DNA of 64,000 nucleotides from Bacteroidota bacterium (lineage in GTDB: Bacteria > Bacteroidota > Ignavibacteria > UBA10030 > UBA6906), in assembly GCA_030835135.1 (NCBI GenBank), contig JAUQWO010000003.1, forward strand, positions 1 to 64,000, read 5' to 3'. Positions 1 to 64,000 of the stretch are shown piece by piece. The notes under the pieces were generated by a model that saw nothing but the letters and a program-made list of their open reading frames with translations, searched no databases and was not told where the DNA came from. Position 1 is the first letter of the stretch, and each line of letters begins with the position of its first letter. The position numbers were made by a program, and so were the translations under genes.

Positions 1-153
1 CAGGACAGCGTCGGCAGAATCACCACTCTCCGAATACCCGACAATTTCATCCACACCCATAGCTGGACCGAGAACAAGGACCTCAATGAGGAGCTTACGC
101 GCAGCCTCACAGGTCCCATCGCCAATACCTCCCCGGTGAACAGCCATGGTTGA
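1..153 (+). CDS. C-terminal fragment of an unidentified protein (truncated by window start)
   Basis: Frame 1 is open from base 1 to TGA at 151-153 (…QDSVGRITTLRIPDNFIHTHSWTENKDLNEELTRSLTGPIANTSPVNSHG*) and overlaps the start of the next gene by 8 bp. Confidence 0.5.
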   Translation, partial: QDSVGRITTLRIPDNFIHTHSWTENKDLNEELTRSLTGPIANTSPVNSHG

Positions 154-2224
154 TTGGGAGGCTTTTCAACCAGCGGCCCTCACGGTCATGCTGGGCGGAT
201 ATGCGCTGGGAGGGGTGGTCCCGGCGATTCTGGGCATCCTGTGGAGAAATCGCACGAAACCCGGAGGATCCCTCACCGGGGCAGTCAAGAACATCGGATT
301 CGGTCTGGCGCTGGCTGCGGCGCTTGCCGGATGTCTCCTCTCTCTCTCGATCCTCATTTCCGGTACACCGCTCCACATGGAGTTTCTCCCGACTGCCCAC
401 GTTGGGATGATGGGATTTCATGCCGACACACTGTCGGCACTCTTCATTGGAGCTATTTCACTCCTCGGCGCAGCCGCTGCATGCTTCTCTCTCGGATATG
501 CCGCGGAGTTCCTCCTGCGCCGTAGTATGGTCCTGCTCGTGGTCCTGTACAATTTTTTCGTCCTCTCGATGATCGGGGTCCTGATCGCAGACCATGCCCT
601 CCTGTTCCTCTTTTTCTGGGAATGCATGTCGCTGACGACGTATTTCCTGATCACGTTTGAACATGAAGAGCATGCGGCACGCCGGGCGGGATTTCTCTAC
701 ATCGTCATGACCCACATCGGAACCGCCTTTCTTCTCGTCATGTTCCTCCTGCTCTATTCTACGGCAGGATCCTTCGCTTTCGAAGCATTCCGCATGGAGG
801 GAGCCCGGCTCCCCGCCTCCACACAATCCGTGGTCTTTCTCTGTGCCACCATCGGATTCGGCATCAAAGCGGGGATCATCCCCTTTCACATCTGGCTCCC
901 GGAGGCCCACCCCGCGGCACCAAGCAATGTCTCGGCAATGATGTCCGGCGTGATGATCAAGACGGGCATCTACGGGATGGTCAGGGTCTTCTTCGATTTC
1001 CTCGGACCCGTCATTCCCGGATGGTGGGGAGTTCTCATTCTTACGATCGCAGTGACGTCATCCGTGCTCGGCGTACTCTACGCGCTGATGGAGCACGACC
1101 TCAAACGCCTGCTGGCATTTCACAGCATTGAGAATATCGGGATCATTCTGATGGGAGTCGGTGCGGCGCTCCTGTTCGCCTCCTGGGGGAACAGACCGCT
1201 TGCCGTGATCGCGCTGATCGCGGGCCTCTACCATGTGCTGAATCACGCCATATTCAAAGGGCTCCTCTTTCTCGGTGCCGGCTCCGTTCTCCATGCCGCG
1301 CACACGCGGAACATTGAAGATCTCGGGGGACTGATCAAGAGGATGCCGTGGACCGCATTCTTCTTTCTCATCGGGGCGATCGCCATATCGGGACTTCCTC
1401 CGCTCAACGGCTTCATCAGCGAGTGGCTGACCTTTCAGGCCTTGTTGCTGGGATTCCACATCCCGGACCTTACCGTGAAGATCGTCATTCCACTCACGGT
1501 CGCGCTTCTCGCTCTTACAGGCGCTCTCGCCGCGGCCTGTTTCGTGAAGGCCTTCGGCATCACCTTTCTCGGACTTCCGCGATCAGGGCACGCAGACCGG
1601 GCAGGCGAATCATCGTTCACCATGCTCGCCGCCATGGGCTTCCTCGCCCTGCTGTGCATCTTCCTGGGAATTGCCCCGGGTCCCATTGTCTCAGTATTGA
1701 ATCCCCTTGCCAGCTCATTGCTGGAAGAGGCCTCCACCGGTCAGATCGTCATGCATGCGGGCACCGTGCTCATCCCCCGGAGCGCCTCCGCCAGCATTTC
1801 CCCGGCCGCGCTGACCGGATTGCTGGTCGTGATCGCTGCGATCCCCCTCGCGGGGATCTCCATCTTCGTTCTCAAGTCGCGCTCCCGCATTGCCCCCACC
1901 TGGGCGTGCGGACTGGAGAGGATCGACCCCAGGATGCAGTATACTGCGACGGGATTCAGCAAGCCCCTGCGCATCATCTTCTCGGATATCTTTCGTGCGA
2001 CGCATGAGGTCGGCATTTCCGAAGAGCCCTCTCCCTATTTCCGGCCGACCATCACGTATGAACTCAAGACCGAGTCCGTCTTCCTGAAATACCTCTACGA
2101 ACCGGTCTTCCGTAGCATCGTTTCCGCCGCGCGCATCATTCGCCGGATCCAGACCGGGCGTATCCAGACCTACCTGGCGTACATTTTCGTTACGCTCATC
2201 CTTCTCCTCCTCTTCGCCCGGTGA
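146..2224 (+). CDS. hyfB: Hydrogenase-4 subunit B-like / NuoL-M-N-type proton-conducting membrane subunit
   Basis: 692 aa polytopic ORF with antiporter-like motifs (FFWECMSLTTYFLITFEHE, GIKAGIIPFHIWLPEAHPAAPSNVSAMMSGVMIKTGIYG). Confidence 0.9.
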   Translation: MVDWEAFQPAALTVMLGGYALGGVVPAILGILWRNRTKPGGSLTGAVKNIGFGLALAAALAGCLLSLSILISGTPLHMEFLPTAHVGMMGFHADTLSALFIGAISLLGAAAACFSLGYAAEFLLRRSMVLLVVLYNFFVLSMIGVLIADHALLFLFFWECMSLTTYFLITFEHEEHAARRAGFLYIVMTHIGTAFLLVMFLLLYSTAGSFAFEAFRMEGARLPASTQSVVFLCATIGFGIKAGIIPFHIWLPEAHPAAPSNVSAMMSGVMIKTGIYGMVRVFFDFLGPVIPGWWGVLILTIAVTSSVLGVLYALMEHDLKRLLAFHSIENIGIILMGVGAALLFASWGNRPLAVIALIAGLYHVLNHAIFKGLLFLGAGSVLHAAHTRNIEDLGGLIKRMPWTAFFFLIGAIAISGLPPLNGFISEWLTFQALLLGFHIPDLTVKIVIPLTVALLALTGALAAACFVKAFGITFLGLPRSGHADRAGESSFTMLAAMGFLALLCIFLGIAPGPIVSVLNPLASSLLEEASTGQIVMHAGTVLIPRSASASISPAALTGLLVVIAAIPLAGISIFVLKSRSRIAPTWACGLERIDPRMQYTATGFSKPLRIIFSDIFRATHEVGISEEPSPYFRPTITYELKTESVFLKYLYEPVFRSIVSAARIIRRIQTGRIQTYLAYIFVTLILLLLFAR

Positions 2225-3177
2225 ATATGGCCACGATAATACTCCTGTCGTTCCTGTTCCAGATCATACTGGTGATCGCGCTCGCCCCGCTGGTCACCGG
2301 CATCATCCGAAAGACGAAGGCGCGGTTCCAGCACCGCCGGGGTGCGACCGTCCTTCAGCCGTACTACGATCTGGTAAAACTGATGAGGAAAGACGTCGTC
2401 GTCTCTTCCGTCGCCTCGTGGCTCTTCCATTGCACACCGTTTGTGGTCTTCAGCTCCATGGTCGTCATTTCCCTGCTCGTGCCGACCGTGGTGACCCCTG
2501 TGCCGCTGCACTGGGTCGGCGACATCATCGCTGTCATTTACCTCTTTGCCCTCGGACGGTTCTTCATGGCCCTCGTGGGACTTGATACCGCCAGTGCCTT
2601 CGGTGGACTTGGTTCGAGCCGTGAGATGTCCATCGCATCGATCGTCGAACCCGCGATGATGCTCGCGATCTTCACGGCCGCCGTGACCGCCGGCTCCACG
2701 GACCTGAGCGTCATCGTCGACCGGCTCTCCACCACCCCCGCGTCGATGCTGAACCCCTCTCATCTTCTGGCATTTGCGGGTCTCTTTGTCGTTTCCCTGG
2801 CAGAAACAGGGCGGATCCCGGTTGATAACCCGGCAACGCATCTCGAACTCACCATGATCCATGAAGCGATGATCCTGGAGTATTCGGGGCCATATCTTGC
2901 TCTCATCGAATGGGCCTCGCAGGTGAAACTGGTCATCTTTCTGGCGCTGATGGCCAACATGTTCTTCCCCCTCGGGATGGCCACCACATGGTCGCCATCG
3001 GCATTGGCCGTTGGCGCCGGGGCCTTCCTTCTCAAAGTCATCGGCCTCGCACTGATCGTCGCACTCGTGGAATCCACGAACGCCAAGCTTCGCCTGTTCC
3101 GCGTACCGGAACTGCTCGTGGTGGCATTCATCCTCTCCCTGCTGTCGTTGATCCTCTATTTCATCGTGGGAGCATGA
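2221..3177 (+). CDS. hyfC: Respiratory complex I subunit 1 / NuoH-HyfC-like membrane subunit
   Basis: 318 aa; RRGATVLQPYYDLVKLMRKD, GSSREMSIASIVEPAMM, HLELTMIHEAMILEYSGPYLAL are NuoH/HyfC-type motifs; 4-bp overlap with the preceding gene. Confidence 0.9.
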   Translation: MNMATIILLSFLFQIILVIALAPLVTGIIRKTKARFQHRRGATVLQPYYDLVKLMRKDVVVSSVASWLFHCTPFVVFSSMVVISLLVPTVVTPVPLHWVGDIIAVIYLFALGRFFMALVGLDTASAFGGLGSSREMSIASIVEPAMMLAIFTAAVTAGSTDLSVIVDRLSTTPASMLNPSHLLAFAGLFVVSLAETGRIPVDNPATHLELTMIHEAMILEYSGPYLALIEWASQVKLVIFLALMANMFFPLGMATTWSPSALAVGAGAFLLKVIGLALIVALVESTNAKLRLFRVPELLVVAFILSLLSLILYFIVGA

Positions 3178-3857
3178 CGATGATCCCCGTCCATCTGCCC
3201 CTGGTCGAGTTGCTCATCGACATTTTCGCTGCCTCCATCCTGGTCACGGCATTCCTCATCGTGTCCAGCAGGAGTCTCGTGTTCTACATCCGGCTGTTCG
3301 CCCTGCAGTCGCTCCTTCTGGGCATGGTCGCCCTGCTGGTGGTGATCGGATACGGCGAAACGCACATCCTCATCGCAGCAATTCTGACGATCGCGATCAA
3401 GGCGATCGCCATTCCGGTCGTCCTCACGCGTGTCATCGAACGCATTCACGTGCAGAAGGAGATCCGTTTCAGGATGAGTATCACCGCATCGCTCATGTTC
3501 TGCGGTGGCATTGTCATACTCGCAGACTCCGTCGCGCAGTCGATCCTCCGCTCTCCCCATGCAGAGGCATCCGCGGTCACACGTGTCCTCTCCGTGTCCA
3601 TTGCGATGATGCTCATCGGACTTTTCATCATGATGACACGACAGAAGGCACTCACCCAGATCATCGGACTGTTGACCATGGAGAACGGCGTCTTCCTCTC
3701 GGGTCTCTCCATTACGTACGGCATGCCGCTGATCGTCGAGGTCGGCATCTTCTTTGACATCCTCGTCGCCGTCCTGATCCTGGGCGTCTTCGTGTTCCGC
3801 ATCAACAAAACGTTCGAATCGATCAGTATCGATTCGCTCAGGAGCCTTCGACATTGA
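3174..3857 (+). CDS. hyfE: Hydrogenase-4 subunit E-like membrane protein
   Basis: ATG at 3174 inside the longer ORF 2910..3857; small polytopic protein in the expected operon position with 4-bp coupling to hyfC. Confidence 0.8.
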   Translation: MTMIPVHLPLVELLIDIFAASILVTAFLIVSSRSLVFYIRLFALQSLLLGMVALLVVIGYGETHILIAAILTIAIKAIAIPVVLTRVIERIHVQKEIRFRMSITASLMFCGGIVILADSVAQSILRSPHAEASAVTRVLSVSIAMMLIGLFIMMTRQKALTQIIGLLTMENGVFLSGLSITYGMPLIVEVGIFFDILVAVLILGVFVFRINKTFESISIDSLRSLRH

Positions 3858-5326
3858 GCACGATCATCCTGGGCCTGCTCCTGGGTCTGCCGGTGGCAGG
3901 AACCCTTCTCTGTGCGGTCCTGCACCAGCGAAGAATTCTGGAGACCGTCACGGTGTCGGTCGGCGGCCTGACCTTCCTTTCTGCGCTCTGGCTCGTTGCG
4001 GAAGTCATGCAGGGGACCACGATCAGTTCCTCGGAAGGCTGGTTATATGCTGATGCGTTGTCGGCGTACATCATCATCATCATCTCCGGCAGCGCGCTGG
4101 TGGTTGCGCTCTATTCCACCGGATATCTGCGCCGCCAGATCCGTGATGGGAAGGTCAGCGACCGCCAGTTGTGGCTCTACTACCTCCTGCTCAACGCGTT
4201 CCTCTGTACCATGATGGTAGTGCTGCTCTCCAACAATCTTGGTTTCCTGTGGATCGGATCCGAAGCGACCACCCTGGCGACGGCATTCCTCGTGGCCTTC
4301 TATGAACGGGAGCGATCGATCGAAGCGGCATGGAAGTACGTGATCATCTGCTCGGTCGGCATCGGCTTTGCCTTGTTCGGGATCATTCTGACCTACTATT
4401 CCGCCCTCCACGTGGTTCCGGGTTCCGGGAACGCCCTGAACTGGTCATCGCTCATGCTGGTCGCGAAGGACCTTGACCCTGCCGTGCTCAAACTCGCGTT
4501 CATCTTCATCCTCGTTGGGTTCGGGACGAAGGCCGGGCTGGCACCCCTGCATACATGGAAGCCCGACGCGTACGGCGAGGCACCGACACCGATCAGTGCC
4601 CTGATGGCCGCCGGACTTGTCAATGTCGCTCTCTACTCGCTCATGCGGTTCTATGTCCTGGTGAATACTGCTGTGGGTGGCACCTATGCACCAACCCTCT
4701 TCATGGTGTTCGGCCTCGTTTCCATGGGCATCGCTCTGCCGTTCATCCTGTTGCAGAAGGACTTCAAGAGAATGCTGGCGTATTCCAGCGTGGAGCATGT
4801 TGGCATCATCGTGTTTGCCATCGGCATCGGGACCCCGCTGGCCTATTTCGGTGCACTCCTGCATCTTCTCAACAATGCCCTCGCCAAGATGGTCCTCTTC
4901 CTGACGGCCGGCAACGTGCGCCTCGCGTACGGGTCACGACTGATGCGCAGAGTGACCGGGGCGATCAAGGTGATTCCCGTTTCGGCATCGTTCCTCATCG
5001 TCGGGGTCTTTGCCCTTACGGGATGGCCGCCGTTCGGCGTGTTCATCAGCGAATTCACGATCGTCACGGCCGGAATCGACCGTGGCTATGTGGTCCCGGT
5101 GATCTTCTTCATCGCCATTATCGCAGCCGTGTTTGTCGGGTTCATCTACTACACCTCGCGGATGGTGTTCGGTGAGCCCAACGTCCCTGTCACCGGCGGC
5201 GAGGCTGAACCGCTTGCATTGTGGGTGCTCGGACTCCTGCTCGCGGCACTGCTCCTGCTCGGGGTCTATCTGCCCCCTCCGCTCGAGCAGGTCATCGAGA
5301 ATGCGGCCCGGGTACTGAAGGGTTGA
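3854..5326 (+). CDS. hyfF: Hydrogenase-4 subunit F-like / NuoL-M-N-type membrane subunit
   Basis: 490 aa; LGFLWIGSEATTLATAFLVAFY, FGTKAGLAPLHTWKPDAYGEAPTPISALMAAGLVNVALY; TTG start overlapping the hyfE stop. Confidence 0.88.
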   Translation: MSTIILGLLLGLPVAGTLLCAVLHQRRILETVTVSVGGLTFLSALWLVAEVMQGTTISSSEGWLYADALSAYIIIIISGSALVVALYSTGYLRRQIRDGKVSDRQLWLYYLLLNAFLCTMMVVLLSNNLGFLWIGSEATTLATAFLVAFYERERSIEAAWKYVIICSVGIGFALFGIILTYYSALHVVPGSGNALNWSSLMLVAKDLDPAVLKLAFIFILVGFGTKAGLAPLHTWKPDAYGEAPTPISALMAAGLVNVALYSLMRFYVLVNTAVGGTYAPTLFMVFGLVSMGIALPFILLQKDFKRMLAYSSVEHVGIIVFAIGIGTPLAYFGALLHLLNNALAKMVLFLTAGNVRLAYGSRLMRRVTGAIKVIPVSASFLIVGVFALTGWPPFGVFISEFTIVTAGIDRGYVVPVIFFIAIIAAVFVGFIYYTSRMVFGEPNVPVTGGEAEPLALWVLGLLLAALLLLGVYLPPPLEQVIENAARVLKG

Positions 5327-5331
5327 CGGGA

Positions 5332-6927
5332 ATGACCACCAAACAAGAGTATATGGCGTTGCTCGAAAAGTCGCTGGGAGACCGTCTGACCATTCGCGAG
5401 GCTCCGGCACCGAACGAGCTGTACCTCTCGCTGCATGAAGGGGCCCTGGCCTTAGTTCCGGAGACCTGTTCCCTGCTCACCCGATCACTCAAGGCGCACT
5501 TCACAACGCTCGCTGCCAACGATGAACGGATGCTGAATGGCAGGTTCTCTCTGTACTACATCTTCTCGGTCCCCCCGGCCGATCTCTTTCTGATCCTTCA
5601 GGTGCCGGTGGACCCCCGCCATATGGAAGTGCCTTCGATCAGTCATATCATCGAAGGCGCGAATTGGTTCGAACGTGAGGTGAAGGACTGCTTCGGGATC
5701 ATTGCCTTCCCGAACATCTACAAACTGGCATCACATCCTGACTGGCCCGAGGATATGCATGTGATGCTGAAGGATGTCGACCCCGGACAGTCTGTTCCAC
5801 GTGTGAAGGGGAGGTTTGACTTCAAAGAGGTCGAAGGTGAAGGAGTATTCGAGATCCCTGTCGGACCTGTCCATGCAGGCATCATCGAACCGGGACATTT
5901 CCGTTTCAGCGTTGCCGGGGAACCCATCATCAGTCTTGCACTCCAGCTTTTCTACACGCATAAGGGAACCGAGAAGATCGCGGAAGGCAGGTCTCCCCGA
6001 CACGCTGTCTTCCTTGCGGAAAGCATCTCCGGCGACTCGTCCTTCGGGCATGCCATTGCGTTCTGCCACGCCATCGAACGGCTGAGCGGTTTCGACCCCC
6101 CGCCCCGGGCCATCGTGATCCGAACCATGCTGCTTGAGCTGGAGCGATTGTGTAACCACATCAGCGATATCGGGGCCATTCTGATGGACGTCGGGTTCTC
6201 CGTCGGCGCCGCGACCGCATTCGAACTCAAGGAACAGTTCCTCGCTCTCAACGAGATCCTGACGGGGAGCAGACTCCTCCGCGGTGTCGCTGCCATCGGT
6301 GGCGTCAGGAGGGATCCGGAGAATGGTCCGTCTCGCCACGAGGCACTGCGCAAGACGCTCGAGCACGGAAAGCGGTCCTTTGAGGATCTCGTGAGTCTGA
6401 TCATGACGAGCTCTTCGGTCATGGACCGCCTGGAAACGACGGGGGTTCTGAGCCCTCTGGACGCATATCGCCTGGGCATCACCGGTATCGCGGGGAGAGC
6501 CTCCGGCATCGACCGGGACTACAGACGCGACCACCCACACTGTGCATATCCGGAGAGCCATGTCCACGTCGCGACGCGCACGGAAGGAGATGTTCTTGCC
6601 CGGGTCCGCATCCGCATCGACGAGATCCGCGATGCCTTTGCGCTGGTGGAGGATCTGCAGGGACGGCACGCGGGCCAGCCGATTCTCGCACAGGTCACAC
6701 CCGTTCCTCCCGGACGCTCTGCTCTCGGATATGTGGAGGGCTGGCGCGGAGAGATCATCCACTGGGTCATGACCGACAAGACCGGCAACATATTCCGCTG
6801 GAAGATCACCGATCCATCGTTCCATAATTGGCGGGCACTCACGCTCGCAGTGAGAAATAACATTGTACCGGATTTCCCCGTGATCAATAAGAGCTTCAAT
6901 CTGTCGTATTCCGGGAATGACCGGTAA
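5332..6927 (+). CDS. HyfG-like fused NuoC+NuoD subunit lacking the [NiFe]-ligand Cys motifs (Ehr-like large subunit)
   Basis: ATG at 5332 inside ORF 5221..6927 (MTTKQEYMALLEKSLG…). Contains GPVHAGIIEPGHFRFSVAGE (NuoD/HyfG), but the L1 position reads AESISGDSSFGH and the C-terminal L2 position reads SFNLSYSGNDR. Confidence 0.88.
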   Translation: MTTKQEYMALLEKSLGDRLTIREAPAPNELYLSLHEGALALVPETCSLLTRSLKAHFTTLAANDERMLNGRFSLYYIFSVPPADLFLILQVPVDPRHMEVPSISHIIEGANWFEREVKDCFGIIAFPNIYKLASHPDWPEDMHVMLKDVDPGQSVPRVKGRFDFKEVEGEGVFEIPVGPVHAGIIEPGHFRFSVAGEPIISLALQLFYTHKGTEKIAEGRSPRHAVFLAESISGDSSFGHAIAFCHAIERLSGFDPPPRAIVIRTMLLELERLCNHISDIGAILMDVGFSVGAATAFELKEQFLALNEILTGSRLLRGVAAIGGVRRDPENGPSRHEALRKTLEHGKRSFEDLVSLIMTSSSVMDRLETTGVLSPLDAYRLGITGIAGRASGIDRDYRRDHPHCAYPESHVHVATRTEGDVLARVRIRIDEIRDAFALVEDLQGRHAGQPILAQVTPVPPGRSALGYVEGWRGEIIHWVMTDKTGNIFRWKITDPSFHNWRALTLAVRNNIVPDFPVINKSFNLSYSGNDR

Positions 6928-6938
6928 GACCTGTTTCG

Positions 6939-9140
6939 GTGCACATCATATCGTATGAGAGGGAGGACAGCAGCGCAATGAGAACAGTTGTTCGAAAGCT
7001 CGATCCACGACACATGGATCTCGCGGCATACTTCCGCGAATTCAATTTCCCGGAGCTCTCCCGCTTTTCCCTGACACACATCAAGGGCGACCTTATCGGC
7101 GGCCTGACGGCGGCGATCGTCGCTCTCCCCCTCGCGCTGGGGTTTGGTTTGCTTGCATTCAACGGTGACCCGCGGGGAGCCGTTGCGGGTCTGTACGGTG
7201 CCATTTTTACCGGTATCCTCGCGTCCCTGTTCGGCGGAACCCAGCAGCAGATCACCGGCCCGACCGGGGGAATGACCGTCATTCTGACCTCCGTGTATAT
7301 CGAATACGGTGGCCCGGAGGCTCTTCTCGCCGCATGCATTCTCGCGGGCGTTTTTCAATTCATCTATGGCCTTCTGAAGGTGGGCAAATACGTCCACCTG
7401 GTCCCGTATCCTGTCACGGTGGGTTTCACCAATGGCATCGCCATTCTCATTTTCCTCCAGCAATTCGGGACATTCAATACCGCACCGCTCATTGCCCTCG
7501 TCACGATGGGCACCATTTACCTCGTACCACGGATCAGCCGCTCACTCCCGAAAGCACTCATCGGATTGATCGCGGGATCGGTCGTCGCATACGCATTCTC
7601 TTCCCTCGATATCCTCCGGACCGTGTATGACCCGGCCGCGGGCGGACTCACGGTCGCCTCCGCGATCAGGGTGATCGGCGAGATCCCTTCGAATTTTCAA
7701 CTGCCGAATCTCCCTGGCATCACGTGGGAGACCTGGAGAAAACTCCTTCCCGCAGCGTTCACGATCTCGCTCCTCGGGTCCATCGAGACCCTCCTCGCGT
7801 CGGTCGTGGCCGACAATGCAACACACTCACGCCACAACAGCAACAGGGAACTGCTCGGTCAGGGCATCGGCAACTTTGTGGCCGGTATCTTCGGTGGCGT
7901 TGCGGGTACCGGTGCCATCGTGCGGACGATGGTCAATGTGCGTGCAGGGGGCATGACGCGTCTGTCAGGGATCATCCACGGTCTCGTTCTGGTCCTGGTC
8001 ATGCTCTTTCTCGGCCCGCTGGCCTCCGCCATCCCGCTCGCAGCCCTTGCTGGCGTCCTCATGATGACCGCCCTTGGCATGCTCGAGCTCGAACCGATCA
8101 AGTTGCTCCCCCGGACCCCCCTCCCGGATGCAGCGGTCATGGTGGCCACGATCCTGATCACGGTATTCACCGACCTGATCACCGCGGTCGAGGTCGGCAT
8201 GGTCATGGCATCGTTCCTCTTCGTCTATCGCATGAGTGAAATGGGCATGGACCACAAGCTCCTTGAGGAGGTGAAAGGCGTCGCGCTCGATGAGCCAACG
8301 CGCAAGCTCCTCAAGGAGAACAAGATCGTCATCTTCGACGTGGAAGGCCCCCTCTTCTTTGGTGCGGCCAAGAGCTTCGTGACCGCTCTCGAGAACAACT
8401 TCGACGTCAAGGTTGTCATCCTGGATATGGAGAACGTCCCGGTGATCGATACCACGGGCATCGTGGCCATCGAGAACATCGTTGAACGGTTGCACCACGA
8501 CAAAAAGCGCCTCCTGATCGTCGGTATGCGCGACAATGTAAGGAAGATCGTATACGACCTTGGCGTGACCCGGAAGATCGGCATCGGGAACTTCCTCAAT
8601 ACCACGGACGAGGCGATCCGGTATGCACTGGAGATCACGAAGGATGAGGTGGAACGGACGTATCTCGGTGGCTTCGTCTCCGAATCCCTGATCATGCTTG
8701 ATGTCAGCGTCGGGGACCGCAACGAGCTGCTCGGCAAAATGGTCGCGCAGGCGTACAACGCGGGGATCGTGAAGAACAAGGAGATCTTCATGGAGAATCT
8801 CCTGCAACGGGAGGATCTCACGCCCACGATCATCGGCAGAGGCGTTGCCGTTCCCCACGCGCACTCGGGCGACGCCGACGCCCATGTGGTTGTGGTCTTT
8901 GCCCGGCTGCGTGAACCGATCCGCTATAGCCAGGAGAACCCCGAACTCGTCCGGATGGTGTTCATGGTGGCGACGGGCACGAACGAACGCGAGTATCTCA
9001 ACGTCCTGCGCCTCATCGCGACCAATATCGGTCACGCGGGCGTACACAAGCGCCTCCTGGAAGCACACGATGTGCACGAGGTGCATCATCTTCTCTCGGA
9101 GTTGAAGACAACCCAACCCCTGACCGTGCAGAGCGAATGA
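6939..9140 (+). CDS. SulP-family anion transporter with STAS domain and C-terminal PTS EIIA (type 2) domain
   Basis: 733 aa; SulP core (GLTAAIVALPLALGFGLLA…GLYGAIFTGILASLFGGTQQQITGPTGGMTV), STAS (VKVVILDMENVPVIDTTGIVAIE), EIIA-like C-terminus (REDLTPTIIGRGVAVPHAHSG). Confidence 0.9.
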   Translation: MHIISYEREDSSAMRTVVRKLDPRHMDLAAYFREFNFPELSRFSLTHIKGDLIGGLTAAIVALPLALGFGLLAFNGDPRGAVAGLYGAIFTGILASLFGGTQQQITGPTGGMTVILTSVYIEYGGPEALLAACILAGVFQFIYGLLKVGKYVHLVPYPVTVGFTNGIAILIFLQQFGTFNTAPLIALVTMGTIYLVPRISRSLPKALIGLIAGSVVAYAFSSLDILRTVYDPAAGGLTVASAIRVIGEIPSNFQLPNLPGITWETWRKLLPAAFTISLLGSIETLLASVVADNATHSRHNSNRELLGQGIGNFVAGIFGGVAGTGAIVRTMVNVRAGGMTRLSGIIHGLVLVLVMLFLGPLASAIPLAALAGVLMMTALGMLELEPIKLLPRTPLPDAAVMVATILITVFTDLITAVEVGMVMASFLFVYRMSEMGMDHKLLEEVKGVALDEPTRKLLKENKIVIFDVEGPLFFGAAKSFVTALENNFDVKVVILDMENVPVIDTTGIVAIENIVERLHHDKKRLLIVGMRDNVRKIVYDLGVTRKIGIGNFLNTTDEAIRYALEITKDEVERTYLGGFVSESLIMLDVSVGDRNELLGKMVAQAYNAGIVKNKEIFMENLLQREDLTPTIIGRGVAVPHAHSGDADAHVVVVFARLREPIRYSQENPELVRMVFMVATGTNEREYLNVLRLIATNIGHAGVHKRLLEAHDVHEVHHLLSELKTTQPLTVQSE

Positions 9141-9207
9141 TCACCGTGCCAGCCCTCATGCAGACATCGGCTCGATATGCGCGCGGGAACCGCCCGGGAG
9201 GAGACTC

Positions 9208-10086
9208 TTGCTGAAGATCGTGAAACGGGTACTGTGGGGAGGTGTTGCGACGAATGCCTTTCCCACAACCATTGCGGAACCGCCGGACGGATTCCGCGGG
9301 AAGCCGGTCATCGATTTCGCCCGGTGCACGGCCTGCGGCGACTGCGCGCTGGCGTGCCCGACCTCTGCCCTTACGGTCGGCCCGGATCCGGGCGAAATGG
9401 AAGGGAAGGTCCTGACACTTGACTACGGTGCCTGCGTGTTCTGCGGGGAGTGCGAAGCGGCGTGCCCGGATACGATCCGGCTGACGAAAGAGTTCCGACT
9501 GGCGGCCGCCGACAGGAATGCGCTGTGTTCTCAGGCGCTCTATCGTGTCGGGCCGGACGGTGCATACCGGTACACCGGACTTCGCGTCACGACCCCGGCG
9601 CCCGTCGATGGCATCCAGGCATCTGGACTCGCACTCAAACAGAAGATCCGGAAAGTGCTCGGGCGCTCGCTCCACATCCGGGAGGTCGATGCAGGATCGT
9701 GCAACGGATGCGAGGTCGAGATCACCGCTCTGAACAACCCCATCTATGATATCGAACGGTTCGGGATACACTTCGTTGCATCCCCCCGTCACGCAGACAT
9801 GCTGCTCGTGACAGGGCCCGTCACCCGGAACATGGAGATCGCCCTCCGACAGACCTACGAGGCGACGCCGGAACCAAAGATGGTCGTGGCAGTGGGAGCG
9901 TGCGGGATCAGCGGAGGGATATTCGGATCAAGCTATGCGTCACTCGGTGGAGTTGCGAACGTCATCCCGGTGGATGTGTACATTCCGGGCTGCCCTCCGC
10001 GCCCGGAAGCACTGTTGCACGGGATCTTTGTTGCCCTTGATCGATACGGGACGAAACGTCAGGCCGACCTCATCCCGCCCCGGTGA
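9208..10086 (+). CDS. Fused 2x[4Fe-4S] ferredoxin (NuoI/HyfH-like) and NuoB/HyfI-like subunit
   Basis: 292 aa; CTACGDCALACP and CVFCGECEAACP ferredoxin motifs, then NuoB-type CNGCE … GACGISGGIFG … GCPPRPEALLHG. TTG start preceded by gggaggag. Confidence 0.9.
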   Translation: MLKIVKRVLWGGVATNAFPTTIAEPPDGFRGKPVIDFARCTACGDCALACPTSALTVGPDPGEMEGKVLTLDYGACVFCGECEAACPDTIRLTKEFRLAAADRNALCSQALYRVGPDGAYRYTGLRVTTPAPVDGIQASGLALKQKIRKVLGRSLHIREVDAGSCNGCEVEITALNNPIYDIERFGIHFVASPRHADMLLVTGPVTRNMEIALRQTYEATPEPKMVVAVGACGISGGIFGSSYASLGGVANVIPVDVYIPGCPPRPEALLHGIFVALDRYGTKRQADLIPPR

Positions 10087-10111
10087 GCGGTGGTCCGAGG
10101 GCGAGTCACCA

Positions 10112-11215
10112 TCAGCATGCTTCGTCGATGATACCCCCGCCAACCACGTCGTCGCCCTCGTACAGAACCACGGATTGCCCCGGGGTGATCGCCCTCCGCG
10201 GCTCATCGAACCGCACCTCCAGACGACCGTCGTCGAGGGTCGCCGCCGTAGCAGCCCCGCCCTTGTCCAGATACCTGATCCGCGCCAGCACGGACCGTGG
10301 TTCACGGCAATCAGCGTACCTGATCATGTTCACGTGTGATGCGCGAAGACCATTCGCGTGCAGGTCCGCATCGCGTCCCAGTTCCACGCGGTTCGTGGCC
10401 GGGTCGATGCTCTTCACGAACACCGGTTCACCTGCCGCGAACCCCAGGCCACGCCGCTGCCCTATCGTGAAGAAAGGATAGCCGCGGTGTGTTCCGACCA
10501 CCTCGCCATCCATCACCAGTGGGCCACCCTGCACCTTCTGCTCCAATCCCGGCACGGCCTCCTTCAGGAAGCGCTCGTAGTTGTTGTCCGTGATGAAACA
10601 GATCTCAAAACTCTCGCCCTTCCCCGCAGTGGTGAGCCCGAATCGCCGCGCGGCCTCGCGCACCTCCGCTTTTGTCATCGCACCCAGAGGGAACAGGGTC
10701 CGTGCCAGCGACTCCTGGGTCAGACCCCAGAGCGCATACGATTGGTCCTTCGCTCCATCGACACCCCGGAGAAGACGGTGCCGTCCCGTCACCTCATCCT
10801 TCAGCACGCGGGCATAGTGACCGGTGGCAATGGCCTCCGCGCCAAGCGCCGTGCTCTTCCGCAACAGTTCTTCCCACTTGATCGTTCTGTTGCACAGCAC
10901 GCACGGGTTCGGTGTCCTCCCGGCAAGGTACTCTGCAATGAACGGTTGTATCACCTGCGTATCGAACGGTTCGCTCATGTCCAGCACGTAGTGCGGGATC
11001 CCCAGGTGCGCGGCAACAGCGCGAGCATCGTTGATCCCGTCAAGTGAGCAGCAACTCGTCTCCCCCGACGGCGTGCCGCCCACATCCTCATACCGGAAGG
11101 TCTTCAGCGTGATGCCGATGACCTCGAACCCCTGCTCCACCAGCATGGCTGCGGCGACCGACGAGTCGACGCCACCACTCATCGCGACGACCACTCTGCG
11201 ACTCACGGTTCCCAT
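10112..11215 (-). CDS. mnmA: tRNA-specific 2-thiouridylase MnmA
   Basis: VVVAMSGGVDSSVAAAML (PP-loop), GRTPNPCVLCNRTIKW, ATGHYAR; start chosen at MGTVSRR within ORF 10112..11239. Confidence 0.93.
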   Translation of the reverse strand: MGTVSRRVVVAMSGGVDSSVAAAMLVEQGFEVIGITLKTFRYEDVGGTPSGETSCCSLDGINDARAVAAHLGIPHYVLDMSEPFDTQVIQPFIAEYLAGRTPNPCVLCNRTIKWEELLRKSTALGAEAIATGHYARVLKDEVTGRHRLLRGVDGAKDQSYALWGLTQESLARTLFPLGAMTKAEVREAARRFGLTTAGKGESFEICFITDNNYERFLKEAVPGLEQKVQGGPLVMDGEVVGTHRGYPFFTIGQRRGLGFAAGEPVFVKSIDPATNRVELGRDADLHANGLRASHVNMIRYADCREPRSVLARIRYLDKGGAATAATLDDGRLEVRFDEPRRAITPGQSVVLYEGDDVVGGGIIDEAC

Positions 11216-11243
11216 CTCTCCCTCCTGCCCTTCCTGCACACCG

Positions 11244-12209
11244 TCAGCGCTCCAGCTCTTTCCAGATCAACGCACTTGCGCCGAGGACTGCCGTGTTCCC
11301 CTCCGTCAGTCCGGACGGAAGGATCTTCACTTTGTTCCGGAAGATGTTCAGCATGAACTCTTCCATGTACATTTTGGTCGGCCCGATGATCAGGTCCCCG
11401 GCGTTCGCCAGGCCACCAAACAGAATGATCGCCTCGGGGCTCGTGTGCGTCACCGCATCCGCAAGCTTCATGCCCAGGATCCGCGCGGTCCGGTCGAACG
11501 CGGCCCGCGCCACCTTGTCGCCTTTCAGCGCGGCATCTGCCAGCTTCCTTGCGGTCAATTCATCGAAGGCAATGTGCCGCAGCGGGCTATCATCGCGGCT
11601 CTCCGCAAGGAGTTCAAATGCCGTACGGCAAATGCCGCCGGCGGAAGCGTATGCCTCCAGACATCCGCGACGTCCGCATCCGCACCAGCGACCGGCAGGA
11701 TCGACGATGGTGTGCCCGAGCTCGCCGGCAAAACCATCCGCACCGTAAATGAGTTGTCCGTTCGCGACGAGGCCGCTCCCCACTCCCGTCCCAAGGGTGA
11801 TGACGATATAGTCCTTCATGCCCTTGGCCGCACCGAACATCCCTTCACCAAGCGCCGCGGCATTGGCATCGTTCGTGATCGCCACCGGAACATCCATGTG
11901 CTTCCGGACCAGACCGACCACATCGATGACGCCCTTCCAACTGAGGTTGGGCGGGTACTCCACCGTCCCGCGATAGTAATTGGCGTTCGGGGCCCCGATG
12001 CCGATCCCGCGAATCGACGGGTGCGATGGGATGCCCGCGTGCAATGTGGTGATGGCCGCATGGAGCCGCTCGATCAGCTGTTCGGGCGGATCCTGCGCTC
12101 TGGTCTCGATGGATGATTCCGCCAGGCAGGCGCCATTGCGCTCGACGAACCCGAACACCGTATTGGTGCCGCCGATATCGACGCCGACTGTAACATCAGG
12201 TGAGGACAT
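11244..12209 (-). CDS. ROK family protein (glucokinase-like)
   Basis: TVGVDIGGTNTVFGFVE, LGTGVGSGLVANGQLIYGADGFAGELGHTIVDPAGRWCGCGRRGCLEAYAS (ROK zinc motif). Confidence 0.92.
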   Translation of the reverse strand: MSSPDVTVGVDIGGTNTVFGFVERNGACLAESSIETRAQDPPEQLIERLHAAITTLHAGIPSHPSIRGIGIGAPNANYYRGTVEYPPNLSWKGVIDVVGLVRKHMDVPVAITNDANAAALGEGMFGAAKGMKDYIVITLGTGVGSGLVANGQLIYGADGFAGELGHTIVDPAGRWCGCGRRGCLEAYASAGGICRTAFELLAESRDDSPLRHIAFDELTARKLADAALKGDKVARAAFDRTARILGMKLADAVTHTSPEAIILFGGLANAGDLIIGPTKMYMEEFMLNIFRNKVKILPSGLTEGNTAVLGASALIWKELER

Positions 12210-12241
12210 GGGTGACTCTTCCCGTTCGTGGTGATCCAATC

Positions 12242-12269
12242 TTTATAATGAAGAAAAACGCGTGACCAA
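12242..12269 (-). promoter_or_regulatory. Putative promoter for the ROK kinase gene (TTGGTC-N16-TATAAA)
   Basis: Minus-strand hexamers at 12264-12269 and 12242-12247, about 33 nt upstream of the start codon. Confidence 0.35.
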
Positions 12270-12305
12270 TATCAACCCGGGCAGGTGACGGCCGGACAGG
12301 CTCCA

Positions 12306-14303
12306 TCAACGAAAGGGCAGAAGAGAGGTCGGGTCCGCATCGCATTGCAGCGTGAGCACGGGGGCATCGTGGCGGATGTGAAGCCGGACATTCCGCTGCG
12401 TGGCGGCGAACCTCGCCGACAGGGCAAGCCCATCAACGACCGACGTTCGGATGAGGGCATACCAGCGGAGGCCGGAGCCAGAGAGGGGCGGTGACGAATA
12501 CGCGCCGTCCACATCCCGCTCCACCAGATAGACACGGGAAGCATAGGAGTCCGTCGCGAAGAGCTCCCAACGGACATCGATCGTGATCCCCGGCATGAGC
12601 ACCACGTGAACGTCGCTCCCCATCATCCACCCTGCCTCTGACCCCCTCCCGGGTTCGTTACCCGAGGCCCGGACGTGCGCGACGCGCGTCTGCACACGGA
12701 CCGAGCGCGACACTGCATGATCGAGTGTGATGAGATAGGAACGACGCGCGGAAAGGAAAGAACCGCCCCGGGGGAGGAGACCCGAAGCTGCCTGGCGTTC
12801 CCAGGATTCGGACGTGGATGTGCGGAGCGAGACTGCGAGCGTCAGGAAACGCGAAACCCGCTGGGAGATCCTGAGAGACAACTCATCCCCTTCCGGGGGC
12901 AGGCGGTCGAGTGCCGTGCGCCATGGTCGCCCATGCCGGATCACCGAACCGATGCAGGTCATGCCCGGCCAGGGAGCACACTCGCACCGGAGCGCAACTC
13001 CCGCATCATTGACCAGATCACTTCCCGTGAGACCGGTCCCCCCTTTCCTGTTCTGAAACCCCGGAGATGCAAACCATGCACCCACGGAGAGCTCCGTCTG
13101 AAGACCCAGGGCCAGTCCGACCCTGCCCGTCAGGGCATGACCTTCACGCATCCATGCGCCTTCGCCGGCCAAGGTCACTCGACCGGCGATCATTGACAGA
13201 TCCAGGCCGAGGATCCTGGCTTCTTGCACATCACCGAACAGCGGCTCCGCTGTGAAAGGCCGGGAGAGCCGGTCCCAGAGGAATGTCACTCCACACGCCG
13301 GCCCCGCCTGGGGTACCCATGCCACGCGTGCGCATGCCGACCATTCCTGCACTCCGGGTGCCGTAGCGCTCGATGTCTGATCAGCATCCTGCCGGAGAGC
13401 AAGGGACCTGACGTTCCCTTCTCCATCAAAGGTTGCGGAGAACGGCGTCCGGCCCGCACATCCACCGAACGACAGCACACCCGCAGTTGAGCGCACCCGC
13501 ATGGTCGCGCCAACGCCACGGATGACGCGCGTTCCCGACGTCCCATGGAACGACTCGAGGCGCAATGGACCAGACCACCCCCAGCCACGCAGCCCATCGC
13601 TCAGCCCTCCCCCTGCCCGGCCGAGAACAAGACCCTGCGCACAGCCAGCAGAAAGATCGCCGACCACGACCCGTTCAATGAACATGCCCGGCCACGAGAA
13701 AGCGACGCCCCCGGTTACATATGCCCGTGCATATGGTTGCCCTGGCTCGCGCAAGAGGCTGAGTTCCCCGGCCACTGCGTCACCCCACCGGAGCATCAAC
13801 CGATGATATTCGCGGGTTGCGATCCCGGCCGCATCATCAGCACCTGCCGGCGACGCGACGGGCAGGCGCAACACGGTCCGTGAACGGAGCCTGCCATGGA
13901 ACGATGTCGTGGCGGACACACGCGTGAACGGCGCCAGCACCTGAAATATCCGCAGGCCCTCCGGCCCGCGCCGTGCAAGTTGCTCAACGCTGGCGAACCG
14001 GCCTATGCGTGAACGCCAGCGGATGACGAGCCGTGCATCGTCCGGCGCCATGCCGGGGATCGTGGCGAGGTCGGCTTCATCCACCCCGTTGAGATCGAGG
14101 GGATGATCCAGGAGCCACATGAGACGTTCCTGCACTGTCTCTCCGGCCGGATCGTCCGCCGCGAGTTCGGACATCGATGACAGATCGGACACGAACACCG
14201 TCGTGTCCGTCGTGGAGGAGTCCGGCTCGCATGGGGCCGCGCCGGGAGCACCGCACGGGATGGCGATGAGTAGCAGGAGAGAATGCAACCGGAGGTCAAT
14301 CAA
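12306..14303 (-). CDS. Secreted helix-hairpin-helix protein with predicted outer-membrane beta-rich region
   Basis: 665 aa; hydrophobic N-terminus, HHH-like PLDLNGVDEADLATIPGMAPDDARLVIRWR, then long alternating beta-type sequence. Confidence 0.7.
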   Translation of the reverse strand: MIDLRLHSLLLLIAIPCGAPGAAPCEPDSSTTDTTVFVSDLSSMSELAADDPAGETVQERLMWLLDHPLDLNGVDEADLATIPGMAPDDARLVIRWRSRIGRFASVEQLARRGPEGLRIFQVLAPFTRVSATTSFHGRLRSRTVLRLPVASPAGADDAAGIATREYHRLMLRWGDAVAGELSLLREPGQPYARAYVTGGVAFSWPGMFIERVVVGDLSAGCAQGLVLGRAGGGLSDGLRGWGWSGPLRLESFHGTSGTRVIRGVGATMRVRSTAGVLSFGGCAGRTPFSATFDGEGNVRSLALRQDADQTSSATAPGVQEWSACARVAWVPQAGPACGVTFLWDRLSRPFTAEPLFGDVQEARILGLDLSMIAGRVTLAGEGAWMREGHALTGRVGLALGLQTELSVGAWFASPGFQNRKGGTGLTGSDLVNDAGVALRCECAPWPGMTCIGSVIRHGRPWRTALDRLPPEGDELSLRISQRVSRFLTLAVSLRTSTSESWERQAASGLLPRGGSFLSARRSYLITLDHAVSRSVRVQTRVAHVRASGNEPGRGSEAGWMMGSDVHVVLMPGITIDVRWELFATDSYASRVYLVERDVDGAYSSPPLSGSGLRWYALIRTSVVDGLALSARFAATQRNVRLHIRHDAPVLTLQCDADPTSLLPFR

Positions 14304-15117
14304 GGCAGATGCTTACCGACAGATGGTGGGTATCCCCGAGTTGGCGGTGATGGGTCATGCCATACTCGATCGCGACCGGATCGAGACTGATCCCGAAGCC
14401 GCCGCACATCAGGGAGGGTTCCGAGGAGAGGCCCACGCGCAGGACCAATTCCGGGATGACGGCGTATGCGGCCCCGAGATCCCATTCCAGGGGGGAGAGG
14501 AGTTCCTGGCAGCATCGCGCGTAGAACGTCGCCCCTGCTTCACCGGGTGCACAGGCACAGCCGATGGCAAGCGATACGGGCAAGGGCTCCCCCGCACTGC
14601 CGATGCGGGTGGCGGTGATGTTCGTGAGCAGCGCAGCGATCTGGTACCCTGGAGCGATCTCACAGCGACAGCCGGCGTCGAGGGCCGGCACGGTCGTCTG
14701 GCCATACCCATCGATGCCGAGCATCTCCAGCCGGATCCGGAGGCCCGCAGACCATCCCCCGCTCCCTGCGCATGCTGCGGCAAGCGCCAGAGAGGTTTCC
14801 TTGTACCCCCTGAGTCCCAGGGATGATGCCGAGATCGCCACGGGAATGTCTCCCAGGGCGAGTCCGGCGGAACACCCTGTCCTCTGCAACCCGTCGATGC
14901 CGAAGACCGAAGGGATGCTCCAGACCACCAGCGAAACCCCGCGCAGACCGGCGAGCCCTGCAGGATTCATCGTTCCTGCCACAACGTCGCCATGGAGCGT
15001 GAGCGCAGCCCCGCCCAATGCCGCAGCCCGGGCCCCGGTGAGCATCAACTCGAAGGCGGCCTCGCCCCGGGAGGGGATCGCCAGCGCCAACAGGAGAATG
15101 GATGTCAGGGTCTTCAT
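14296..15117 (-). CDS. PorV/PorQ-like outer-membrane beta-barrel protein
   Basis: 273 aa; signal peptide, then FELMLTGARAAALGGAALTLHGDVVAGTMNPAGLAGLRG, a PorV/PorQ-type N-terminus. Confidence 0.7.
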   Translation of the reverse strand: MKTLTSILLLALAIPSRGEAAFELMLTGARAAALGGAALTLHGDVVAGTMNPAGLAGLRGVSLVVWSIPSVFGIDGLQRTGCSAGLALGDIPVAISASSLGLRGYKETSLALAAACAGSGGWSAGLRIRLEMLGIDGYGQTTVPALDAGCRCEIAPGYQIAALLTNITATRIGSAGEPLPVSLAIGCACAPGEAGATFYARCCQELLSPLEWDLGAAYAVIPELVLRVGLSSEPSLMCGGFGISLDPVAIEYGMTHHRQLGDTHHLSVSICLD

Positions 15118-15168
15118 GTCCTTCCCTCCATGTTCAATACCCGGTCACGGCACACTTTACGGAAGGCA

Positions 15169-15197
15169 TTGAACACCGGCGGCAAAAACAGTATATT
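15169..15197 (+). promoter_or_regulatory. Putative sigma70-like promoter (TTGAAC-N17-TATATT)
   Basis: Hexamers at 15169-15174 and 15192-15197, 17-nt spacer, 32 nt upstream of the DUF4835 start. Confidence 0.55.
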
Positions 15198-15229
15198 CCT
15201 TCAGACCCTTAGATCTACCAGGAGAGCAC

Positions 15230-16129
15230 ATGCCCGTCAAGAGCACGCTTCGACTTCTCGCAGCGATCCTCGTCCTGCTTGCCCTGTGCACCCCGGCACC
15301 GGCCCAGCAGATCGATTGCACCGTCAAGGTGAATTATGAATCCGTTGGCGCTTCGAACAAGGACCTTCTGGTCAATTTCGAAGAGGATGTCCGGGCCTAC
15401 CTGAATAACTACCAGTGGGGTCCCGAGCAACTCGACGAGAAGATCAAGCTCTCACTCGACATCTTCATTCAGGGCGCCTCGGGCGACAACAAGTACATGG
15501 CGCAGGTGTTCATCGGCAGCCAGAGGCTGATCTATGGCGCAAAGAAGAACACAGCGGTGATGCGGATCTTCGACGAGGCGTGGGAGTTCTCCTACATCAA
15601 GAATCGCCCGATCAACCATGCCCCCCATAGTTTCTCGGACCTTGCAAGTTTCCTGGACTTCTACGTGTTCCTCGCACTGGGGTACGATTACGACACGTAC
15701 GATCCGATGGGCGGGACTCCCTGGTTCCAGAGGGCGTCGGACATCGCAAGTCTGGGGCGAACGAGTTCGCAGAAAGGCTGGCAGCAGGCGACCACCGGGT
15801 ACAGCCGGGCACAGTTGGTCACCGACCTCCTGAACCCGACAGTCGGACCGATCCGGGAGGCTTCCTACCAGTATCACTTCATGGGATTGGATTCACTCAC
15901 GGCGAACTGGCAGCGCGGGCTGGCGAACATCGCTCGCGCGATCGAGAGGATCAGCGTGGCGCGCAAGACATTGGATCCGCGGAACCTGGCGTTCAAGACC
16001 TTCTTCGATACGAAGTACATGGAGCTTGCGGAGGTGATGCGGGAATACCCCGACCGGAACATCTACAACACCCTCGCCCGTGTCGACCCGTATCATCAGT
16101 CGACATACGAAGAATTCAGGGCGAAGTAG
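15230..16129 (+). CDS. DUF4835 family protein (T9SS-associated, PorD-like)
   Basis: 299 aa; signal peptide and QQIDCTVKVNYESV…NNYQWGPEQLDEKIKLSLDIFI…LDFYVFLALGYDYDTYDPMGGTPWFQRA. Confidence 0.85.
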   Translation: MPVKSTLRLLAAILVLLALCTPAPAQQIDCTVKVNYESVGASNKDLLVNFEEDVRAYLNNYQWGPEQLDEKIKLSLDIFIQGASGDNKYMAQVFIGSQRLIYGAKKNTAVMRIFDEAWEFSYIKNRPINHAPHSFSDLASFLDFYVFLALGYDYDTYDPMGGTPWFQRASDIASLGRTSSQKGWQQATTGYSRAQLVTDLLNPTVGPIREASYQYHFMGLDSLTANWQRGLANIARAIERISVARKTLDPRNLAFKTFFDTKYMELAEVMREYPDRNIYNTLARVDPYHQSTYEEFRAK

Positions 16130-17240
16130 CAGCGAGCATCGCGAGCACTGCAGCAAGCACTTCCTCTTCCCCGATCTGCCGCATACAGGCAGATCCAAAC
16201 CGGGCGCCTTCCGGCACCCGGTCCTGACACACGCCCGGGGCACACGACCGGCATTCCTCCCTTCCGCTCATGGTGCGGCAGCGCTCTGTCTCGTCGTACA
16301 CCGCCCATTCCTTTCCATGATGGCGCCGGAACAGCGCGATCGATGGTGCGCCCACCGCGACCGCCAGGTGACGGGGACCCGAATCATTCGTCAGACACAC
16401 CCCGGCACGAAGAAGGAATCCGGCGAGGACCGAGATATCGGCACCCGGTTCAAGGACCGGGACGCTGCTGACACCGGGTGATCCGGTGATGGCATGGAGG
16501 ATCTCCTCATCGCCCTTCCCCGCGCACAACGCGAACGGGACGTCCGCCCCCTGCAGACGGCCGATCAACCCCGCCCACCGCTCGGCCGGCCATTGCTTGT
16601 ATTCTCCCGTGGCCCCGGGATGGATCGCCACATACCGCTTCCCGGCCAGTCCGGTCCGCTGCAGCCACGCATCCACGTCCCTGAGTCCTTCGGCTGAAGG
16701 AGCGAATGCCGTTGCGTAGGATCCCGTCTGCCCGCCCATGGACTCCGCGATCGTGCAATAGTAGCGGAGCACCCCCGCACTCCCGCGTGTCACCTCCGGC
16801 GTAACATTCAGGAGTCGTGACGCACCGGTCCCCCGTTCCCCCGCGCGCGCACGCGCTCCGGAAAGGTATGCAAGAACAGCGAAGCGATCTTCCGGGAATG
16901 TGCAGAACACGCCATCGTACCGCTCCGCCCGTATCGCACGCGCGATCGCCAGCTCTTCCATCAGGCGGCGTCGCGCCGGAAGCGTGCGCAGCAGCGCGCG
17001 GTCCACTTCGTAGACCCGGTCGACACCCGGGAAGCGCGTCATGACCGCGGCGGTGCCGTGTTCCTCCGACGGAAAGTAGACGGGTGCGCCGGCAGGCCTC
17101 GGAGGCAGCCGGCGCTGATAGATGATGACCGTGATGGTGGCCTGGGGATGGCCCGCACGCAGCGAACGAACGGCAGGTGTGAGCAGCAGAAGGTCGCCAA
17201 GCTGCCCCTCGGCGAGCACGAGGATGTTCCTCAGTTCCAT
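16116..17240 (-). CDS. Glycosyltransferase family 9 (heptosyltransferase-like)
   Basis: 374 aa; ILVLAEGQLGDLLLLTPAVRSLRAGHPQATITVI, YVAIHPGATGEYKQWPAERWAGLI, CLTNDSGPRHLAVAVGAPSIALF. Confidence 0.88.
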   Translation of the reverse strand: MELRNILVLAEGQLGDLLLLTPAVRSLRAGHPQATITVIIYQRRLPPRPAGAPVYFPSEEHGTAAVMTRFPGVDRVYEVDRALLRTLPARRRLMEELAIARAIRAERYDGVFCTFPEDRFAVLAYLSGARARAGERGTGASRLLNVTPEVTRGSAGVLRYYCTIAESMGGQTGSYATAFAPSAEGLRDVDAWLQRTGLAGKRYVAIHPGATGEYKQWPAERWAGLIGRLQGADVPFALCAGKGDEEILHAITGSPGVSSVPVLEPGADISVLAGFLLRAGVCLTNDSGPRHLAVAVGAPSIALFRRHHGKEWAVYDETERCRTMSGREECRSCAPGVCQDRVPEGARFGSACMRQIGEEEVLAAVLAMLAATSP

Positions 17241-18649
17241 CAGAAGAAGGGACGCTTCGCGAAGATGGCACCGATCTCCTTCTCCACGAAGGACCGTGCC
17301 TTGTCCTCGTCCACATCGTCGAGATCGACGATCGTGAGCACCACACGGGGAAGGGTACGGACGGCCTCCCGCGCGAATTCGACCATGGCGGCGAAGTTCT
17401 TCGGTCCATCGATGCGCATCAACGCACCGTATTGCTGCGGATCGGTGGAATTCAGACTGATCGAGACGGCGTCCACGAGTCCGGCAAGTTCCGGCACGAT
17501 ATTGCGCTTGTTGATGATGTTCCCGTGCCCATCCGTATTCAGCCGCGTACGGCCGCCGCGATCCTTTACGAACCGCGCCACCTGCTTCAATGCCTCGAGC
17601 CGGATCGTGGGCTCGCCATAACCGCAGAAGACCACTTCCTCATACCGGGTCGGATCTCCGATCTCGGCGATCACTTCTTCTGCTTCCGGCTCACGGGTGA
17701 TCTTCAGGTTGTGGCCTTTCACCATCGCCTCACCCTTGCGGTCGCAGAAGACGCAATCCGCATCGCACCGGTTCGTGAGATTGATATAGAGCGACCGTTT
17801 GAGCGGATAGGTGAAGCGGGGCTCCGGCTTCTCGCCGACGCCGAAGAGCTGGTATGCCGCAACGTTCGTGGAACGGGCAACGTCCTCCACCGACAGGTGC
17901 TGCACGTCCGCGATGCGTTGGGCGATGAGGGGGATATGCATGGGCTCGTTGCGTGTGCCCCGGTGCGGGACGGGCGCAAGGTACGGGCTGTCGGTCTCGA
18001 GGAGCTGGTGCTCGATGGAGATCCCCGCGGCGACATCCACAGCATTCCCCGGCTTCTTGAAGGTCACGATCCCGGGGAGCGACACCATGAACCCCATCCC
18101 GACGAGCTTCCAGGCGGTCGCCACATCTCCGGGATAGCAATGGAACACGCCCCGGGGGCCGGGAGCGCGTGAACCGTGGGCGCGTCTGCTTTCCCGCCAC
18201 TCTGGACACGCCGTGATGCTGGCATCCAGCATCGCAACTGTCAGCTCGAGCGATTCGCGGCTATGAATGATGACCGGGAGGTCACGCCGTTGTGCGATGG
18301 CAAGCTGGGCCGCGAAGACACGTTCCTGTGCGTCACGGGGAGAAAGGTCGTAATGAAAATCCAATCCGATCTCCCCGATCGCTACCACACGGGGGTGCGT
18401 GCTGAGTTCTTCTATCGCCGCCAGTCCTGCCTCATCGGCGAGGCGCGCATCATGCGGATGGTATCCCACGGCGGCATAGACCATCGGATGCCGTTCGGCA
18501 AGTTCGACCGCACGACGGCTGTCTTCGAGGTTCGTACCGGGGTTGATGATGAATCTGATCCCCGCGTCCGCGGCGCGGGCAAGGACCTCATCCCGGTCCG
18601 CATCGAATTCACGCGCGGTCACATGCGCGTGGGTGTCAATGAACGTCAT
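17240..18649 (-). CDS. TatD-family hydrolase fused to TatD-associated radical SAM domain
   Basis: 469 aa; N-terminal TatD (FIDTHAHVTAREFDADRDEVLARA…ETDSPYLAPVPHRGTRNEP), then LYINLTNRCDADCVFCDRKGEAMVKGHNL with CxxxCxxC and FCGYGEPTIRLEALK. Confidence 0.88.
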   Translation of the reverse strand: MTFIDTHAHVTAREFDADRDEVLARAADAGIRFIINPGTNLEDSRRAVELAERHPMVYAAVGYHPHDARLADEAGLAAIEELSTHPRVVAIGEIGLDFHYDLSPRDAQERVFAAQLAIAQRRDLPVIIHSRESLELTVAMLDASITACPEWRESRRAHGSRAPGPRGVFHCYPGDVATAWKLVGMGFMVSLPGIVTFKKPGNAVDVAAGISIEHQLLETDSPYLAPVPHRGTRNEPMHIPLIAQRIADVQHLSVEDVARSTNVAAYQLFGVGEKPEPRFTYPLKRSLYINLTNRCDADCVFCDRKGEAMVKGHNLKITREPEAEEVIAEIGDPTRYEEVVFCGYGEPTIRLEALKQVARFVKDRGGRTRLNTDGHGNIINKRNIVPELAGLVDAVSISLNSTDPQQYGALMRIDGPKNFAAMVEFAREAVRTLPRVVLTIVDLDDVDEDKARSFVEKEIGAIFAKRPFF

Positions 18650-18660
18650 AGTGCACCGGC

Positions 18661-20745
18661 CTATTTCACGATCCCGCCACTGGCGATGTCGCCCGACGGG
18701 GTCACAAAGGCGAGTTTTCCGCTCGCATCCGACGCCGCGAGGAGCATCCCCTGCGACTCCTGCCCCATGAGCTTCGCCGGAGCGAGGTTGTACACCACGA
18801 TGATGGACTTCCCGACGAGAGCCTCCGGCGCGTAGTGCTGGGCGATCCCGGCAACGATCTGCCGCCGTTCGGGTCCGATCTCCACCTGGAGCTTCAGGAG
18901 CTTCTCGGACTTCGTCACGCGTTCCGCGGCCACGATCGTTGCCACCCGCAGATCCACCTTCTTGAAATCGTCGAAGGTGATGGTCGGCTTTGGCGGCTCT
19001 TGTGCCGGAACGGCAGGCGCAGCGGCCGGTTCTGCAGGTTGGTCCAACTTTCCAAGTTCAGCAGCGATCACTTCATCCTCGATCTTTGTGACAAGAATTC
19101 CCGGCGTACCAAGCACATGGCCATCGGGGATCATGGGTGTACCGGCAGTATCCCAGTTCTGCGACGTGACCGTGCCGGTCAGTTGCAGCATCCCCCAGAG
19201 TCGTTCCGACGTCGCCGGTGTGAACGGGCACATCACAACGGCCAGGGTGCGCGCAACCTGCGTGCACACATTGATGGTCGTGGCACACCGTGCCGGATCG
19301 CTCTTCGCGGTCTTCCAGGGTTCGCTGTCGTTGAAGTACTTGTTCGCCGCACGCGCGAGGTTCATCACCTCGGCAAGGCCATCGCGGAAATGATAGCCCT
19401 CCATGAGCGCACCCGCTGTCGCGGGCGTCCGCGCCGCGAGCTCCAGCATCTCGGTATCGCGGGCATCCAGCGTGCCGCGCGGAGGAACGGTGCCCTGGAA
19501 TGTCCGGACCGCGAATGCCAGCGTCCGGTTGATGAAATTCCCGAAGATGTCCGCCAGCTCGTTGTTGTTCTTCGCCTGGAACTCCTTCCAGGTGAAATCC
19601 GAATCCCGGTATTCGGGCAAGGTCATCGTCAGATAGTACCGGAGCGGATCAGCCGGAAAGCGATCGAGGAAATCATCCACGTTGATCCCCCAGCCCCGGC
19701 TCTTCGAGAACTTCTGTCCTTCATAATTGAAGAACTCATTCGCCGGCACATTGGCGGGCAACACATACTTCTCACCATGGGCATCATTCCAGGCCATGAG
19801 CATCGCCGGGAACACGATGCAATGGAAGACCACGTTGTCCTTGCCGATGAACGCGACATATTTCGTCTGCCCCGACAGCCAGTACTTCTTCCAGTCCTCC
19901 GGTGTCCCCTTCCCCGCCGCCCATTCACGCGTCGAGGTGATGTAGCCCAGCACGGCATCGAACCAGACATACACGACCTTCTGCTCGTACCCGGCGACCG
20001 GTACCCGCACGCCCCAGTCGAGGTCGCGGGTCACGGCACGGTCCTTCAGCCCATCCTTGAACCATCCGCGGCAGTAATTGAGAACGTTCTCCTTCCACTC
20101 CTCACGCGTGTTCCGGTCCTTGATGTACTCCTCCAACCGCGTCTGGAAATCCCCGAGGGGGAAGTACCAGTGGGTGGTCTCGCGCACTTCCGGCGTGCCA
20201 CCGGAGATCTTGCTCCGGGGTTCCTTCAGCTCGAGAGGATTCAGGTACGAGCCGCACTTCTCGCACTGGTCGCCTCGTGCATCGGGCGACCCGCACACCG
20301 GACACGTCCCTTCGACATACCGGTCGGGCAGAAATTTCTTCGCGACCGGATCATAGAACTGCTGTTCCTTCTTCTCCCGCAGGATCCCGCGGGCATGGAA
20401 GTCAGCGAAGAACTCCTGTGTGGTCTGATGGTGCAGAGGGATGGACGTGCGTGAATAGTTGTCAAAACTCATCCCGAACCGTTCGAAGGCCCTGCGATTC
20501 ATCGCGTGATAGCGGTCGACGACGGCCTGGGGGGAGACGTGCTCCTTGTCGGCGGTGATCGTGATCGCAACGCCGTGCTCATCCGATCCGCAGATGAACA
20601 GGACATCGCGTCCTTTCAGCCGCTGAAAGCGGACATAGAGGTCGGCGGGCAGGTACGCCCCGGCGAGATGCCCCAGGTGCAAAGGGTTATTCGCATACGG
20701 CAGCGCCGCGGTGACCAGGATACGGTCGTGGTTCATGGTGCTCAT
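18661..20745 (-). CDS. metG: Methionyl-tRNA synthetase with C-terminal tRNA-binding domain
   Basis: 694 aa; ILVTAALPYANNPLHLGHLAGAYLPADLYVRF, FICGSDEHG, CPVCGSPDARGDQCEKCG, KFSKSRGWGI, C-terminal FDDFKKVDLRVATIVAAERVTKSEKLLKLQVEIG. Confidence 0.96.
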   Translation of the reverse strand: MSTMNHDRILVTAALPYANNPLHLGHLAGAYLPADLYVRFQRLKGRDVLFICGSDEHGVAITITADKEHVSPQAVVDRYHAMNRRAFERFGMSFDNYSRTSIPLHHQTTQEFFADFHARGILREKKEQQFYDPVAKKFLPDRYVEGTCPVCGSPDARGDQCEKCGSYLNPLELKEPRSKISGGTPEVRETTHWYFPLGDFQTRLEEYIKDRNTREEWKENVLNYCRGWFKDGLKDRAVTRDLDWGVRVPVAGYEQKVVYVWFDAVLGYITSTREWAAGKGTPEDWKKYWLSGQTKYVAFIGKDNVVFHCIVFPAMLMAWNDAHGEKYVLPANVPANEFFNYEGQKFSKSRGWGINVDDFLDRFPADPLRYYLTMTLPEYRDSDFTWKEFQAKNNNELADIFGNFINRTLAFAVRTFQGTVPPRGTLDARDTEMLELAARTPATAGALMEGYHFRDGLAEVMNLARAANKYFNDSEPWKTAKSDPARCATTINVCTQVARTLAVVMCPFTPATSERLWGMLQLTGTVTSQNWDTAGTPMIPDGHVLGTPGILVTKIEDEVIAAELGKLDQPAEPAAAPAVPAQEPPKPTITFDDFKKVDLRVATIVAAERVTKSEKLLKLQVEIGPERRQIVAGIAQHYAPEALVGKSIIVVYNLAPAKLMGQESQGMLLAASDASGKLAFVTPSGDIASGGIVK

Positions 20746-20746
20746 T

Positions 20747-21880
20747 TCAGCGGATATTGGCTTTCATCTGTCCTGCGAGATCATACAGGATCAGTTTAAT
20801 GTAGACATTTCTTTCCACAAGCGAAATCGCCCGGTCGATCGCCGCGAGGATCGCGGGGATGTCGGCGGTGGGATAGCGCCCGATGAACCGCTCGAGCGGT
20901 TCACGCTGATCGATATTAATGATGTTTCCCTGCTTTCCCAGGACCAGTGCATCGCGGAACCAGAGGAGCAGGAGATGCAGGAAGCGCGTTACCCGCATCC
21001 GGTCCTTCTCGTCGGTCACCGTATCGATGATCCTGCCCACATCGGCGTGATGACTCACCACCGCACGGCGGACGAACTCGAGCACGTGCTCGCGCTCGGT
21101 CATGAGGTCATCGCCCGTCAGTTCACGCGCCCGGGAGTAGCTCCCACCGGAGAGCCGCGCGAGCAGCGCTGCATGATTCGTCTCCACCCCATCGCGCGCC
21201 ACGAGCGCATCCTGGATCTGCGTGTCGGGGAGAGGATCGAACCGCACCTGCTGGCAGCGCGACAGGATCGTCTGCAGCAACTCCTCGCGGTACGACGTGG
21301 TCAGGATGAACATGCAGTGCGGCGGAGGTTCTTCCAGGGTCTTCAACAGCGTATTCGCGGCCACATCGGCGAGCATGTCCGCGTTGGACAGGATGAAGAT
21401 CCTGCGCTTGTTCCCCGCGCTGGTCAGCGGTGCCTCGCGGCGGATCTCACGGATGCTGTTCACCTTGATGCCTGTCGCGCGCGGGATGCTGATCCGGTGG
21501 TACGGGTCCTGAGCCTTCGCCTGGAGTTCCGCCCGGACCGTCTTCATCTCTTCCTGAGTGAGACGGTCGAACGGACCGTCGCCGCCTTCCTCGTTCTTGC
21601 CGACGGGGAGGGCCGTGATCACATGGACATCCGGGTGCTGCAGTGTCGCCATCTTCACGCACGAGTCGCACGTCCCGCACGCCTCCACGCCGCCCGCATC
21701 GCACTGCAGGACGCGTGCAAATTCGATCGCCATTGCATCTTTGCCAACCCCTTCAGGCCCATGGAAGAGGTACGCATGCGGCAGGCGGCCGTTGTGTATA
21801 GCGCGTTGCAGGAGAAGCTTGACGCGGCGCTGGCCGAGCACGCGCTGCCACGGCAAGGTTGGCTGATGGTCAGAATGCAT
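20747..21880 (-). CDS. holB: DNA polymerase III delta-prime subunit (AAA+ clamp-loader ATPase)
   Basis: Start chosen at MHSDHQPTLPWQRVLGQRR in ORF 20747..22048; AYLFHGPEGVGKDAMAIEFA, CGTCDSCVKMATLQHPDVH, NTLLKTLEEPPPHCMFILTTS. Confidence 0.88.
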   Translation of the reverse strand: MHSDHQPTLPWQRVLGQRRVKLLLQRAIHNGRLPHAYLFHGPEGVGKDAMAIEFARVLQCDAGGVEACGTCDSCVKMATLQHPDVHVITALPVGKNEEGGDGPFDRLTQEEMKTVRAELQAKAQDPYHRISIPRATGIKVNSIREIRREAPLTSAGNKRRIFILSNADMLADVAANTLLKTLEEPPPHCMFILTTSYREELLQTILSRCQQVRFDPLPDTQIQDALVARDGVETNHAALLARLSGGSYSRARELTGDDLMTEREHVLEFVRRAVVSHHADVGRIIDTVTDEKDRMRVTRFLHLLLLWFRDALVLGKQGNIINIDQREPLERFIGRYPTADIPAILAAIDRAISLVERNVYIKLILYDLAGQMKANIR

Positions 21881-24011
21881 GGCCGATCCCGAAATGAAAA
21901 ACCCCTTCCTGGAACGTCTCCGCAACCAAGCGACGCTGGGTGATCCATTGTCTGCCCTGTGCAGCCGCGGGATCATAGACGCGGATACCCCAGTCCAGTC
22001 GGAACGGCCCGAACGGCGTCTCATAGCGGATACCGATGCCGGTGGCAATGGCCAGACTGTTGAAGCGGAAATCCTTGATCTCTCCCCACACGTTCCCTAC
22101 ATCCACGAATCCCACCGCCCATGTCTTGTCCAGCCATCCATCCCGGAGACTCTGGAGCACGTTCACGCGGGCCTCGAGGCTCGCTTCGATCACGACGTTC
22201 CCGCCCAGACCCGGCTCACCGCTGGCGATCAGGCTGCGCGACGCCCAGCCGCGGATACTGCTGCCGCCACCGCCGTAGAACCGGTGTGTCTGCGGGATCT
22301 GTGTCGTGTCATTCCTGTTGGCGCCGTACTTGTCCTCGATGCCGGCCTTCAGTTTGCTGGCCAGGATGAAGAAGCGGTGGTCGGACCGATCGGCGTACCA
22401 GCGGCCGACGACCACCGCACGGAGGAACTGCGTGTAGGGCAGCTGCGGGAACGCCCGTTTCAGCATCAGGGGCAAGAGGCCGGCCTCTTCGACCGTCAGG
22501 GCATGGACGAACCCGGACGAGGGGGAGAACAGGTCGTTCGTCATGTCGCGCTGGATGGTGAACGAAAGGATCGAGTTGAACTGCTGCGCCTGGAGTGCTT
22601 TGACCTGTGCGGCGATCACCGGATCGTCCTTCACCGCATCAGCGAACGTCTGGTTCGTCTTCAGTTCCACCGCCTCCAGCGTCCACTCCAGGTTGCCCGA
22701 GGTGAACTCCGCGAGTTGACTGGTGAAGCCGAACTTGTTCCGCACGATCGTCTGCAGGTACGGCTTCTGCTTGTCCAGAATGTACGACAGCGACCAGGTC
22801 CCCTTCGTCTTGTTGTTGAAGACAAAGGGCTGGAGCAACTCGAAGGTCACATCGAGGTTCGAGACGGCATCCTTGTCCACCGCAAAATAGTCGGGGAACT
22901 TCCCGAGCGTTTGCGACTGAAAGCGGACGCGCGCATTGAAGATGCGTGCGCCGCCAAGGAAGTTGCGGCTCGTGTAGCCGAGACCGGCACCGAGGTTGAA
23001 AGCGCCGTCCTGGTCGCTCATCAGCAGTTCGGGAGCGAGCTCATGTTTGTCCCGCGGCCGGATCGTGACTCTGCTCGGCACATAGATCGATGAGTCCGTC
23101 AGCGGCGGAATGAACGTCTCGATGGAACGGAGGTCGAACACGCCCATGCGGTTCAGGTTGCGTTCGCTGCTCAATCGGCGCGACTGGCTGAAGAACTCGC
23201 CCGGTGTGTAATCGAGCTGGCGCCGGATGATATCGTCGGTGATGTCCTCGCGCACGGCTTCCCCGCGCAGGGTGTCCACCTCCTGCCGGATCGTGATATC
23301 ACCGAACAGATACCGGTGCCCGGGGTCGAACACCAGCTTCACAAAGTAGTTCTTCGAACTGGTATAACGGCGTGCATACGAGCTGTCCTGCCGGAACCGG
23401 GCATTGGCGAATCCGTTGTCGGCGAAGACGCGCAGCACACGCCGGACCTCCTCTTCCAGGAGGATGCTCGAGTACGGTTCACCGGGGTAGATCCTGGGAG
23501 AGCTGGCAAGGTCCTCTTTCACGGTCGGTGGCTGGTCCACGATCCCCTGGTATTTCACCTGTTCGATCAGGGACCGGTGGCCCTCGGTGATCCTGACGAC
23601 GAGGTCCACGGTGCCCTCGTCCACATTCACGCGGTGCAGCGTGTCGATGCGCACAAGGGAGAACCCGCGGTTCTCATAGAATCGTTTCAGCCGTTCGCGA
23701 TCGGCGCCGAACCCGACAGCGTTGAAATACTCGTTCTTCCTGCCGAGGCGTTCGCTGATGGAGGAATAGAGGAATTTATTGAACCAGCCCGGGGTTTCGC
23801 GGGTGGTCATCTGGGCGCGGAGTTCTCCGGTGGAGAACGACTCATTTCCTTCGAGGGAGATCGACGTGATCTCGAGCTGGCGGCTCCCGACCTGCGGGGC
23901 GGTAGCCGGCGCGGCGGTGCCCGTGGCGCAGGCGCAGACGAGCAGGGTGGCGAGGCAGGCGCGCCACCGTGCTCGGAGGATACCATCGTTGCGGGTCGGT
24001 GGGTGTATCAC
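21870..24011 (-). CDS. bamA: BamA/Omp85-family outer-membrane assembly protein
   Basis: 713 aa; POTRA-like N-terminal repeats and C-terminal barrel (RFYGGGGSSIRGWASRSL…GLGGNVVIEASLEARVNV…GIGIRYETPFGPFRLDWGIRVYD). Confidence 0.85.
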   Translation of the reverse strand: MIHPPTRNDGILRARWRACLATLLVCACATGTAAPATAPQVGSRQLEITSISLEGNESFSTGELRAQMTTRETPGWFNKFLYSSISERLGRKNEYFNAVGFGADRERLKRFYENRGFSLVRIDTLHRVNVDEGTVDLVVRITEGHRSLIEQVKYQGIVDQPPTVKEDLASSPRIYPGEPYSSILLEEEVRRVLRVFADNGFANARFRQDSSYARRYTSSKNYFVKLVFDPGHRYLFGDITIRQEVDTLRGEAVREDITDDIIRRQLDYTPGEFFSQSRRLSSERNLNRMGVFDLRSIETFIPPLTDSSIYVPSRVTIRPRDKHELAPELLMSDQDGAFNLGAGLGYTSRNFLGGARIFNARVRFQSQTLGKFPDYFAVDKDAVSNLDVTFELLQPFVFNNKTKGTWSLSYILDKQKPYLQTIVRNKFGFTSQLAEFTSGNLEWTLEAVELKTNQTFADAVKDDPVIAAQVKALQAQQFNSILSFTIQRDMTNDLFSPSSGFVHALTVEEAGLLPLMLKRAFPQLPYTQFLRAVVVGRWYADRSDHRFFILASKLKAGIEDKYGANRNDTTQIPQTHRFYGGGGSSIRGWASRSLIASGEPGLGGNVVIEASLEARVNVLQSLRDGWLDKTWAVGFVDVGNVWGEIKDFRFNSLAIATGIGIRYETPFGPFRLDWGIRVYDPAAAQGRQWITQRRLVAETFQEGVFHFGIGHAF

Positions 24012-24047
24012 ACTCGTGGTCGCCGGGAGTTCATCGCCAGTTCACAT

Positions 24048-24072
24048 AAAAAAACCCAGCCGGTGGCTGGGT
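24048..24072 (-). terminator. Rho-independent terminator
   Basis: Minus strand reads ACCCAGCCACCGGCTGGGT followed by a T tract; lies downstream of the DUF2795/M23 genes. Confidence 0.85.
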
Positions 24073-24120
24073 GTGCAAAGTAACGAATTTCGAGCAGAGA
24101 ATCAACGCGCCACCGGCATG

Positions 24121-24345
24121 TCAGTACTCACCTTCATCCTCGTAGAAGAAATCCTCCCCGGTCGGATAGTCGGGCCAGATATCCTCCATGCTGTCGTACG
24201 GCTCCTCGCCATCCTCCAACTCCTGCAGATTCTCCACCACCTCGACCGGTGCCCCGGTGCGCATCGCATAGTCGATGAGTTCATCCTTCGTTGCGGGCCA
24301 CGGCGCATCGTCGAGATACGATGCAAGTTCCATTGTCCAGATCAC
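24121..24345 (-). CDS. DUF2795-domain small acidic protein
   Basis: 74 aa; MELASYLDDAPWPATKDELIDYAMRTGAPVEVVENLQELEDGEEPYDSMEDIWPDYP. Confidence 0.75.
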   Translation of the reverse strand: MIWTMELASYLDDAPWPATKDELIDYAMRTGAPVEVVENLQELEDGEEPYDSMEDIWPDYPTGEDFFYEDEGEY

Positions 24346-24363
24346 AGCTTCACCTCGTGTGTG

Positions 24364-25338
24364 CTACTGCTGCGCGTTGTCCTTGCCGGACTGTGCAAGC
24401 ATGGCCCGGTACCGCGCAGCATCGATGTCGTCAAAGAAGAAATCCACGGGGTTCTGGCTCACGCCGCTACGGCGGATCTCGTAGTGCAGATGGGGGCCGC
24501 TCACCAGGCCCGTGCGACCGCACCGCCCGATCAGGTCACCCCGCTTCACCTGTTGCCCGGGAGAGACATGGACCTGGGAAAGGTGCGCATAGAGACTGGC
24601 GTAGCCGTAACCGTGTGAAATTTCCACGAGCACCCCGAGACCTCCCTGCGTGCGTCCAGCCGTTCGGATCACGCCATCGCCGGAAGCGTACACGGGTGTG
24701 CCCACGTCGTTGATAATGTCGAGACCATAATGCATACGATAGACATGCAGCACGGGATGCAGGCGCATGCCGAATCCGCCCACGTTGTACCCGCCGGCCA
24801 TCGGTTTGATGGCGGGCAGATGCGAGAAGAAGGATTTGTTCTGCTCCATCCTCGACTGGATGTCCGCGTAGCTTTGCTGCTGCAACTTCACTTCCCTGCT
24901 GAGCCGGTCGATGAGCGACCGGGACTCCGACAGTATCACACTTGCTTCACCCGTCAGGAATGGGTTCGTCACCGCGGGAGCGGCGCCACCAACTGCAGCC
25001 GACCGCGTATCATCGTCGATGCGGCGCATGTCCGCCATCAGACGCAACTCGTTTCCCCTCTCCGACAGATCCTCCAGCGTCTGCTGCACGAGTTGGAGCT
25101 TCTTGCCAAGATCCCTGATGTGTTCCTTCAGGAGCCGGTTTTCGGTTGAGAGCGATGAGATCTGGCCATAGCCGATCCCGAGAACGTCGCCCGCAAGCAT
25201 ATTCCCCACGAACACCAGACCGAGGAGCAGCAGCCCGAACACCAGCCCGGATCCGAGGACCTTGCTCTTGAAGAAGCGGATCTCGCGCAGATCGAGAGAC
25301 GTGCCGGAGAAAACAAAGAACCTCATATTTCGGAACAT
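24364..25338 (-). CDS. M23 family metallopeptidase (membrane-anchored)
   Basis: 324 aa; N-terminal TM, coiled coil, GGFGMRLHPVLHVYRMHYGLDI … SHGYGYASLYAHLSQVHVSPGQQVKRGDLIGRCGRTGLVSGPHLHYEIR. Confidence 0.93.
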   Translation of the reverse strand: MFRNMRFFVFSGTSLDLREIRFFKSKVLGSGLVFGLLLLGLVFVGNMLAGDVLGIGYGQISSLSTENRLLKEHIRDLGKKLQLVQQTLEDLSERGNELRLMADMRRIDDDTRSAAVGGAAPAVTNPFLTGEASVILSESRSLIDRLSREVKLQQQSYADIQSRMEQNKSFFSHLPAIKPMAGGYNVGGFGMRLHPVLHVYRMHYGLDIINDVGTPVYASGDGVIRTAGRTQGGLGVLVEISHGYGYASLYAHLSQVHVSPGQQVKRGDLIGRCGRTGLVSGPHLHYEIRRSGVSQNPVDFFFDDIDAARYRAMLAQSGKDNAQQ

Positions 25339-25476
25339 CGGTACCTCCTTTGTTCTTCCGCAGTGACCCGCTGAGGGGATTGCAAACGATGTGCCACGTC
25401 ACACCACCGGGGTCACCCTCAACCAACGCCTGCTACCCAACGCCCGCAAGAGGAGGGTTTCTGCAAATGCAGCGGA

Positions 25477-25505
25477 AAAATAAAGAATTTCCTGAGTGAT
25501 GTCAA
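25477..25505 (-). promoter_or_regulatory. Putative sigma70-like promoter (TTGACA-N17-TATTTT)
   Basis: Minus-strand hexamers at 25500-25505 and 25477-25482, upstream of the M23 gene. Confidence 0.55.
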
Positions 25506-25521
25506 GCGAAAACTTGCGTTT

Positions 25522-26529
25522 TCACTCGAAATCGTGCTCAAAATAGTCGATTGCCCGGCTGCCTTTGGCCTTCTGTCCGATCATGCTCTCCAGCCGCTTC
25601 GCAAAAACCTTCGCTGCATCGTACCCATAGTGCTTCAACAGGTAGTTCAGAGAGATCACCTCCGTGATGACCGTTACATTCTTACCGGGGAAGATTGGCA
25701 ATTTTACAAGCGGAATGTCCACATCCAGCATCGTCAGTGTCAGGTCGTCCAGTCCGGTCCGTGTATAGTCCTGGTCAGGTCTCCATTCCTCCAATTCGAT
25801 GACAATTTCGACCCTTTTGTGGTACCTGATCGCCCGGATACCGAACATGCTGCGCACATCGATCAGGCCGAGTCCGCGGACCTCCATGAAGTGCTTCACG
25901 AGGTCCGTCCCCGCACCAATGAGGATCCCCTCCCCCTTCCGGGTGATCATCACAACGTCATCCGCCACCAGCCGATGGCCCCGCTCCACCAGATCCAGGG
26001 CGATCTCGCTCTTGCCAATGCCCGACCTGCCGGTGAGAAGTACGCCCACACCATACACATCGCACAGCGACCCGTGCATCACCATCTGCGGCGCGAACTG
26101 ATCGTCAAGGAAATCCGCCAGCAGGTAGGCGATCTTCGTCGTGCTGGATGTCGTACCGAAGACGGGGATCCCCTTGGCCGCCGCGGCCTCGAGAAGCCCG
26201 TCTTCGATCGTGTTCCCGTTGGTCAGGATGATGCACGGGATGCTGAATTCGAGCAGGGTCGTGAATGCCAGGTGCCGCGCCAGCGGCTCCAGCGATTTCA
26301 GGTACCGGATCTCGGTGTTCCCCATGATCTGGACGCGATCAAAGGTGAACAGTTCGACGTACCCGGCCAGCGCGAGCCCGGGGCGGTGCAGGTTCTTGTC
26401 CTTGATCTCGTTCACAAAGCCGTTCTCTCCGTTCAACTGCTGGAGCTTGAACTTCTCGCGCGTGGTCTCGTACATGAACCCGACCGTGATGCTGCGCTTC
26501 CGCGTTTCCCCACCCGCATCGACCTTCAT
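25522..26529 (-). CDS. hprK: HPr(Ser) kinase/phosphorylase
   Basis: 335 aa; GVGVLLTGRSGIGKSEIALDLVERGHRLVADDVVMI (P-loop), EVRGLGLIDVRSMFGIRAIR. Confidence 0.95.
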   Translation of the reverse strand: MKVDAGGETRKRSITVGFMYETTREKFKLQQLNGENGFVNEIKDKNLHRPGLALAGYVELFTFDRVQIMGNTEIRYLKSLEPLARHLAFTTLLEFSIPCIILTNGNTIEDGLLEAAAAKGIPVFGTTSSTTKIAYLLADFLDDQFAPQMVMHGSLCDVYGVGVLLTGRSGIGKSEIALDLVERGHRLVADDVVMITRKGEGILIGAGTDLVKHFMEVRGLGLIDVRSMFGIRAIRYHKRVEIVIELEEWRPDQDYTRTGLDDLTLTMLDVDIPLVKLPIFPGKNVTVITEVISLNYLLKHYGYDAAKVFAKRLESMIGQKAKGSRAIDYFEHDFE

Positions 26530-26861
26530 GCTTCTTTTTCCTTGATCAAACGTACTTTGGTCTTGTCTTTCGCCCGCAACTTGGACTTGTACTTGTCCAG
26601 CTGCAGCGTCAATTTCTCCGACGCCTTGTCGATCGATTTGCGATAGTCGTCCGATTTCACCTTGGCCGTCAGCACCCCTCCATGGACGTGCAGGTTGATC
26701 TCGGCCTCCTTCACGCTGTTGGTCGCGCGCTCGTAACTCAGAATGACGTTCGCCGCAACGATGCCATCGAAGAACTTCCCAAGCTTCTTCACGGTGTCCA
26801 GCGCATGCTCCTTGATGTCCGGATGGGGCCGGAAATGCCGCGCAGTGAAGGTGATGTTCAT
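26526..26861 (-). CDS. hpf: Ribosome hibernation-promoting factor (HPF/YfiA family)
   Basis: 111 aa; MNITFTARHFRPHPDIKEHALDTVKKLGKFFDGIVAANVILSYERATNSVKEAEINLHVHGGVLTAKVKSDDYRKSIDKASEKLTLQLDKYKSK. Confidence 0.88.
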   Translation of the reverse strand: MNITFTARHFRPHPDIKEHALDTVKKLGKFFDGIVAANVILSYERATNSVKEAEINLHVHGGVLTAKVKSDDYRKSIDKASEKLTLQLDKYKSKLRAKDKTKVRLIKEKEA

Positions 26862-26894
26862 GGTGAATCTCCTTTCAGTAACGTTGAACGAGTA

Positions 26895-27713
26895 TCACGT
26901 TCCTTTAGGGTGCGCCTGGGTGTAGACTTTCTTCAACCGATCGATACCAACGTGGGTATAGATCTGCGTCGTCGAAAGACTCGCGTGGCCGAGGAGCTCC
27001 CGCACCGCCTGGAGGTCCGCTCCCCGGTTCACAAGGTGTGTCGCGAATGTATGCCGCAGCACGTGCGGACTGGTCTTCTGGAGTTCCGACACGCTGCGAA
27101 TGTACCGGTTGACGATGATGTTGACGCCCTTCGGACTCAACGCCTTCCCCCGGTCCGACAGGAACAAGGTCCCCGGGTCCGGACGGTTCCCCAGCATCTC
27201 CTGCCGCACGGCGATCCAGGCCCGGACGGCCTCTCCCGCCCGCACCCCGAAGGGCACGATCCGTTGCTTGCTCCCCTTCCCCGTCACCTTGAGCACACGC
27301 TCACGCATGCGGATGTCGGCAGGGCGCAGCGACAACAGTTCGCTCAGACGCAGGCCGGTACTGTAGAACACTTCGAGGATCGCTGCATCGCGCACGCCGC
27401 GCGGCGTGGACCTGTCGGGAAGATCGAGAACGGTGACGATCGTCCGCTCGTCGAGGAATGTCGGAAGACGGCGCGCTCTGCGGGGGGTGGACACGAGGAG
27501 TGTGGGATTGGTATCGCGGAGCCCGCGACGGCGGAGGAACCGGAAGAGGGAACGCACACAGGCGAGCTTCCGCGCAGCGGTGGATTTCTCCAGACCCCGG
27601 TCCACCAGCACGCCCAGGAACCGGCGGATGAGGATGTGATCCGCATCCTCGATGGTCCGCCCTGCCGCTCCAAGGAACTCCTCAAACTGCGCGAGGTCTT
27701 CCGTATACGCCAC
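26895..27713 (-). CDS. Tyrosine recombinase XerC/XerD-like (start codon uncertain)
   Basis: 272 aa; STGLRLSELLSLRPADI, HVLRHTFATHLVNRGADLQAVRELLGHASLSTTQIYTHV. Xer-like N-terminal residues (EYIAAFLKYLAAERRFSPHTI) are encoded upstream in frame without an ATG/GTG/TTG. Confidence 0.92.
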   Translation of the reverse strand: MAYTEDLAQFEEFLGAAGRTIEDADHILIRRFLGVLVDRGLEKSTAARKLACVRSLFRFLRRRGLRDTNPTLLVSTPRRARRLPTFLDERTIVTVLDLPDRSTPRGVRDAAILEVFYSTGLRLSELLSLRPADIRMRERVLKVTGKGSKQRIVPFGVRAGEAVRAWIAVRQEMLGNRPDPGTLFLSDRGKALSPKGVNIIVNRYIRSVSELQKTSPHVLRHTFATHLVNRGADLQAVRELLGHASLSTTQIYTHVGIDRLKKVYTQAHPKGT

Positions 27714-27792
27714 GATGGTGTGGGGCGAGAACCGCCGTTCCGCCGCCAGATACTTCAGGAATGCCGCGATGTACTCGGTATTCTGCGTATGC

Positions 27793-30237
27793 TCACCTTT
27801 CGGTCACCGCCGGTGCCGCCTCATCACGCGCGACCTCTGCCTTGCACGACGGGCAGGCAAGGAACTCGCCGCGGGTCTGCGTATACTTCTGGACCATGTA
27901 TTCATTGCCGCACGTATCGCATGCCCGCGCCACGGGTTTCTCCCACGATGCGAAATCGCAGTCCGGATACCGGGAACAGCCGTAGAAGACCCGCTTGCGC
28001 TTCGTCTTCCGCTCGATGATGTCGCCGTCCTTGCACTTGGGACACTTCACACCAATGGAAAGCGGACGCGTATTCTTGCACGTCGGGTAGTTCGAGCATC
28101 CCAGGAACGCACCGAACCGTCCGCCCTTCACCACCATGTCGCCGCCGCACTGGTCGCATTTGATGCCCACCGCATGCTTCGTCAGCTCCGCTTCCTCGGG
28201 GAGCGGCTTCGTGGTCTTGCACGTCGGATACCCGCTGCATGCCATGAACCTGCCGTTGCGGCCCCACTTGATGATCATGGGCTTGCCACAGGTCTCGCAG
28301 ACCTCGTCCGTGGCTTCCTGCATCGACTTCTTGATCGCCGCACTGTTCTTGTCGACACCCTCGAGGTCACGCACGAACGGATGGTAGAAGTCCTCCATCA
28401 CCTGAGCGTACGTCTGCTTCCCCGACGCGATGGTGTCCAATTCCTCTTCCATCCGCGCGGTGAAGCCCACGGTGAAGATGTGCGGGAAATTCTGCACCAG
28501 CAGACGGTTCACCGCCTTGCCCAGTTCCGTGGGATACAGGCGGCGCTCGCGTTGCTCCACGTACTTGCGTGCCTGGATCGTATCCACGATGAGCGCATAC
28601 GTGCTCGGCCGGCCGATGCCCAGGGCTTCCAGCTCGCGCACCAGGCTCGATTCGGTGAAGCGCCCCGGGGGCTTCGTGAAATGCTGATTCGGGATCAGGT
28701 TCGTGAGCGCGGCCTGGTCGCCCGCGCGAAGATGTGCGGGCAGCTTCGACGATGGATCTTCATCGCCCTGCTTTTCCGTCTCGTCCACCAGGTCGTCGTA
28801 CACCTGCAGGAACCCGCGGAAGGTCGGGATCGAATCCGTCGCCCGGAACGTGTACTCGCCGCCCTTGATGTCCACGGTGGTCTGTTCGGCGATCGCCTGA
28901 CTCATCTGGCATGCCACGAACCGGTTCCAGATCAGCTCATACAGCGCGAACATCTCGGGTTCGAGGAATTTTTTGACTTCCTTCGGACTGTACTTCATCG
29001 CCGTGGGGCGGATCGCTTCGTGGGCGTCCTGTGAGGATTTCCCCTTTTTGAACTGCCGCGCCTCCGGGGGGACGTATTCTTTCCCGTAGTTCTGGTAGAT
29101 GTACTCGCGCACCTCCTTCACGGCGTCATCGCTCAAACGCGTCGAATCCGTACGCATGTAGGTGATGAGACCGACACGACCTTCTTCACCGAGTTCGATG
29201 CCTTCGTACAGCTTCTGCGCGAACATCATCGTCCGCTTGGCCGGATACCGGAGCCGCCGTGCAGCTTCCTGCTGCAGCGTGCTGGTGATAAAAGGCGGCG
29301 GCGGATTGCGGCGCACCGGCTTCCTCTGCACGTCCGCAATGGCGAACTGCTGCGCACGGATGGCGTTGACGTATCCTTCCGCCGTGGTCCGGTCCCCGAT
29401 CGTCGGGTCCTCGCCTTCCACCTTGAAGAGCTTCGCCAGGAACGGCTCGCTGCCGGCAGCCGTGAACTCGCCGATGATCGACCAGTATTCCTGGGGAATG
29501 AAGGACGTCACCTCCACTTCACGTTCGCAGATCAGCCGGACGGCAACAGACTGCACTCGGCCGGCGGACAATCCGTAGTAGACGGTCTTCCAGACGAAGG
29601 GCGAGACCTTGTAGCCGACCAGACGGTCCATGGCACGACGGGCCTGCTGGGAATTCACCAGGTGCTCGTCGATGCGCGACGGTTTTTCCATCGCTTCGGC
29701 GATGCCGCGCTCGGTGATCTCATGGAAGAGCACGCGGTAGATGTTCTTCGCGGACCCCTCGACCTCACGGGCGATATGCCATGCGATCGCCTCCCCCTCA
29801 CGGTCAGGGTCGGTCGCGATATACACAGACGTGGCCTTCGCCGCATGGCTCTTGAGACGGTTGATCACGTCATCCTTCCCCGTGATCGTCTCATACTCCG
29901 GAGTGAATCCGTTGGCCACATCGATGCCGATCTTGCTCTTGGGCAGGTTCTTGATGTGACCGACGGAGGCCTCGACGTGGAAATTCTTCCCGAGGTACTT
30001 GTTGATGGTCTTGGCCTTCGCCGGCGACTCAACAATGATCAGGGCCTTGCCGCTCGTATCGGTGTCGGCCGCGACCGCACGCTTACGACGCTTGGGGGCA
30101 ACGGTCTCGCCCGCGGCCGGAGCCACGGGACCCGCCTCTGGTTCTGCAGCAGCTGCGCGCTTGCGCTTCCTGGGTGTGGCGTTCCCCTCGGCAGGGAGCG
30201 CCTCCGCGGTCGCAGCGGTCTTCTTCTTTGCCGGCAT
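27793..30237 (-). CDS. topA: DNA topoisomerase I
   Basis: 814 aa; ALIIVESPAKAKTINKYLG, VYIATDPDREGEAIAWHI, GLITYMRTDSTRLS, several C-terminal Cys4 zinc motifs; Lys/Arg/Ala-rich N-terminal extension. Confidence 0.97.
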   Translation of the reverse strand: MPAKKKTAATAEALPAEGNATPRKRKRAAAAEPEAGPVAPAAGETVAPKRRKRAVAADTDTSGKALIIVESPAKAKTINKYLGKNFHVEASVGHIKNLPKSKIGIDVANGFTPEYETITGKDDVINRLKSHAAKATSVYIATDPDREGEAIAWHIAREVEGSAKNIYRVLFHEITERGIAEAMEKPSRIDEHLVNSQQARRAMDRLVGYKVSPFVWKTVYYGLSAGRVQSVAVRLICEREVEVTSFIPQEYWSIIGEFTAAGSEPFLAKLFKVEGEDPTIGDRTTAEGYVNAIRAQQFAIADVQRKPVRRNPPPPFITSTLQQEAARRLRYPAKRTMMFAQKLYEGIELGEEGRVGLITYMRTDSTRLSDDAVKEVREYIYQNYGKEYVPPEARQFKKGKSSQDAHEAIRPTAMKYSPKEVKKFLEPEMFALYELIWNRFVACQMSQAIAEQTTVDIKGGEYTFRATDSIPTFRGFLQVYDDLVDETEKQGDEDPSSKLPAHLRAGDQAALTNLIPNQHFTKPPGRFTESSLVRELEALGIGRPSTYALIVDTIQARKYVEQRERRLYPTELGKAVNRLLVQNFPHIFTVGFTARMEEELDTIASGKQTYAQVMEDFYHPFVRDLEGVDKNSAAIKKSMQEATDEVCETCGKPMIIKWGRNGRFMACSGYPTCKTTKPLPEEAELTKHAVGIKCDQCGGDMVVKGGRFGAFLGCSNYPTCKNTRPLSIGVKCPKCKDGDIIERKTKRKRVFYGCSRYPDCDFASWEKPVARACDTCGNEYMVQKYTQTRGEFLACPSCKAEVARDEAAPAVTER

Positions 30238-30695
30238 CAGTGGATCGTATCCTCATTGTTCAACATCGAATGGCCTCCGGTGCTGCCGGGACGTTCACGG
30301 GACGACAACACCGCGGCCACGATCTCCTTCACTTCCTGTACCGACAGCCCGGCATATCCCGTTCCGATGGCACGTTCGATGACAGTCTCGATATCGCGAT
30401 CATCCAGCAGCCCGAGTTCCGCGAGCTGGATGAGATACCCCTGGGCTTCCCGCGACAGAACGCTGCGCTCGACCTCATGGAAGATGCGGCGTGAGCCGCG
30501 CGCAGCGCGGGCATGGGAGGTGGCCTCCGCATCACCCGCTCCCATCGTCTCATACAACCAGCTGAACGCAGCACTGATCTCCGAGGTCGTATACCCGCGG
30601 TCGCGCAACGGCGCCAGATCGATGTCGTGCAGCTGCTTGTCGTCCCGCAACTCCGTCATCAGGAACACCAGGATCTCAACAACACGTTCTTTCAT
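30237..30695 (-). CDS. DUF494 (Smg) family protein
   Basis: 152 aa; MKERVVEILVFLMTEL…LRDRGYTTSEISAAFSWLYE, LSREAQGYLIQLAELGLLDDRDIETVIERA. Confidence 0.8.
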   Translation of the reverse strand: MKERVVEILVFLMTELRDDKQLHDIDLAPLRDRGYTTSEISAAFSWLYETMGAGDAEATSHARAARGSRRIFHEVERSVLSREAQGYLIQLAELGLLDDRDIETVIERAIGTGYAGLSVQEVKEIVAAVLSSRERPGSTGGHSMLNNEDTIH

Positions 30696-31132
30696 GCCAT
30701 TCCTCTCTTCCGCCGCCGGTGCAGCCGTGCAAGCACGGCATCCTCACGCCCGTGCATGCGCAGGGACTGGGCACGGGTCCGGTCGTCATAGCCGGTCAGG
30801 TGAAGCGTTCCGTGAATAGCAAGGCGGGCAAGCTCGTGCCGTGTGCTGACGCTGTACTCCCCGGCCTGCACACGGGCACGGTCCAGATTGATATAGATCT
30901 CCCCTTCCAACCGCGGCACATCTTCCAGCGGAAAACTGATGACGTCGGTCACGTAGTCATGCCCCAGAAACGTCCGGTTCAGGCGTCTGCAACGCCTGTC
31001 GTTGACGCCGATGATGCTGATGACCGCCGTGCGCACCCCTTCCCCTTCCAGGGCCATCCGCACGGCATCGACCAGCAGTGCACGCGGCATCCTCCGGCTC
31101 CCATGGGCATTCACCACCTGGACGGTGATCAT
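30692..31132 (-). CDS. ybeY: Endoribonuclease YbeY
   Basis: 146 aa; FLGHDYVTDVISFPLED and HELARLAIHGTLHLTGYDD (HGxLHLxGYD). Confidence 0.93.
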   Translation of the reverse strand: MITVQVVNAHGSRRMPRALLVDAVRMALEGEGVRTAVISIIGVNDRRCRRLNRTFLGHDYVTDVISFPLEDVPRLEGEIYINLDRARVQAGEYSVSTRHELARLAIHGTLHLTGYDDRTRAQSLRMHGREDAVLARLHRRRKRGMA

Positions 31133-31686
31133 GCCCGTGGCGCCTTGCTCCTTGTCCGGGAAGCCCGCACCTTTTTCACAGCGGCCTTCTTCCCCTTGGT
31201 CCGCTTCCCTGCGGAACGACGTGGGGCTGCCTTCGGCGTGGCCGCATCCTGACCCTGGTCCAGGATCCCATCCGTCAGGGATAACGCGATGCCGGACAGC
31301 ATCACCTCGGGCCCGAGCTGGGTGAAATCACCCGACACCAGCGAGCGGTCCACATTCGCAAAGAGCGAACACCCACCCTGCCGCTCGATGATCAGCCCCG
31401 ACACCTTCCCATCCTGCTCGGCAACAAAGGTGACCTCACCAAGGAGATCGCTCACCACATAGCCGGAACAGAAATGGAGTTGCAGGTGCGCGGTCTCCGT
31501 GTATACGGAGACGAGCGTTCCTTTCCGATGTCCGATCGGGATCTCGGCGTAGATCTCCAACGCAAGCTTCCGGTGATCTTCCGCCGACACGAGCTCGAAA
31601 CGAATGCTGTCCCCGATCGTCCGCGCCGGTACGCCGAAGACCTTCTCCAGCTTCTTGATGTCGGACGGTCCTATCGAAAACGCCAT
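31129..31686 (-). CDS. Conserved-looking hypothetical with Lys/Arg/Ala-rich C-terminal tail
   Basis: 185 aa; tail APRRSAGKRTKGKKAAVKKVRASRTRSKAPRA; 4-bp coupled to ybeY; preceded by a consensus promoter. Confidence 0.75.
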   Translation of the reverse strand: MAFSIGPSDIKKLEKVFGVPARTIGDSIRFELVSAEDHRKLALEIYAEIPIGHRKGTLVSVYTETAHLQLHFCSGYVVSDLLGEVTFVAEQDGKVSGLIIERQGGCSLFANVDRSLVSGDFTQLGPEVMLSGIALSLTDGILDQGQDAATPKAAPRRSAGKRTKGKKAAVKKVRASRTRSKAPRA

Positions 31687-31704
31687 GCGATCCTCATCTG
31701 GTGG

Positions 31705-31733
31705 ATTATAGCCATGAATCGGCTGATTGTCAA
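31705..31733 (-). promoter_or_regulatory. Consensus sigma70-like promoter (TTGACA-N17-TATAAT)
   Basis: Minus strand TTGACA at 31728-31733 and TATAAT at 31705-31710, exact 17-nt spacer, 18 nt upstream of the ATG. Confidence 0.8.
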
Positions 31734-31746
31734 GCTGCCTCCCGTC

Positions 31747-32643
31747 TCACCAGTCCAACACCAACCCTTCTGCCGCAGCGATGCAATCGAACATGTAGCC
31801 CCGTTGCGTGATCTCTTTTCTGCACTTCTGGACGATCTCGTCGATCTGGTCATCCGTCCGCGTCTGCTCGTGATGAAAGAGGACGAGCTTCCCCACGCCG
31901 GCCTCGGACGCAACCTTCAGAGCGAACAGGTAGTCCGAGTGCCCCCACCCCACGTGTTGCAGATACTCTTCGGGTGTATACGTCGCATCATGGATCAGGA
32001 TATCGGCGCCCCGCGCAAAATCGAACACGCGCTGGTTCGGATCCCCCTTCTGCGCCATGAACAGGTCCACGATATTCCGGTCAACGTTCTTTGCCGTGCG
32101 CGCCACCTCGCGGTCGAACGGTTCATTGTCGGTCATGTACACGATCGACCTGCCGCCATACGACAGCCGGAACCCGAGTGCGAACGCCGGATGGTTCAGG
32201 AACATCGAGGTCAGCGTGCCGCCGAAGACCGGCACCGACTCTTCACGCACGGGCTGAAAGCGGATCTTCGCCTTCAACTCGTTCAGCTGGATCGGGAAAT
32301 ACACCTTGTCCATTTGCGATGCGATCACCTGGCGCAGGGTGATGTTCCGCGTCTGCGCGCCGAGGATCGTGAGTTCGTTCCCCGCCACGAACGCCGGCTT
32401 GAAGAACGGGAAGCCCTGGATATGGTCCCAGTGCGGGTGACTGATCGCCAGGATCGCGTTCACCGATGCGCCGGTCGCCATCAGGGCATCCCCGAACCCG
32501 CGCAGCCCGCTCCCCGCATCGAAGATCACGATGTGGTCGTCCGACAGGCGCGCCTCCACACACGGCGTATTCCCGCCGTACCGGACCGTCTCGCGGCCGG
32601 GTGAAGGGATCGACCCGCGTACACCCCAGAACCTGAGTTTCAT
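31747..32643 (-). CDS. MBL-fold metallohydrolase (PhnP-like)
   Basis: 298 aa; MKLRFWGVRGSIPSPGRETVRYGGNTPCVE, AISHPHWDHIQGFPFF, HDATYTPEEY, GHSDYLFALKVASEAGVGKLVLFHHEQTRTD. Confidence 0.88.
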   Translation of the reverse strand: MKLRFWGVRGSIPSPGRETVRYGGNTPCVEARLSDDHIVIFDAGSGLRGFGDALMATGASVNAILAISHPHWDHIQGFPFFKPAFVAGNELTILGAQTRNITLRQVIASQMDKVYFPIQLNELKAKIRFQPVREESVPVFGGTLTSMFLNHPAFALGFRLSYGGRSIVYMTDNEPFDREVARTAKNVDRNIVDLFMAQKGDPNQRVFDFARGADILIHDATYTPEEYLQHVGWGHSDYLFALKVASEAGVGKLVLFHHEQTRTDDQIDEIVQKCRKEITQRGYMFDCIAAAEGLVLDW

Positions 32644-33149
32644 GGCCGGTCATAGCTCCGTGCATACTGCACATAGCGGTCCGCCGAATCCTGCAACGCC
32701 CGCTTTTCGTCCTCCGACAGCGGCCGGATGATCTTCGCCGGAACGCCGGCGACCAGCATGCCATCAGGAACAACGAAGTGTTCCTTCACGACCGATCCGG
32801 CGGCAACGAGGGCCTGCGCACCCACCTGCGCGTCGTCCAGCACAACAGCATTCATCCCGATGAGAGTTCCCCGGCCGATGCGGCACCCGTGGATCATGGC
32901 CTGATGGCCGAGGGTCACATCCTCCGCGATCTCCACCGGATACTGGGCCGTGACATGCAGGATGCAGCCATCCTGCACGTTCGTCCGCGCACCGATCCTG
33001 ATCGCGTTGATGTCGCCCCGCAGCACGCTGTTGAACCAGATGCTTGCATCCTCACCGACCTCCACCTCGCCGATCACACATGCGCCCGCGGCCACGAAGA
33101 CCGACGGGTGGATGCGCGGGGCGACGCCGTGATGGGTGATGATGTGCAT
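32640..33149 (-). CDS. Gamma-carbonic-anhydrase-like hexapeptide-repeat protein
   Basis: 169 aa left-handed beta-helix; IHPSVFVAAGACVIGEVEVGEDASIWFNSVLRGDINAIRIGARTNVQDGCILHVT, TLGHQAMIHGCRIGRGTLIGMNAVVLDDAQVG. Confidence 0.9.
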   Translation of the reverse strand: MHIITHHGVAPRIHPSVFVAAGACVIGEVEVGEDASIWFNSVLRGDINAIRIGARTNVQDGCILHVTAQYPVEIAEDVTLGHQAMIHGCRIGRGTLIGMNAVVLDDAQVGAQALVAAGSVVKEHFVVPDGMLVAGVPAKIIRPLSEDEKRALQDSADRYVQYARSYDRP

Positions 33150-33158
33150 GACGCCTGC

Positions 33159-33977
33159 TCAGTTGCCGGTCCGGGGGGGCGCCCAGCCGGGACGCTTCCA
33201 CGACATGAGTTCGATGGTGACGCTGCCGAGGATGACCTTCATCTTCGCCACGATGGGGATCCGCGCATCGTCGTTCGAGAACCACCCCGAGAACCCGCCG
33301 GTGAGACCAAAGATACCGACGAACTCGGCATTCCCTTCGAAGCCCACGACATCGATCGGGTAGTCCACCGCATCGATCTCGACCTCGTCCTTCCGTTTGT
33401 CGAAACGGATGAACGTGTTCACCTTCGATTCCTTCACGAGCGCCGGCACATTCATGTCGCGGCCGGCGAACAGGTGGTGCCGTGCATAGAAGAACAGCGA
33501 CAGGCCGTCCTGCCACGTGCCATCCACCGAGAGCGTCTCCCGCTTCGCCACCACCGTGTCGCGTTGCCCGATCTCCATCACCACGCGGTGACGGTCGTAG
33601 TCAAAATGGTAGCGGGAGAAATCCCAGACATTATCCTGCTTCACCTTCCCGGTGAACCCGCGCGAGTAGACCGTCGAGTCGATGCGGCTCTCGAAGATCG
33701 CGTGCAGGTCGACCAGCGGCACATTCCTGTACGAATCGATGTACGCGAGGGTGGAGAACGATGTGACCCCGGGCTTGCGTTCCCGGGCGATCGTCTTGAC
33801 GCGGATCTGACCGAGGTCGAGGAACGCGTAGCGGACGTTGTACGTGAGCTCCTCGCCCTCCACAAGGACGTGGGAGGGCGGATCGGCATGAGCCGGCGAC
33901 TGGGCCATGGCCGGCGTACCAGTGAACAGGAACAGAACGGGGAGGACCCAGCCTCCCCGACGTGTTGTGTGCTTCAC
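33159..33977 (-). CDS. DUF3108 domain-containing secreted protein
   Basis: 272 aa; signal peptide, LVEGEELTYNVRYAFLDLGQIRVKT, TVSRGFTGKVKQ-type region, WFSNDDARIPIVAKMKVILGSVTIEL. Confidence 0.75.
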   Translation of the reverse strand: MKHTTRRGGWVLPVLFLFTGTPAMAQSPAHADPPSHVLVEGEELTYNVRYAFLDLGQIRVKTIARERKPGVTSFSTLAYIDSYRNVPLVDLHAIFESRIDSTVYSRGFTGKVKQDNVWDFSRYHFDYDRHRVVMEIGQRDTVVAKRETLSVDGTWQDGLSLFFYARHHLFAGRDMNVPALVKESKVNTFIRFDKRKDEVEIDAVDYPIDVVGFEGNAEFVGIFGLTGGFSGWFSNDDARIPIVAKMKVILGSVTIELMSWKRPGWAPPRTGN

Positions 33978-35593
33978 TACTTCAGACTCGAGAATGTTCG
34001 GGCGATCTTTTCGGCCTCCGGCAACAGCGACACGGCCTTCTTGAATTGTGAATCCTCCTGCAGCATCACACGCGCGTATCCCTCATTCCCCCACATCGCA
34101 CGCGCCATATATGCCTTGGTGTACCCGACGAGATACCGGCGGTCCTGGTCCATCAACTCCTTGTTCTCCGCAACGCCCTTCTGCACGCCGAGAGCGATGA
34201 TCTCGCCGACCGTCGCTTCGTCCACCACGAAATCCTTCACGAACCTCTCAACGTCCTTACCATAGGCCGCACGGATCTCCGCCCCCCGGCGGTCCATCAT
34301 GCGGTCGGCGATCTGGAAGAACACCTGCTTCGCGCGCAGCTGCGCGGTGTAGCTGTTCAGACGGTCCGACTTCACGATGTAGTCCGGCGTGATGCCGCCG
34401 CCACCATACACGATCCGCCCGCCCATGGTCTTGAACTTCGGCCGCGTGGAGTCCTTCTCCGCCACGTGCTCGAGATTCTCACCTTCGGTCTCTTCGCGCT
34501 CGAACGCCTCGCGCTGATACTTCGCCTTATCCTCGCCATACGGCCTCTGGATCAAACGGCCGCTGGGCGTGTAATACCGCGCCGTGGTCAGACGGAAGGC
34601 CGACCCGTCCTTCAACTCGAACTGTCGCTGCACGAGGCCCTTGCCGAACGAGGTCTCCCCGATGATCAGGCCGCGGTCCCAATCCTGCACCGCGCCGGCA
34701 ACGATCTCACTGGCCGATGCCGACCCGTTGTTCACCAGGATGATCAGGGTGAGCCCCTGGAACTTGCCGGACCCGGTCGACAGGAACTCATCATCGAATT
34801 CGGTGCGCCGGCCCTTCGTGTACACGATCTTCTTGCCGCCCGGCAGGAACTCATCCACCATCCGGAAGGCCTGCTCGAGGTACCCACCCGCATTGCTGCG
34901 GAGATCGAGGATCAGCTTCTTCACCCCCTGCTCGCGCAAGGAGCTCACCGCCGTGAAGAATTCTTCGTGCGTGGTCGCGGCAAAGCGGTTCACATTGATA
35001 TAGCCGACACCCGGCTCCACCAGGAACGAGGCATCGACGGTATAGATCGGGATCTTGTCCCGCGTGATCTCGAACTCCAGCGGATCCTTCATTCCGGAGC
35101 GGACGATCGACACGGTGACCTTCGTGCCCTTCGGTCCGCGCAACCGCTTCTGCACGCCCTCCTGGGTGATCCCGACCGCCGTGGAATCATTGATCTTCAC
35201 GATCTTGTCACCGGCCATGATCCCGAGGGCCTCACTGGGTCCGCCAACAATGGGCGCGACGACCAGCAACGTGTCATTGAGCACCTGATACTCGATGCCG
35301 ATCCCTTCAAAACTCCCCTGGAAATCCTCGGTCACCCTCGCCATCGCCGAAGCGGGGATATACACGGAATGCGGATCGAGCTGGCCCAGGAGTCCATTGA
35401 CCGCCGACTCGGTGAGCTTCTGCGTGTCGACGTCGTCCACATAGTACTTATAGGTGATGCTGAGGACGTCGGAGAACTTCCCGACCTGCGGCAGGAGGCT
35501 GTCCCCCGAGAACAAACTGTTCAACTGGGCCCCGGCCAGCATACTGAGGACCACCAGCACACCCATCGTCACCAACGAAAAGCGCTTGCGCAT
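33977..35593 (-). CDS. S41 family C-terminal processing peptidase
   Basis: PDZ (DSVYIPASAMARVTEDFQGSFEGIGIEYQ…ALGIMAGDKIVKI), catalytic LVNNGSASASEIVAGAVQDWDRGLIIGETSFGKGLVQ; start at MRKRF. Confidence 0.93.
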   Translation of the reverse strand: MRKRFSLVTMGVLVVLSMLAGAQLNSLFSGDSLLPQVGKFSDVLSITYKYYVDDVDTQKLTESAVNGLLGQLDPHSVYIPASAMARVTEDFQGSFEGIGIEYQVLNDTLLVVAPIVGGPSEALGIMAGDKIVKINDSTAVGITQEGVQKRLRGPKGTKVTVSIVRSGMKDPLEFEITRDKIPIYTVDASFLVEPGVGYINVNRFAATTHEEFFTAVSSLREQGVKKLILDLRSNAGGYLEQAFRMVDEFLPGGKKIVYTKGRRTEFDDEFLSTGSGKFQGLTLIILVNNGSASASEIVAGAVQDWDRGLIIGETSFGKGLVQRQFELKDGSAFRLTTARYYTPSGRLIQRPYGEDKAKYQREAFEREETEGENLEHVAEKDSTRPKFKTMGGRIVYGGGGITPDYIVKSDRLNSYTAQLRAKQVFFQIADRMMDRRGAEIRAAYGKDVERFVKDFVVDEATVGEIIALGVQKGVAENKELMDQDRRYLVGYTKAYMARAMWGNEGYARVMLQEDSQFKKAVSLLPEAEKIARTFSSLK

Positions 35594-35637
35594 TCCCGTG
35601 CTCCCTGTTCTGCACATTTATAGACGTACCCGTGGGA

Positions 35638-35666
35638 ATGTTATCCATTTTCCCCCTCAAAGTCAA
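35638..35666 (-). promoter_or_regulatory. Putative sigma70-like promoter (TTGACT-N17-TAACAT)
   Basis: Minus strand -35 at 35661-35666 and -10 at 35638-35643, upstream of the S41 peptidase. Confidence 0.5.
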
Positions 35667-35669
35667 ACT

Positions 35670-36410
35670 TCAGCGAATGGGCTTCCATTCGCTCAAAATC
35701 GACCGCCGGAGGAAGAACACGGAGAGGAAATTGAGAAACCATGACGCAGTGACGTAGGCATACCCGTAGCGGCGATATCTGCGGGGCGATTCAAACACGA
35801 CCACATCGCGCAGGAACTTGATCCGTCCCTGACTCTCCAGACGGCGGAACATGTCATAATCCTCACCCGCCGCGATGCGCGACGCATACCCGTGGAGGGC
35901 TTCGAAGGTCTCCCGCCTGATCACATGACATTCTCCCCTCCCCATCCCCATACCCACCTGGTTCATCATGTAGAAGAACCAGTTGTAGAATCCGTGGTAC
36001 CACCGGTCGATACGGCGCTCTTCTTCCGGATAGACCAGCACACTGCTGGTAAGCGCAACGACATCCTTCGCTGGGAGTTCTTCATCGATCCGCCGGAAAA
36101 AGGCGTCCGGATCCTGCAGCAGGGTATCGGCATTGAGAAAAATGAAGATATCCCCCCGCGCCGCCTGTGCCCCGGCATTCCTCCCCATGGAGATCGTCTG
36201 CTTAATGTAGGGCTCATTCAACACCACCCGGTGAGCGTGGGCCGCCGCGATCGCAAGGGTCCGGTCGGTACTCCCTCCGTCGCTGACGATGATCTCCACC
36301 CCATACCGGTCAACGATCGCCGGCGTGAATTGCCGCAACATCCGCTCGATCAGCTTTTCCTCGTTGACCGCCGGAACGATAACGCTGAAACGCACAGCGG
36401 GTCCGGTCAT
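35670..36410 (-). CDS. Glycosyltransferase family 2
   Basis: 246 aa; FSVIVPAVNEEKLIERML, EIIVSDGGSTDRTLAIAAAHAHRVV, GRNAGAQAARGDIFIFLNADTLL. Confidence 0.9.
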   Translation of the reverse strand: MTGPAVRFSVIVPAVNEEKLIERMLRQFTPAIVDRYGVEIIVSDGGSTDRTLAIAAAHAHRVVLNEPYIKQTISMGRNAGAQAARGDIFIFLNADTLLQDPDAFFRRIDEELPAKDVVALTSSVLVYPEEERRIDRWYHGFYNWFFYMMNQVGMGMGRGECHVIRRETFEALHGYASRIAAGEDYDMFRRLESQGRIKFLRDVVVFESPRRYRRYGYAYVTASWFLNFLSVFFLRRSILSEWKPIR

Positions 36411-38539
36411 CGGTGCTCCACGGACATCGCAACGCGTACCGACCAGCGTTCACCACCCCCGCTCCCCTTGCCTGCGAGCGGGATCTTCCAGGATGGGACC
36501 ATGACCGATCCCTGGTAGAGACGTTCGAAGCCGGACTCCGAAAGGGACACCGTCTCGAGAGGGAACCGCCACAATTCAGCTGCGCGATCGATCGAATATT
36601 CGACCTTCACGCGCATCCACTCGTCCCGGACCCCGAACTTTTTGACATCAGTATCGGTCCCGGCGCTCTGCAGGAGGCTTCCGGCTGGCTTCTTCCCGTT
36701 GATAAGGTAGTAGCGGTCAGCTGCGCTTCCGGCCATCCCCCCCGCGACAAGCTCCACTCCGAACCGCAGTTCAATGGGGCGATCTTCTTGATTCTCAAGG
36801 ACGTACTCACAGATCATGGAGCCGTCCGGCGGACTGATCCTGAAGGTTTTGGTGATGGACAATCCATGCCTGGCCCCGTTCCGCCAGATCCCTCCGTTCC
36901 GGTGGAGCGAGATCACTACGTGCTCCCCTTCCGTTGCCACCGTGCTCCGGAATGGTTGATTCACAAAATCGCCCCACTCCTCATATGAGGCTCTCTGGAA
37001 TCGCTCCTGGGTCACATCCGGCGCAAAAACGTGGTCCAGGAAACTCGCGTGCCGGTACCAATCAAACAGGAGCTTTGAGAGCAGATCCGGCTCCTTCGTG
37101 AGCAATTCATCCCATCCGCCACGCGAACCGCCCGCCTGTCCCGCCTCCCTCAGCTTGCGATGCGTCCCCTCCTCCCTGCGGCTGAGCACATCCAAAAGGT
37201 TGACCCGCCCGGGCTTGAAGCTCCATTCCACCAGAGATCCACCGAGAGAAGGCTTGAAGCAATAGTCGTTAACCCGCGATTCTACAACAAGTTCACCGGA
37301 ACCATCTCCATCGAAATCCGTTTCTTCGACGACGATGTCATCGAACTTCTGAAGGACGTCCAGGCCATGTTCCGCGTCGATGATGTGGCGATATATATTG
37401 AAGCGAAGGGCCGGGAGGTAGAGACCGCCAAAGAGACCGTGCCAGTATGCGTCATTGCACTGCGCCGCCCAGAGGTGATCCCGAACCCCATCAGGGATGG
37501 CGTGCTCCCGCTCCAGGGAGGCCATTCTCCTGGATATCCTCAGCATCTTCTTGTGCATATGGTTCGCTTCCGGATACTTCGCGAGGAAATTTCTCCAGAA
37601 GCCTCCCCGCAGGTGATGGTCGTGCCCACCGATCAGCCCGGCATCTGTTACGCTCTTCTCAAAGCGCGAAAAGCTCACCTGATCATGTGGTGGCAGAGCC
37701 CACTGTGTCATCTCCACGTAGCTGTCCGTGGGCAGGTAGACGATCCCCTGCGGTTCCGTCCCGTCGATCACCTCGCCCGCATGCATCATCCGGACGGGAA
37801 GGTCGGGGTCCTCCAGGGCCGTATAGAATCGCTCGAGCCAGCCGTGTTCATAGACATGGGAGTAGGTGCGTGGCCAGACACCGAACTTCTCACCGTCGTC
37901 GGCGTGAACGATCAGCCCCCCCGGATGCACCGCAGCGGTCGCCCTGAGGTGGTCCAGGGTATCACCAGCGTCCCGGAACGGGATCGTGTAGCGGAGCGTC
38001 CGGTCCATGGGCAGGACCTTCAACTGCGCACCCAGCTCCTCGGTCATGTAATACCCGGCCAGCCGGTCTGCCGGAACGCCGGCATGACGGAAGTGGAGAT
38101 CATCGAGCATCACGAATTCGACATCGGCGTGCACGAGGGAGGAGACCAGATGCGGTTCCCACACCCTCTCCGCGAGCCACATCCCGCGCGGGTGAACATC
38201 GAACAGCCGGTGGATCATATCCGTCAGCTTGAGGATCTGTCCGATCCGGTCCTTCTCGGGGATGACCGCCAGGATCGCTTCATAGTACGCACCCGTCAGC
38301 ACTTCGACCTGTCCGCGCTGGATCAGGTCGCGCAGAAGCTCGATGCATTCCGGATGGTGCTTCTCGATCCACTCGAGCAGGATGCCGGTCCAATGCTGGG
38401 TGGACTTCACCCGGGGGTGGCGGTGCAGCAGATCGAGGAAGGGGCGGTACGCATGCGCGTAGGCCTCCTCGAACACCGAATCGAAATTGCCGACCGGTTG
38501 ATGATTGTGGATGGCGTAGACGAAGTGCACAGGGTCCAT
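36407..38539 (-). CDS. GH57 family alpha-amylase/4-alpha-glucanotransferase-like (DUF1925/1926-type C-terminus)
   Basis: Start at MDPVHFVYAIHNHQPVGNFDSVFEEAYAHAYRPFLDLL; GMWLAERVWEPHLV, VHADDGEKFGVWP. Confidence 0.9.
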   Translation of the reverse strand: MDPVHFVYAIHNHQPVGNFDSVFEEAYAHAYRPFLDLLHRHPRVKSTQHWTGILLEWIEKHHPECIELLRDLIQRGQVEVLTGAYYEAILAVIPEKDRIGQILKLTDMIHRLFDVHPRGMWLAERVWEPHLVSSLVHADVEFVMLDDLHFRHAGVPADRLAGYYMTEELGAQLKVLPMDRTLRYTIPFRDAGDTLDHLRATAAVHPGGLIVHADDGEKFGVWPRTYSHVYEHGWLERFYTALEDPDLPVRMMHAGEVIDGTEPQGIVYLPTDSYVEMTQWALPPHDQVSFSRFEKSVTDAGLIGGHDHHLRGGFWRNFLAKYPEANHMHKKMLRISRRMASLEREHAIPDGVRDHLWAAQCNDAYWHGLFGGLYLPALRFNIYRHIIDAEHGLDVLQKFDDIVVEETDFDGDGSGELVVESRVNDYCFKPSLGGSLVEWSFKPGRVNLLDVLSRREEGTHRKLREAGQAGGSRGGWDELLTKEPDLLSKLLFDWYRHASFLDHVFAPDVTQERFQRASYEEWGDFVNQPFRSTVATEGEHVVISLHRNGGIWRNGARHGLSITKTFRISPPDGSMICEYVLENQEDRPIELRFGVELVAGGMAGSAADRYYLINGKKPAGSLLQSAGTDTDVKKFGVRDEWMRVKVEYSIDRAAELWRFPLETVSLSESGFERLYQGSVMVPSWKIPLAGKGSGGGERWSVRVAMSVEHR

Positions 38540-38704
38540 ACGCGGAACGGTGATGGCGGTGACTGCGTGCTCCACAGCTGTCCGGGGTGCGTCCGGTCCG
38601 CCGCGGGAGCTGCGCGGCAGACGCATCGGTGACCTGCTGAGGGGGGTGTCCTGCGCTGGCGCGCCCGGCAGACATCAACGGCCCGGCGCGACCATTCTCC
38701 CCCA

Positions 38705-38757
38705 ACCCGGGTGCTGCCCGGTCGCCGTGTCCCGCCGGCGGGGGCACGGACCCGGGT
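38705..38757 (-). terminator. Possible nested GC-rich hairpin downstream of lysS
   Basis: Outer ACCCGGGT arms at 38705-38712 and 38750-38757, inner GTGTCCCGCC/GGCGGGGGCAC stem at about 38727-38747; no T tract. Confidence 0.35.
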
Positions 38758-38760
38758 GGT

Positions 38761-40275
38761 TCACCGTTCCGGTTTCATCTGCGGAAAGAGGATAACATCG
38801 CGGATGGACTCCTGCCCCGTGAGGAGCATCGTGATGCGGTCGATGCCGATCCCGAGCCCCGCCGTGGGCGGCATGCCATACTCCAGGGCACGCAGGAAAT
38901 CCTCGTCGAGCGGCTGCACTTCCTCTTCACCGCGTGCACGCGCATTCATCTGCTCTTCAAACCGGGCCCGCTGATCGAGCGGATCGTTCAGTTCACTGAA
39001 TGCATTGCAGATCTCATGGCCATTGCAGATCGCCTCGAAGCGTTCGACCAGCCCGGGTGCGCTGCGGTGGCGCTTCGCAAGCGGCGACATCTCCACCGGA
39101 TAATCGGTGATGAATGTCGGCTGGATGAGATGGTGTTCCACCTTCTCGCTGAAGATCTCGTCGATGATCCGTCCGAATCCGTCGGACGGAGCGACCTCCA
39201 CATGGAGCTTCCGTGCCGCAGCCCGCAGATCGGCTTCCGCCATCCCGGTGATATCCACATCGGTATACATCCTGATGGCCTCGGCCATGGTCAGGCGCTT
39301 CCACGGCGGCGTGAAATCGATCTCGTTCCCGCCGATGGTGACCTTCAGCGAACCGTTCACGGCACGGGCAACCTCCGCCATCATGGACTCGACCATGCCC
39401 ATCATCCAGAGGTAATCCCGGTACGGGACGTACACCTCCAACATCGTGAACTCGGGGTTGTGCGACTTGTCCATCCCCTCGTTCCGGAAGTCCTTGGAGA
39501 TCTCGTAGACCCCGTCGAACCCACCGACGATAAGGCGCTTCAAGTACAGTTCATCAGCGATGCGCAGGTAGAGCTCGATGTCCAGCGCATTGTGATGGGT
39601 GATGAACGGACGTGCGAATGCACCGCCGTACTGCGGCTGCAGGATGGGTGTCTCGACCTCCAGGAATCCCTGTCCATCCAGGAACCGGCGGACCGCGGAG
39701 ACGATCCGTGCCCGCTTCACGAAGACGTCGCGGACATCCGGGTTCACGATCAGGTCAACGTACCGCTGCCGGTACCGGGTCTCCTTGTCGGCGAACCCGT
39801 CGTACACGGTCTTGTTGCCCTGTTCATCCACCACTTCCTTCGGCGTGGGGATGGGACGCAACGACTTTGCCAGGAGTTCGAAGGAGCGGGCGTGGACGGA
39901 CACCTCACCGGTGCGGGTCTTGAAGACGAACCCCTTCACCCCGATGATATCGCCGATGTCCATGAGCCGGAAGGTTTCATAGGCCTCGCCGAGGTCGTCC
40001 TTCTTCAGGTAGACCTGGATGCGGCCTTCGGGGTCCTCGATGTGACAGAACGACGCCTTTCCCATCCGCCGCAGGGACATGATGCGGCCGGCGACGGCCA
40101 CATCGCGGGGTGGATCCTCATCCTTGAATGCCGTTTTGATCCCGCCGGACATCGCCGTACGGTCGAAGGAGTACGGATACGGGTTGACACCGCGTCGCAG
40201 GAGTTCCTGCAATTCCTCCCGGCGGCGCGTCATCAGGGTATTGAGATCTTCCTGTTCAGGCAACGGTGCTGTCAC
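38761..40275 (-). CDS. lysS: Lysyl-tRNA synthetase (class II)
   Basis: 504 aa; [116 protein letters not shown]. Confidence 0.97.
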
Positions 40276-40321
40276 TCATGTCTCCAGATCGATACTTGGG
40301 CGATACTGCTGAGAATCATGT

Positions 40322-40350
40322 ATGATACCGAGAAACCGCAAGAGAATCAA
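40322..40350 (-). promoter_or_regulatory. Putative sigma70-like promoter (TTGATT-N17-TATCAT)
   Basis: Minus strand -35 at 40345-40350 and -10 at 40322-40327, 46 nt upstream of lysS. Confidence 0.55.
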
Positions 40351-40436
40351 CAAATCCGGCCTTCCCCCTCCTCCACCTGCCATCGATGGTCTTCCATTCT
40401 TCATCTTCTCGCTTCCATATTCCATCTTCAATGCTC

Positions 40437-41522
40437 TTATCGTTTGATCCGAGCACTACCCCCCTTCATCACATGCTTGATCTCTTCCATGGTCACCATG
40501 CTCGTGTCGCCCCGCGTGCTCTGGAGCAATGCCCCGTGTGCCGCCCCCATCTCGATGCACTCCTGCGGCGTCATGCCATGCAGCAACCCGTAGACGAAGC
40601 CGGAGCAGAAGCCATCGCCTCCCCCCACGCGGTCTTCGATCTCCAGATGCTCGTACTGCCGCGAACTGTAGAAGGTCCCATCGTAGTACATGATGGCGGA
40701 CCAGTTGTTCACGAGTCCCGACACGACCTCGCGCAGCGTCGTGCCCACCGCCTTGATGTGCGGGTACGCCTTCACGACGCGCTCGACCATCCTCTTGTAG
40801 CCCTCGACCGGAAGGGATTTCAAATTCTCGTCCGTCCCCTCCACCTCGAAGCCCAGCACCTTCTGGAAATCCTCTTCATTGCCGATGAGCACATCGATGT
40901 ACGGCACCAGTCTCTTCGTGACCTCGATCGCTTTCTTGCTTGGCCAGAGCTTGCTGCGGAAATTCAGGTCGTAGCTGACGATCGTGCCGGCGTCGTGCGC
41001 GGCCTTCATCGCTTCCAGCACGGCATCGGCGCAGGAATCGCTCAGTGCCGTATAGATCCCGCCGGTGTGGAACCACCGCGCTCCGCGCTGCGTGAAGATC
41101 CGCTTCCAATCCACATCGCCGGGCTTCATGTGCGACACCGCCGTATGACCGCGGTCGTAGAGCGTGACGCTCGCGCGGACGCCGATGCCAACCTCGGTGA
41201 AGTTGAGCCCGACCCTGTCGGCACGCCCGACGCCATCGTACGGCACCCAGAGCACTTCGCTGATGTCCATGCCGCTGGTCCGCGCGTGGTTCTTGATGAT
41301 GTGGCCCAGGGGATTGTCCGTCAGCGCCGACACCCACCCGGTGCGCAGGCCATAGCGCGACAGCGCATACGCCACATTATATTCCCCACCGCCCGCATAC
41401 ACTTCGAGGACGGGCGTCAGCTCGATCCGCTGGTGTCCGGGAGGGCTCAGCCGGATCATGCATTCGCCCAGGGCGAGGAGGTCGAACTGCGCAGCAGAGG
41501 CACTCTTGATGGTCAATGGCAT
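40437..41522 (-). CDS. kdgK: PfkB-family sugar kinase, probable 2-dehydro-3-deoxygluconokinase
   Basis: 361 aa; LALGECMIRLSPPGHQRIELTPVLEVYAGGGEYNVAYALSRYGLRTGWVSALTDNPLG, VGGGDGFCSGFVYGLLHG; next to KDPG aldolase. Confidence 0.8.
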   Translation of the reverse strand: MPLTIKSASAAQFDLLALGECMIRLSPPGHQRIELTPVLEVYAGGGEYNVAYALSRYGLRTGWVSALTDNPLGHIIKNHARTSGMDISEVLWVPYDGVGRADRVGLNFTEVGIGVRASVTLYDRGHTAVSHMKPGDVDWKRIFTQRGARWFHTGGIYTALSDSCADAVLEAMKAAHDAGTIVSYDLNFRSKLWPSKKAIEVTKRLVPYIDVLIGNEEDFQKVLGFEVEGTDENLKSLPVEGYKRMVERVVKAYPHIKAVGTTLREVVSGLVNNWSAIMYYDGTFYSSRQYEHLEIEDRVGGGDGFCSGFVYGLLHGMTPQECIEMGAAHGALLQSTRGDTSMVTMEEIKHVMKGGSARIKR

Positions 41523-41592
41523 GGGCTACTCTCTCGTCAATGGTGATTCGTTCGGTCTGATCAGTGGTGCGGCTCAGGGCCGCGCGACCCCG

Positions 41593-42552
41593 CTACGGCT
41601 GGATGAGATGCACGGAGAAACCGGCCAGATCCAGATCCAGATAGATCACATGCAGCCTGCCGTCCTTCTCCACGCGCGTTGACGGGATCGTCCGGACGCC
41701 GCGGCGCTCGAAATATCCGACCGCCCGTTCGATGGAATGGGTCTTGATCGCGATGTGTCCGTGTGTTCCGCGGCCGGGCGTGTACAGGAATTCCAGCCCG
41801 GTCCCGACGAACTCCGATGTCGCTCCCTGCCGGATCGCCATCGAGAACAGCGATGCGGTCTGTGCCGCGGCGGCGCTGGCCTCCGCCTGTGCCGCGCAAT
41901 TCACCCCAAGGTGCCAGAATTCGAAGCCCAGCATGGTGGCCACCGCCTTCGCCGTGAGCGACCGGATCTCATCGAACTTGCCGGCGTTGATCAATTCCGG
42001 TTTCACCATCCAGCTGCCACCACACGCCAGGACACGGGGCAGCCTGAGGTACGACAGCAGATTGTTTTCATCGATCCCGCCGGTGGGGATGAACTTCACG
42101 GACCGGTAGGGCGCGCTGATGGCGTTCAGGAACTTCACACCGCCGGCCGCCTCCGCAGGAAAGAACTTCACCACCTCCAGCCCCAGATCGAGCGCAGCCT
42201 CCACATCCGATGGCGTCGACACGCCCGGGGTGACGGTGAGACCCTCGGCGATGCACGCCTCCACGACCTTCCGGTTGAGCCCGGGAGCGACGATGAACTT
42301 CGCACCGTTGGCCTTCGCCTTCTTCACCTGGTCCACTGTCAGCACGGTGCCCGCACCCGCCAGCATGGTCGGACATTCCTTCGCGATCGCGGCGATCGCG
42401 TCCGCCGCCGCTGCCGTGCGGAACGTGATCTCGATGCAATTCAATCCACCATCCTGCAGCGCCCGCGCAAGCGGCACCGCATCGGCAGCGTTGTCGATGG
42501 CTACCACCGGGATGATCCCGTACTGCCCTAAGGTCCGAATGGTCTCGTGCAT
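41593..42552 (-). CDS. eda: KDPG/KHG aldolase fused to C-terminal VOC (glyoxalase-like) domain
   Basis: 319 aa; GGLNCIEITFRTAAAADAI, MLAGAGTVLTVDQVKKAKANGAKFIVAPG, KFFPAEAAGGVKFLNAISAPY, FIPTGGI, then FEFWHLGVNCAAQAEA…GHIAIKTHSIERAVGYFERRGV…DLAGFSVHLIQP. Confidence 0.88.
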   Translation of the reverse strand: MHETIRTLGQYGIIPVVAIDNAADAVPLARALQDGGLNCIEITFRTAAAADAIAAIAKECPTMLAGAGTVLTVDQVKKAKANGAKFIVAPGLNRKVVEACIAEGLTVTPGVSTPSDVEAALDLGLEVVKFFPAEAAGGVKFLNAISAPYRSVKFIPTGGIDENNLLSYLRLPRVLACGGSWMVKPELINAGKFDEIRSLTAKAVATMLGFEFWHLGVNCAAQAEASAAAAQTASLFSMAIRQGATSEFVGTGLEFLYTPGRGTHGHIAIKTHSIERAVGYFERRGVRTIPSTRVEKDGRLHVIYLDLDLAGFSVHLIQP

Positions 42553-42571
42553 GGTCCCTGTCTTCCTGTCC

Positions 42572-44833
<2,262 letters not shown>

Positions 44834-44895
44834 TGCAGCATCATCCTTTCGTGCATCGGTGCACTGTCGTCCTGGGCCCGGACGGGCCCGGCATG

Positions 44896-47145
44896 CTACT
44901 GCACCGGTAGCATGCGCCGGTATCTGTCCTGAAAGATCCCCATCGACCCGAAGGGCGGAGCCTGGAATCCCGGGATCGCCGTGAACACCGCAGCGTCGCT
45001 CCGGAGCCGGAAGTCCATCGCCGGCATATCGATGAACCCGGGATCGCCCCGCACGACGACATTGTCCCGGAAGTCGCACTGTGCATATTCGCCGACCAGC
45101 CGGTAGGTCTCCTCGTAGTTCACGACGAGATTCCGTTCAACGATGTTCCGCCGCGGGCGCATCCCCACGTACGTGACACTGTCGGGCATGAGCTGGAACC
45201 AGTCCTTCAGCAGCGGATAGTGCGTGCTGTACGGAGGAAGCGTGATATCCAGGTCCCGCGTCAACCGCCGCCGGTAGACGCCCCTGGGCCCGAAGAAGTA
45301 CGGGATCTCGAACCGCCCGAAGTCGTACCACATCGACTTCAACTGGAACACCGGGCCATATCCCTCGATGAAGATATTGTCCCGAACCACGATGTCGTGC
45401 CCGCCGTTGCTGTACACAGTGCCGAAGGAGGCCACCTTGTAGAACACATTCCCGATCACGCGCACGTTGCATGTGGCATCGTCGCAATACACGCCCATCA
45501 TCCATTTCCGGTCCGGGCGCCCGACGTGATGGAAGAAGTTGTAGCGCACGACATTGCCCTGATCGCTCGGGTCCCGCCCGAGATACCACGCCGATGCATC
45601 GTTCGAATTCAGGGCGACATGATGGATGTTGTTGTATTCAAAGATGTGGTCGTTGCCCCGCACGAAGATCGCCTGCAGGTCCGCGTCGAAGATCTCGTTG
45701 TGCGCCACCAGCACCCCGCACCCATCCACATTGATCCCCGCCCACTGCGCCTTGTAGTGGCGGTTATAGTTGTGGATGCGGCAATTCTCCACGGAGGACC
45801 CGGAGGGGATGAGGTCCTTCTTGCTACCCCCGCCGATCGTGATGCCACCGGCACCCGTATTGTAGACGTCGCAGGAAAGCACCCGGTGCCCGCTGCCACA
45901 CTGCCTGTCCCAGGTGGTGGAGCGGTAGTAGTGCATCTGAAACGCACCGAGGATCCGTGATGCCGGCACCCCGTCGTAGTCGTCAGCCGTGAGATGGGGG
46001 AACGTCTGCCGCGCTCCCTGCCCGAACACGATCCCGCACGTGCCGACATTGCGCACGGTACACCCCGCGATGGTGACGCGCTCGCCTCCTTCGACCGAGA
46101 TCCCCATGCCGCGTCCGAGTTCCAGCATGCAGCCCTCGAGAGCGATATCGGCAACATCGTCGAAGGCCATGAGCGGGTCTTCCAGGACCGACACCGAGAA
46201 CGCGAGGTCGGTCTGACCCGCCGGCGGCCACACATAGAGCATGCCGGAGGATCGGTCAAGGTACCACTCGCCCGGCATGGTCAGTTCTTCGAGCAGATTG
46301 AGCGCAACATACTGGTTGAAGGGTTCGCCATTCCCCACGCCGTACATGTGCGGCGTCGCGAGGGTGACCCGCTGCCGCAGCGTATCGGTGGAGAGAATGC
46401 GGATCTTGTCGTCCGCAAAACCCCACTTGAAGTATCCCTGCAGCCAGACATCGTCCGCTCCGGCCCAGATCGCGTGGCGAGGATCGGTGTACACGAATGT
46501 CCCGCCGCGGATGTTCACATAGTCGCCGATCCGCGGGACCGATCCCGGATCGATCACCTCACCGATCATGATCGCGCCGCTGTCCGGATAGTGCGCCAGG
46601 GGCAGCACTGCACCGTTACAGTACAGCTCGAGCGGTGCCGGCTCCACGGCGTGCCCGTGACCGGCCTGACGGTGCTTCCCGAACGACCGGACGCCGGCGC
46701 GCGTGAGATCACAGGCAAGGACGTGCCTTCGGGCAACAACCGGCAGACGGGCGAGCACCACGGGATCGGTAACTGGCCGGAACGAGTCACGCGGCAGGTC
46801 CATACCGCCGATGATCCTGACGGCTTCTCCGGGGGCGGCCAGATAGCGGACCGGGAATGACCGCGACCCGCCATCTCTGCTCTCGAGGACGAACGTGGAG
46901 TCCAACCGGTGCACACCGCCACGGAGAAGGACCGTATCGCATTCTCCGACGTTGGCAGCCGTGCCGCGGAGGGTCCGCAACACGTCACGTGCGCGCGTGA
47001 GGGTGCGGAGCGGCATCGCGCGCGTCCCCGGGTTCGAGTCCTTGCCATCAGGCGACACGACAAGTTCCCGTGCCACGAGGGTGGATGCCATGGCAAGGAT
47101 CATGAAGAAGGCGAAAAGCAGATTCCCCGGACCCGAGCGTTTCAT
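44896..47145 (-). CDS. Right-handed parallel beta-helix repeat protein (secreted, lyase-like)
   Basis: 749 aa; signal peptide, LVVSPDGKDSNPGTRAMPLRTLTRARDVLRTLRG, repeated short beta motifs (VENCRIHNYN…GVLVAHNEIFDADLQAIFVRGNDHIFEYNNIHHV). Confidence 0.85.
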   Translation of the reverse strand: MKRSGPGNLLFAFFMILAMASTLVARELVVSPDGKDSNPGTRAMPLRTLTRARDVLRTLRGTAANVGECDTVLLRGGVHRLDSTFVLESRDGGSRSFPVRYLAAPGEAVRIIGGMDLPRDSFRPVTDPVVLARLPVVARRHVLACDLTRAGVRSFGKHRQAGHGHAVEPAPLELYCNGAVLPLAHYPDSGAIMIGEVIDPGSVPRIGDYVNIRGGTFVYTDPRHAIWAGADDVWLQGYFKWGFADDKIRILSTDTLRQRVTLATPHMYGVGNGEPFNQYVALNLLEELTMPGEWYLDRSSGMLYVWPPAGQTDLAFSVSVLEDPLMAFDDVADIALEGCMLELGRGMGISVEGGERVTIAGCTVRNVGTCGIVFGQGARQTFPHLTADDYDGVPASRILGAFQMHYYRSTTWDRQCGSGHRVLSCDVYNTGAGGITIGGGSKKDLIPSGSSVENCRIHNYNRHYKAQWAGINVDGCGVLVAHNEIFDADLQAIFVRGNDHIFEYNNIHHVALNSNDASAWYLGRDPSDQGNVVRYNFFHHVGRPDRKWMMGVYCDDATCNVRVIGNVFYKVASFGTVYSNGGHDIVVRDNIFIEGYGPVFQLKSMWYDFGRFEIPYFFGPRGVYRRRLTRDLDITLPPYSTHYPLLKDWFQLMPDSVTYVGMRPRRNIVERNLVVNYEETYRLVGEYAQCDFRDNVVVRGDPGFIDMPAMDFRLRSDAAVFTAIPGFQAPPFGSMGIFQDRYRRMLPVQ

Positions 47146-48122
47146 CGTCTGTGCCTCTCCACATATTCCTGGATGCGCACCACGGTTGCAGGATCGGCAT
47201 CATAGGGCAGCACCCCGGTGCCGATGCAGACGCGATCCCTGCCGGCCGCGAGTGCGAGTGCCGTATCCGCCTCCGCCTCCGCCCCCGCGTTTCCGGCCAG
47301 CGCGAAAACACCGGGCGACATGTTGATGCGGACCATGATGCCCGGGTGGGACCGCATGAGCTCCATGAACCGGGAGCGGTCGGTCTCCGACGGACAGATG
47401 AGCATGCCGGGATGAAGATCGATCAGGTCGGGCAGGATCGGCACCGTATTCCCGCCGATCACCAGGGCCAGGTCCTCACCGGTCGCGACCGCATGATCCG
47501 TCGCCATGACGCGCAACGCGGGCAGTTCAACCTCCCGGAAGGACGCGGGCGACAACAGCGGCGGCGTGGCAGCCGATTCGAAGACGATACACTCCAGCCC
47601 CAACCGGTGGATCTCACGGATGGCCGACGCCTGATGACGCGCGAGGTGTACGAGTGCTTCCCGCACGAGCGCAGGGTCTTCGAGCACACCGAAGAGGAGC
47701 TCTTCAAAGCCCACGAGATTGCTCGCGATGGAGAATGGTCCGCTCAGCGGCACACACACCTGCGCATCGGAGAAGCGTTCCTTCAGTCGCCGTGCGGCAC
47801 CGAGGATGACCGGCCAGCGCCCGTGCGCAGCGAGATCCGGGGCCTTCAGGTCAACGATCTCCCCCACTTCCGAGCAGGCGTGGCGCTCGACAGCCGGGAT
47901 CGCTATTCCGCCGGCATCGCCAAGCACCGATCCGTAGGCCTCGGCCTCGACGTTGTACACATCGATCCCCGCAACGATCGGAGTGTGGTGATACGCCTGA
48001 TAGGCGGCGGAATGTCCGGCCACCAGCAGGTCCTCATCACGCGACACCTCCCACGGGCGTTTGCCGATGAGCTGCGCGGCATGTTCATAGACCACGGGGA
48101 CGAAGAACGTTGACCGGATCAT
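47142..48122 (-). CDS. Uroporphyrinogen decarboxylase (URO-D)-fold protein, methyltransferase-like
   Basis: 326 aa; PLSGPFSIASNLVGFEELLFGVLEDPALVREALVHL … LALVIGGNTVPILPDLIDLHPGMLICPSETD; 4-bp overlaps on both sides. Confidence 0.75.
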   Translation of the reverse strand: MIRSTFFVPVVYEHAAQLIGKRPWEVSRDEDLLVAGHSAAYQAYHHTPIVAGIDVYNVEAEAYGSVLGDAGGIAIPAVERHACSEVGEIVDLKAPDLAAHGRWPVILGAARRLKERFSDAQVCVPLSGPFSIASNLVGFEELLFGVLEDPALVREALVHLARHQASAIREIHRLGLECIVFESAATPPLLSPASFREVELPALRVMATDHAVATGEDLALVIGGNTVPILPDLIDLHPGMLICPSETDRSRFMELMRSHPGIMVRINMSPGVFALAGNAGAEAEADTALALAAGRDRVCIGTGVLPYDADPATVVRIQEYVERHRR

Positions 48123-48790
48123 GGGTAGAGTGTCCTATCGTCGAGGAGTGGGATCAGTTCCGACGGATGCCCGACCAGCCGCCGCGCACCATGCGCGGTC
48201 AATTCGTCAGCGGTCCGGAATCCCCAGAGCGCGCCGACGGGGATCATCCCGGCGCGGACGGCCGTCTGCATGTCGGTGGCCGTATCGCCCACATACAGAC
48301 ACTCCGCTGGCGGGATACCGAACCGGTGCGCGATGGCACAGGCCCCCGCCGGATCCGGTTTCCTGGGGAATGCCGTGGTCTGGCCCTGCACGATGTCGAA
48401 CCGGGTTCCGTGCAGGAAACCTGCCACACACTCTTCCGTGGCATCGTGCGGTTTGTTGGAAAGCACCCCGAGACGCAGGCCGCGCGAGGTCATGGCTGCG
48501 AGCATTGCCTCGATGCCGGCATACGGTGCGGTCTTGATGTTCCAACGCACCGCATAGACCTCCTTGTAGCGGGCGAGCACGGCGGCCTCTTCAGCGGCGC
48601 TCCGGGCCTTTTCGGGGAGGATCCTGTGGATCAGCGTTGGCGCACCGTCGCCGACAAAGTAGCGGTATGCACTCACCGGGTGCGGAGGATGACCCCGCTC
48701 CGCGAGCGCAGCATTCGCCGAATCCGCGATGTCCTCCAGAGTATCCAACAATGTTCCGTCCAGATCGAAGATAACGCCTTGAATTTTCAC
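48119..48790 (-). CDS. HAD-superfamily phosphatase (phosphoglycolate-phosphatase-like)
   Basis: GTG start at 48790; VKIQGVIFDLDGTLLDTLEDIADSANAALAERG, GVLSNKPHDATEECV, ECLYVGDTATDMQTAVRAGMIPVGALWGFRT. Confidence 0.88.
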   Translation of the reverse strand: MKIQGVIFDLDGTLLDTLEDIADSANAALAERGHPPHPVSAYRYFVGDGAPTLIHRILPEKARSAAEEAAVLARYKEVYAVRWNIKTAPYAGIEAMLAAMTSRGLRLGVLSNKPHDATEECVAGFLHGTRFDIVQGQTTAFPRKPDPAGACAIAHRFGIPPAECLYVGDTATDMQTAVRAGMIPVGALWGFRTADELTAHGARRLVGHPSELIPLLDDRTLYP

Positions 48791-48895
48791 GCATTCCTCA
48801 GTATCACAATCGTCGCGGTTCCTGTGGCACGGAGAACGAAGCAGGGACATGTGGGGAAAACCATGCACGCTCTGCTGTGCTGCCTCGTTGCTCCG

Positions 48896-49063
48896 GTCCT
48901 CTGCGGTGGTGTTCCGTTTCTTTACTGTGGCTTTCCCGACCTTTGCCGTGGCATTCCGTTCCGCTGCGGTGGTGTCCCAGTCCGCTGCGGTGGTGTTCCA
49001 GTCCGCTGCGGTGGTGTTCCGGTCCGCTGCCGTAATGCTCCGTCCCTCTGCTGTGGCGCTTCT
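48896..49063. repeat. Imperfect 21-bp tandem repeat, 8 units (possibly a ninth degenerate unit at 48875-48895)
   Basis: Consensus GTCCGCTGCGGTGGTGTTCCR; units 48980-49000 and 49001-49021 differ at the last base only; flanking units are progressively diverged. Confidence 0.88.
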
Positions 49064-49075
49064 TCCGTTTGCTTG

Positions 49076-50341
49076 TTACCCTGCGTCACTCTCTTTCAGC
49101 GCCCTGAACATCGCTTCCACATTTTCCACCGGCACCAGGGCCTGGATGTTGTGGACGGTATTGAAGACGAACCCACCGCCATGATTGAAGAGCGCAACAC
49201 GTTCCCGCACTTCCCGGTAGACTTCCTCCGGCGTCCCATAGGGCAACGTCTTCTGCGTATCCACGCCCCCTCCCCAGAACACGATGTCCTTGCCGTACGT
49301 CCGCTTCAGCCAGGCGGGGTCCATCCCCGCGGCCGACGTCTGTACGGGATTCAGGATATCGAATCCGGCTTCGATGAAATCCGGGATCAGGTCTACGACA
49401 CATCCGCATGAATGAATGAACGTCTTCCAGGATGTGTGCGCGTGGATATAGCCGTTGATGATCTTGTGGAACGGCATGTACAACTCCCGGTACGCCTTGC
49501 GCGAGATGAAGAGACCCGCCTGCGTTCCGAAGTCGGTTCCCGTCACGAACGCCGCCTGCGCATTGTCGCCCACTGCCTGGGCGAGACGCTCGAGATTCTT
49601 CAACCCCACGGCGCACTGCCCTTCAAAGACCTTCTGCACGTAGTCCCTCCGGGCGGCGGTGGAAACGTACCACTCCTCCACATCGCGGATCCCGCGGATC
49701 TCCTTCTTCCAAAGCGCCGGCACCAGGGCGATATCCCCGAATGCGACGCCGGGTGCGATCACGATGACGCCCTTCTGCATTCCGGCACCGCGTCGCGCCT
49801 GCTGCGCGAAATGGTGCACGTCGGCATCTGCCAGCGGCGAGAACTCCTCCAGATTATCCGCCGGATCGAGTTCTTCTTCGACGATCGGACGCTGACGCGA
49901 GATCGCATCGAAGAAGTGGCCGCCGTGCGGCATGCGTGCGCACGCCGGCGCGGAACGATCGCCCTCAGGATGAATGAGCAGGTCCTTCTTCTCGTCCACG
50001 GTCACTTCGAACCCGCCGGGGACCAGGACGTCGGTGCCGTCGAACAATGTGAAGGGTTTCCAATCGGCGTTCGCAAATCCGAACATTCCTTTGGGGGCCC
50101 AGGAACCCACGACATCGATACCGAGGGCTTCCCGGAGTTCGTCATCGATCTCACCGAGCATCTGATACGGTTCCACGACCTTCACGCGGTATGCCGGGTC
50201 GCCGAGGATCCGCTGACGCAACCTGGCAACGATGCTCACGTGGATGCCCGTCACCGCCGTGCCACCGAAATCCACGCACACGCGGTCGGGCTGCTCATGG
50301 CGCAACGTCGCCGCAAGCCGCTCACGCGACGTCATGCTCAT
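49076..50341 (-). CDS. URO-D-family protein (methyltransferase-like)
   Basis: 421 aa; RERLAATLRHEQPDRVCVDFGGTAVTGIHVSIVARLRQ, WKTFIHSCGCVVDLIPDFIEAGFDILNPVQTSAAGMDPAWLKRTYGKDIVFWGGGVDTQKTLPYGTPEEVYREVRERV, FNTVHNIQALVPVENVEAMF. Confidence 0.88.
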   Translation of the reverse strand: MSMTSRERLAATLRHEQPDRVCVDFGGTAVTGIHVSIVARLRQRILGDPAYRVKVVEPYQMLGEIDDELREALGIDVVGSWAPKGMFGFANADWKPFTLFDGTDVLVPGGFEVTVDEKKDLLIHPEGDRSAPACARMPHGGHFFDAISRQRPIVEEELDPADNLEEFSPLADADVHHFAQQARRGAGMQKGVIVIAPGVAFGDIALVPALWKKEIRGIRDVEEWYVSTAARRDYVQKVFEGQCAVGLKNLERLAQAVGDNAQAAFVTGTDFGTQAGLFISRKAYRELYMPFHKIINGYIHAHTSWKTFIHSCGCVVDLIPDFIEAGFDILNPVQTSAAGMDPAWLKRTYGKDIVFWGGGVDTQKTLPYGTPEEVYREVRERVALFNHGGGFVFNTVHNIQALVPVENVEAMFRALKESDAG

Positions 50342-52671
50342 CGGGTGACCTCCCCTTCCCAGAAGCGCATCTTCATGGTCCCGGTCGTGTCCGGTCCGCC
50401 GTCAAACCGCAGGGTGGCCTGTACCGGAAGCTGCTCATAGAGCACCTTGCCCCGGTGCTCCACGCGGACGGCACCGACCACGGCATAGCGGATGGCACGC
50501 GGGGTCTCTACCGCGCACAGCGTGAAGGCATCCGTCGTGTAGTCACCATAGGCGCACTTCCCCGACTCGTACGAATACATCGGCCGGCGCCACGAATACA
50601 CCAGTTCCGATTCGAGGTCCAGCTTGGCACCGAGCACCCAGCTGGTGTCGCCCCGACTGATGCTGAGGCAGACCGCCTTGTCCGGATCGTCGGTGGGGAG
50701 CACCCGCACCCGGGCGGCCAGCTCCCCGGGTTTCTCCGTGGCGCCATGGGGCATCAGAACGGTGATGAAGCGCTGCATGTCGTTGCGGTACCCATGCCGG
50801 CCCGTCAGTTGATAGATCGCCTGTTCGCGCTGCCAGTAGCGCATCTGCTCCTCGACGCCATCCTGCAGGTGGTCGCGCTCCGGGAAGCAGATCAGGAGCC
50901 TGTCGTTGCCGCGGACATCGAGCGTCTGGAGCGAATCGTAGACCGTATCGTACCACCCCTCACCTTTCGCGAGGACCTTTCGTGTGTGCCACAGGTTCGC
51001 CATGGTCAGATACGTCGGGCGGGTGAAGCGGACGGCATCGACCACGACGAAGCAATCGAGGGCCTTCACATAGAACACGATGCGATCGCCTTCGTACCCG
51101 AGGTTCTCATCGATGATCCGCGTACGGGAGTAGTCAACGTCCTTCAACGACAGGTAGTCGATCTTCCGCGTCCGCACTTCCCTGTATGCGCCGGAATTCC
51201 GGAAGAAGTCCAGCATCGACTGTCCGGGCACCGCCGCATGGCCGGGAGTCGCATAGCGGTATTCGCCCTGCCTCTGTCCCAGCGCGATCTTCCCATCGCG
51301 CACGACGACGCGGTTATGGAAATAGTCCGCCCGGAAGGCTCCATAGGGGCCGCTCGGCATGTAATCACGGTACCCGCCGTCGTGCAACAGGATCGAATTG
51401 TTCCGCATGAGCAGCGCGATGCTGTTCTCATCGGAGTGACCGTGGTGCATCTTCTCCTCCTCCACGGGGATACTGGACCGGAGGTTTTCCCTGAACAGCC
51501 ATCCGCCATCGCCTTCATCCCGGTAGTTCAACAACAGGTACGTGCTGTTCTTTGCCCACCCATTACGGAAGACGACCTTCTTCCCGACCATGTCCTCGAG
51601 CACCTCGCGGCTTCCGTTGGCCGGCGGCTCCGACGGCAAGGAGAAGTCTGCCCACCGCATCGCATCGGAGAAGATCAATCCGAGGAACACACTCTTCCTG
51701 GGGGCCTTGAAGTCCACCAGTTCGCGGACATGCCGGGCCGCCGCCCACCGCAGCCGGGGATCCTTATTGACCGCGGCTCCCTTCTCAAAGAACGGGAGCA
51801 TGCGGTCCCACCCGCTCCGCCACTGCGCGTCGCCGACATCCGGGACGATGCCGGCCGGGCAGATCATTTGCAGATAGTATTCAAAGTAGTACTGCATCAC
51901 CGGCATGCGATACGCCCGTTCGTCGCCCCGGATGTCGCTCAGGTAGGACAGCAGCGAGTACAACCACACCCCGTTGTATCCGGTGGCATCCTCGATCTCC
52001 CACTGCCCGTCGTTGTCGCCCACGATCGCGTTCCCCATGGTCAGCCAATGGGGTTGATGCGGATGATGCGGAACGACCTTCGCGGCGTACAGGAGGGCCT
52101 CGGCACGCAGCATGGCCCGGTTCATGGCACCCCATTCCTGGAAGCGCACGAGGTAGTCCGCACTCCCGGCGATGTTGTCATCGATCACCGCGCGTTCCGC
52201 CGCGGTCAGTGTCCCGTGCTTCTGCAGGATCGCATACGCGTGGCAATATTTCCCGAAGAAGAAGATATTGGGCACGGCCGGGATGACACCGCCGTATTCC
52301 GCACGGGTCGCGGCATAGTCCGCCGGATAGGCCGACCGGAAATCACCGAACTCCAGCAGCAAACGCTTCGCGCGCGCGAGATACTCGCGCTTCCCGGTCG
52401 CCTCGAACAGATTCGCATACAGGGCGGCAAGATACGGCTCGTTGCCCGGCGGGTTGTAGCCGAAGACGTACTCGACGTCGACGCTCCGCCGCCACTTCTC
52501 ACGGTCGGCATCGAGCGTCGACCAAGCATCGTTGGCCGCGGCCTCGGCATAGCCGAGATATTCCGCACGCGTGATGGCACGCTCCTGCGCACCGGCAGTC
52601 GCGACGGCCGCGACAAGGAACTGAACAGTCAGGAAGAACACGATGTACGGGAACCATCGGGGGACGCGCAT
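50338..52671 (-). CDS. Heparinase II/III-like secreted polysaccharide lyase family protein
   Basis: Start at MRVPRWFPYIVFFLTVQ; alpha-toroid-like N-terminus (EWGAMNRAMLRAEALLYAAKVV), KMHHGHSDENSIALLMRNNSILLHDGGYRDYMPSGPYGAFRADYFHNRVVVRDGK. Confidence 0.72.
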   Translation of the reverse strand: MRVPRWFPYIVFFLTVQFLVAAVATAGAQERAITRAEYLGYAEAAANDAWSTLDADREKWRRSVDVEYVFGYNPPGNEPYLAALYANLFEATGKREYLARAKRLLLEFGDFRSAYPADYAATRAEYGGVIPAVPNIFFFGKYCHAYAILQKHGTLTAAERAVIDDNIAGSADYLVRFQEWGAMNRAMLRAEALLYAAKVVPHHPHQPHWLTMGNAIVGDNDGQWEIEDATGYNGVWLYSLLSYLSDIRGDERAYRMPVMQYYFEYYLQMICPAGIVPDVGDAQWRSGWDRMLPFFEKGAAVNKDPRLRWAAARHVRELVDFKAPRKSVFLGLIFSDAMRWADFSLPSEPPANGSREVLEDMVGKKVVFRNGWAKNSTYLLLNYRDEGDGGWLFRENLRSSIPVEEEKMHHGHSDENSIALLMRNNSILLHDGGYRDYMPSGPYGAFRADYFHNRVVVRDGKIALGQRQGEYRYATPGHAAVPGQSMLDFFRNSGAYREVRTRKIDYLSLKDVDYSRTRIIDENLGYEGDRIVFYVKALDCFVVVDAVRFTRPTYLTMANLWHTRKVLAKGEGWYDTVYDSLQTLDVRGNDRLLICFPERDHLQDGVEEQMRYWQREQAIYQLTGRHGYRNDMQRFITVLMPHGATEKPGELAARVRVLPTDDPDKAVCLSISRGDTSWVLGAKLDLESELVYSWRRPMYSYESGKCAYGDYTTDAFTLCAVETPRAIRYAVVGAVRVEHRGKVLYEQLPVQATLRFDGGPDTTGTMKMRFWEGEVTR

Positions 52672-52760
52672 TTCACAATCTCCGCTGGTTGGAGAACGAA
52701 CTCCGGACCGCCGGGAGAGGCGGTCCGGAGCATGAAGGAAGAACCGCAGCAACGACCGCC

Positions 52761-53963
52761 TTATTCCCCTGTCGTGAGGAACATCGGCTTCATTTCGAAG
52801 CTCTTGTAGTGCGGACGCAGGCGTTCGGTGTTATAGTGCTCCGCAACGTTCACGACCTTCTTGGAACTCGTCACGACATCCAGGGGCAGGTTATCATACC
52901 GGCCGTTCTTCAGAACGACGAGGCGGCCATGGACGCCCTTGAGGATCAGGTCGAGGGCAAGGTTGCCGTACGCCATCGGGACGATCGAATCGATGGCATC
53001 CGGGTCGCCGCCACGGACAAGGTAGCCCAGCCGCTGCGCGATCGTATTGACCGTCTTCCCGTTGTTGTATCTCGGGGAGAGTTCCTTGAGCTTCTCCGAG
53101 ACAAGATCGCCGATGCCGCCCAGCTTCTTATGGCCGTACGCATCCGTCGTGTCGCGCTCGAAGATCATCTCGCCACCCTCGAACATCGCGCCTTCAGACA
53201 CCAGCACGACCGAATACCGGCTCGGATTGTTCTGACGATCGTGCGAGAGCAATTCCGCCAGCTGATCGATGTGGAACTTGTACTCGGGGATCACGCAGCG
53301 ATGGGCCGCACCCGCCATCGTGGGCACCATGGCGGTGTAACCCGCATAGCGGCCGAACACTTCGAGGACGAGGAAGCGCTCGTGCGACCCCGCGGATGTG
53401 CGCAGGTTGTTGGTGATCTGGATCGTGCGCGTCACACACGTGCTGAAGCCGATGCAGTAATCGGTCCCGGGCACGTCGTTGTCCATGGTCTTCGGGATGG
53501 CCACCACCTTCATGCCATCCTTGTACAGCCGCACGCCGTAGCTCAGCGTATCATCGCCGCCGATCGGGATCAGCGTCTCGATACCGAGCCACGCCAGGTT
53601 CGCCATCACCTCCGGCGTGAGATCATTCGCCTCGGCGTTGTACTTGTCCTGCAGGTGCTGGGGGACCGCCGACTTCTTCATGTGGCTCGGCCGCGTGCGC
53701 GAGGTATGCAGGAACGTGCCGCCCGTACGGCCCGCACGGTTCACGATGTCCTCGGTCAGGATGCGGAAATTGTCCGAATTGTCATAATCCTTTTCCCGGA
53801 CGATCTCGGTGATCCCGGCCCAGCCGCGACGCAGTCCGATGACCTGATACCCCTCACGCAGGGCACGGATCGTGACTGCACGGATCGCCGGATTGAGTCC
53901 GGGCACGTCGCCACCACCCGTGAGGATACCGATGACACCTTTGATCTTCTTGATATTAGCCAT
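52761..53963 (-). CDS. 6-phosphofructokinase with PPi-dependent-type active-site residues
   Basis: 400 aa; GILTGGGDVPGLNPAIRAV, LIPIGGDDTLSYGVRLY, IPKTMDNDVPGTDYCIGFSTCV, GRYAGYTAMV. Confidence 0.92.
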   Translation of the reverse strand: MANIKKIKGVIGILTGGGDVPGLNPAIRAVTIRALREGYQVIGLRRGWAGITEIVREKDYDNSDNFRILTEDIVNRAGRTGGTFLHTSRTRPSHMKKSAVPQHLQDKYNAEANDLTPEVMANLAWLGIETLIPIGGDDTLSYGVRLYKDGMKVVAIPKTMDNDVPGTDYCIGFSTCVTRTIQITNNLRTSAGSHERFLVLEVFGRYAGYTAMVPTMAGAAHRCVIPEYKFHIDQLAELLSHDRQNNPSRYSVVLVSEGAMFEGGEMIFERDTTDAYGHKKLGGIGDLVSEKLKELSPRYNNGKTVNTIAQRLGYLVRGGDPDAIDSIVPMAYGNLALDLILKGVHGRLVVLKNGRYDNLPLDVVTSSKKVVNVAEHYNTERLRPHYKSFEMKPMFLTTGE

Positions 53964-54023
53964 GAGAACAGCTCCTTTGCGTTGAACGTCGTGACGATAT
54001 GTACGAGAGTAGTGTTGTCTGTG

Positions 54024-56591
54024 TTAGCGTAGCAAAAGCATGGACCGCGTCGTAGCGAACTGACCGGCACGGAGCTCATAGAAGAATGCGCCGGAAGCCA
54101 TCATCTCACCGCGGTCGGAGGTACCGTCCCATCGCACCGAATAACTGCCGGGTGCGAGCGGCGTATGAAGCAATTCACGGACACGCGCACCCCGGACGTC
54201 ATAGACGGTGATCGTGACGGTCGCGGTCACCGCACCGGGCGGGACCGCGAAGGCAATGAGCGTCGAAGGGTTGAAGGGGTTCGGGTAGTTCTGGGCGAGC
54301 ACATACGAAGCGGGCTGATCCGGCATCGACACATCGCGGTTGCCAACACCCGTCAGGAGTGTCGGTCCATCGCCGCGGGAGCCGCCCGCGCTATCAGCGA
54401 GATACAGGTTCACCCATGACGGACGCTGGAATGCACCGGCAAGCAGCTGCGTCTTCCATTCTTCATCGGTCAGCCGCTTGAAATTGAGTGTCGTGTGCTC
54501 ATAGTAGCTCGCCATAGCCCCGACGAAGGCCGTCGGGGTACCGTCCGAACACGGTGCTATGACGACGCCAAGGTTGACGGGGCCTGTCCCGGCGTGCTTC
54601 ACCCACCCGGCCATCGCCCCCGCAGCGTCCGTCGGGGCAGTATGGATATCAGCCACGACGAGGTCTTCGTCCTCCAGCGTCTCCTGGCCATTATAATAGA
54701 GGTTGGGATACCAGCCATTCGGGGCAGGCGCACACCCTGCGCCGCTAATATTGATCATCCTGCGCAGGAAGCCACGCTCCTGATCCGTACGTGGCGTCCC
54801 GGCAACCTCCTTCTCCGCGATGCCGTGCAGGGTATCCATCACGGCGGCCATGGCCGTGAAGTAGGTCCGGGCGCGGGGAGCCCCACCGGCAAGAGCTCCG
54901 GACGAAAAGACCCGGGTGCCGAGCGCAGCCATTGCTTTCATCCTGCTGAAGAATGCAGGAACGGGCTCCACATAACTGTCAGGATACGAACAGATGACCC
55001 CCCCGCTGTACGACTGCTTCGCATACAGGAGATTATCATGCCGGAGCTGTGCCCATGCAGCCAGCTGGGTATTCATCCCCTTCTGCCACCATGCCGCCGT
55101 GCGCATGAAGGGAGGCAGTGCATCGCGCTCACGCGGAGGCGACAATGATCGGATCGCATGCAACCAGCAATTGTAGAGAGTGCTGTCCCAGAACGCGGGC
55201 TCATAGCCATCGATGAGATAGCGCAGGGCCGCCAGGTTGGAGGCATAGTGGTAGGTCTCCAGTTCCTGCCCGAGCAGACGCGCCGCACCATCATTCCCTA
55301 TCGCAAAGAGGACGTCCAGGCTCGAGGGGAGCATGCGCTTCACCGCGGTGCCGCGGTACTCGATCTGATTGAAGACGACCTTCGAAGTTACATAGGAATC
55401 AACGATGAACCTCTGGCCCAGCAGCAGGAACGATGCGGCAGGCAGGACCTTCCCCGGATCCATGGAGCCGGACCAGAGGATCTGCGAATTGATACGTTGG
55501 GCTGCGTAGGATCTCTCCAGCAGCCCCTTCTGAAATCCCCTCCACGTTGCGGAATCGGTCAGGGCTGCGGGCGATCCGACCCCGGATTCCGTCACGTACG
55601 ACGTCATGAGTGCCGGGGTGATATTGTCCTGGTCGCCAACGAACACCCGGAGGATCATCTCCATACGTTCCATGAGAGGCCGCACGGTCGGATCTTCGGT
55701 GGCCTGAGCGATCAGGACCGACGCGATGATCTGACGCCTGATATCCGCCGGCGTCTGCGCGATCAATGCTCCCGGCGGCGATTGCATGTAGAATTCTGTC
55801 CGGCCGAGCCAGATCATGGTCTTGAAGTAGGCCTGGAACTCCGGTTCGAGAACATAATGGCCGCGTACAGTGAATTGGCTGAAGTCGACATCGCGGGGGG
55901 TATCGCCGAAGAGCGCGATGGATGCCGGGACCTCCGCCGCGACCGCGTCTTCGATCGCTGTCACCCGGGATGTGTTCGCGAGAAAATATGGGGTCACGCT
56001 GCGGCCGAGAAGCCTGCGCGCCACCGTCAGATACAGATCCATATCCTGGAGTGGCTCCGCCATGCCAGGAACCCCCGCGTACGTCTCCGCAAATTCCGGC
56101 ACCTTGCCGGAAAGCCCGGCAAGCAGTTCATCGAGCGCCGGAATGAGAACACCATGCTCGACATCCTGCAGGATGGCGTCATAGGACATGTGAACGGCGT
56201 GCAGGATCGCATCGGCAGAGACGTACACGGGGAGATCGGCGTGATAGATCTCAAGATACGAGCCGGCAAATGTCTTCCGTGAGAGGCGTTCTGACACCAT
56301 GAACCCGTGGTCCGCAAGGAGCGCAGTCTCGGTGGCTGTCAGTCGGTAGGCGGAATCCACGTTCTTGAAGAACCCTGCATTCGCGGGCACATGAGGGGCG
56401 CGTTCGGCGAAGGTCCCCGGCGGGTAGACGGAGGCCAGTCCTGCGGCAGAGAGGTCCGTATGGTTCAGTAGAAACGCCTCATAGGCCGACAGATCGAAGG
56501 ATCCGCCGCCCTGCGCCAGGACACACGTCGCCGATGTCGCCAGCGCCAGTGTCACCGCAACCACGATCCGGAAAAGGTTCATGGAGTCCAC
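54024..56591 (-). CDS. DUF3160 domain protein with T9SS type A-like C-terminal sorting domain
   Basis: 855 aa; signal peptide, DUF3160-like core (LSRKTFAGSYLEIYHADLPVYVSADAILHAVHMSYDAILQDVE), C-terminus AQNYPNPFNPSTLIAFAVP…YDVRGARVRELLHTPLAPGSYSVRWDGTSDRGEMMASGAFFYELRAG. Confidence 0.87.
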   Translation of the reverse strand: MDSMNLFRIVVAVTLALATSATCVLAQGGGSFDLSAYEAFLLNHTDLSAAGLASVYPPGTFAERAPHVPANAGFFKNVDSAYRLTATETALLADHGFMVSERLSRKTFAGSYLEIYHADLPVYVSADAILHAVHMSYDAILQDVEHGVLIPALDELLAGLSGKVPEFAETYAGVPGMAEPLQDMDLYLTVARRLLGRSVTPYFLANTSRVTAIEDAVAAEVPASIALFGDTPRDVDFSQFTVRGHYVLEPEFQAYFKTMIWLGRTEFYMQSPPGALIAQTPADIRRQIIASVLIAQATEDPTVRPLMERMEMILRVFVGDQDNITPALMTSYVTESGVGSPAALTDSATWRGFQKGLLERSYAAQRINSQILWSGSMDPGKVLPAASFLLLGQRFIVDSYVTSKVVFNQIEYRGTAVKRMLPSSLDVLFAIGNDGAARLLGQELETYHYASNLAALRYLIDGYEPAFWDSTLYNCWLHAIRSLSPPRERDALPPFMRTAAWWQKGMNTQLAAWAQLRHDNLLYAKQSYSGGVICSYPDSYVEPVPAFFSRMKAMAALGTRVFSSGALAGGAPRARTYFTAMAAVMDTLHGIAEKEVAGTPRTDQERGFLRRMINISGAGCAPAPNGWYPNLYYNGQETLEDEDLVVADIHTAPTDAAGAMAGWVKHAGTGPVNLGVVIAPCSDGTPTAFVGAMASYYEHTTLNFKRLTDEEWKTQLLAGAFQRPSWVNLYLADSAGGSRGDGPTLLTGVGNRDVSMPDQPASYVLAQNYPNPFNPSTLIAFAVPPGAVTATVTITVYDVRGARVRELLHTPLAPGSYSVRWDGTSDRGEMMASGAFFYELRAGQFATTRSMLLLR

Positions 56592-56612
56592 CTAAGGGAG
56601 GTCAATCGTTTC

Positions 56613-56641
56613 AAAATACCCACCGTTTTGCACAAAATCAA
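56613..56641 (-). promoter_or_regulatory. Putative sigma70-like promoter (TTGATT-N17-TATTTT) for the DUF3160 gene
   Basis: Minus strand -35 at 56636-56641, -10 at 56613-56618. Confidence 0.5.
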
Positions 56642-56652
56642 TATGCTTCGGC

Positions 56653-56681
56653 TTGCGGGTCAGGGGCTTTTCATGTATTTT
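56653..56681 (+). promoter_or_regulatory. Putative sigma70-like promoter (TTGCGG-N17-TATTTT) for the receiver/PEP-synthase-like gene
   Basis: -35 at 56653-56658, -10 at 56676-56681; lies upstream of the internal ATG at 56721. Confidence 0.45.
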
Positions 56682-56720
56682 GCCTTCACTTTCACACTTT
56701 CGTGCACCGACAGTGACCGC

Positions 56721-59705
56721 ATGACGACCCGCTCCCGGCTCCGCATAGACGAGATCACGGATGCCCGCATTCAGGACTTTCAGAAGCTGATGCGGTACAA
56801 GATCCGCGACATCCTCCTTGTTTCCAGCCTGTATGACCAGTACCTCTTCGAGGAGGACGGGCGGCTGTACGAACTCATCCGCGAAGAATTCCAGGTCCTC
56901 AACCTGAGCCACCCCCCTGAGGTCACCCATGTCAGCTCCGGCAAGGAAGCCATGGAGCTGATCACTTCCGGGGAGCATTTCGATCTGATCATCACCACCC
57001 TGCACATCGAGGATATCCATGTCATCCGGTTCGCCCGGATGATCCGCGAAGCCGGGATCGATACCCCGATCGTCCTGCTGGCATACGACAACAAGGAGCG
57101 AAAAGAGCTGGTCACCAGCTACGACACCTCCATTTTCGAGAAGATCTTTCTCTGGCAGGGAGATTACCGGCTGCTGATCGGCATCATCAAATACCTCGAG
57201 GACAAGCTGAACGTGGACAACGACACGCGGGCGGTCGGGGTCCAGGCCATCATCCTCGTGGAAGACAGTGTCCAGTTCTATTCGATGTATCTCCCCCTCA
57301 TTTATACGGAGATCCTGAACCAGTCACAGCGCCTCATTTCCGAGGGTGTGAACCTGACCCACCGGTTCCTGCGCATGCGTGCCCGCCCGAAGATCCTTCT
57401 CTGCACCACATATGAAGAGGCATGGGCATACTACGAGAAATATGAGCAGTTCATCCTCGGCATCATCACGGATGTGAATTTCAAGCGGGGCGGCATGAAG
57501 GACCCGGAGGCGGGGATCACGTTTGCCCGCAATGTCCGGTCCCATCACACGGACATTTCGATCCTGCTGCAATCCAGCAATGCCGATTACGAGTCCAAGG
57601 CCCGCGAGATCGGAGCCGGATTCCTGCTCAAAGGGTCTCCCCGGCTGCTCCATCACCTGCGCAATTTCATGCTGGACAACTTCGGGTTCGGTGATTTTGT
57701 CTTCCGGACGGCCAACGGCGCAGAAGTGTGCAAAGCAACCAACATGAAGACCCTGGAAGAAGGGCTCCGCAGCGCACCGGACGAATCGATCCTCTTCCAT
57801 GCCTCACGCAACCATTTCTCGAATTGGCTGAAGGCACGTACCGAGTTCGGGCTCGCCCATAAGCTGCGCCCCCACAAGGTCACGGATTTCTCTTCGGTGG
57901 ACGAATTGCGGAATGAGCTCCTCACGGCGCTCCGCGAATACCAGGAAAGCCGTCGTCACGGCGTCATCACCGAATTCAACCGGGAGACCTTCGACCCGCT
58001 CAATGGTTTCGCGCGCATCGGCGGCGGGTCGCTGGGGGGCAAAGCCCGCGGCCTGGGTTTCATCAACACCGTGATCAACCGGTATCACATCCGCGATTAT
58101 TTCCCGGGTGTCGAGATCGGTGTCCCCGGCGCGGCGGTCATTGCCACGGATGTCTTCGACCGTTTCCTGTCGGACAACAATCTGGAGGCATTCGCACTCA
58201 ATTGCCGTGATGACGCCGAATTGCATGAACGGTTCCTCACGGCTCCCCATTTCCCGCAGGACATCCTCCGCCGGCTGTCGGAATTCCTCGAACTGGTCCG
58301 CGAGCCTCTCGCCGTCCGATCGTCCAGCGTGCTGGAGGATTCACAGTATCAGCCGTTCGCCGGCGTCTACGCTACGTACATGCTGCCGAACAACAACACG
58401 GACCACAAGATCCGGCTGCTCGAACTGCTGCAGAGCATCAAACTCGTGTACGCCTCGACGTTCGCACAGCGTGCGAAGGACTACATGAAGGCCACCGCCT
58501 ACCGTCTCGAAGAGGAGAAGATGGCGGTGATCGTCCAGCGGATGGTGGGTTCGGCGAGGAACGACCGGTTCTATCCGGACTTCGCCGGCGTGGCAAAGTC
58601 ATACAACTTCTACCCCGTTCCGCCACAGAACGCCACCGACGGTATCGTCCAGGTGGCCCTGGGGCTCGGCAAGACGGTGGTGGACGGCGGCAACTCCGTA
58701 CGGTTCTGTCCGAAGTACCCGCGCCACCTCCTGCAGTTCTTCTCCACCAAGGAGACCATCAGGAACGCGCAGCAGGAATTCCTCGCGCTCGATCTCGTCG
58801 AGGGGCTCACGCCGCGCGTCCCCTCGGACCCGGAGATCTTCATCAAGAAGTACGACCTGAAGAAGGCCGAGGAGGATGAGAGCCTGTTCCATGTGGGCTC
58901 GACCTACTCTCCGGAGAATGAGACCGTGTATGATGGCGTGTCACGCACCGGCAGACGCGTGGTCACCTTTGCCCCTATCCTCAAGCACAAGATCTTTCCC
59001 CTGCCCGAGATCCTGGAGCTGTTGCTGGAATTCGGGACATGGGGAATGGGGACGCATGTCGAAGTGGAGTTCGCCGTGAACATGCGGACGCACCCGGACC
59101 GGCCACGGGAGTTCGCGTTGCTGCAGATCCGCCCGCTGGTGCTGAGCCTGGAGATGGAAGAACTCGATGTGGAGAACATCCCGCAGGAGAACCTGATCTG
59201 TCAGAGTCAACAGGTCCTCGGGAATGGCGTGTTCGATGGGATCAGGGATGTGGTGGTCGTGGACATCCACACCTACGACCGTGCGAAGAGTCACGATGTG
59301 GCGGCGGAGATCAGCCGGGTCAACACGAAGCTGCTCAACGAGAAGCGCCCCTATCTGGTCATCGGCGTCGGCCGCTGGGGCAGCCTCGATCCATGGCTCG
59401 GGATCCCGGTCACGTGGGACCAGATCTCCGGAGCGTCGGTGATCGTGGAATCAGGGTTCAAGGATTTCCACGTCACGCCATCACAGGGCTCTCATTTTTT
59501 CCAGAACATCACGTCGTTCCGCGTGGGATATTTCACGGTGAACGCGGAAGTGCCGTCGTCGTTCATCGACTGGGGATGGCTCCAGCAGCAGCCCGCAGCG
59601 GAGGAACTCGTGTACACGCGCCACCTGCGCTTCGAGCAGCCCATCACGGTGAAGATCAACGGACACAAGAATAAGGGTGTGATACTCAAACCCGCTGAGA
59701 AATAA
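56721..59705 (+). CDS. Receiver-domain protein with PEP/pyruvate-binding (PEP-synthase N-terminal ATP-grasp) domain
   Basis: Start chosen at MTTRSRLRIDEITDAR in ORF 56628..59705; second receiver AIILVEDSVQFYSMYLPLIYTEI…ILGIITDVNF; GGGSLGGKARGLGFINTVI, LAVRSSSVLEDSQYQPFAGVYATYMLPNN. Confidence 0.85.
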   Translation: MTTRSRLRIDEITDARIQDFQKLMRYKIRDILLVSSLYDQYLFEEDGRLYELIREEFQVLNLSHPPEVTHVSSGKEAMELITSGEHFDLIITTLHIEDIHVIRFARMIREAGIDTPIVLLAYDNKERKELVTSYDTSIFEKIFLWQGDYRLLIGIIKYLEDKLNVDNDTRAVGVQAIILVEDSVQFYSMYLPLIYTEILNQSQRLISEGVNLTHRFLRMRARPKILLCTTYEEAWAYYEKYEQFILGIITDVNFKRGGMKDPEAGITFARNVRSHHTDISILLQSSNADYESKAREIGAGFLLKGSPRLLHHLRNFMLDNFGFGDFVFRTANGAEVCKATNMKTLEEGLRSAPDESILFHASRNHFSNWLKARTEFGLAHKLRPHKVTDFSSVDELRNELLTALREYQESRRHGVITEFNRETFDPLNGFARIGGGSLGGKARGLGFINTVINRYHIRDYFPGVEIGVPGAAVIATDVFDRFLSDNNLEAFALNCRDDAELHERFLTAPHFPQDILRRLSEFLELVREPLAVRSSSVLEDSQYQPFAGVYATYMLPNNNTDHKIRLLELLQSIKLVYASTFAQRAKDYMKATAYRLEEEKMAVIVQRMVGSARNDRFYPDFAGVAKSYNFYPVPPQNATDGIVQVALGLGKTVVDGGNSVRFCPKYPRHLLQFFSTKETIRNAQQEFLALDLVEGLTPRVPSDPEIFIKKYDLKKAEEDESLFHVGSTYSPENETVYDGVSRTGRRVVTFAPILKHKIFPLPEILELLLEFGTWGMGTHVEVEFAVNMRTHPDRPREFALLQIRPLVLSLEMEELDVENIPQENLICQSQQVLGNGVFDGIRDVVVVDIHTYDRAKSHDVAAEISRVNTKLLNEKRPYLVIGVGRWGSLDPWLGIPVTWDQISGASVIVESGFKDFHVTPSQGSHFFQNITSFRVGYFTVNAEVPSSFIDWGWLQQQPAAEELVYTRHLRFEQPITVKINGHKNKGVILKPAEK

Positions 59706-59732
59706 GGTCCTGTCGGAGGGTCCGCGGAGGGA

Positions 59733-60209
59733 TCACTGCTCGAAGTAGCCGGTAACGGTCGCGCTGGCGAGAAGCCGGGGACCGATGGCTTTGATGGTCT
59801 CCTGGAGCGTGGCGAACGGCCCCAGTTCCAGATCGTCGACGGAGAGGGCGTACACGGTACATTCATACGGATGGGCGCCGCTTCCCCGCGGCGGTTCGGG
59901 TCCACCCCATCCCTGCTTCCCGAACGAGTTGCGCAATTCCAGGCTCCCCCCCGGCATCTCCGTGCTGATCGTCGATGCACGTTCAGCGAGTTCGCGGGTG
60001 ATCGGGGGGATGTTCACGACGAACCAGTGCACCCAGTCGTCCGCGGCAGGATGGCGGTCGATCACGGAGACCGCGAAGGACTTCACGCCTTCGGGGACCT
60101 CGGTCCACATGAGCGGCGGAGAGATATTCTGTCCGCCCCGCACGCCGCGGTTGGCGCACTTCGTCGGGAAGAATTTCCCGCTCAGCAGGACCGGACAGAA
60201 GATCTTCAT
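59733..60209 (-). CDS. YbhB/YbcL-type Raf kinase inhibitor-like protein (PEBP family)
   Basis: 158 aa; CANRGVRGGQNISPPLMWTEVPEGVKSFAVSVIDRHPAADDWVHWFVVNIPP…GWGGPEPPRGSGAHPYECTVYALSV. Confidence 0.93.
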   Translation of the reverse strand: MKIFCPVLLSGKFFPTKCANRGVRGGQNISPPLMWTEVPEGVKSFAVSVIDRHPAADDWVHWFVVNIPPITRELAERASTISTEMPGGSLELRNSFGKQGWGGPEPPRGSGAHPYECTVYALSVDDLELGPFATLQETIKAIGPRLLASATVTGYFEQ

Positions 60210-60682
60210 GGGTGGGTACCGGAAGGCGAATTCTTCGCCATGGCTGCCGCGGCTTCTTTGCCCAGTGCAGCGGTCCGGATCTCGCGACGGATCTCGTGCA
60301 TCTCCACTCGGCCCTTGCGCAGATACCGCACACCCTTCATCTGCAGTTCGATGATATCCTTCTGACCCAGTTCACGGCCGGAGATGATGATGATAGGCAC
60401 ATCCTTGGTGGCCGGGTCGCCCTTCAGGTCATTGATGTAATCAATGCCCCCCTTCCGGCGAAGGGCGAGGTCCATGAGGATGACCGCCGGTTGATGTTGC
60501 TTCACCGCGCTGATGATGTCTTCCTGCTGGACGGGGAACTGGATCCCCTCAAACCCGTCGTCTTCGACGATGAACTTCAGGAGATTGGAGAAATCGATGC
60601 TGTCCTCCACGATAAGGACAGACTTCTTGGCGTCGGTCTTGTTGGTCTTTGACATAGTGCCCGATGGGTCGTTGGGGTGCAT
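60206..60682 (-). CDS. Single-domain response regulator (CheY-like) with basic C-terminal tail
   Basis: 158 aa; SVLIVEDSIDFSNLLKFIVEDDGFEGIQFPVQQ…HQPAVILMDLALRRKGGIDYINDLKGDPATKDVPIIIISGRELG; 4-bp overlap with the PEBP gene. Confidence 0.9.
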   Translation of the reverse strand: MHPNDPSGTMSKTNKTDAKKSVLIVEDSIDFSNLLKFIVEDDGFEGIQFPVQQEDIISAVKQHQPAVILMDLALRRKGGIDYINDLKGDPATKDVPIIIISGRELGQKDIIELQMKGVRYLRKGRVEMHEIRREIRTAALGKEAAAAMAKNSPSGTHP

Positions 60683-60706
60683 CCGTTGAGGCAGGGGTTC
60701 TCACCG

Positions 60707-60735
60707 AAGATACGCGAATGACCCCAATAATGCAA
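60707..60735 (-). promoter_or_regulatory. Putative sigma70-like promoter (TTGCAT-N17-TATCTT)
   Basis: Minus strand -35 at 60730-60735, -10 at 60707-60712, 24 nt upstream of the response-regulator start. Confidence 0.45.
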
Positions 60736-60816
60736 CACAAGCTTGCTTCGACCTCTGAATTGTAGTACCTTCATCCATCCCCAATCCATTTCCCTGACGA
60801 GGAGAACACCCATCCC

Positions 60817-61278
60817 ATGCGTACATGTGGTCAGTTGTCCGCCTTTGTCCTGCTCCTGTTGCTCCCGGCCTGCTCGACGGTCACTCTTGAGAACGCGAAT
60901 TTTTCCTGGCCGGTGGAGGCCGTCCTCACCGTCAACAGCATGAACATGATCGAAGAAGGGCGCTACGCATTTGCTGTGGACGTCGCTCCTCTCGCCCAGG
61001 CGGAGTTCCAGGATTCCACGGCCCTGCGCGGCAAAGCCCTTCGCGTGATTCGGAACTCCCTGGGGTACTATTTCGTCACCGGGTCGCATTTCAAGAAGGT
61101 CTATGTCTTCCGCGCCGGGGAGGGCTCATTCGAGGGGGTGACCTCGATCCTGGTGTCAGAGACGGGATTGCATCAGCCCGCCCTGAACCAGCGCCCGCCC
61201 TTCATCGAACTGGTGGACGGTTCCGCGCCGCCCAAGTACCTCACCCATACCGACTTCGTGCAGGAGAAGCCACGATGA
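60817..61278 (+). CDS. Hypothetical lipoprotein
   Basis: 153 aa; signal peptide with lipobox-like LLLPAC; no recognised domain. Confidence 0.75.
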   Translation: MRTCGQLSAFVLLLLLPACSTVTLENANFSWPVEAVLTVNSMNMIEEGRYAFAVDVAPLAQAEFQDSTALRGKALRVIRNSLGYYFVTGSHFKKVYVFRAGEGSFEGVTSILVSETGLHQPALNQRPPFIELVDGSAPPKYLTHTDFVQEKPR

Positions 61279-62555
61279 CCCGTTCCCTCGCCGTTGCGTT
61301 CATCGCCCTTCTCTTCCTGCTCCCCGGCATCGCCCCGGCGCAGGAATCGGACTTCGCCATCAAGAAGGATTTTGAGACGCGGTACGACCGGCTCACCCGC
61401 TTTCTGGATGGTGCCACGAACACCGCCGAACTCGACACCCTCAAACGGGTGATCGACGGACTCGAACTCGATTTCACGCCCCACACGACCTTCCTCGACA
61501 AGGCGATGTTTCCCGTGACGTTCGCACAGAAGATGAAGGCGCTCCGGCTGCAATATGCCCGCACATACGACATGCTCCACGTGATGGAGACCCAGGGGGC
61601 GCAGATCGCCCAGATGGAAGGGACGATCTCTGCGTTGACGTTCTCGCTCGATACGCTGCAGCGCGAACGTGATGCCCTGTTCCTCGAATTGAAACAGAAT
61701 CGCGCGAGCATGGCGGCGCTGCGCGAGACCATCCGCAAGTTGCAGGCGCATCTCCGCGCGAATGACCAGCTGCTCTTCGCACTCGTCGATTCCATGTTCA
61801 TGCCGTACGGCAAGGACCTCGCTCAGGTGGGCGATGTGCAACGCACCTCCCTCACGGCACGCATGGAGAAGGCTAACATTCTCACGCGCGTGCATGACAT
61901 GGCCACGGACAATCTCCGGTTCCTGAAGGCGACGGAATTCCAGGCCGGCGATTTCGCGAGCCTCATTGACAACTACCAGCAGTTCAGCTCGCGGTGGCTC
62001 GGACTCAGCGACAAGATCCTGGCCGTATCGCGCGCCGAAGTTGTCGGGGGCGCTCCGGGGACGCCGACGGGACCAGCAGGCACCCGTGGCACGGCCGCAG
62101 GTCACGAGGCACCGACGAGTCAGGTGGATTCGCTCGTCCTGGAGTGGCATGCCTCGTTGCAGAAAGCCTTCTGGCGCGCACTCATGAAGGAATTCACCGA
62201 CCAGGAGATCCAGGTCACCCCATTTGCCGACGCCCCGGGATTCTCCGCGTCGATCCGGACATACGTGCAGGAGCTCCAGACGAGTACGGCGGATCCTCGC
62301 GCATTCGTGGAGGATGTCTGGAAAGCACGCATCGACCGGGAATGGAAGGCCGCGCTCACGCGTGAAAGCATGCTCGGTACGGAAGAGTACGCTGCCCTCG
62401 ACTCGCTGGTGAACGGATTGACCCCGCCCGCCATGGACACGCGCTATCTGTTCTACGTCGGGATCATCGCCGCGGTCGCTGCGGTCCTCTGGTGGCTGCT
62501 TGCACGGAAGCGCCGCCCGGCCGGCCCGCCGCCAGCCGCTCCGCCTGCTGCCTGA
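61275..62555 (+). CDS. Hypothetical secreted coiled-coil protein with C-terminal transmembrane anchor
   Basis: 426 aa; signal peptide, heptad-rich QIAQMEGTISALTFSLDTLQRERDALFLELKQNRASMAALRETIRKLQAHL, C-terminal TM (YLFYVGIIAAVAAVLWWLLARKRRP); 4-bp overlap with upstream gene. Confidence 0.75.
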   Translation: MTRSLAVAFIALLFLLPGIAPAQESDFAIKKDFETRYDRLTRFLDGATNTAELDTLKRVIDGLELDFTPHTTFLDKAMFPVTFAQKMKALRLQYARTYDMLHVMETQGAQIAQMEGTISALTFSLDTLQRERDALFLELKQNRASMAALRETIRKLQAHLRANDQLLFALVDSMFMPYGKDLAQVGDVQRTSLTARMEKANILTRVHDMATDNLRFLKATEFQAGDFASLIDNYQQFSSRWLGLSDKILAVSRAEVVGGAPGTPTGPAGTRGTAAGHEAPTSQVDSLVLEWHASLQKAFWRALMKEFTDQEIQVTPFADAPGFSASIRTYVQELQTSTADPRAFVEDVWKARIDREWKAALTRESMLGTEEYAALDSLVNGLTPPAMDTRYLFYVGIIAAVAAVLWWLLARKRRPAGPPPAAPPAA

Positions 62556-62568
62556 GTCTGCCACCATG

Positions 62569-62618
62569 CTGCCGTCATCCCCTCACGTCCACCGTCGGGC
62601 GCGAGGGGATGACGGCAG
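62569..62618. repeat. 16-bp perfect inverted repeat with 18-nt loop (hairpin)
   Basis: CTGCCGTCATCCCCTC (62569-62584) and its exact reverse complement GAGGGGATGACGGCAG (62603-62618); no downstream T tract. Confidence 0.9.
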
Positions 62619-62651
62619 TGCCATACCGGGACCATCACGGAAGATCGACGT

Positions 62652-64000
62652 ATGAGACGACCGCTGTTCTTCATCGTGTCGGTGGTGTGCGCAACCCTCT
62701 TCCTCTCCCCTGTTGCCCGCCCGCAATATGCAAAGGCGCGCACATCTTCCGAGATCCGCCTCGCACTCGACCATCTCCAGGTCGTGGGCTCCGTCCTCTA
62801 TATCGCCGCACATCCGGATGACGAGAACACGGCGTTCCTCGCGGCCATGGCCCGCGGCCGCGGCATGCGCACGGCGTACCTCTCCATCACCCGTGGCGAA
62901 GGCGGACAGAATCTGATCGGCCCCGAACAGGGCGCCGCCCTCGGGGTGATCCGGACCCAGGAGCTGCTCGCCGCCCGTTCCGTCGACGGTGCCCAGCAGT
63001 TCTTCACACGGGCCGTGGACTTCGGGTACTCCAAGACCACCGAAGAGACCATGCGCTTCTGGAACCACGACTCCACACTCGCCGACGTCGTCCGCGTCGT
63101 CAGGATGTTCCAGCCGGATGTGATCGTCACACGCTTCACGCCAGCACTGGGCGGACATGGCAACCATACGGCGTCGGCGGTGCTGGCCATGGAGGCATTC
63201 GAGGCAGCGGCGGACCCCACGCGCTTTCCCGAGCAATTGCAGACACTGCAGCCGTGGAAGACCCGACGCCTGTTCTGGAATGTGTTCCGGCCGGACTCGG
63301 TGCTCCCGGCGGGCACCGTCCGGGTCGATCTTGGCACCTATGCGCCACTCATCGGCCGGTCGTTCGCGGAGCTGGCAGGGCTCGGGCGAAGCATGCATAA
63401 GAGCCAGGGCTTCGGAGCGTCACAGAACCGCGGCGAGGCAGTGAACCGCTTCCAGATCGTCCTCGGCGACACGGCAACGAGTGACCTCTTCGATGGGATC
63501 GTCACGACCTGGCAACGCTACGGCACCGGTGCCACGTGTGCGGCACTCGCCGCACGTGCTCGCGCGGCGTTTACCATCGACAATCCCGCTGCGTGCATCC
63601 CCGATCTCATCCGTCTTGGTGAAGCGCTCGCAACCATGCCTGATGGGCCGGCGGTGCGTTACGCACGAGCCCAGACGGCTGCGCTCATTCAATCGTCCGC
63701 GGGTGCCTGGGTGGAATTCACGACATCAGCGCAGCAGATGCCCCCCGGTGCCGCCGTCCCCGGCACCATCCTCGTTGTCAACCGCTCACCGGAGCCGTTC
63801 CGCGTGAAGAGCGTCCGGCTGCCGTTCTCGGACCGGGATAGCATCCTGAACCTGCCCCTCATCCCGAACAAGCCTGTGCGCATTCCGGCGGACATCGTCA
63901 TACCCGCCTCGCAGCCCCCATCGCAACAGTACTGGCTCCGGCAGCCGCAGACGGCAGGGTTCTATCGTACCGGGCCGGGCGATCCCGTGGGCCTCGCTCT
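62652..64000 (+). CDS. PIG-L family deacetylase (truncated by window end)
   Basis: ATG at 62652; signal peptide, VGSVLYIAAHPDDENTAFLAAMARGRGMRTAYLSITRGEGGQNLIGPEQGAALGVIRTQELLAA, FTPALGGHGNHTASAVLA. Open to the window end. Confidence 0.88.
   Translation, partial: MRRPLFFIVSVVCATLFLSPVARPQYAKARTSSEIRLALDHLQVVGSVLYIAAHPDDENTAFLAAMARGRGMRTAYLSITRGEGGQNLIGPEQGAALGVIRTQELLAARSVDGAQQFFTRAVDFGYSKTTEETMRFWNHDSTLADVVRVVRMFQPDVIVTRFTPALGGHGNHTASAVLAMEAFEAAADPTRFPEQLQTLQPWKTRRLFWNVFRPDSVLPAGTVRVDLGTYAPLIGRSFAELAGLGRSMHKSQGFGASQNRGEAVNRFQIVLGDTATSDLFDGIVTTWQRYGTGATCAALAARARAAFTIDNPAACIPDLIRLGEALATMPDGPAVRYARAQTAALIQSSAGAWVEFTTSAQQMPPGAAVPGTILVVNRSPEPFRVKSVRLPFSDRDSILNLPLIPNKPVRIPADIVIPASQPPSQQYWLRQPQTAGFYRTGPGDPVGLA

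Follow-up and report, generated by a model that had tools for sequence, protein, structure and literature searches.

The Ehr operon and its transporter gene

The window, by which we mean the whole 64,000-nucleotide stretch of DNA analysed, belongs to a genome of 4.9 Mb in 88 contigs and contains a complete Ehr operon on its forward strand (positions 146 to 10086). The genes follow each other in the order NuoL-like, NuoH-like, HyfE-like, second antiporter-like, fused C-D, SulP and fused I-B, and Pfam matches for all Ehr subunit types (NuoL/NuoM, NuoH, HyfE/NuoK, C-D and I-B) were found within this one operon (Table 1). The best NCBIfam model for the first antiporter-like subunit was hydrogenase 4 subunit B, with 724 bits versus a cut-off of 667. 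The HyfE/NuoK-like subunit has orthologues at the same position in other operons, with identities of 65 to 93%. The C-D subunit has ISGDSS and SLSYSG where hydrogenases carry the two NiFe-binding cysteine motifs (CxxC), and the C-D subunits of the aligned relatives likewise have no cysteine pairs at these motifs. Since the cysteines are missing at both NiFe-binding motifs, the complex is an Ehr and not a hydrogenase. The complex I-like Ehr would act as a redox-driven ion pump. The operon is followed by mnmA on the opposite strand (10112 to 11239).

Table 1. Positions of the features discussed, in the window unless a locus is named
Feature	Position	Strand	Evidence or remark
Ehr antiporter-like subunit 1 (NuoL/HyfB type)	146..2224	+	PF00361, 9.2e-58
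Ehr NuoH/HyfC-like subunit	2221..3177	+	PF00146, 8.8e-45
Ehr HyfE/NuoK-like subunit	3174..3857	+	PF00420, 5e-6, barely above cut-off
Ehr antiporter-like subunit 2 (NuoM/N/HyfF type)	3854..5326	+	PF00361, 6.4e-50
Ehr fused C-D large subunit, without NiFe-binding cysteines	5323..6927	+	PF00329 and PF00346
Shine-Dalgarno-like GGGAGGA before the conserved ATG	6961..6967	+	Read from the sequence
SulP-STAS-EIIA anion permease, 720 aa	6978..9140	+	PF00916, PF01740, PF00359; reading frame opens with GTG at 6939 (733 aa)
SulP transmembrane domain, two PF00916 stretches	7083..8150	+	PF00916, 1.5e-69, above cut-off
STAS domain	8316..8615	+	PF01740, 9.7e-17, above cut-off; residues 460-559 of the 733-aa frame
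PTS EIIA domain (type 2, fructose/nitrogen type)	8673..9101	+	PF00359, 2.9e-24; residues 579-721 of the 733-aa frame
Codon of the predicted phospho-His in GVAVPH	8856-8858	+	Within the EIIA domain
Ehr fused I-B subunit	9208..10086	+	Two 4Fe-4S motifs (PF00037/PF12838); NuoB-like PF01058, 2.7e-34
HTH-EIIA gene, example	L192:2899-3567		One of three examples; 41 further Ehr loci
HTH-EIIA gene, example	L201:2776-3447
HTH-EIIA gene, example	L253:15629-16306	-
SulP C-terminal remnant, 217 aa	L248:7067-7717	-	Just after I-B; Acidobacteriota

The initial annotation had read the frame from 6939 to 9140 as a SulP-STAS gene on the same strand as its neighbours, between the end of the C-D gene at 6927 and the start of the I-B gene at 9208. 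Pfam searches confirmed this placement and both domains but also revealed a C-terminal PTS_EIIA_2 domain (PF00359) that had been overlooked. The orthologues found in the same place in two other genomes (loci L189 and L190) open with MRT[VI]V, which matches the ATG at 6978, and therefore this ATG is the likely start. With it, the gap to the C-D gene is 50 bp and not 11 bp as first given, whereas the 67 bp on the downstream side are unchanged. A scan for sigma-70-like promoters, which is weak evidence, found none between the C-D and I-B genes, and both GC and GC3 of the SulP gene are like those of the neighbouring genes. It is the only SulP gene of the genome. An AlphaFold model of the SulP-STAS-EIIA protein, made from a four-row alignment only, had a mean pLDDT of 43 and was set aside.

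SulP in close relatives and in other families

According to the initial annotation, a lack of conserved SulP adjacency in related genomes would refute its reading, and such a lack is indeed seen in the nearest relatives, though not in the wider sample described below. The junction of the C-D and I-B genes is intact, with a spacing of 9 to 93 bp and no SulP, in G001, G007, G008, G018 and G019, which represent the window's genus and family, and also in G035 and G225 (f6). In G010, the C-D and second antiporter genes are frame-broken and a gap of 472 bp between C-D and I-B is SulP-free; two further operons end at contig edges. Conversely, SulP-STAS-EIIA homologues are also present in relatives that have no Ehr, mostly adjoining mnmA, and the relatives' homologues encoded elsewhere in the genome are about 56 to 73% identical where they are full-length. 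Ehr and SulP are separable in both directions; neither needs the other.

The gene mnmA is a conserved neighbour of SulP across much of the window's order, for two SulP types. The SulP gene adjoins it in G002, which is of the same genus, and in G009, G012, G017, G019, G024, G048, G051 and G059; in G027 and G050, the SulP near mnmA is of another type. In G005 and G311, as in the window, the Ehr operon itself ends next to mnmA.

These neighbourhoods, and the lack of SulP in most of the close Ehr operons, could be explained if SulP and Ehr had met at the mnmA site and SulP had then entered the operon without any shared function. We initially considered the adjacency to be peculiar to the window genome and a consequence of the mnmA site, but this was overturned by a class-wide sample. 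The order C-D, SulP, I-B was also found in G229 (family f6) and G311 (family f5), with SulP identities to the window of 84% (L189) and 75% (L190), respectively, and thus occurs in three families, the window's included. Chance insertion or an assembly error was ruled out by its presence in three genomes; the two others were assembled independently, and therefore the arrangement is no assembly artefact. In G229, moreover, no mnmA is nearby, which speaks against positional hitchhiking at this site.

The phylogenies point in the same direction. In the SulP tree, the proteins from the window and G229 group with a support of 99 and, with G311 added, of 94, and this single clade of in-operon proteins is nested among SulPs that are linked to mnmA or solitary. 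In the tree of the six Ehr subunits, however, operons with and without SulP are intermingled: G001 is the sister of the window, G055, in which the junction is cut, that of G229, and G019 that of G311. Both trees were quick searches with SH-aLRT support only. Since the in-operon SulPs form one clade but their Ehr operons do not, the arrangement has either been kept for a long time or been moved as a unit. One old insertion followed by several losses, or transfer of a cassette, would each fit both trees, and three separate insertions into the same C-D/I-B junction would be unlikely. This pattern speaks against hitchhiking without a shared function, which we consider unlikely, if still a serious alternative.

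SulP and EIIA at Ehr loci across phyla

The initial annotation had proposed to look for SulP inside Ehr-like operons of other genomes, and such a survey was carried out. The 194 Ehr loci comprised the window itself, the loci of its relatives, 80 named loci from GTDB, a further 40 from the class, and loci from the phyla of L114 (40 sampled) and L126 (20 sampled); at least one contig was counted twice, since L109, from an Ignavibacteriae MAG among the relatives of the window genome, looks like the same contig as that of G010. SulP was present at 17 of the 194 loci, window included, always on the operon strand and either inside the operon or at most 2.6 kb away. When the 194 loci were searched by tblastn with eight SulP queries, no SulP was found farther away than 2.6 kb or on the opposite strand. 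Ehr loci are not independent, and therefore lineages are the fair count: the 17 loci represent about six lineages in four phyla. The first has the order C-D, SulP, I-B (window, G229, G311). In family f14, SulP is followed by an HTH-EIIA gene and then NuoL1; in Nitrospirota (L126, L277, L284), SulP comes after I-B; and in L114 (Terriglobia), it lies immediately before NuoL1. In L118, a Planctomycetota MAG, SulP follows I-B, and DabA and a DabB-like gene (161 to 4678 of that locus) lie directly before the operon. A weak sixth lineage is represented by the C-terminal remnant of SulP at L248.

By chance, 0.12 to 0.36 SulP genes would be expected to lie on the operon strand and no more than 2.6 kb away, given the flank length and a density of one to three such genes per 3.5 Mb, compared to the roughly six lineages observed. 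Indeed, the genomes of L118 and L126 have one SulP each, and that of L114 has one plus one very weak match. As a family-blind control, all 1206 flanking open reading frames were clustered. The largest families found always on the operon strand and within 2.6 kb were HTH-EIIA (34 of 34 loci) and SulP (12 of 12), and sensor kinases and other flanking families were of mixed strand or more distant. The gene mnmA was not among the neighbours listed for the SulP-Ehr loci of other phyla, where SulP is again always on the operon strand, another point against hitchhiking at mnmA. The recurrence of SulP beside Ehr operons in unrelated phyla suggests that the two work together.

Other genes were also seen near Ehr. 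A protein of the sodium/bile acid symporter family (SBF) is encoded at L196 (1762 to 2796), and its family occurs near Ehr at six loci, upstream in four of them. A second NuoL-like gene lies upstream of the Acidobacteriota Ehr operons L255, L257, L259, L260, L263, L264, L266-L269, L271 and L272.

The EIIA domain provides a second thread. A gene encoding HTH_17 and PTS_EIIA domains lies upstream in 44 of the 194 Ehr loci, usually directly before NuoL1; they cover most of the class apart from the Ehr clade to which the window belongs, as well as some Acidobacteriota. The HTH-EIIA protein is likely a PTS-responsive regulator of Ehr. In the clade of the window, EIIA instead forms part of the SulP protein. 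Each of the 11 SulP-EIIA sequences in the alignment, and both of the HTH-EIIA ones, have the phospho-His, and phosphoryl donors of the PTS are encoded in the window genome, namely HPr on contig C60 and an 841-aa protein with HPr and EIIA on contig C35. Like PtsN/EIIA-Ntr and the HTH-EIIA regulators, the window protein has a type 2 EIIA with a conserved phospho-His, but here the domain is fused to a transporter, whereas HTH-EIIA genes head other Ehr operons. Two operon designs thus pair Ehr with EIIA, and in one of these a separate SulP is present as well; for this reason a functional link among Ehr, SulP and EIIA appears more likely than it would from any single adjacency. The association among the three is genuine, yet they are separable.

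The same survey bears on whether the permease is a part of the complex. In three families the SulP gene is flanked on both sides by structural genes of the complex, SulP accompanies DabA/NuoL operons (PMC5700660), and DabAB, Ehr and SulP all occur together at L118. By analogy to DabA on DabB, SulP could be docked on the membrane arm as a physical subunit, and electron transfer would drive anion movement directly. Close relatives, however, have Ehr without SulP and SulP without Ehr, the place of SulP varies by lineage (before NuoL1, between C-D and I-B, after I-B), and more than one SulP subfamily is involved, unlike a fixed subunit. A docked subunit is therefore improbable. Equally improbable is the corresponding redox-driven anion pump, in which an integral SulP would take up bicarbonate or another anion at the expense of electron transfer through C-D-I-B and EIIA would couple it to PEP and the PTS. 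The idea, raised in the initial annotation, that a redox pump is coupled to anion transport gains from the link of SulP to Ehr across lineages, but its physical form is unsupported because the modules are separable in both directions.

Substrate of the permease and a tentative model

The SulP protein of the window scored below the cut-offs of the NCBIfam equivalogs BicA (337.3 bits versus 880) and DauA (334.2 versus 614) and of the sulfate permease subfamily TIGR00815 (273.8 versus 380.45). Its best match among solved structures was BicA (6ki1, 216 bits), and BicA was also the nearest reference in the SulP tree, with a support of 89 and long branches. With the Na+/HCO3- symporter BicA it shares the SulP-STAS architecture, but it adds EIIA and has E and A aligned at D258 and T262, which we take to be the Na+ site of BicA. 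With the C4-dicarboxylate transporter DauA it shares SulP-STAS and a Glu at the matching GxxEsLL position.

SulP/SLC26 proteins include exchangers, and the window protein has the TM10-type Arg common in SLC26 proteins at a position where BicA has Gly. An anion exchanger, for example for Cl- and HCO3-, could balance charge and pH during electrogenic pumping. The same Arg is also found in the aligned DauA, however, and we give an exchanger little credence.

A sulfate importer that is merely co-expressed with Ehr would fit the membership in the SulP/Sulfate_transp family, the common neighbour mnmA, which encodes a sulfur-transfer enzyme, and the PAPS-reductase-family genes present in G229, G311, G351, G353, G677 and G685. 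But the window genome, which is rated 100% complete, has no gene of the PAPS-reductase family (PF01507), and therefore assimilatory sulfate uptake is unlikely there. Among the f14 genomes with SulP and Ehr, five of seven had no PF01507 match and the other two had weak ones (30.7 and 21.8 bits). A sulfate importer is rather improbable as well. Across 44 genomes, SulP showed no clear pattern with the genes of sulfate assimilation, and likewise none with beta-carbonic anhydrase, which does not track SulP. With E. coli Can as the query, no carbonic anhydrase was found beside Ehr at the loci.

Bicarbonate is a plausible leading substrate. This guess was helped by the company that SulP keeps with NuoL-type genes in DabA operons, of which those of DabA clade C often contain SulP and NuoM (PMC5700660), and by L118. 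DabA (PF10070) was not found in positions 1 to 20000 of the window, searched with the DabA of L118, nor at any other Ehr locus except L118. Compared to the DAB system, which consists of DabA/YbcC and the NuoL-like DabB, the window shares a NuoL-family pump linked to carbon or anion transport, but Ehr has the additional redox part C-D-I-B.

The reading we favour, with a probability of roughly 0.45 and thus tentatively, is a redox-driven Ehr pump with an accessory, PTS-controlled anion permease that is driven by the gradient of the pump. Ehr would build up a H+ or Na+ gradient by redox reactions. The permease, probably co-transcribed and thus made together with the pump, would not be a structural subunit; we regard it as accessory because Ehr and SulP each survive without the other. 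It would spend the H+ or Na+ gradient on uptake or exchange of an anion, perhaps bicarbonate, which is needed for carboxylations. The C-terminal EIIA, phosphorylated by the PTS chain of the cell, could gate uptake according to the supply of PEP, and the STAS domain would have the dimerising and regulatory role that it has in SulP proteins generally. Related Ehr operons may follow the same logic with separate genes, HTH-EIIA coming first and sometimes SulP before it.

Ehr, SulP, EIIA and the company of SulP with DabA and NuoL are already known. The Ehr complexes described from Geobacter (GSU0739-0745) and Nitrospira have, like that of the window, membrane subunits of the NuoL-, NuoH-, HyfE- and NuoM-like types; their small subunit is likewise NuoB-like and their large subunit lacks the NiFe cysteines, but the window adds SulP-STAS-EIIA between C-D and I-B. 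For Nitrospira, the function of Ehr is stated to be unknown (PMC10284858), and the literature passages on Ehr that we consulted do not mention SulP. A full-text search, with most subscription journals outside its reach, returned no paper that has SulP and Ehr together. Neither SulP-EIIA inside an Ehr operon nor the recurrent association of SulP or EIIA with Ehr was found in the literature searched, which was mostly non-subscription.

Ehr is common, being present in 149 of 246 sampled genomes of one phylum, and the permease and PTS domain that recur in its operons are testable clues to the role of the pump. If bicarbonate is carried, the connection of NuoL-type pumps with the uptake of carbon would extend from DabAB to redox-driven complexes, and a layer of PTS control over such uptake would be suggested.
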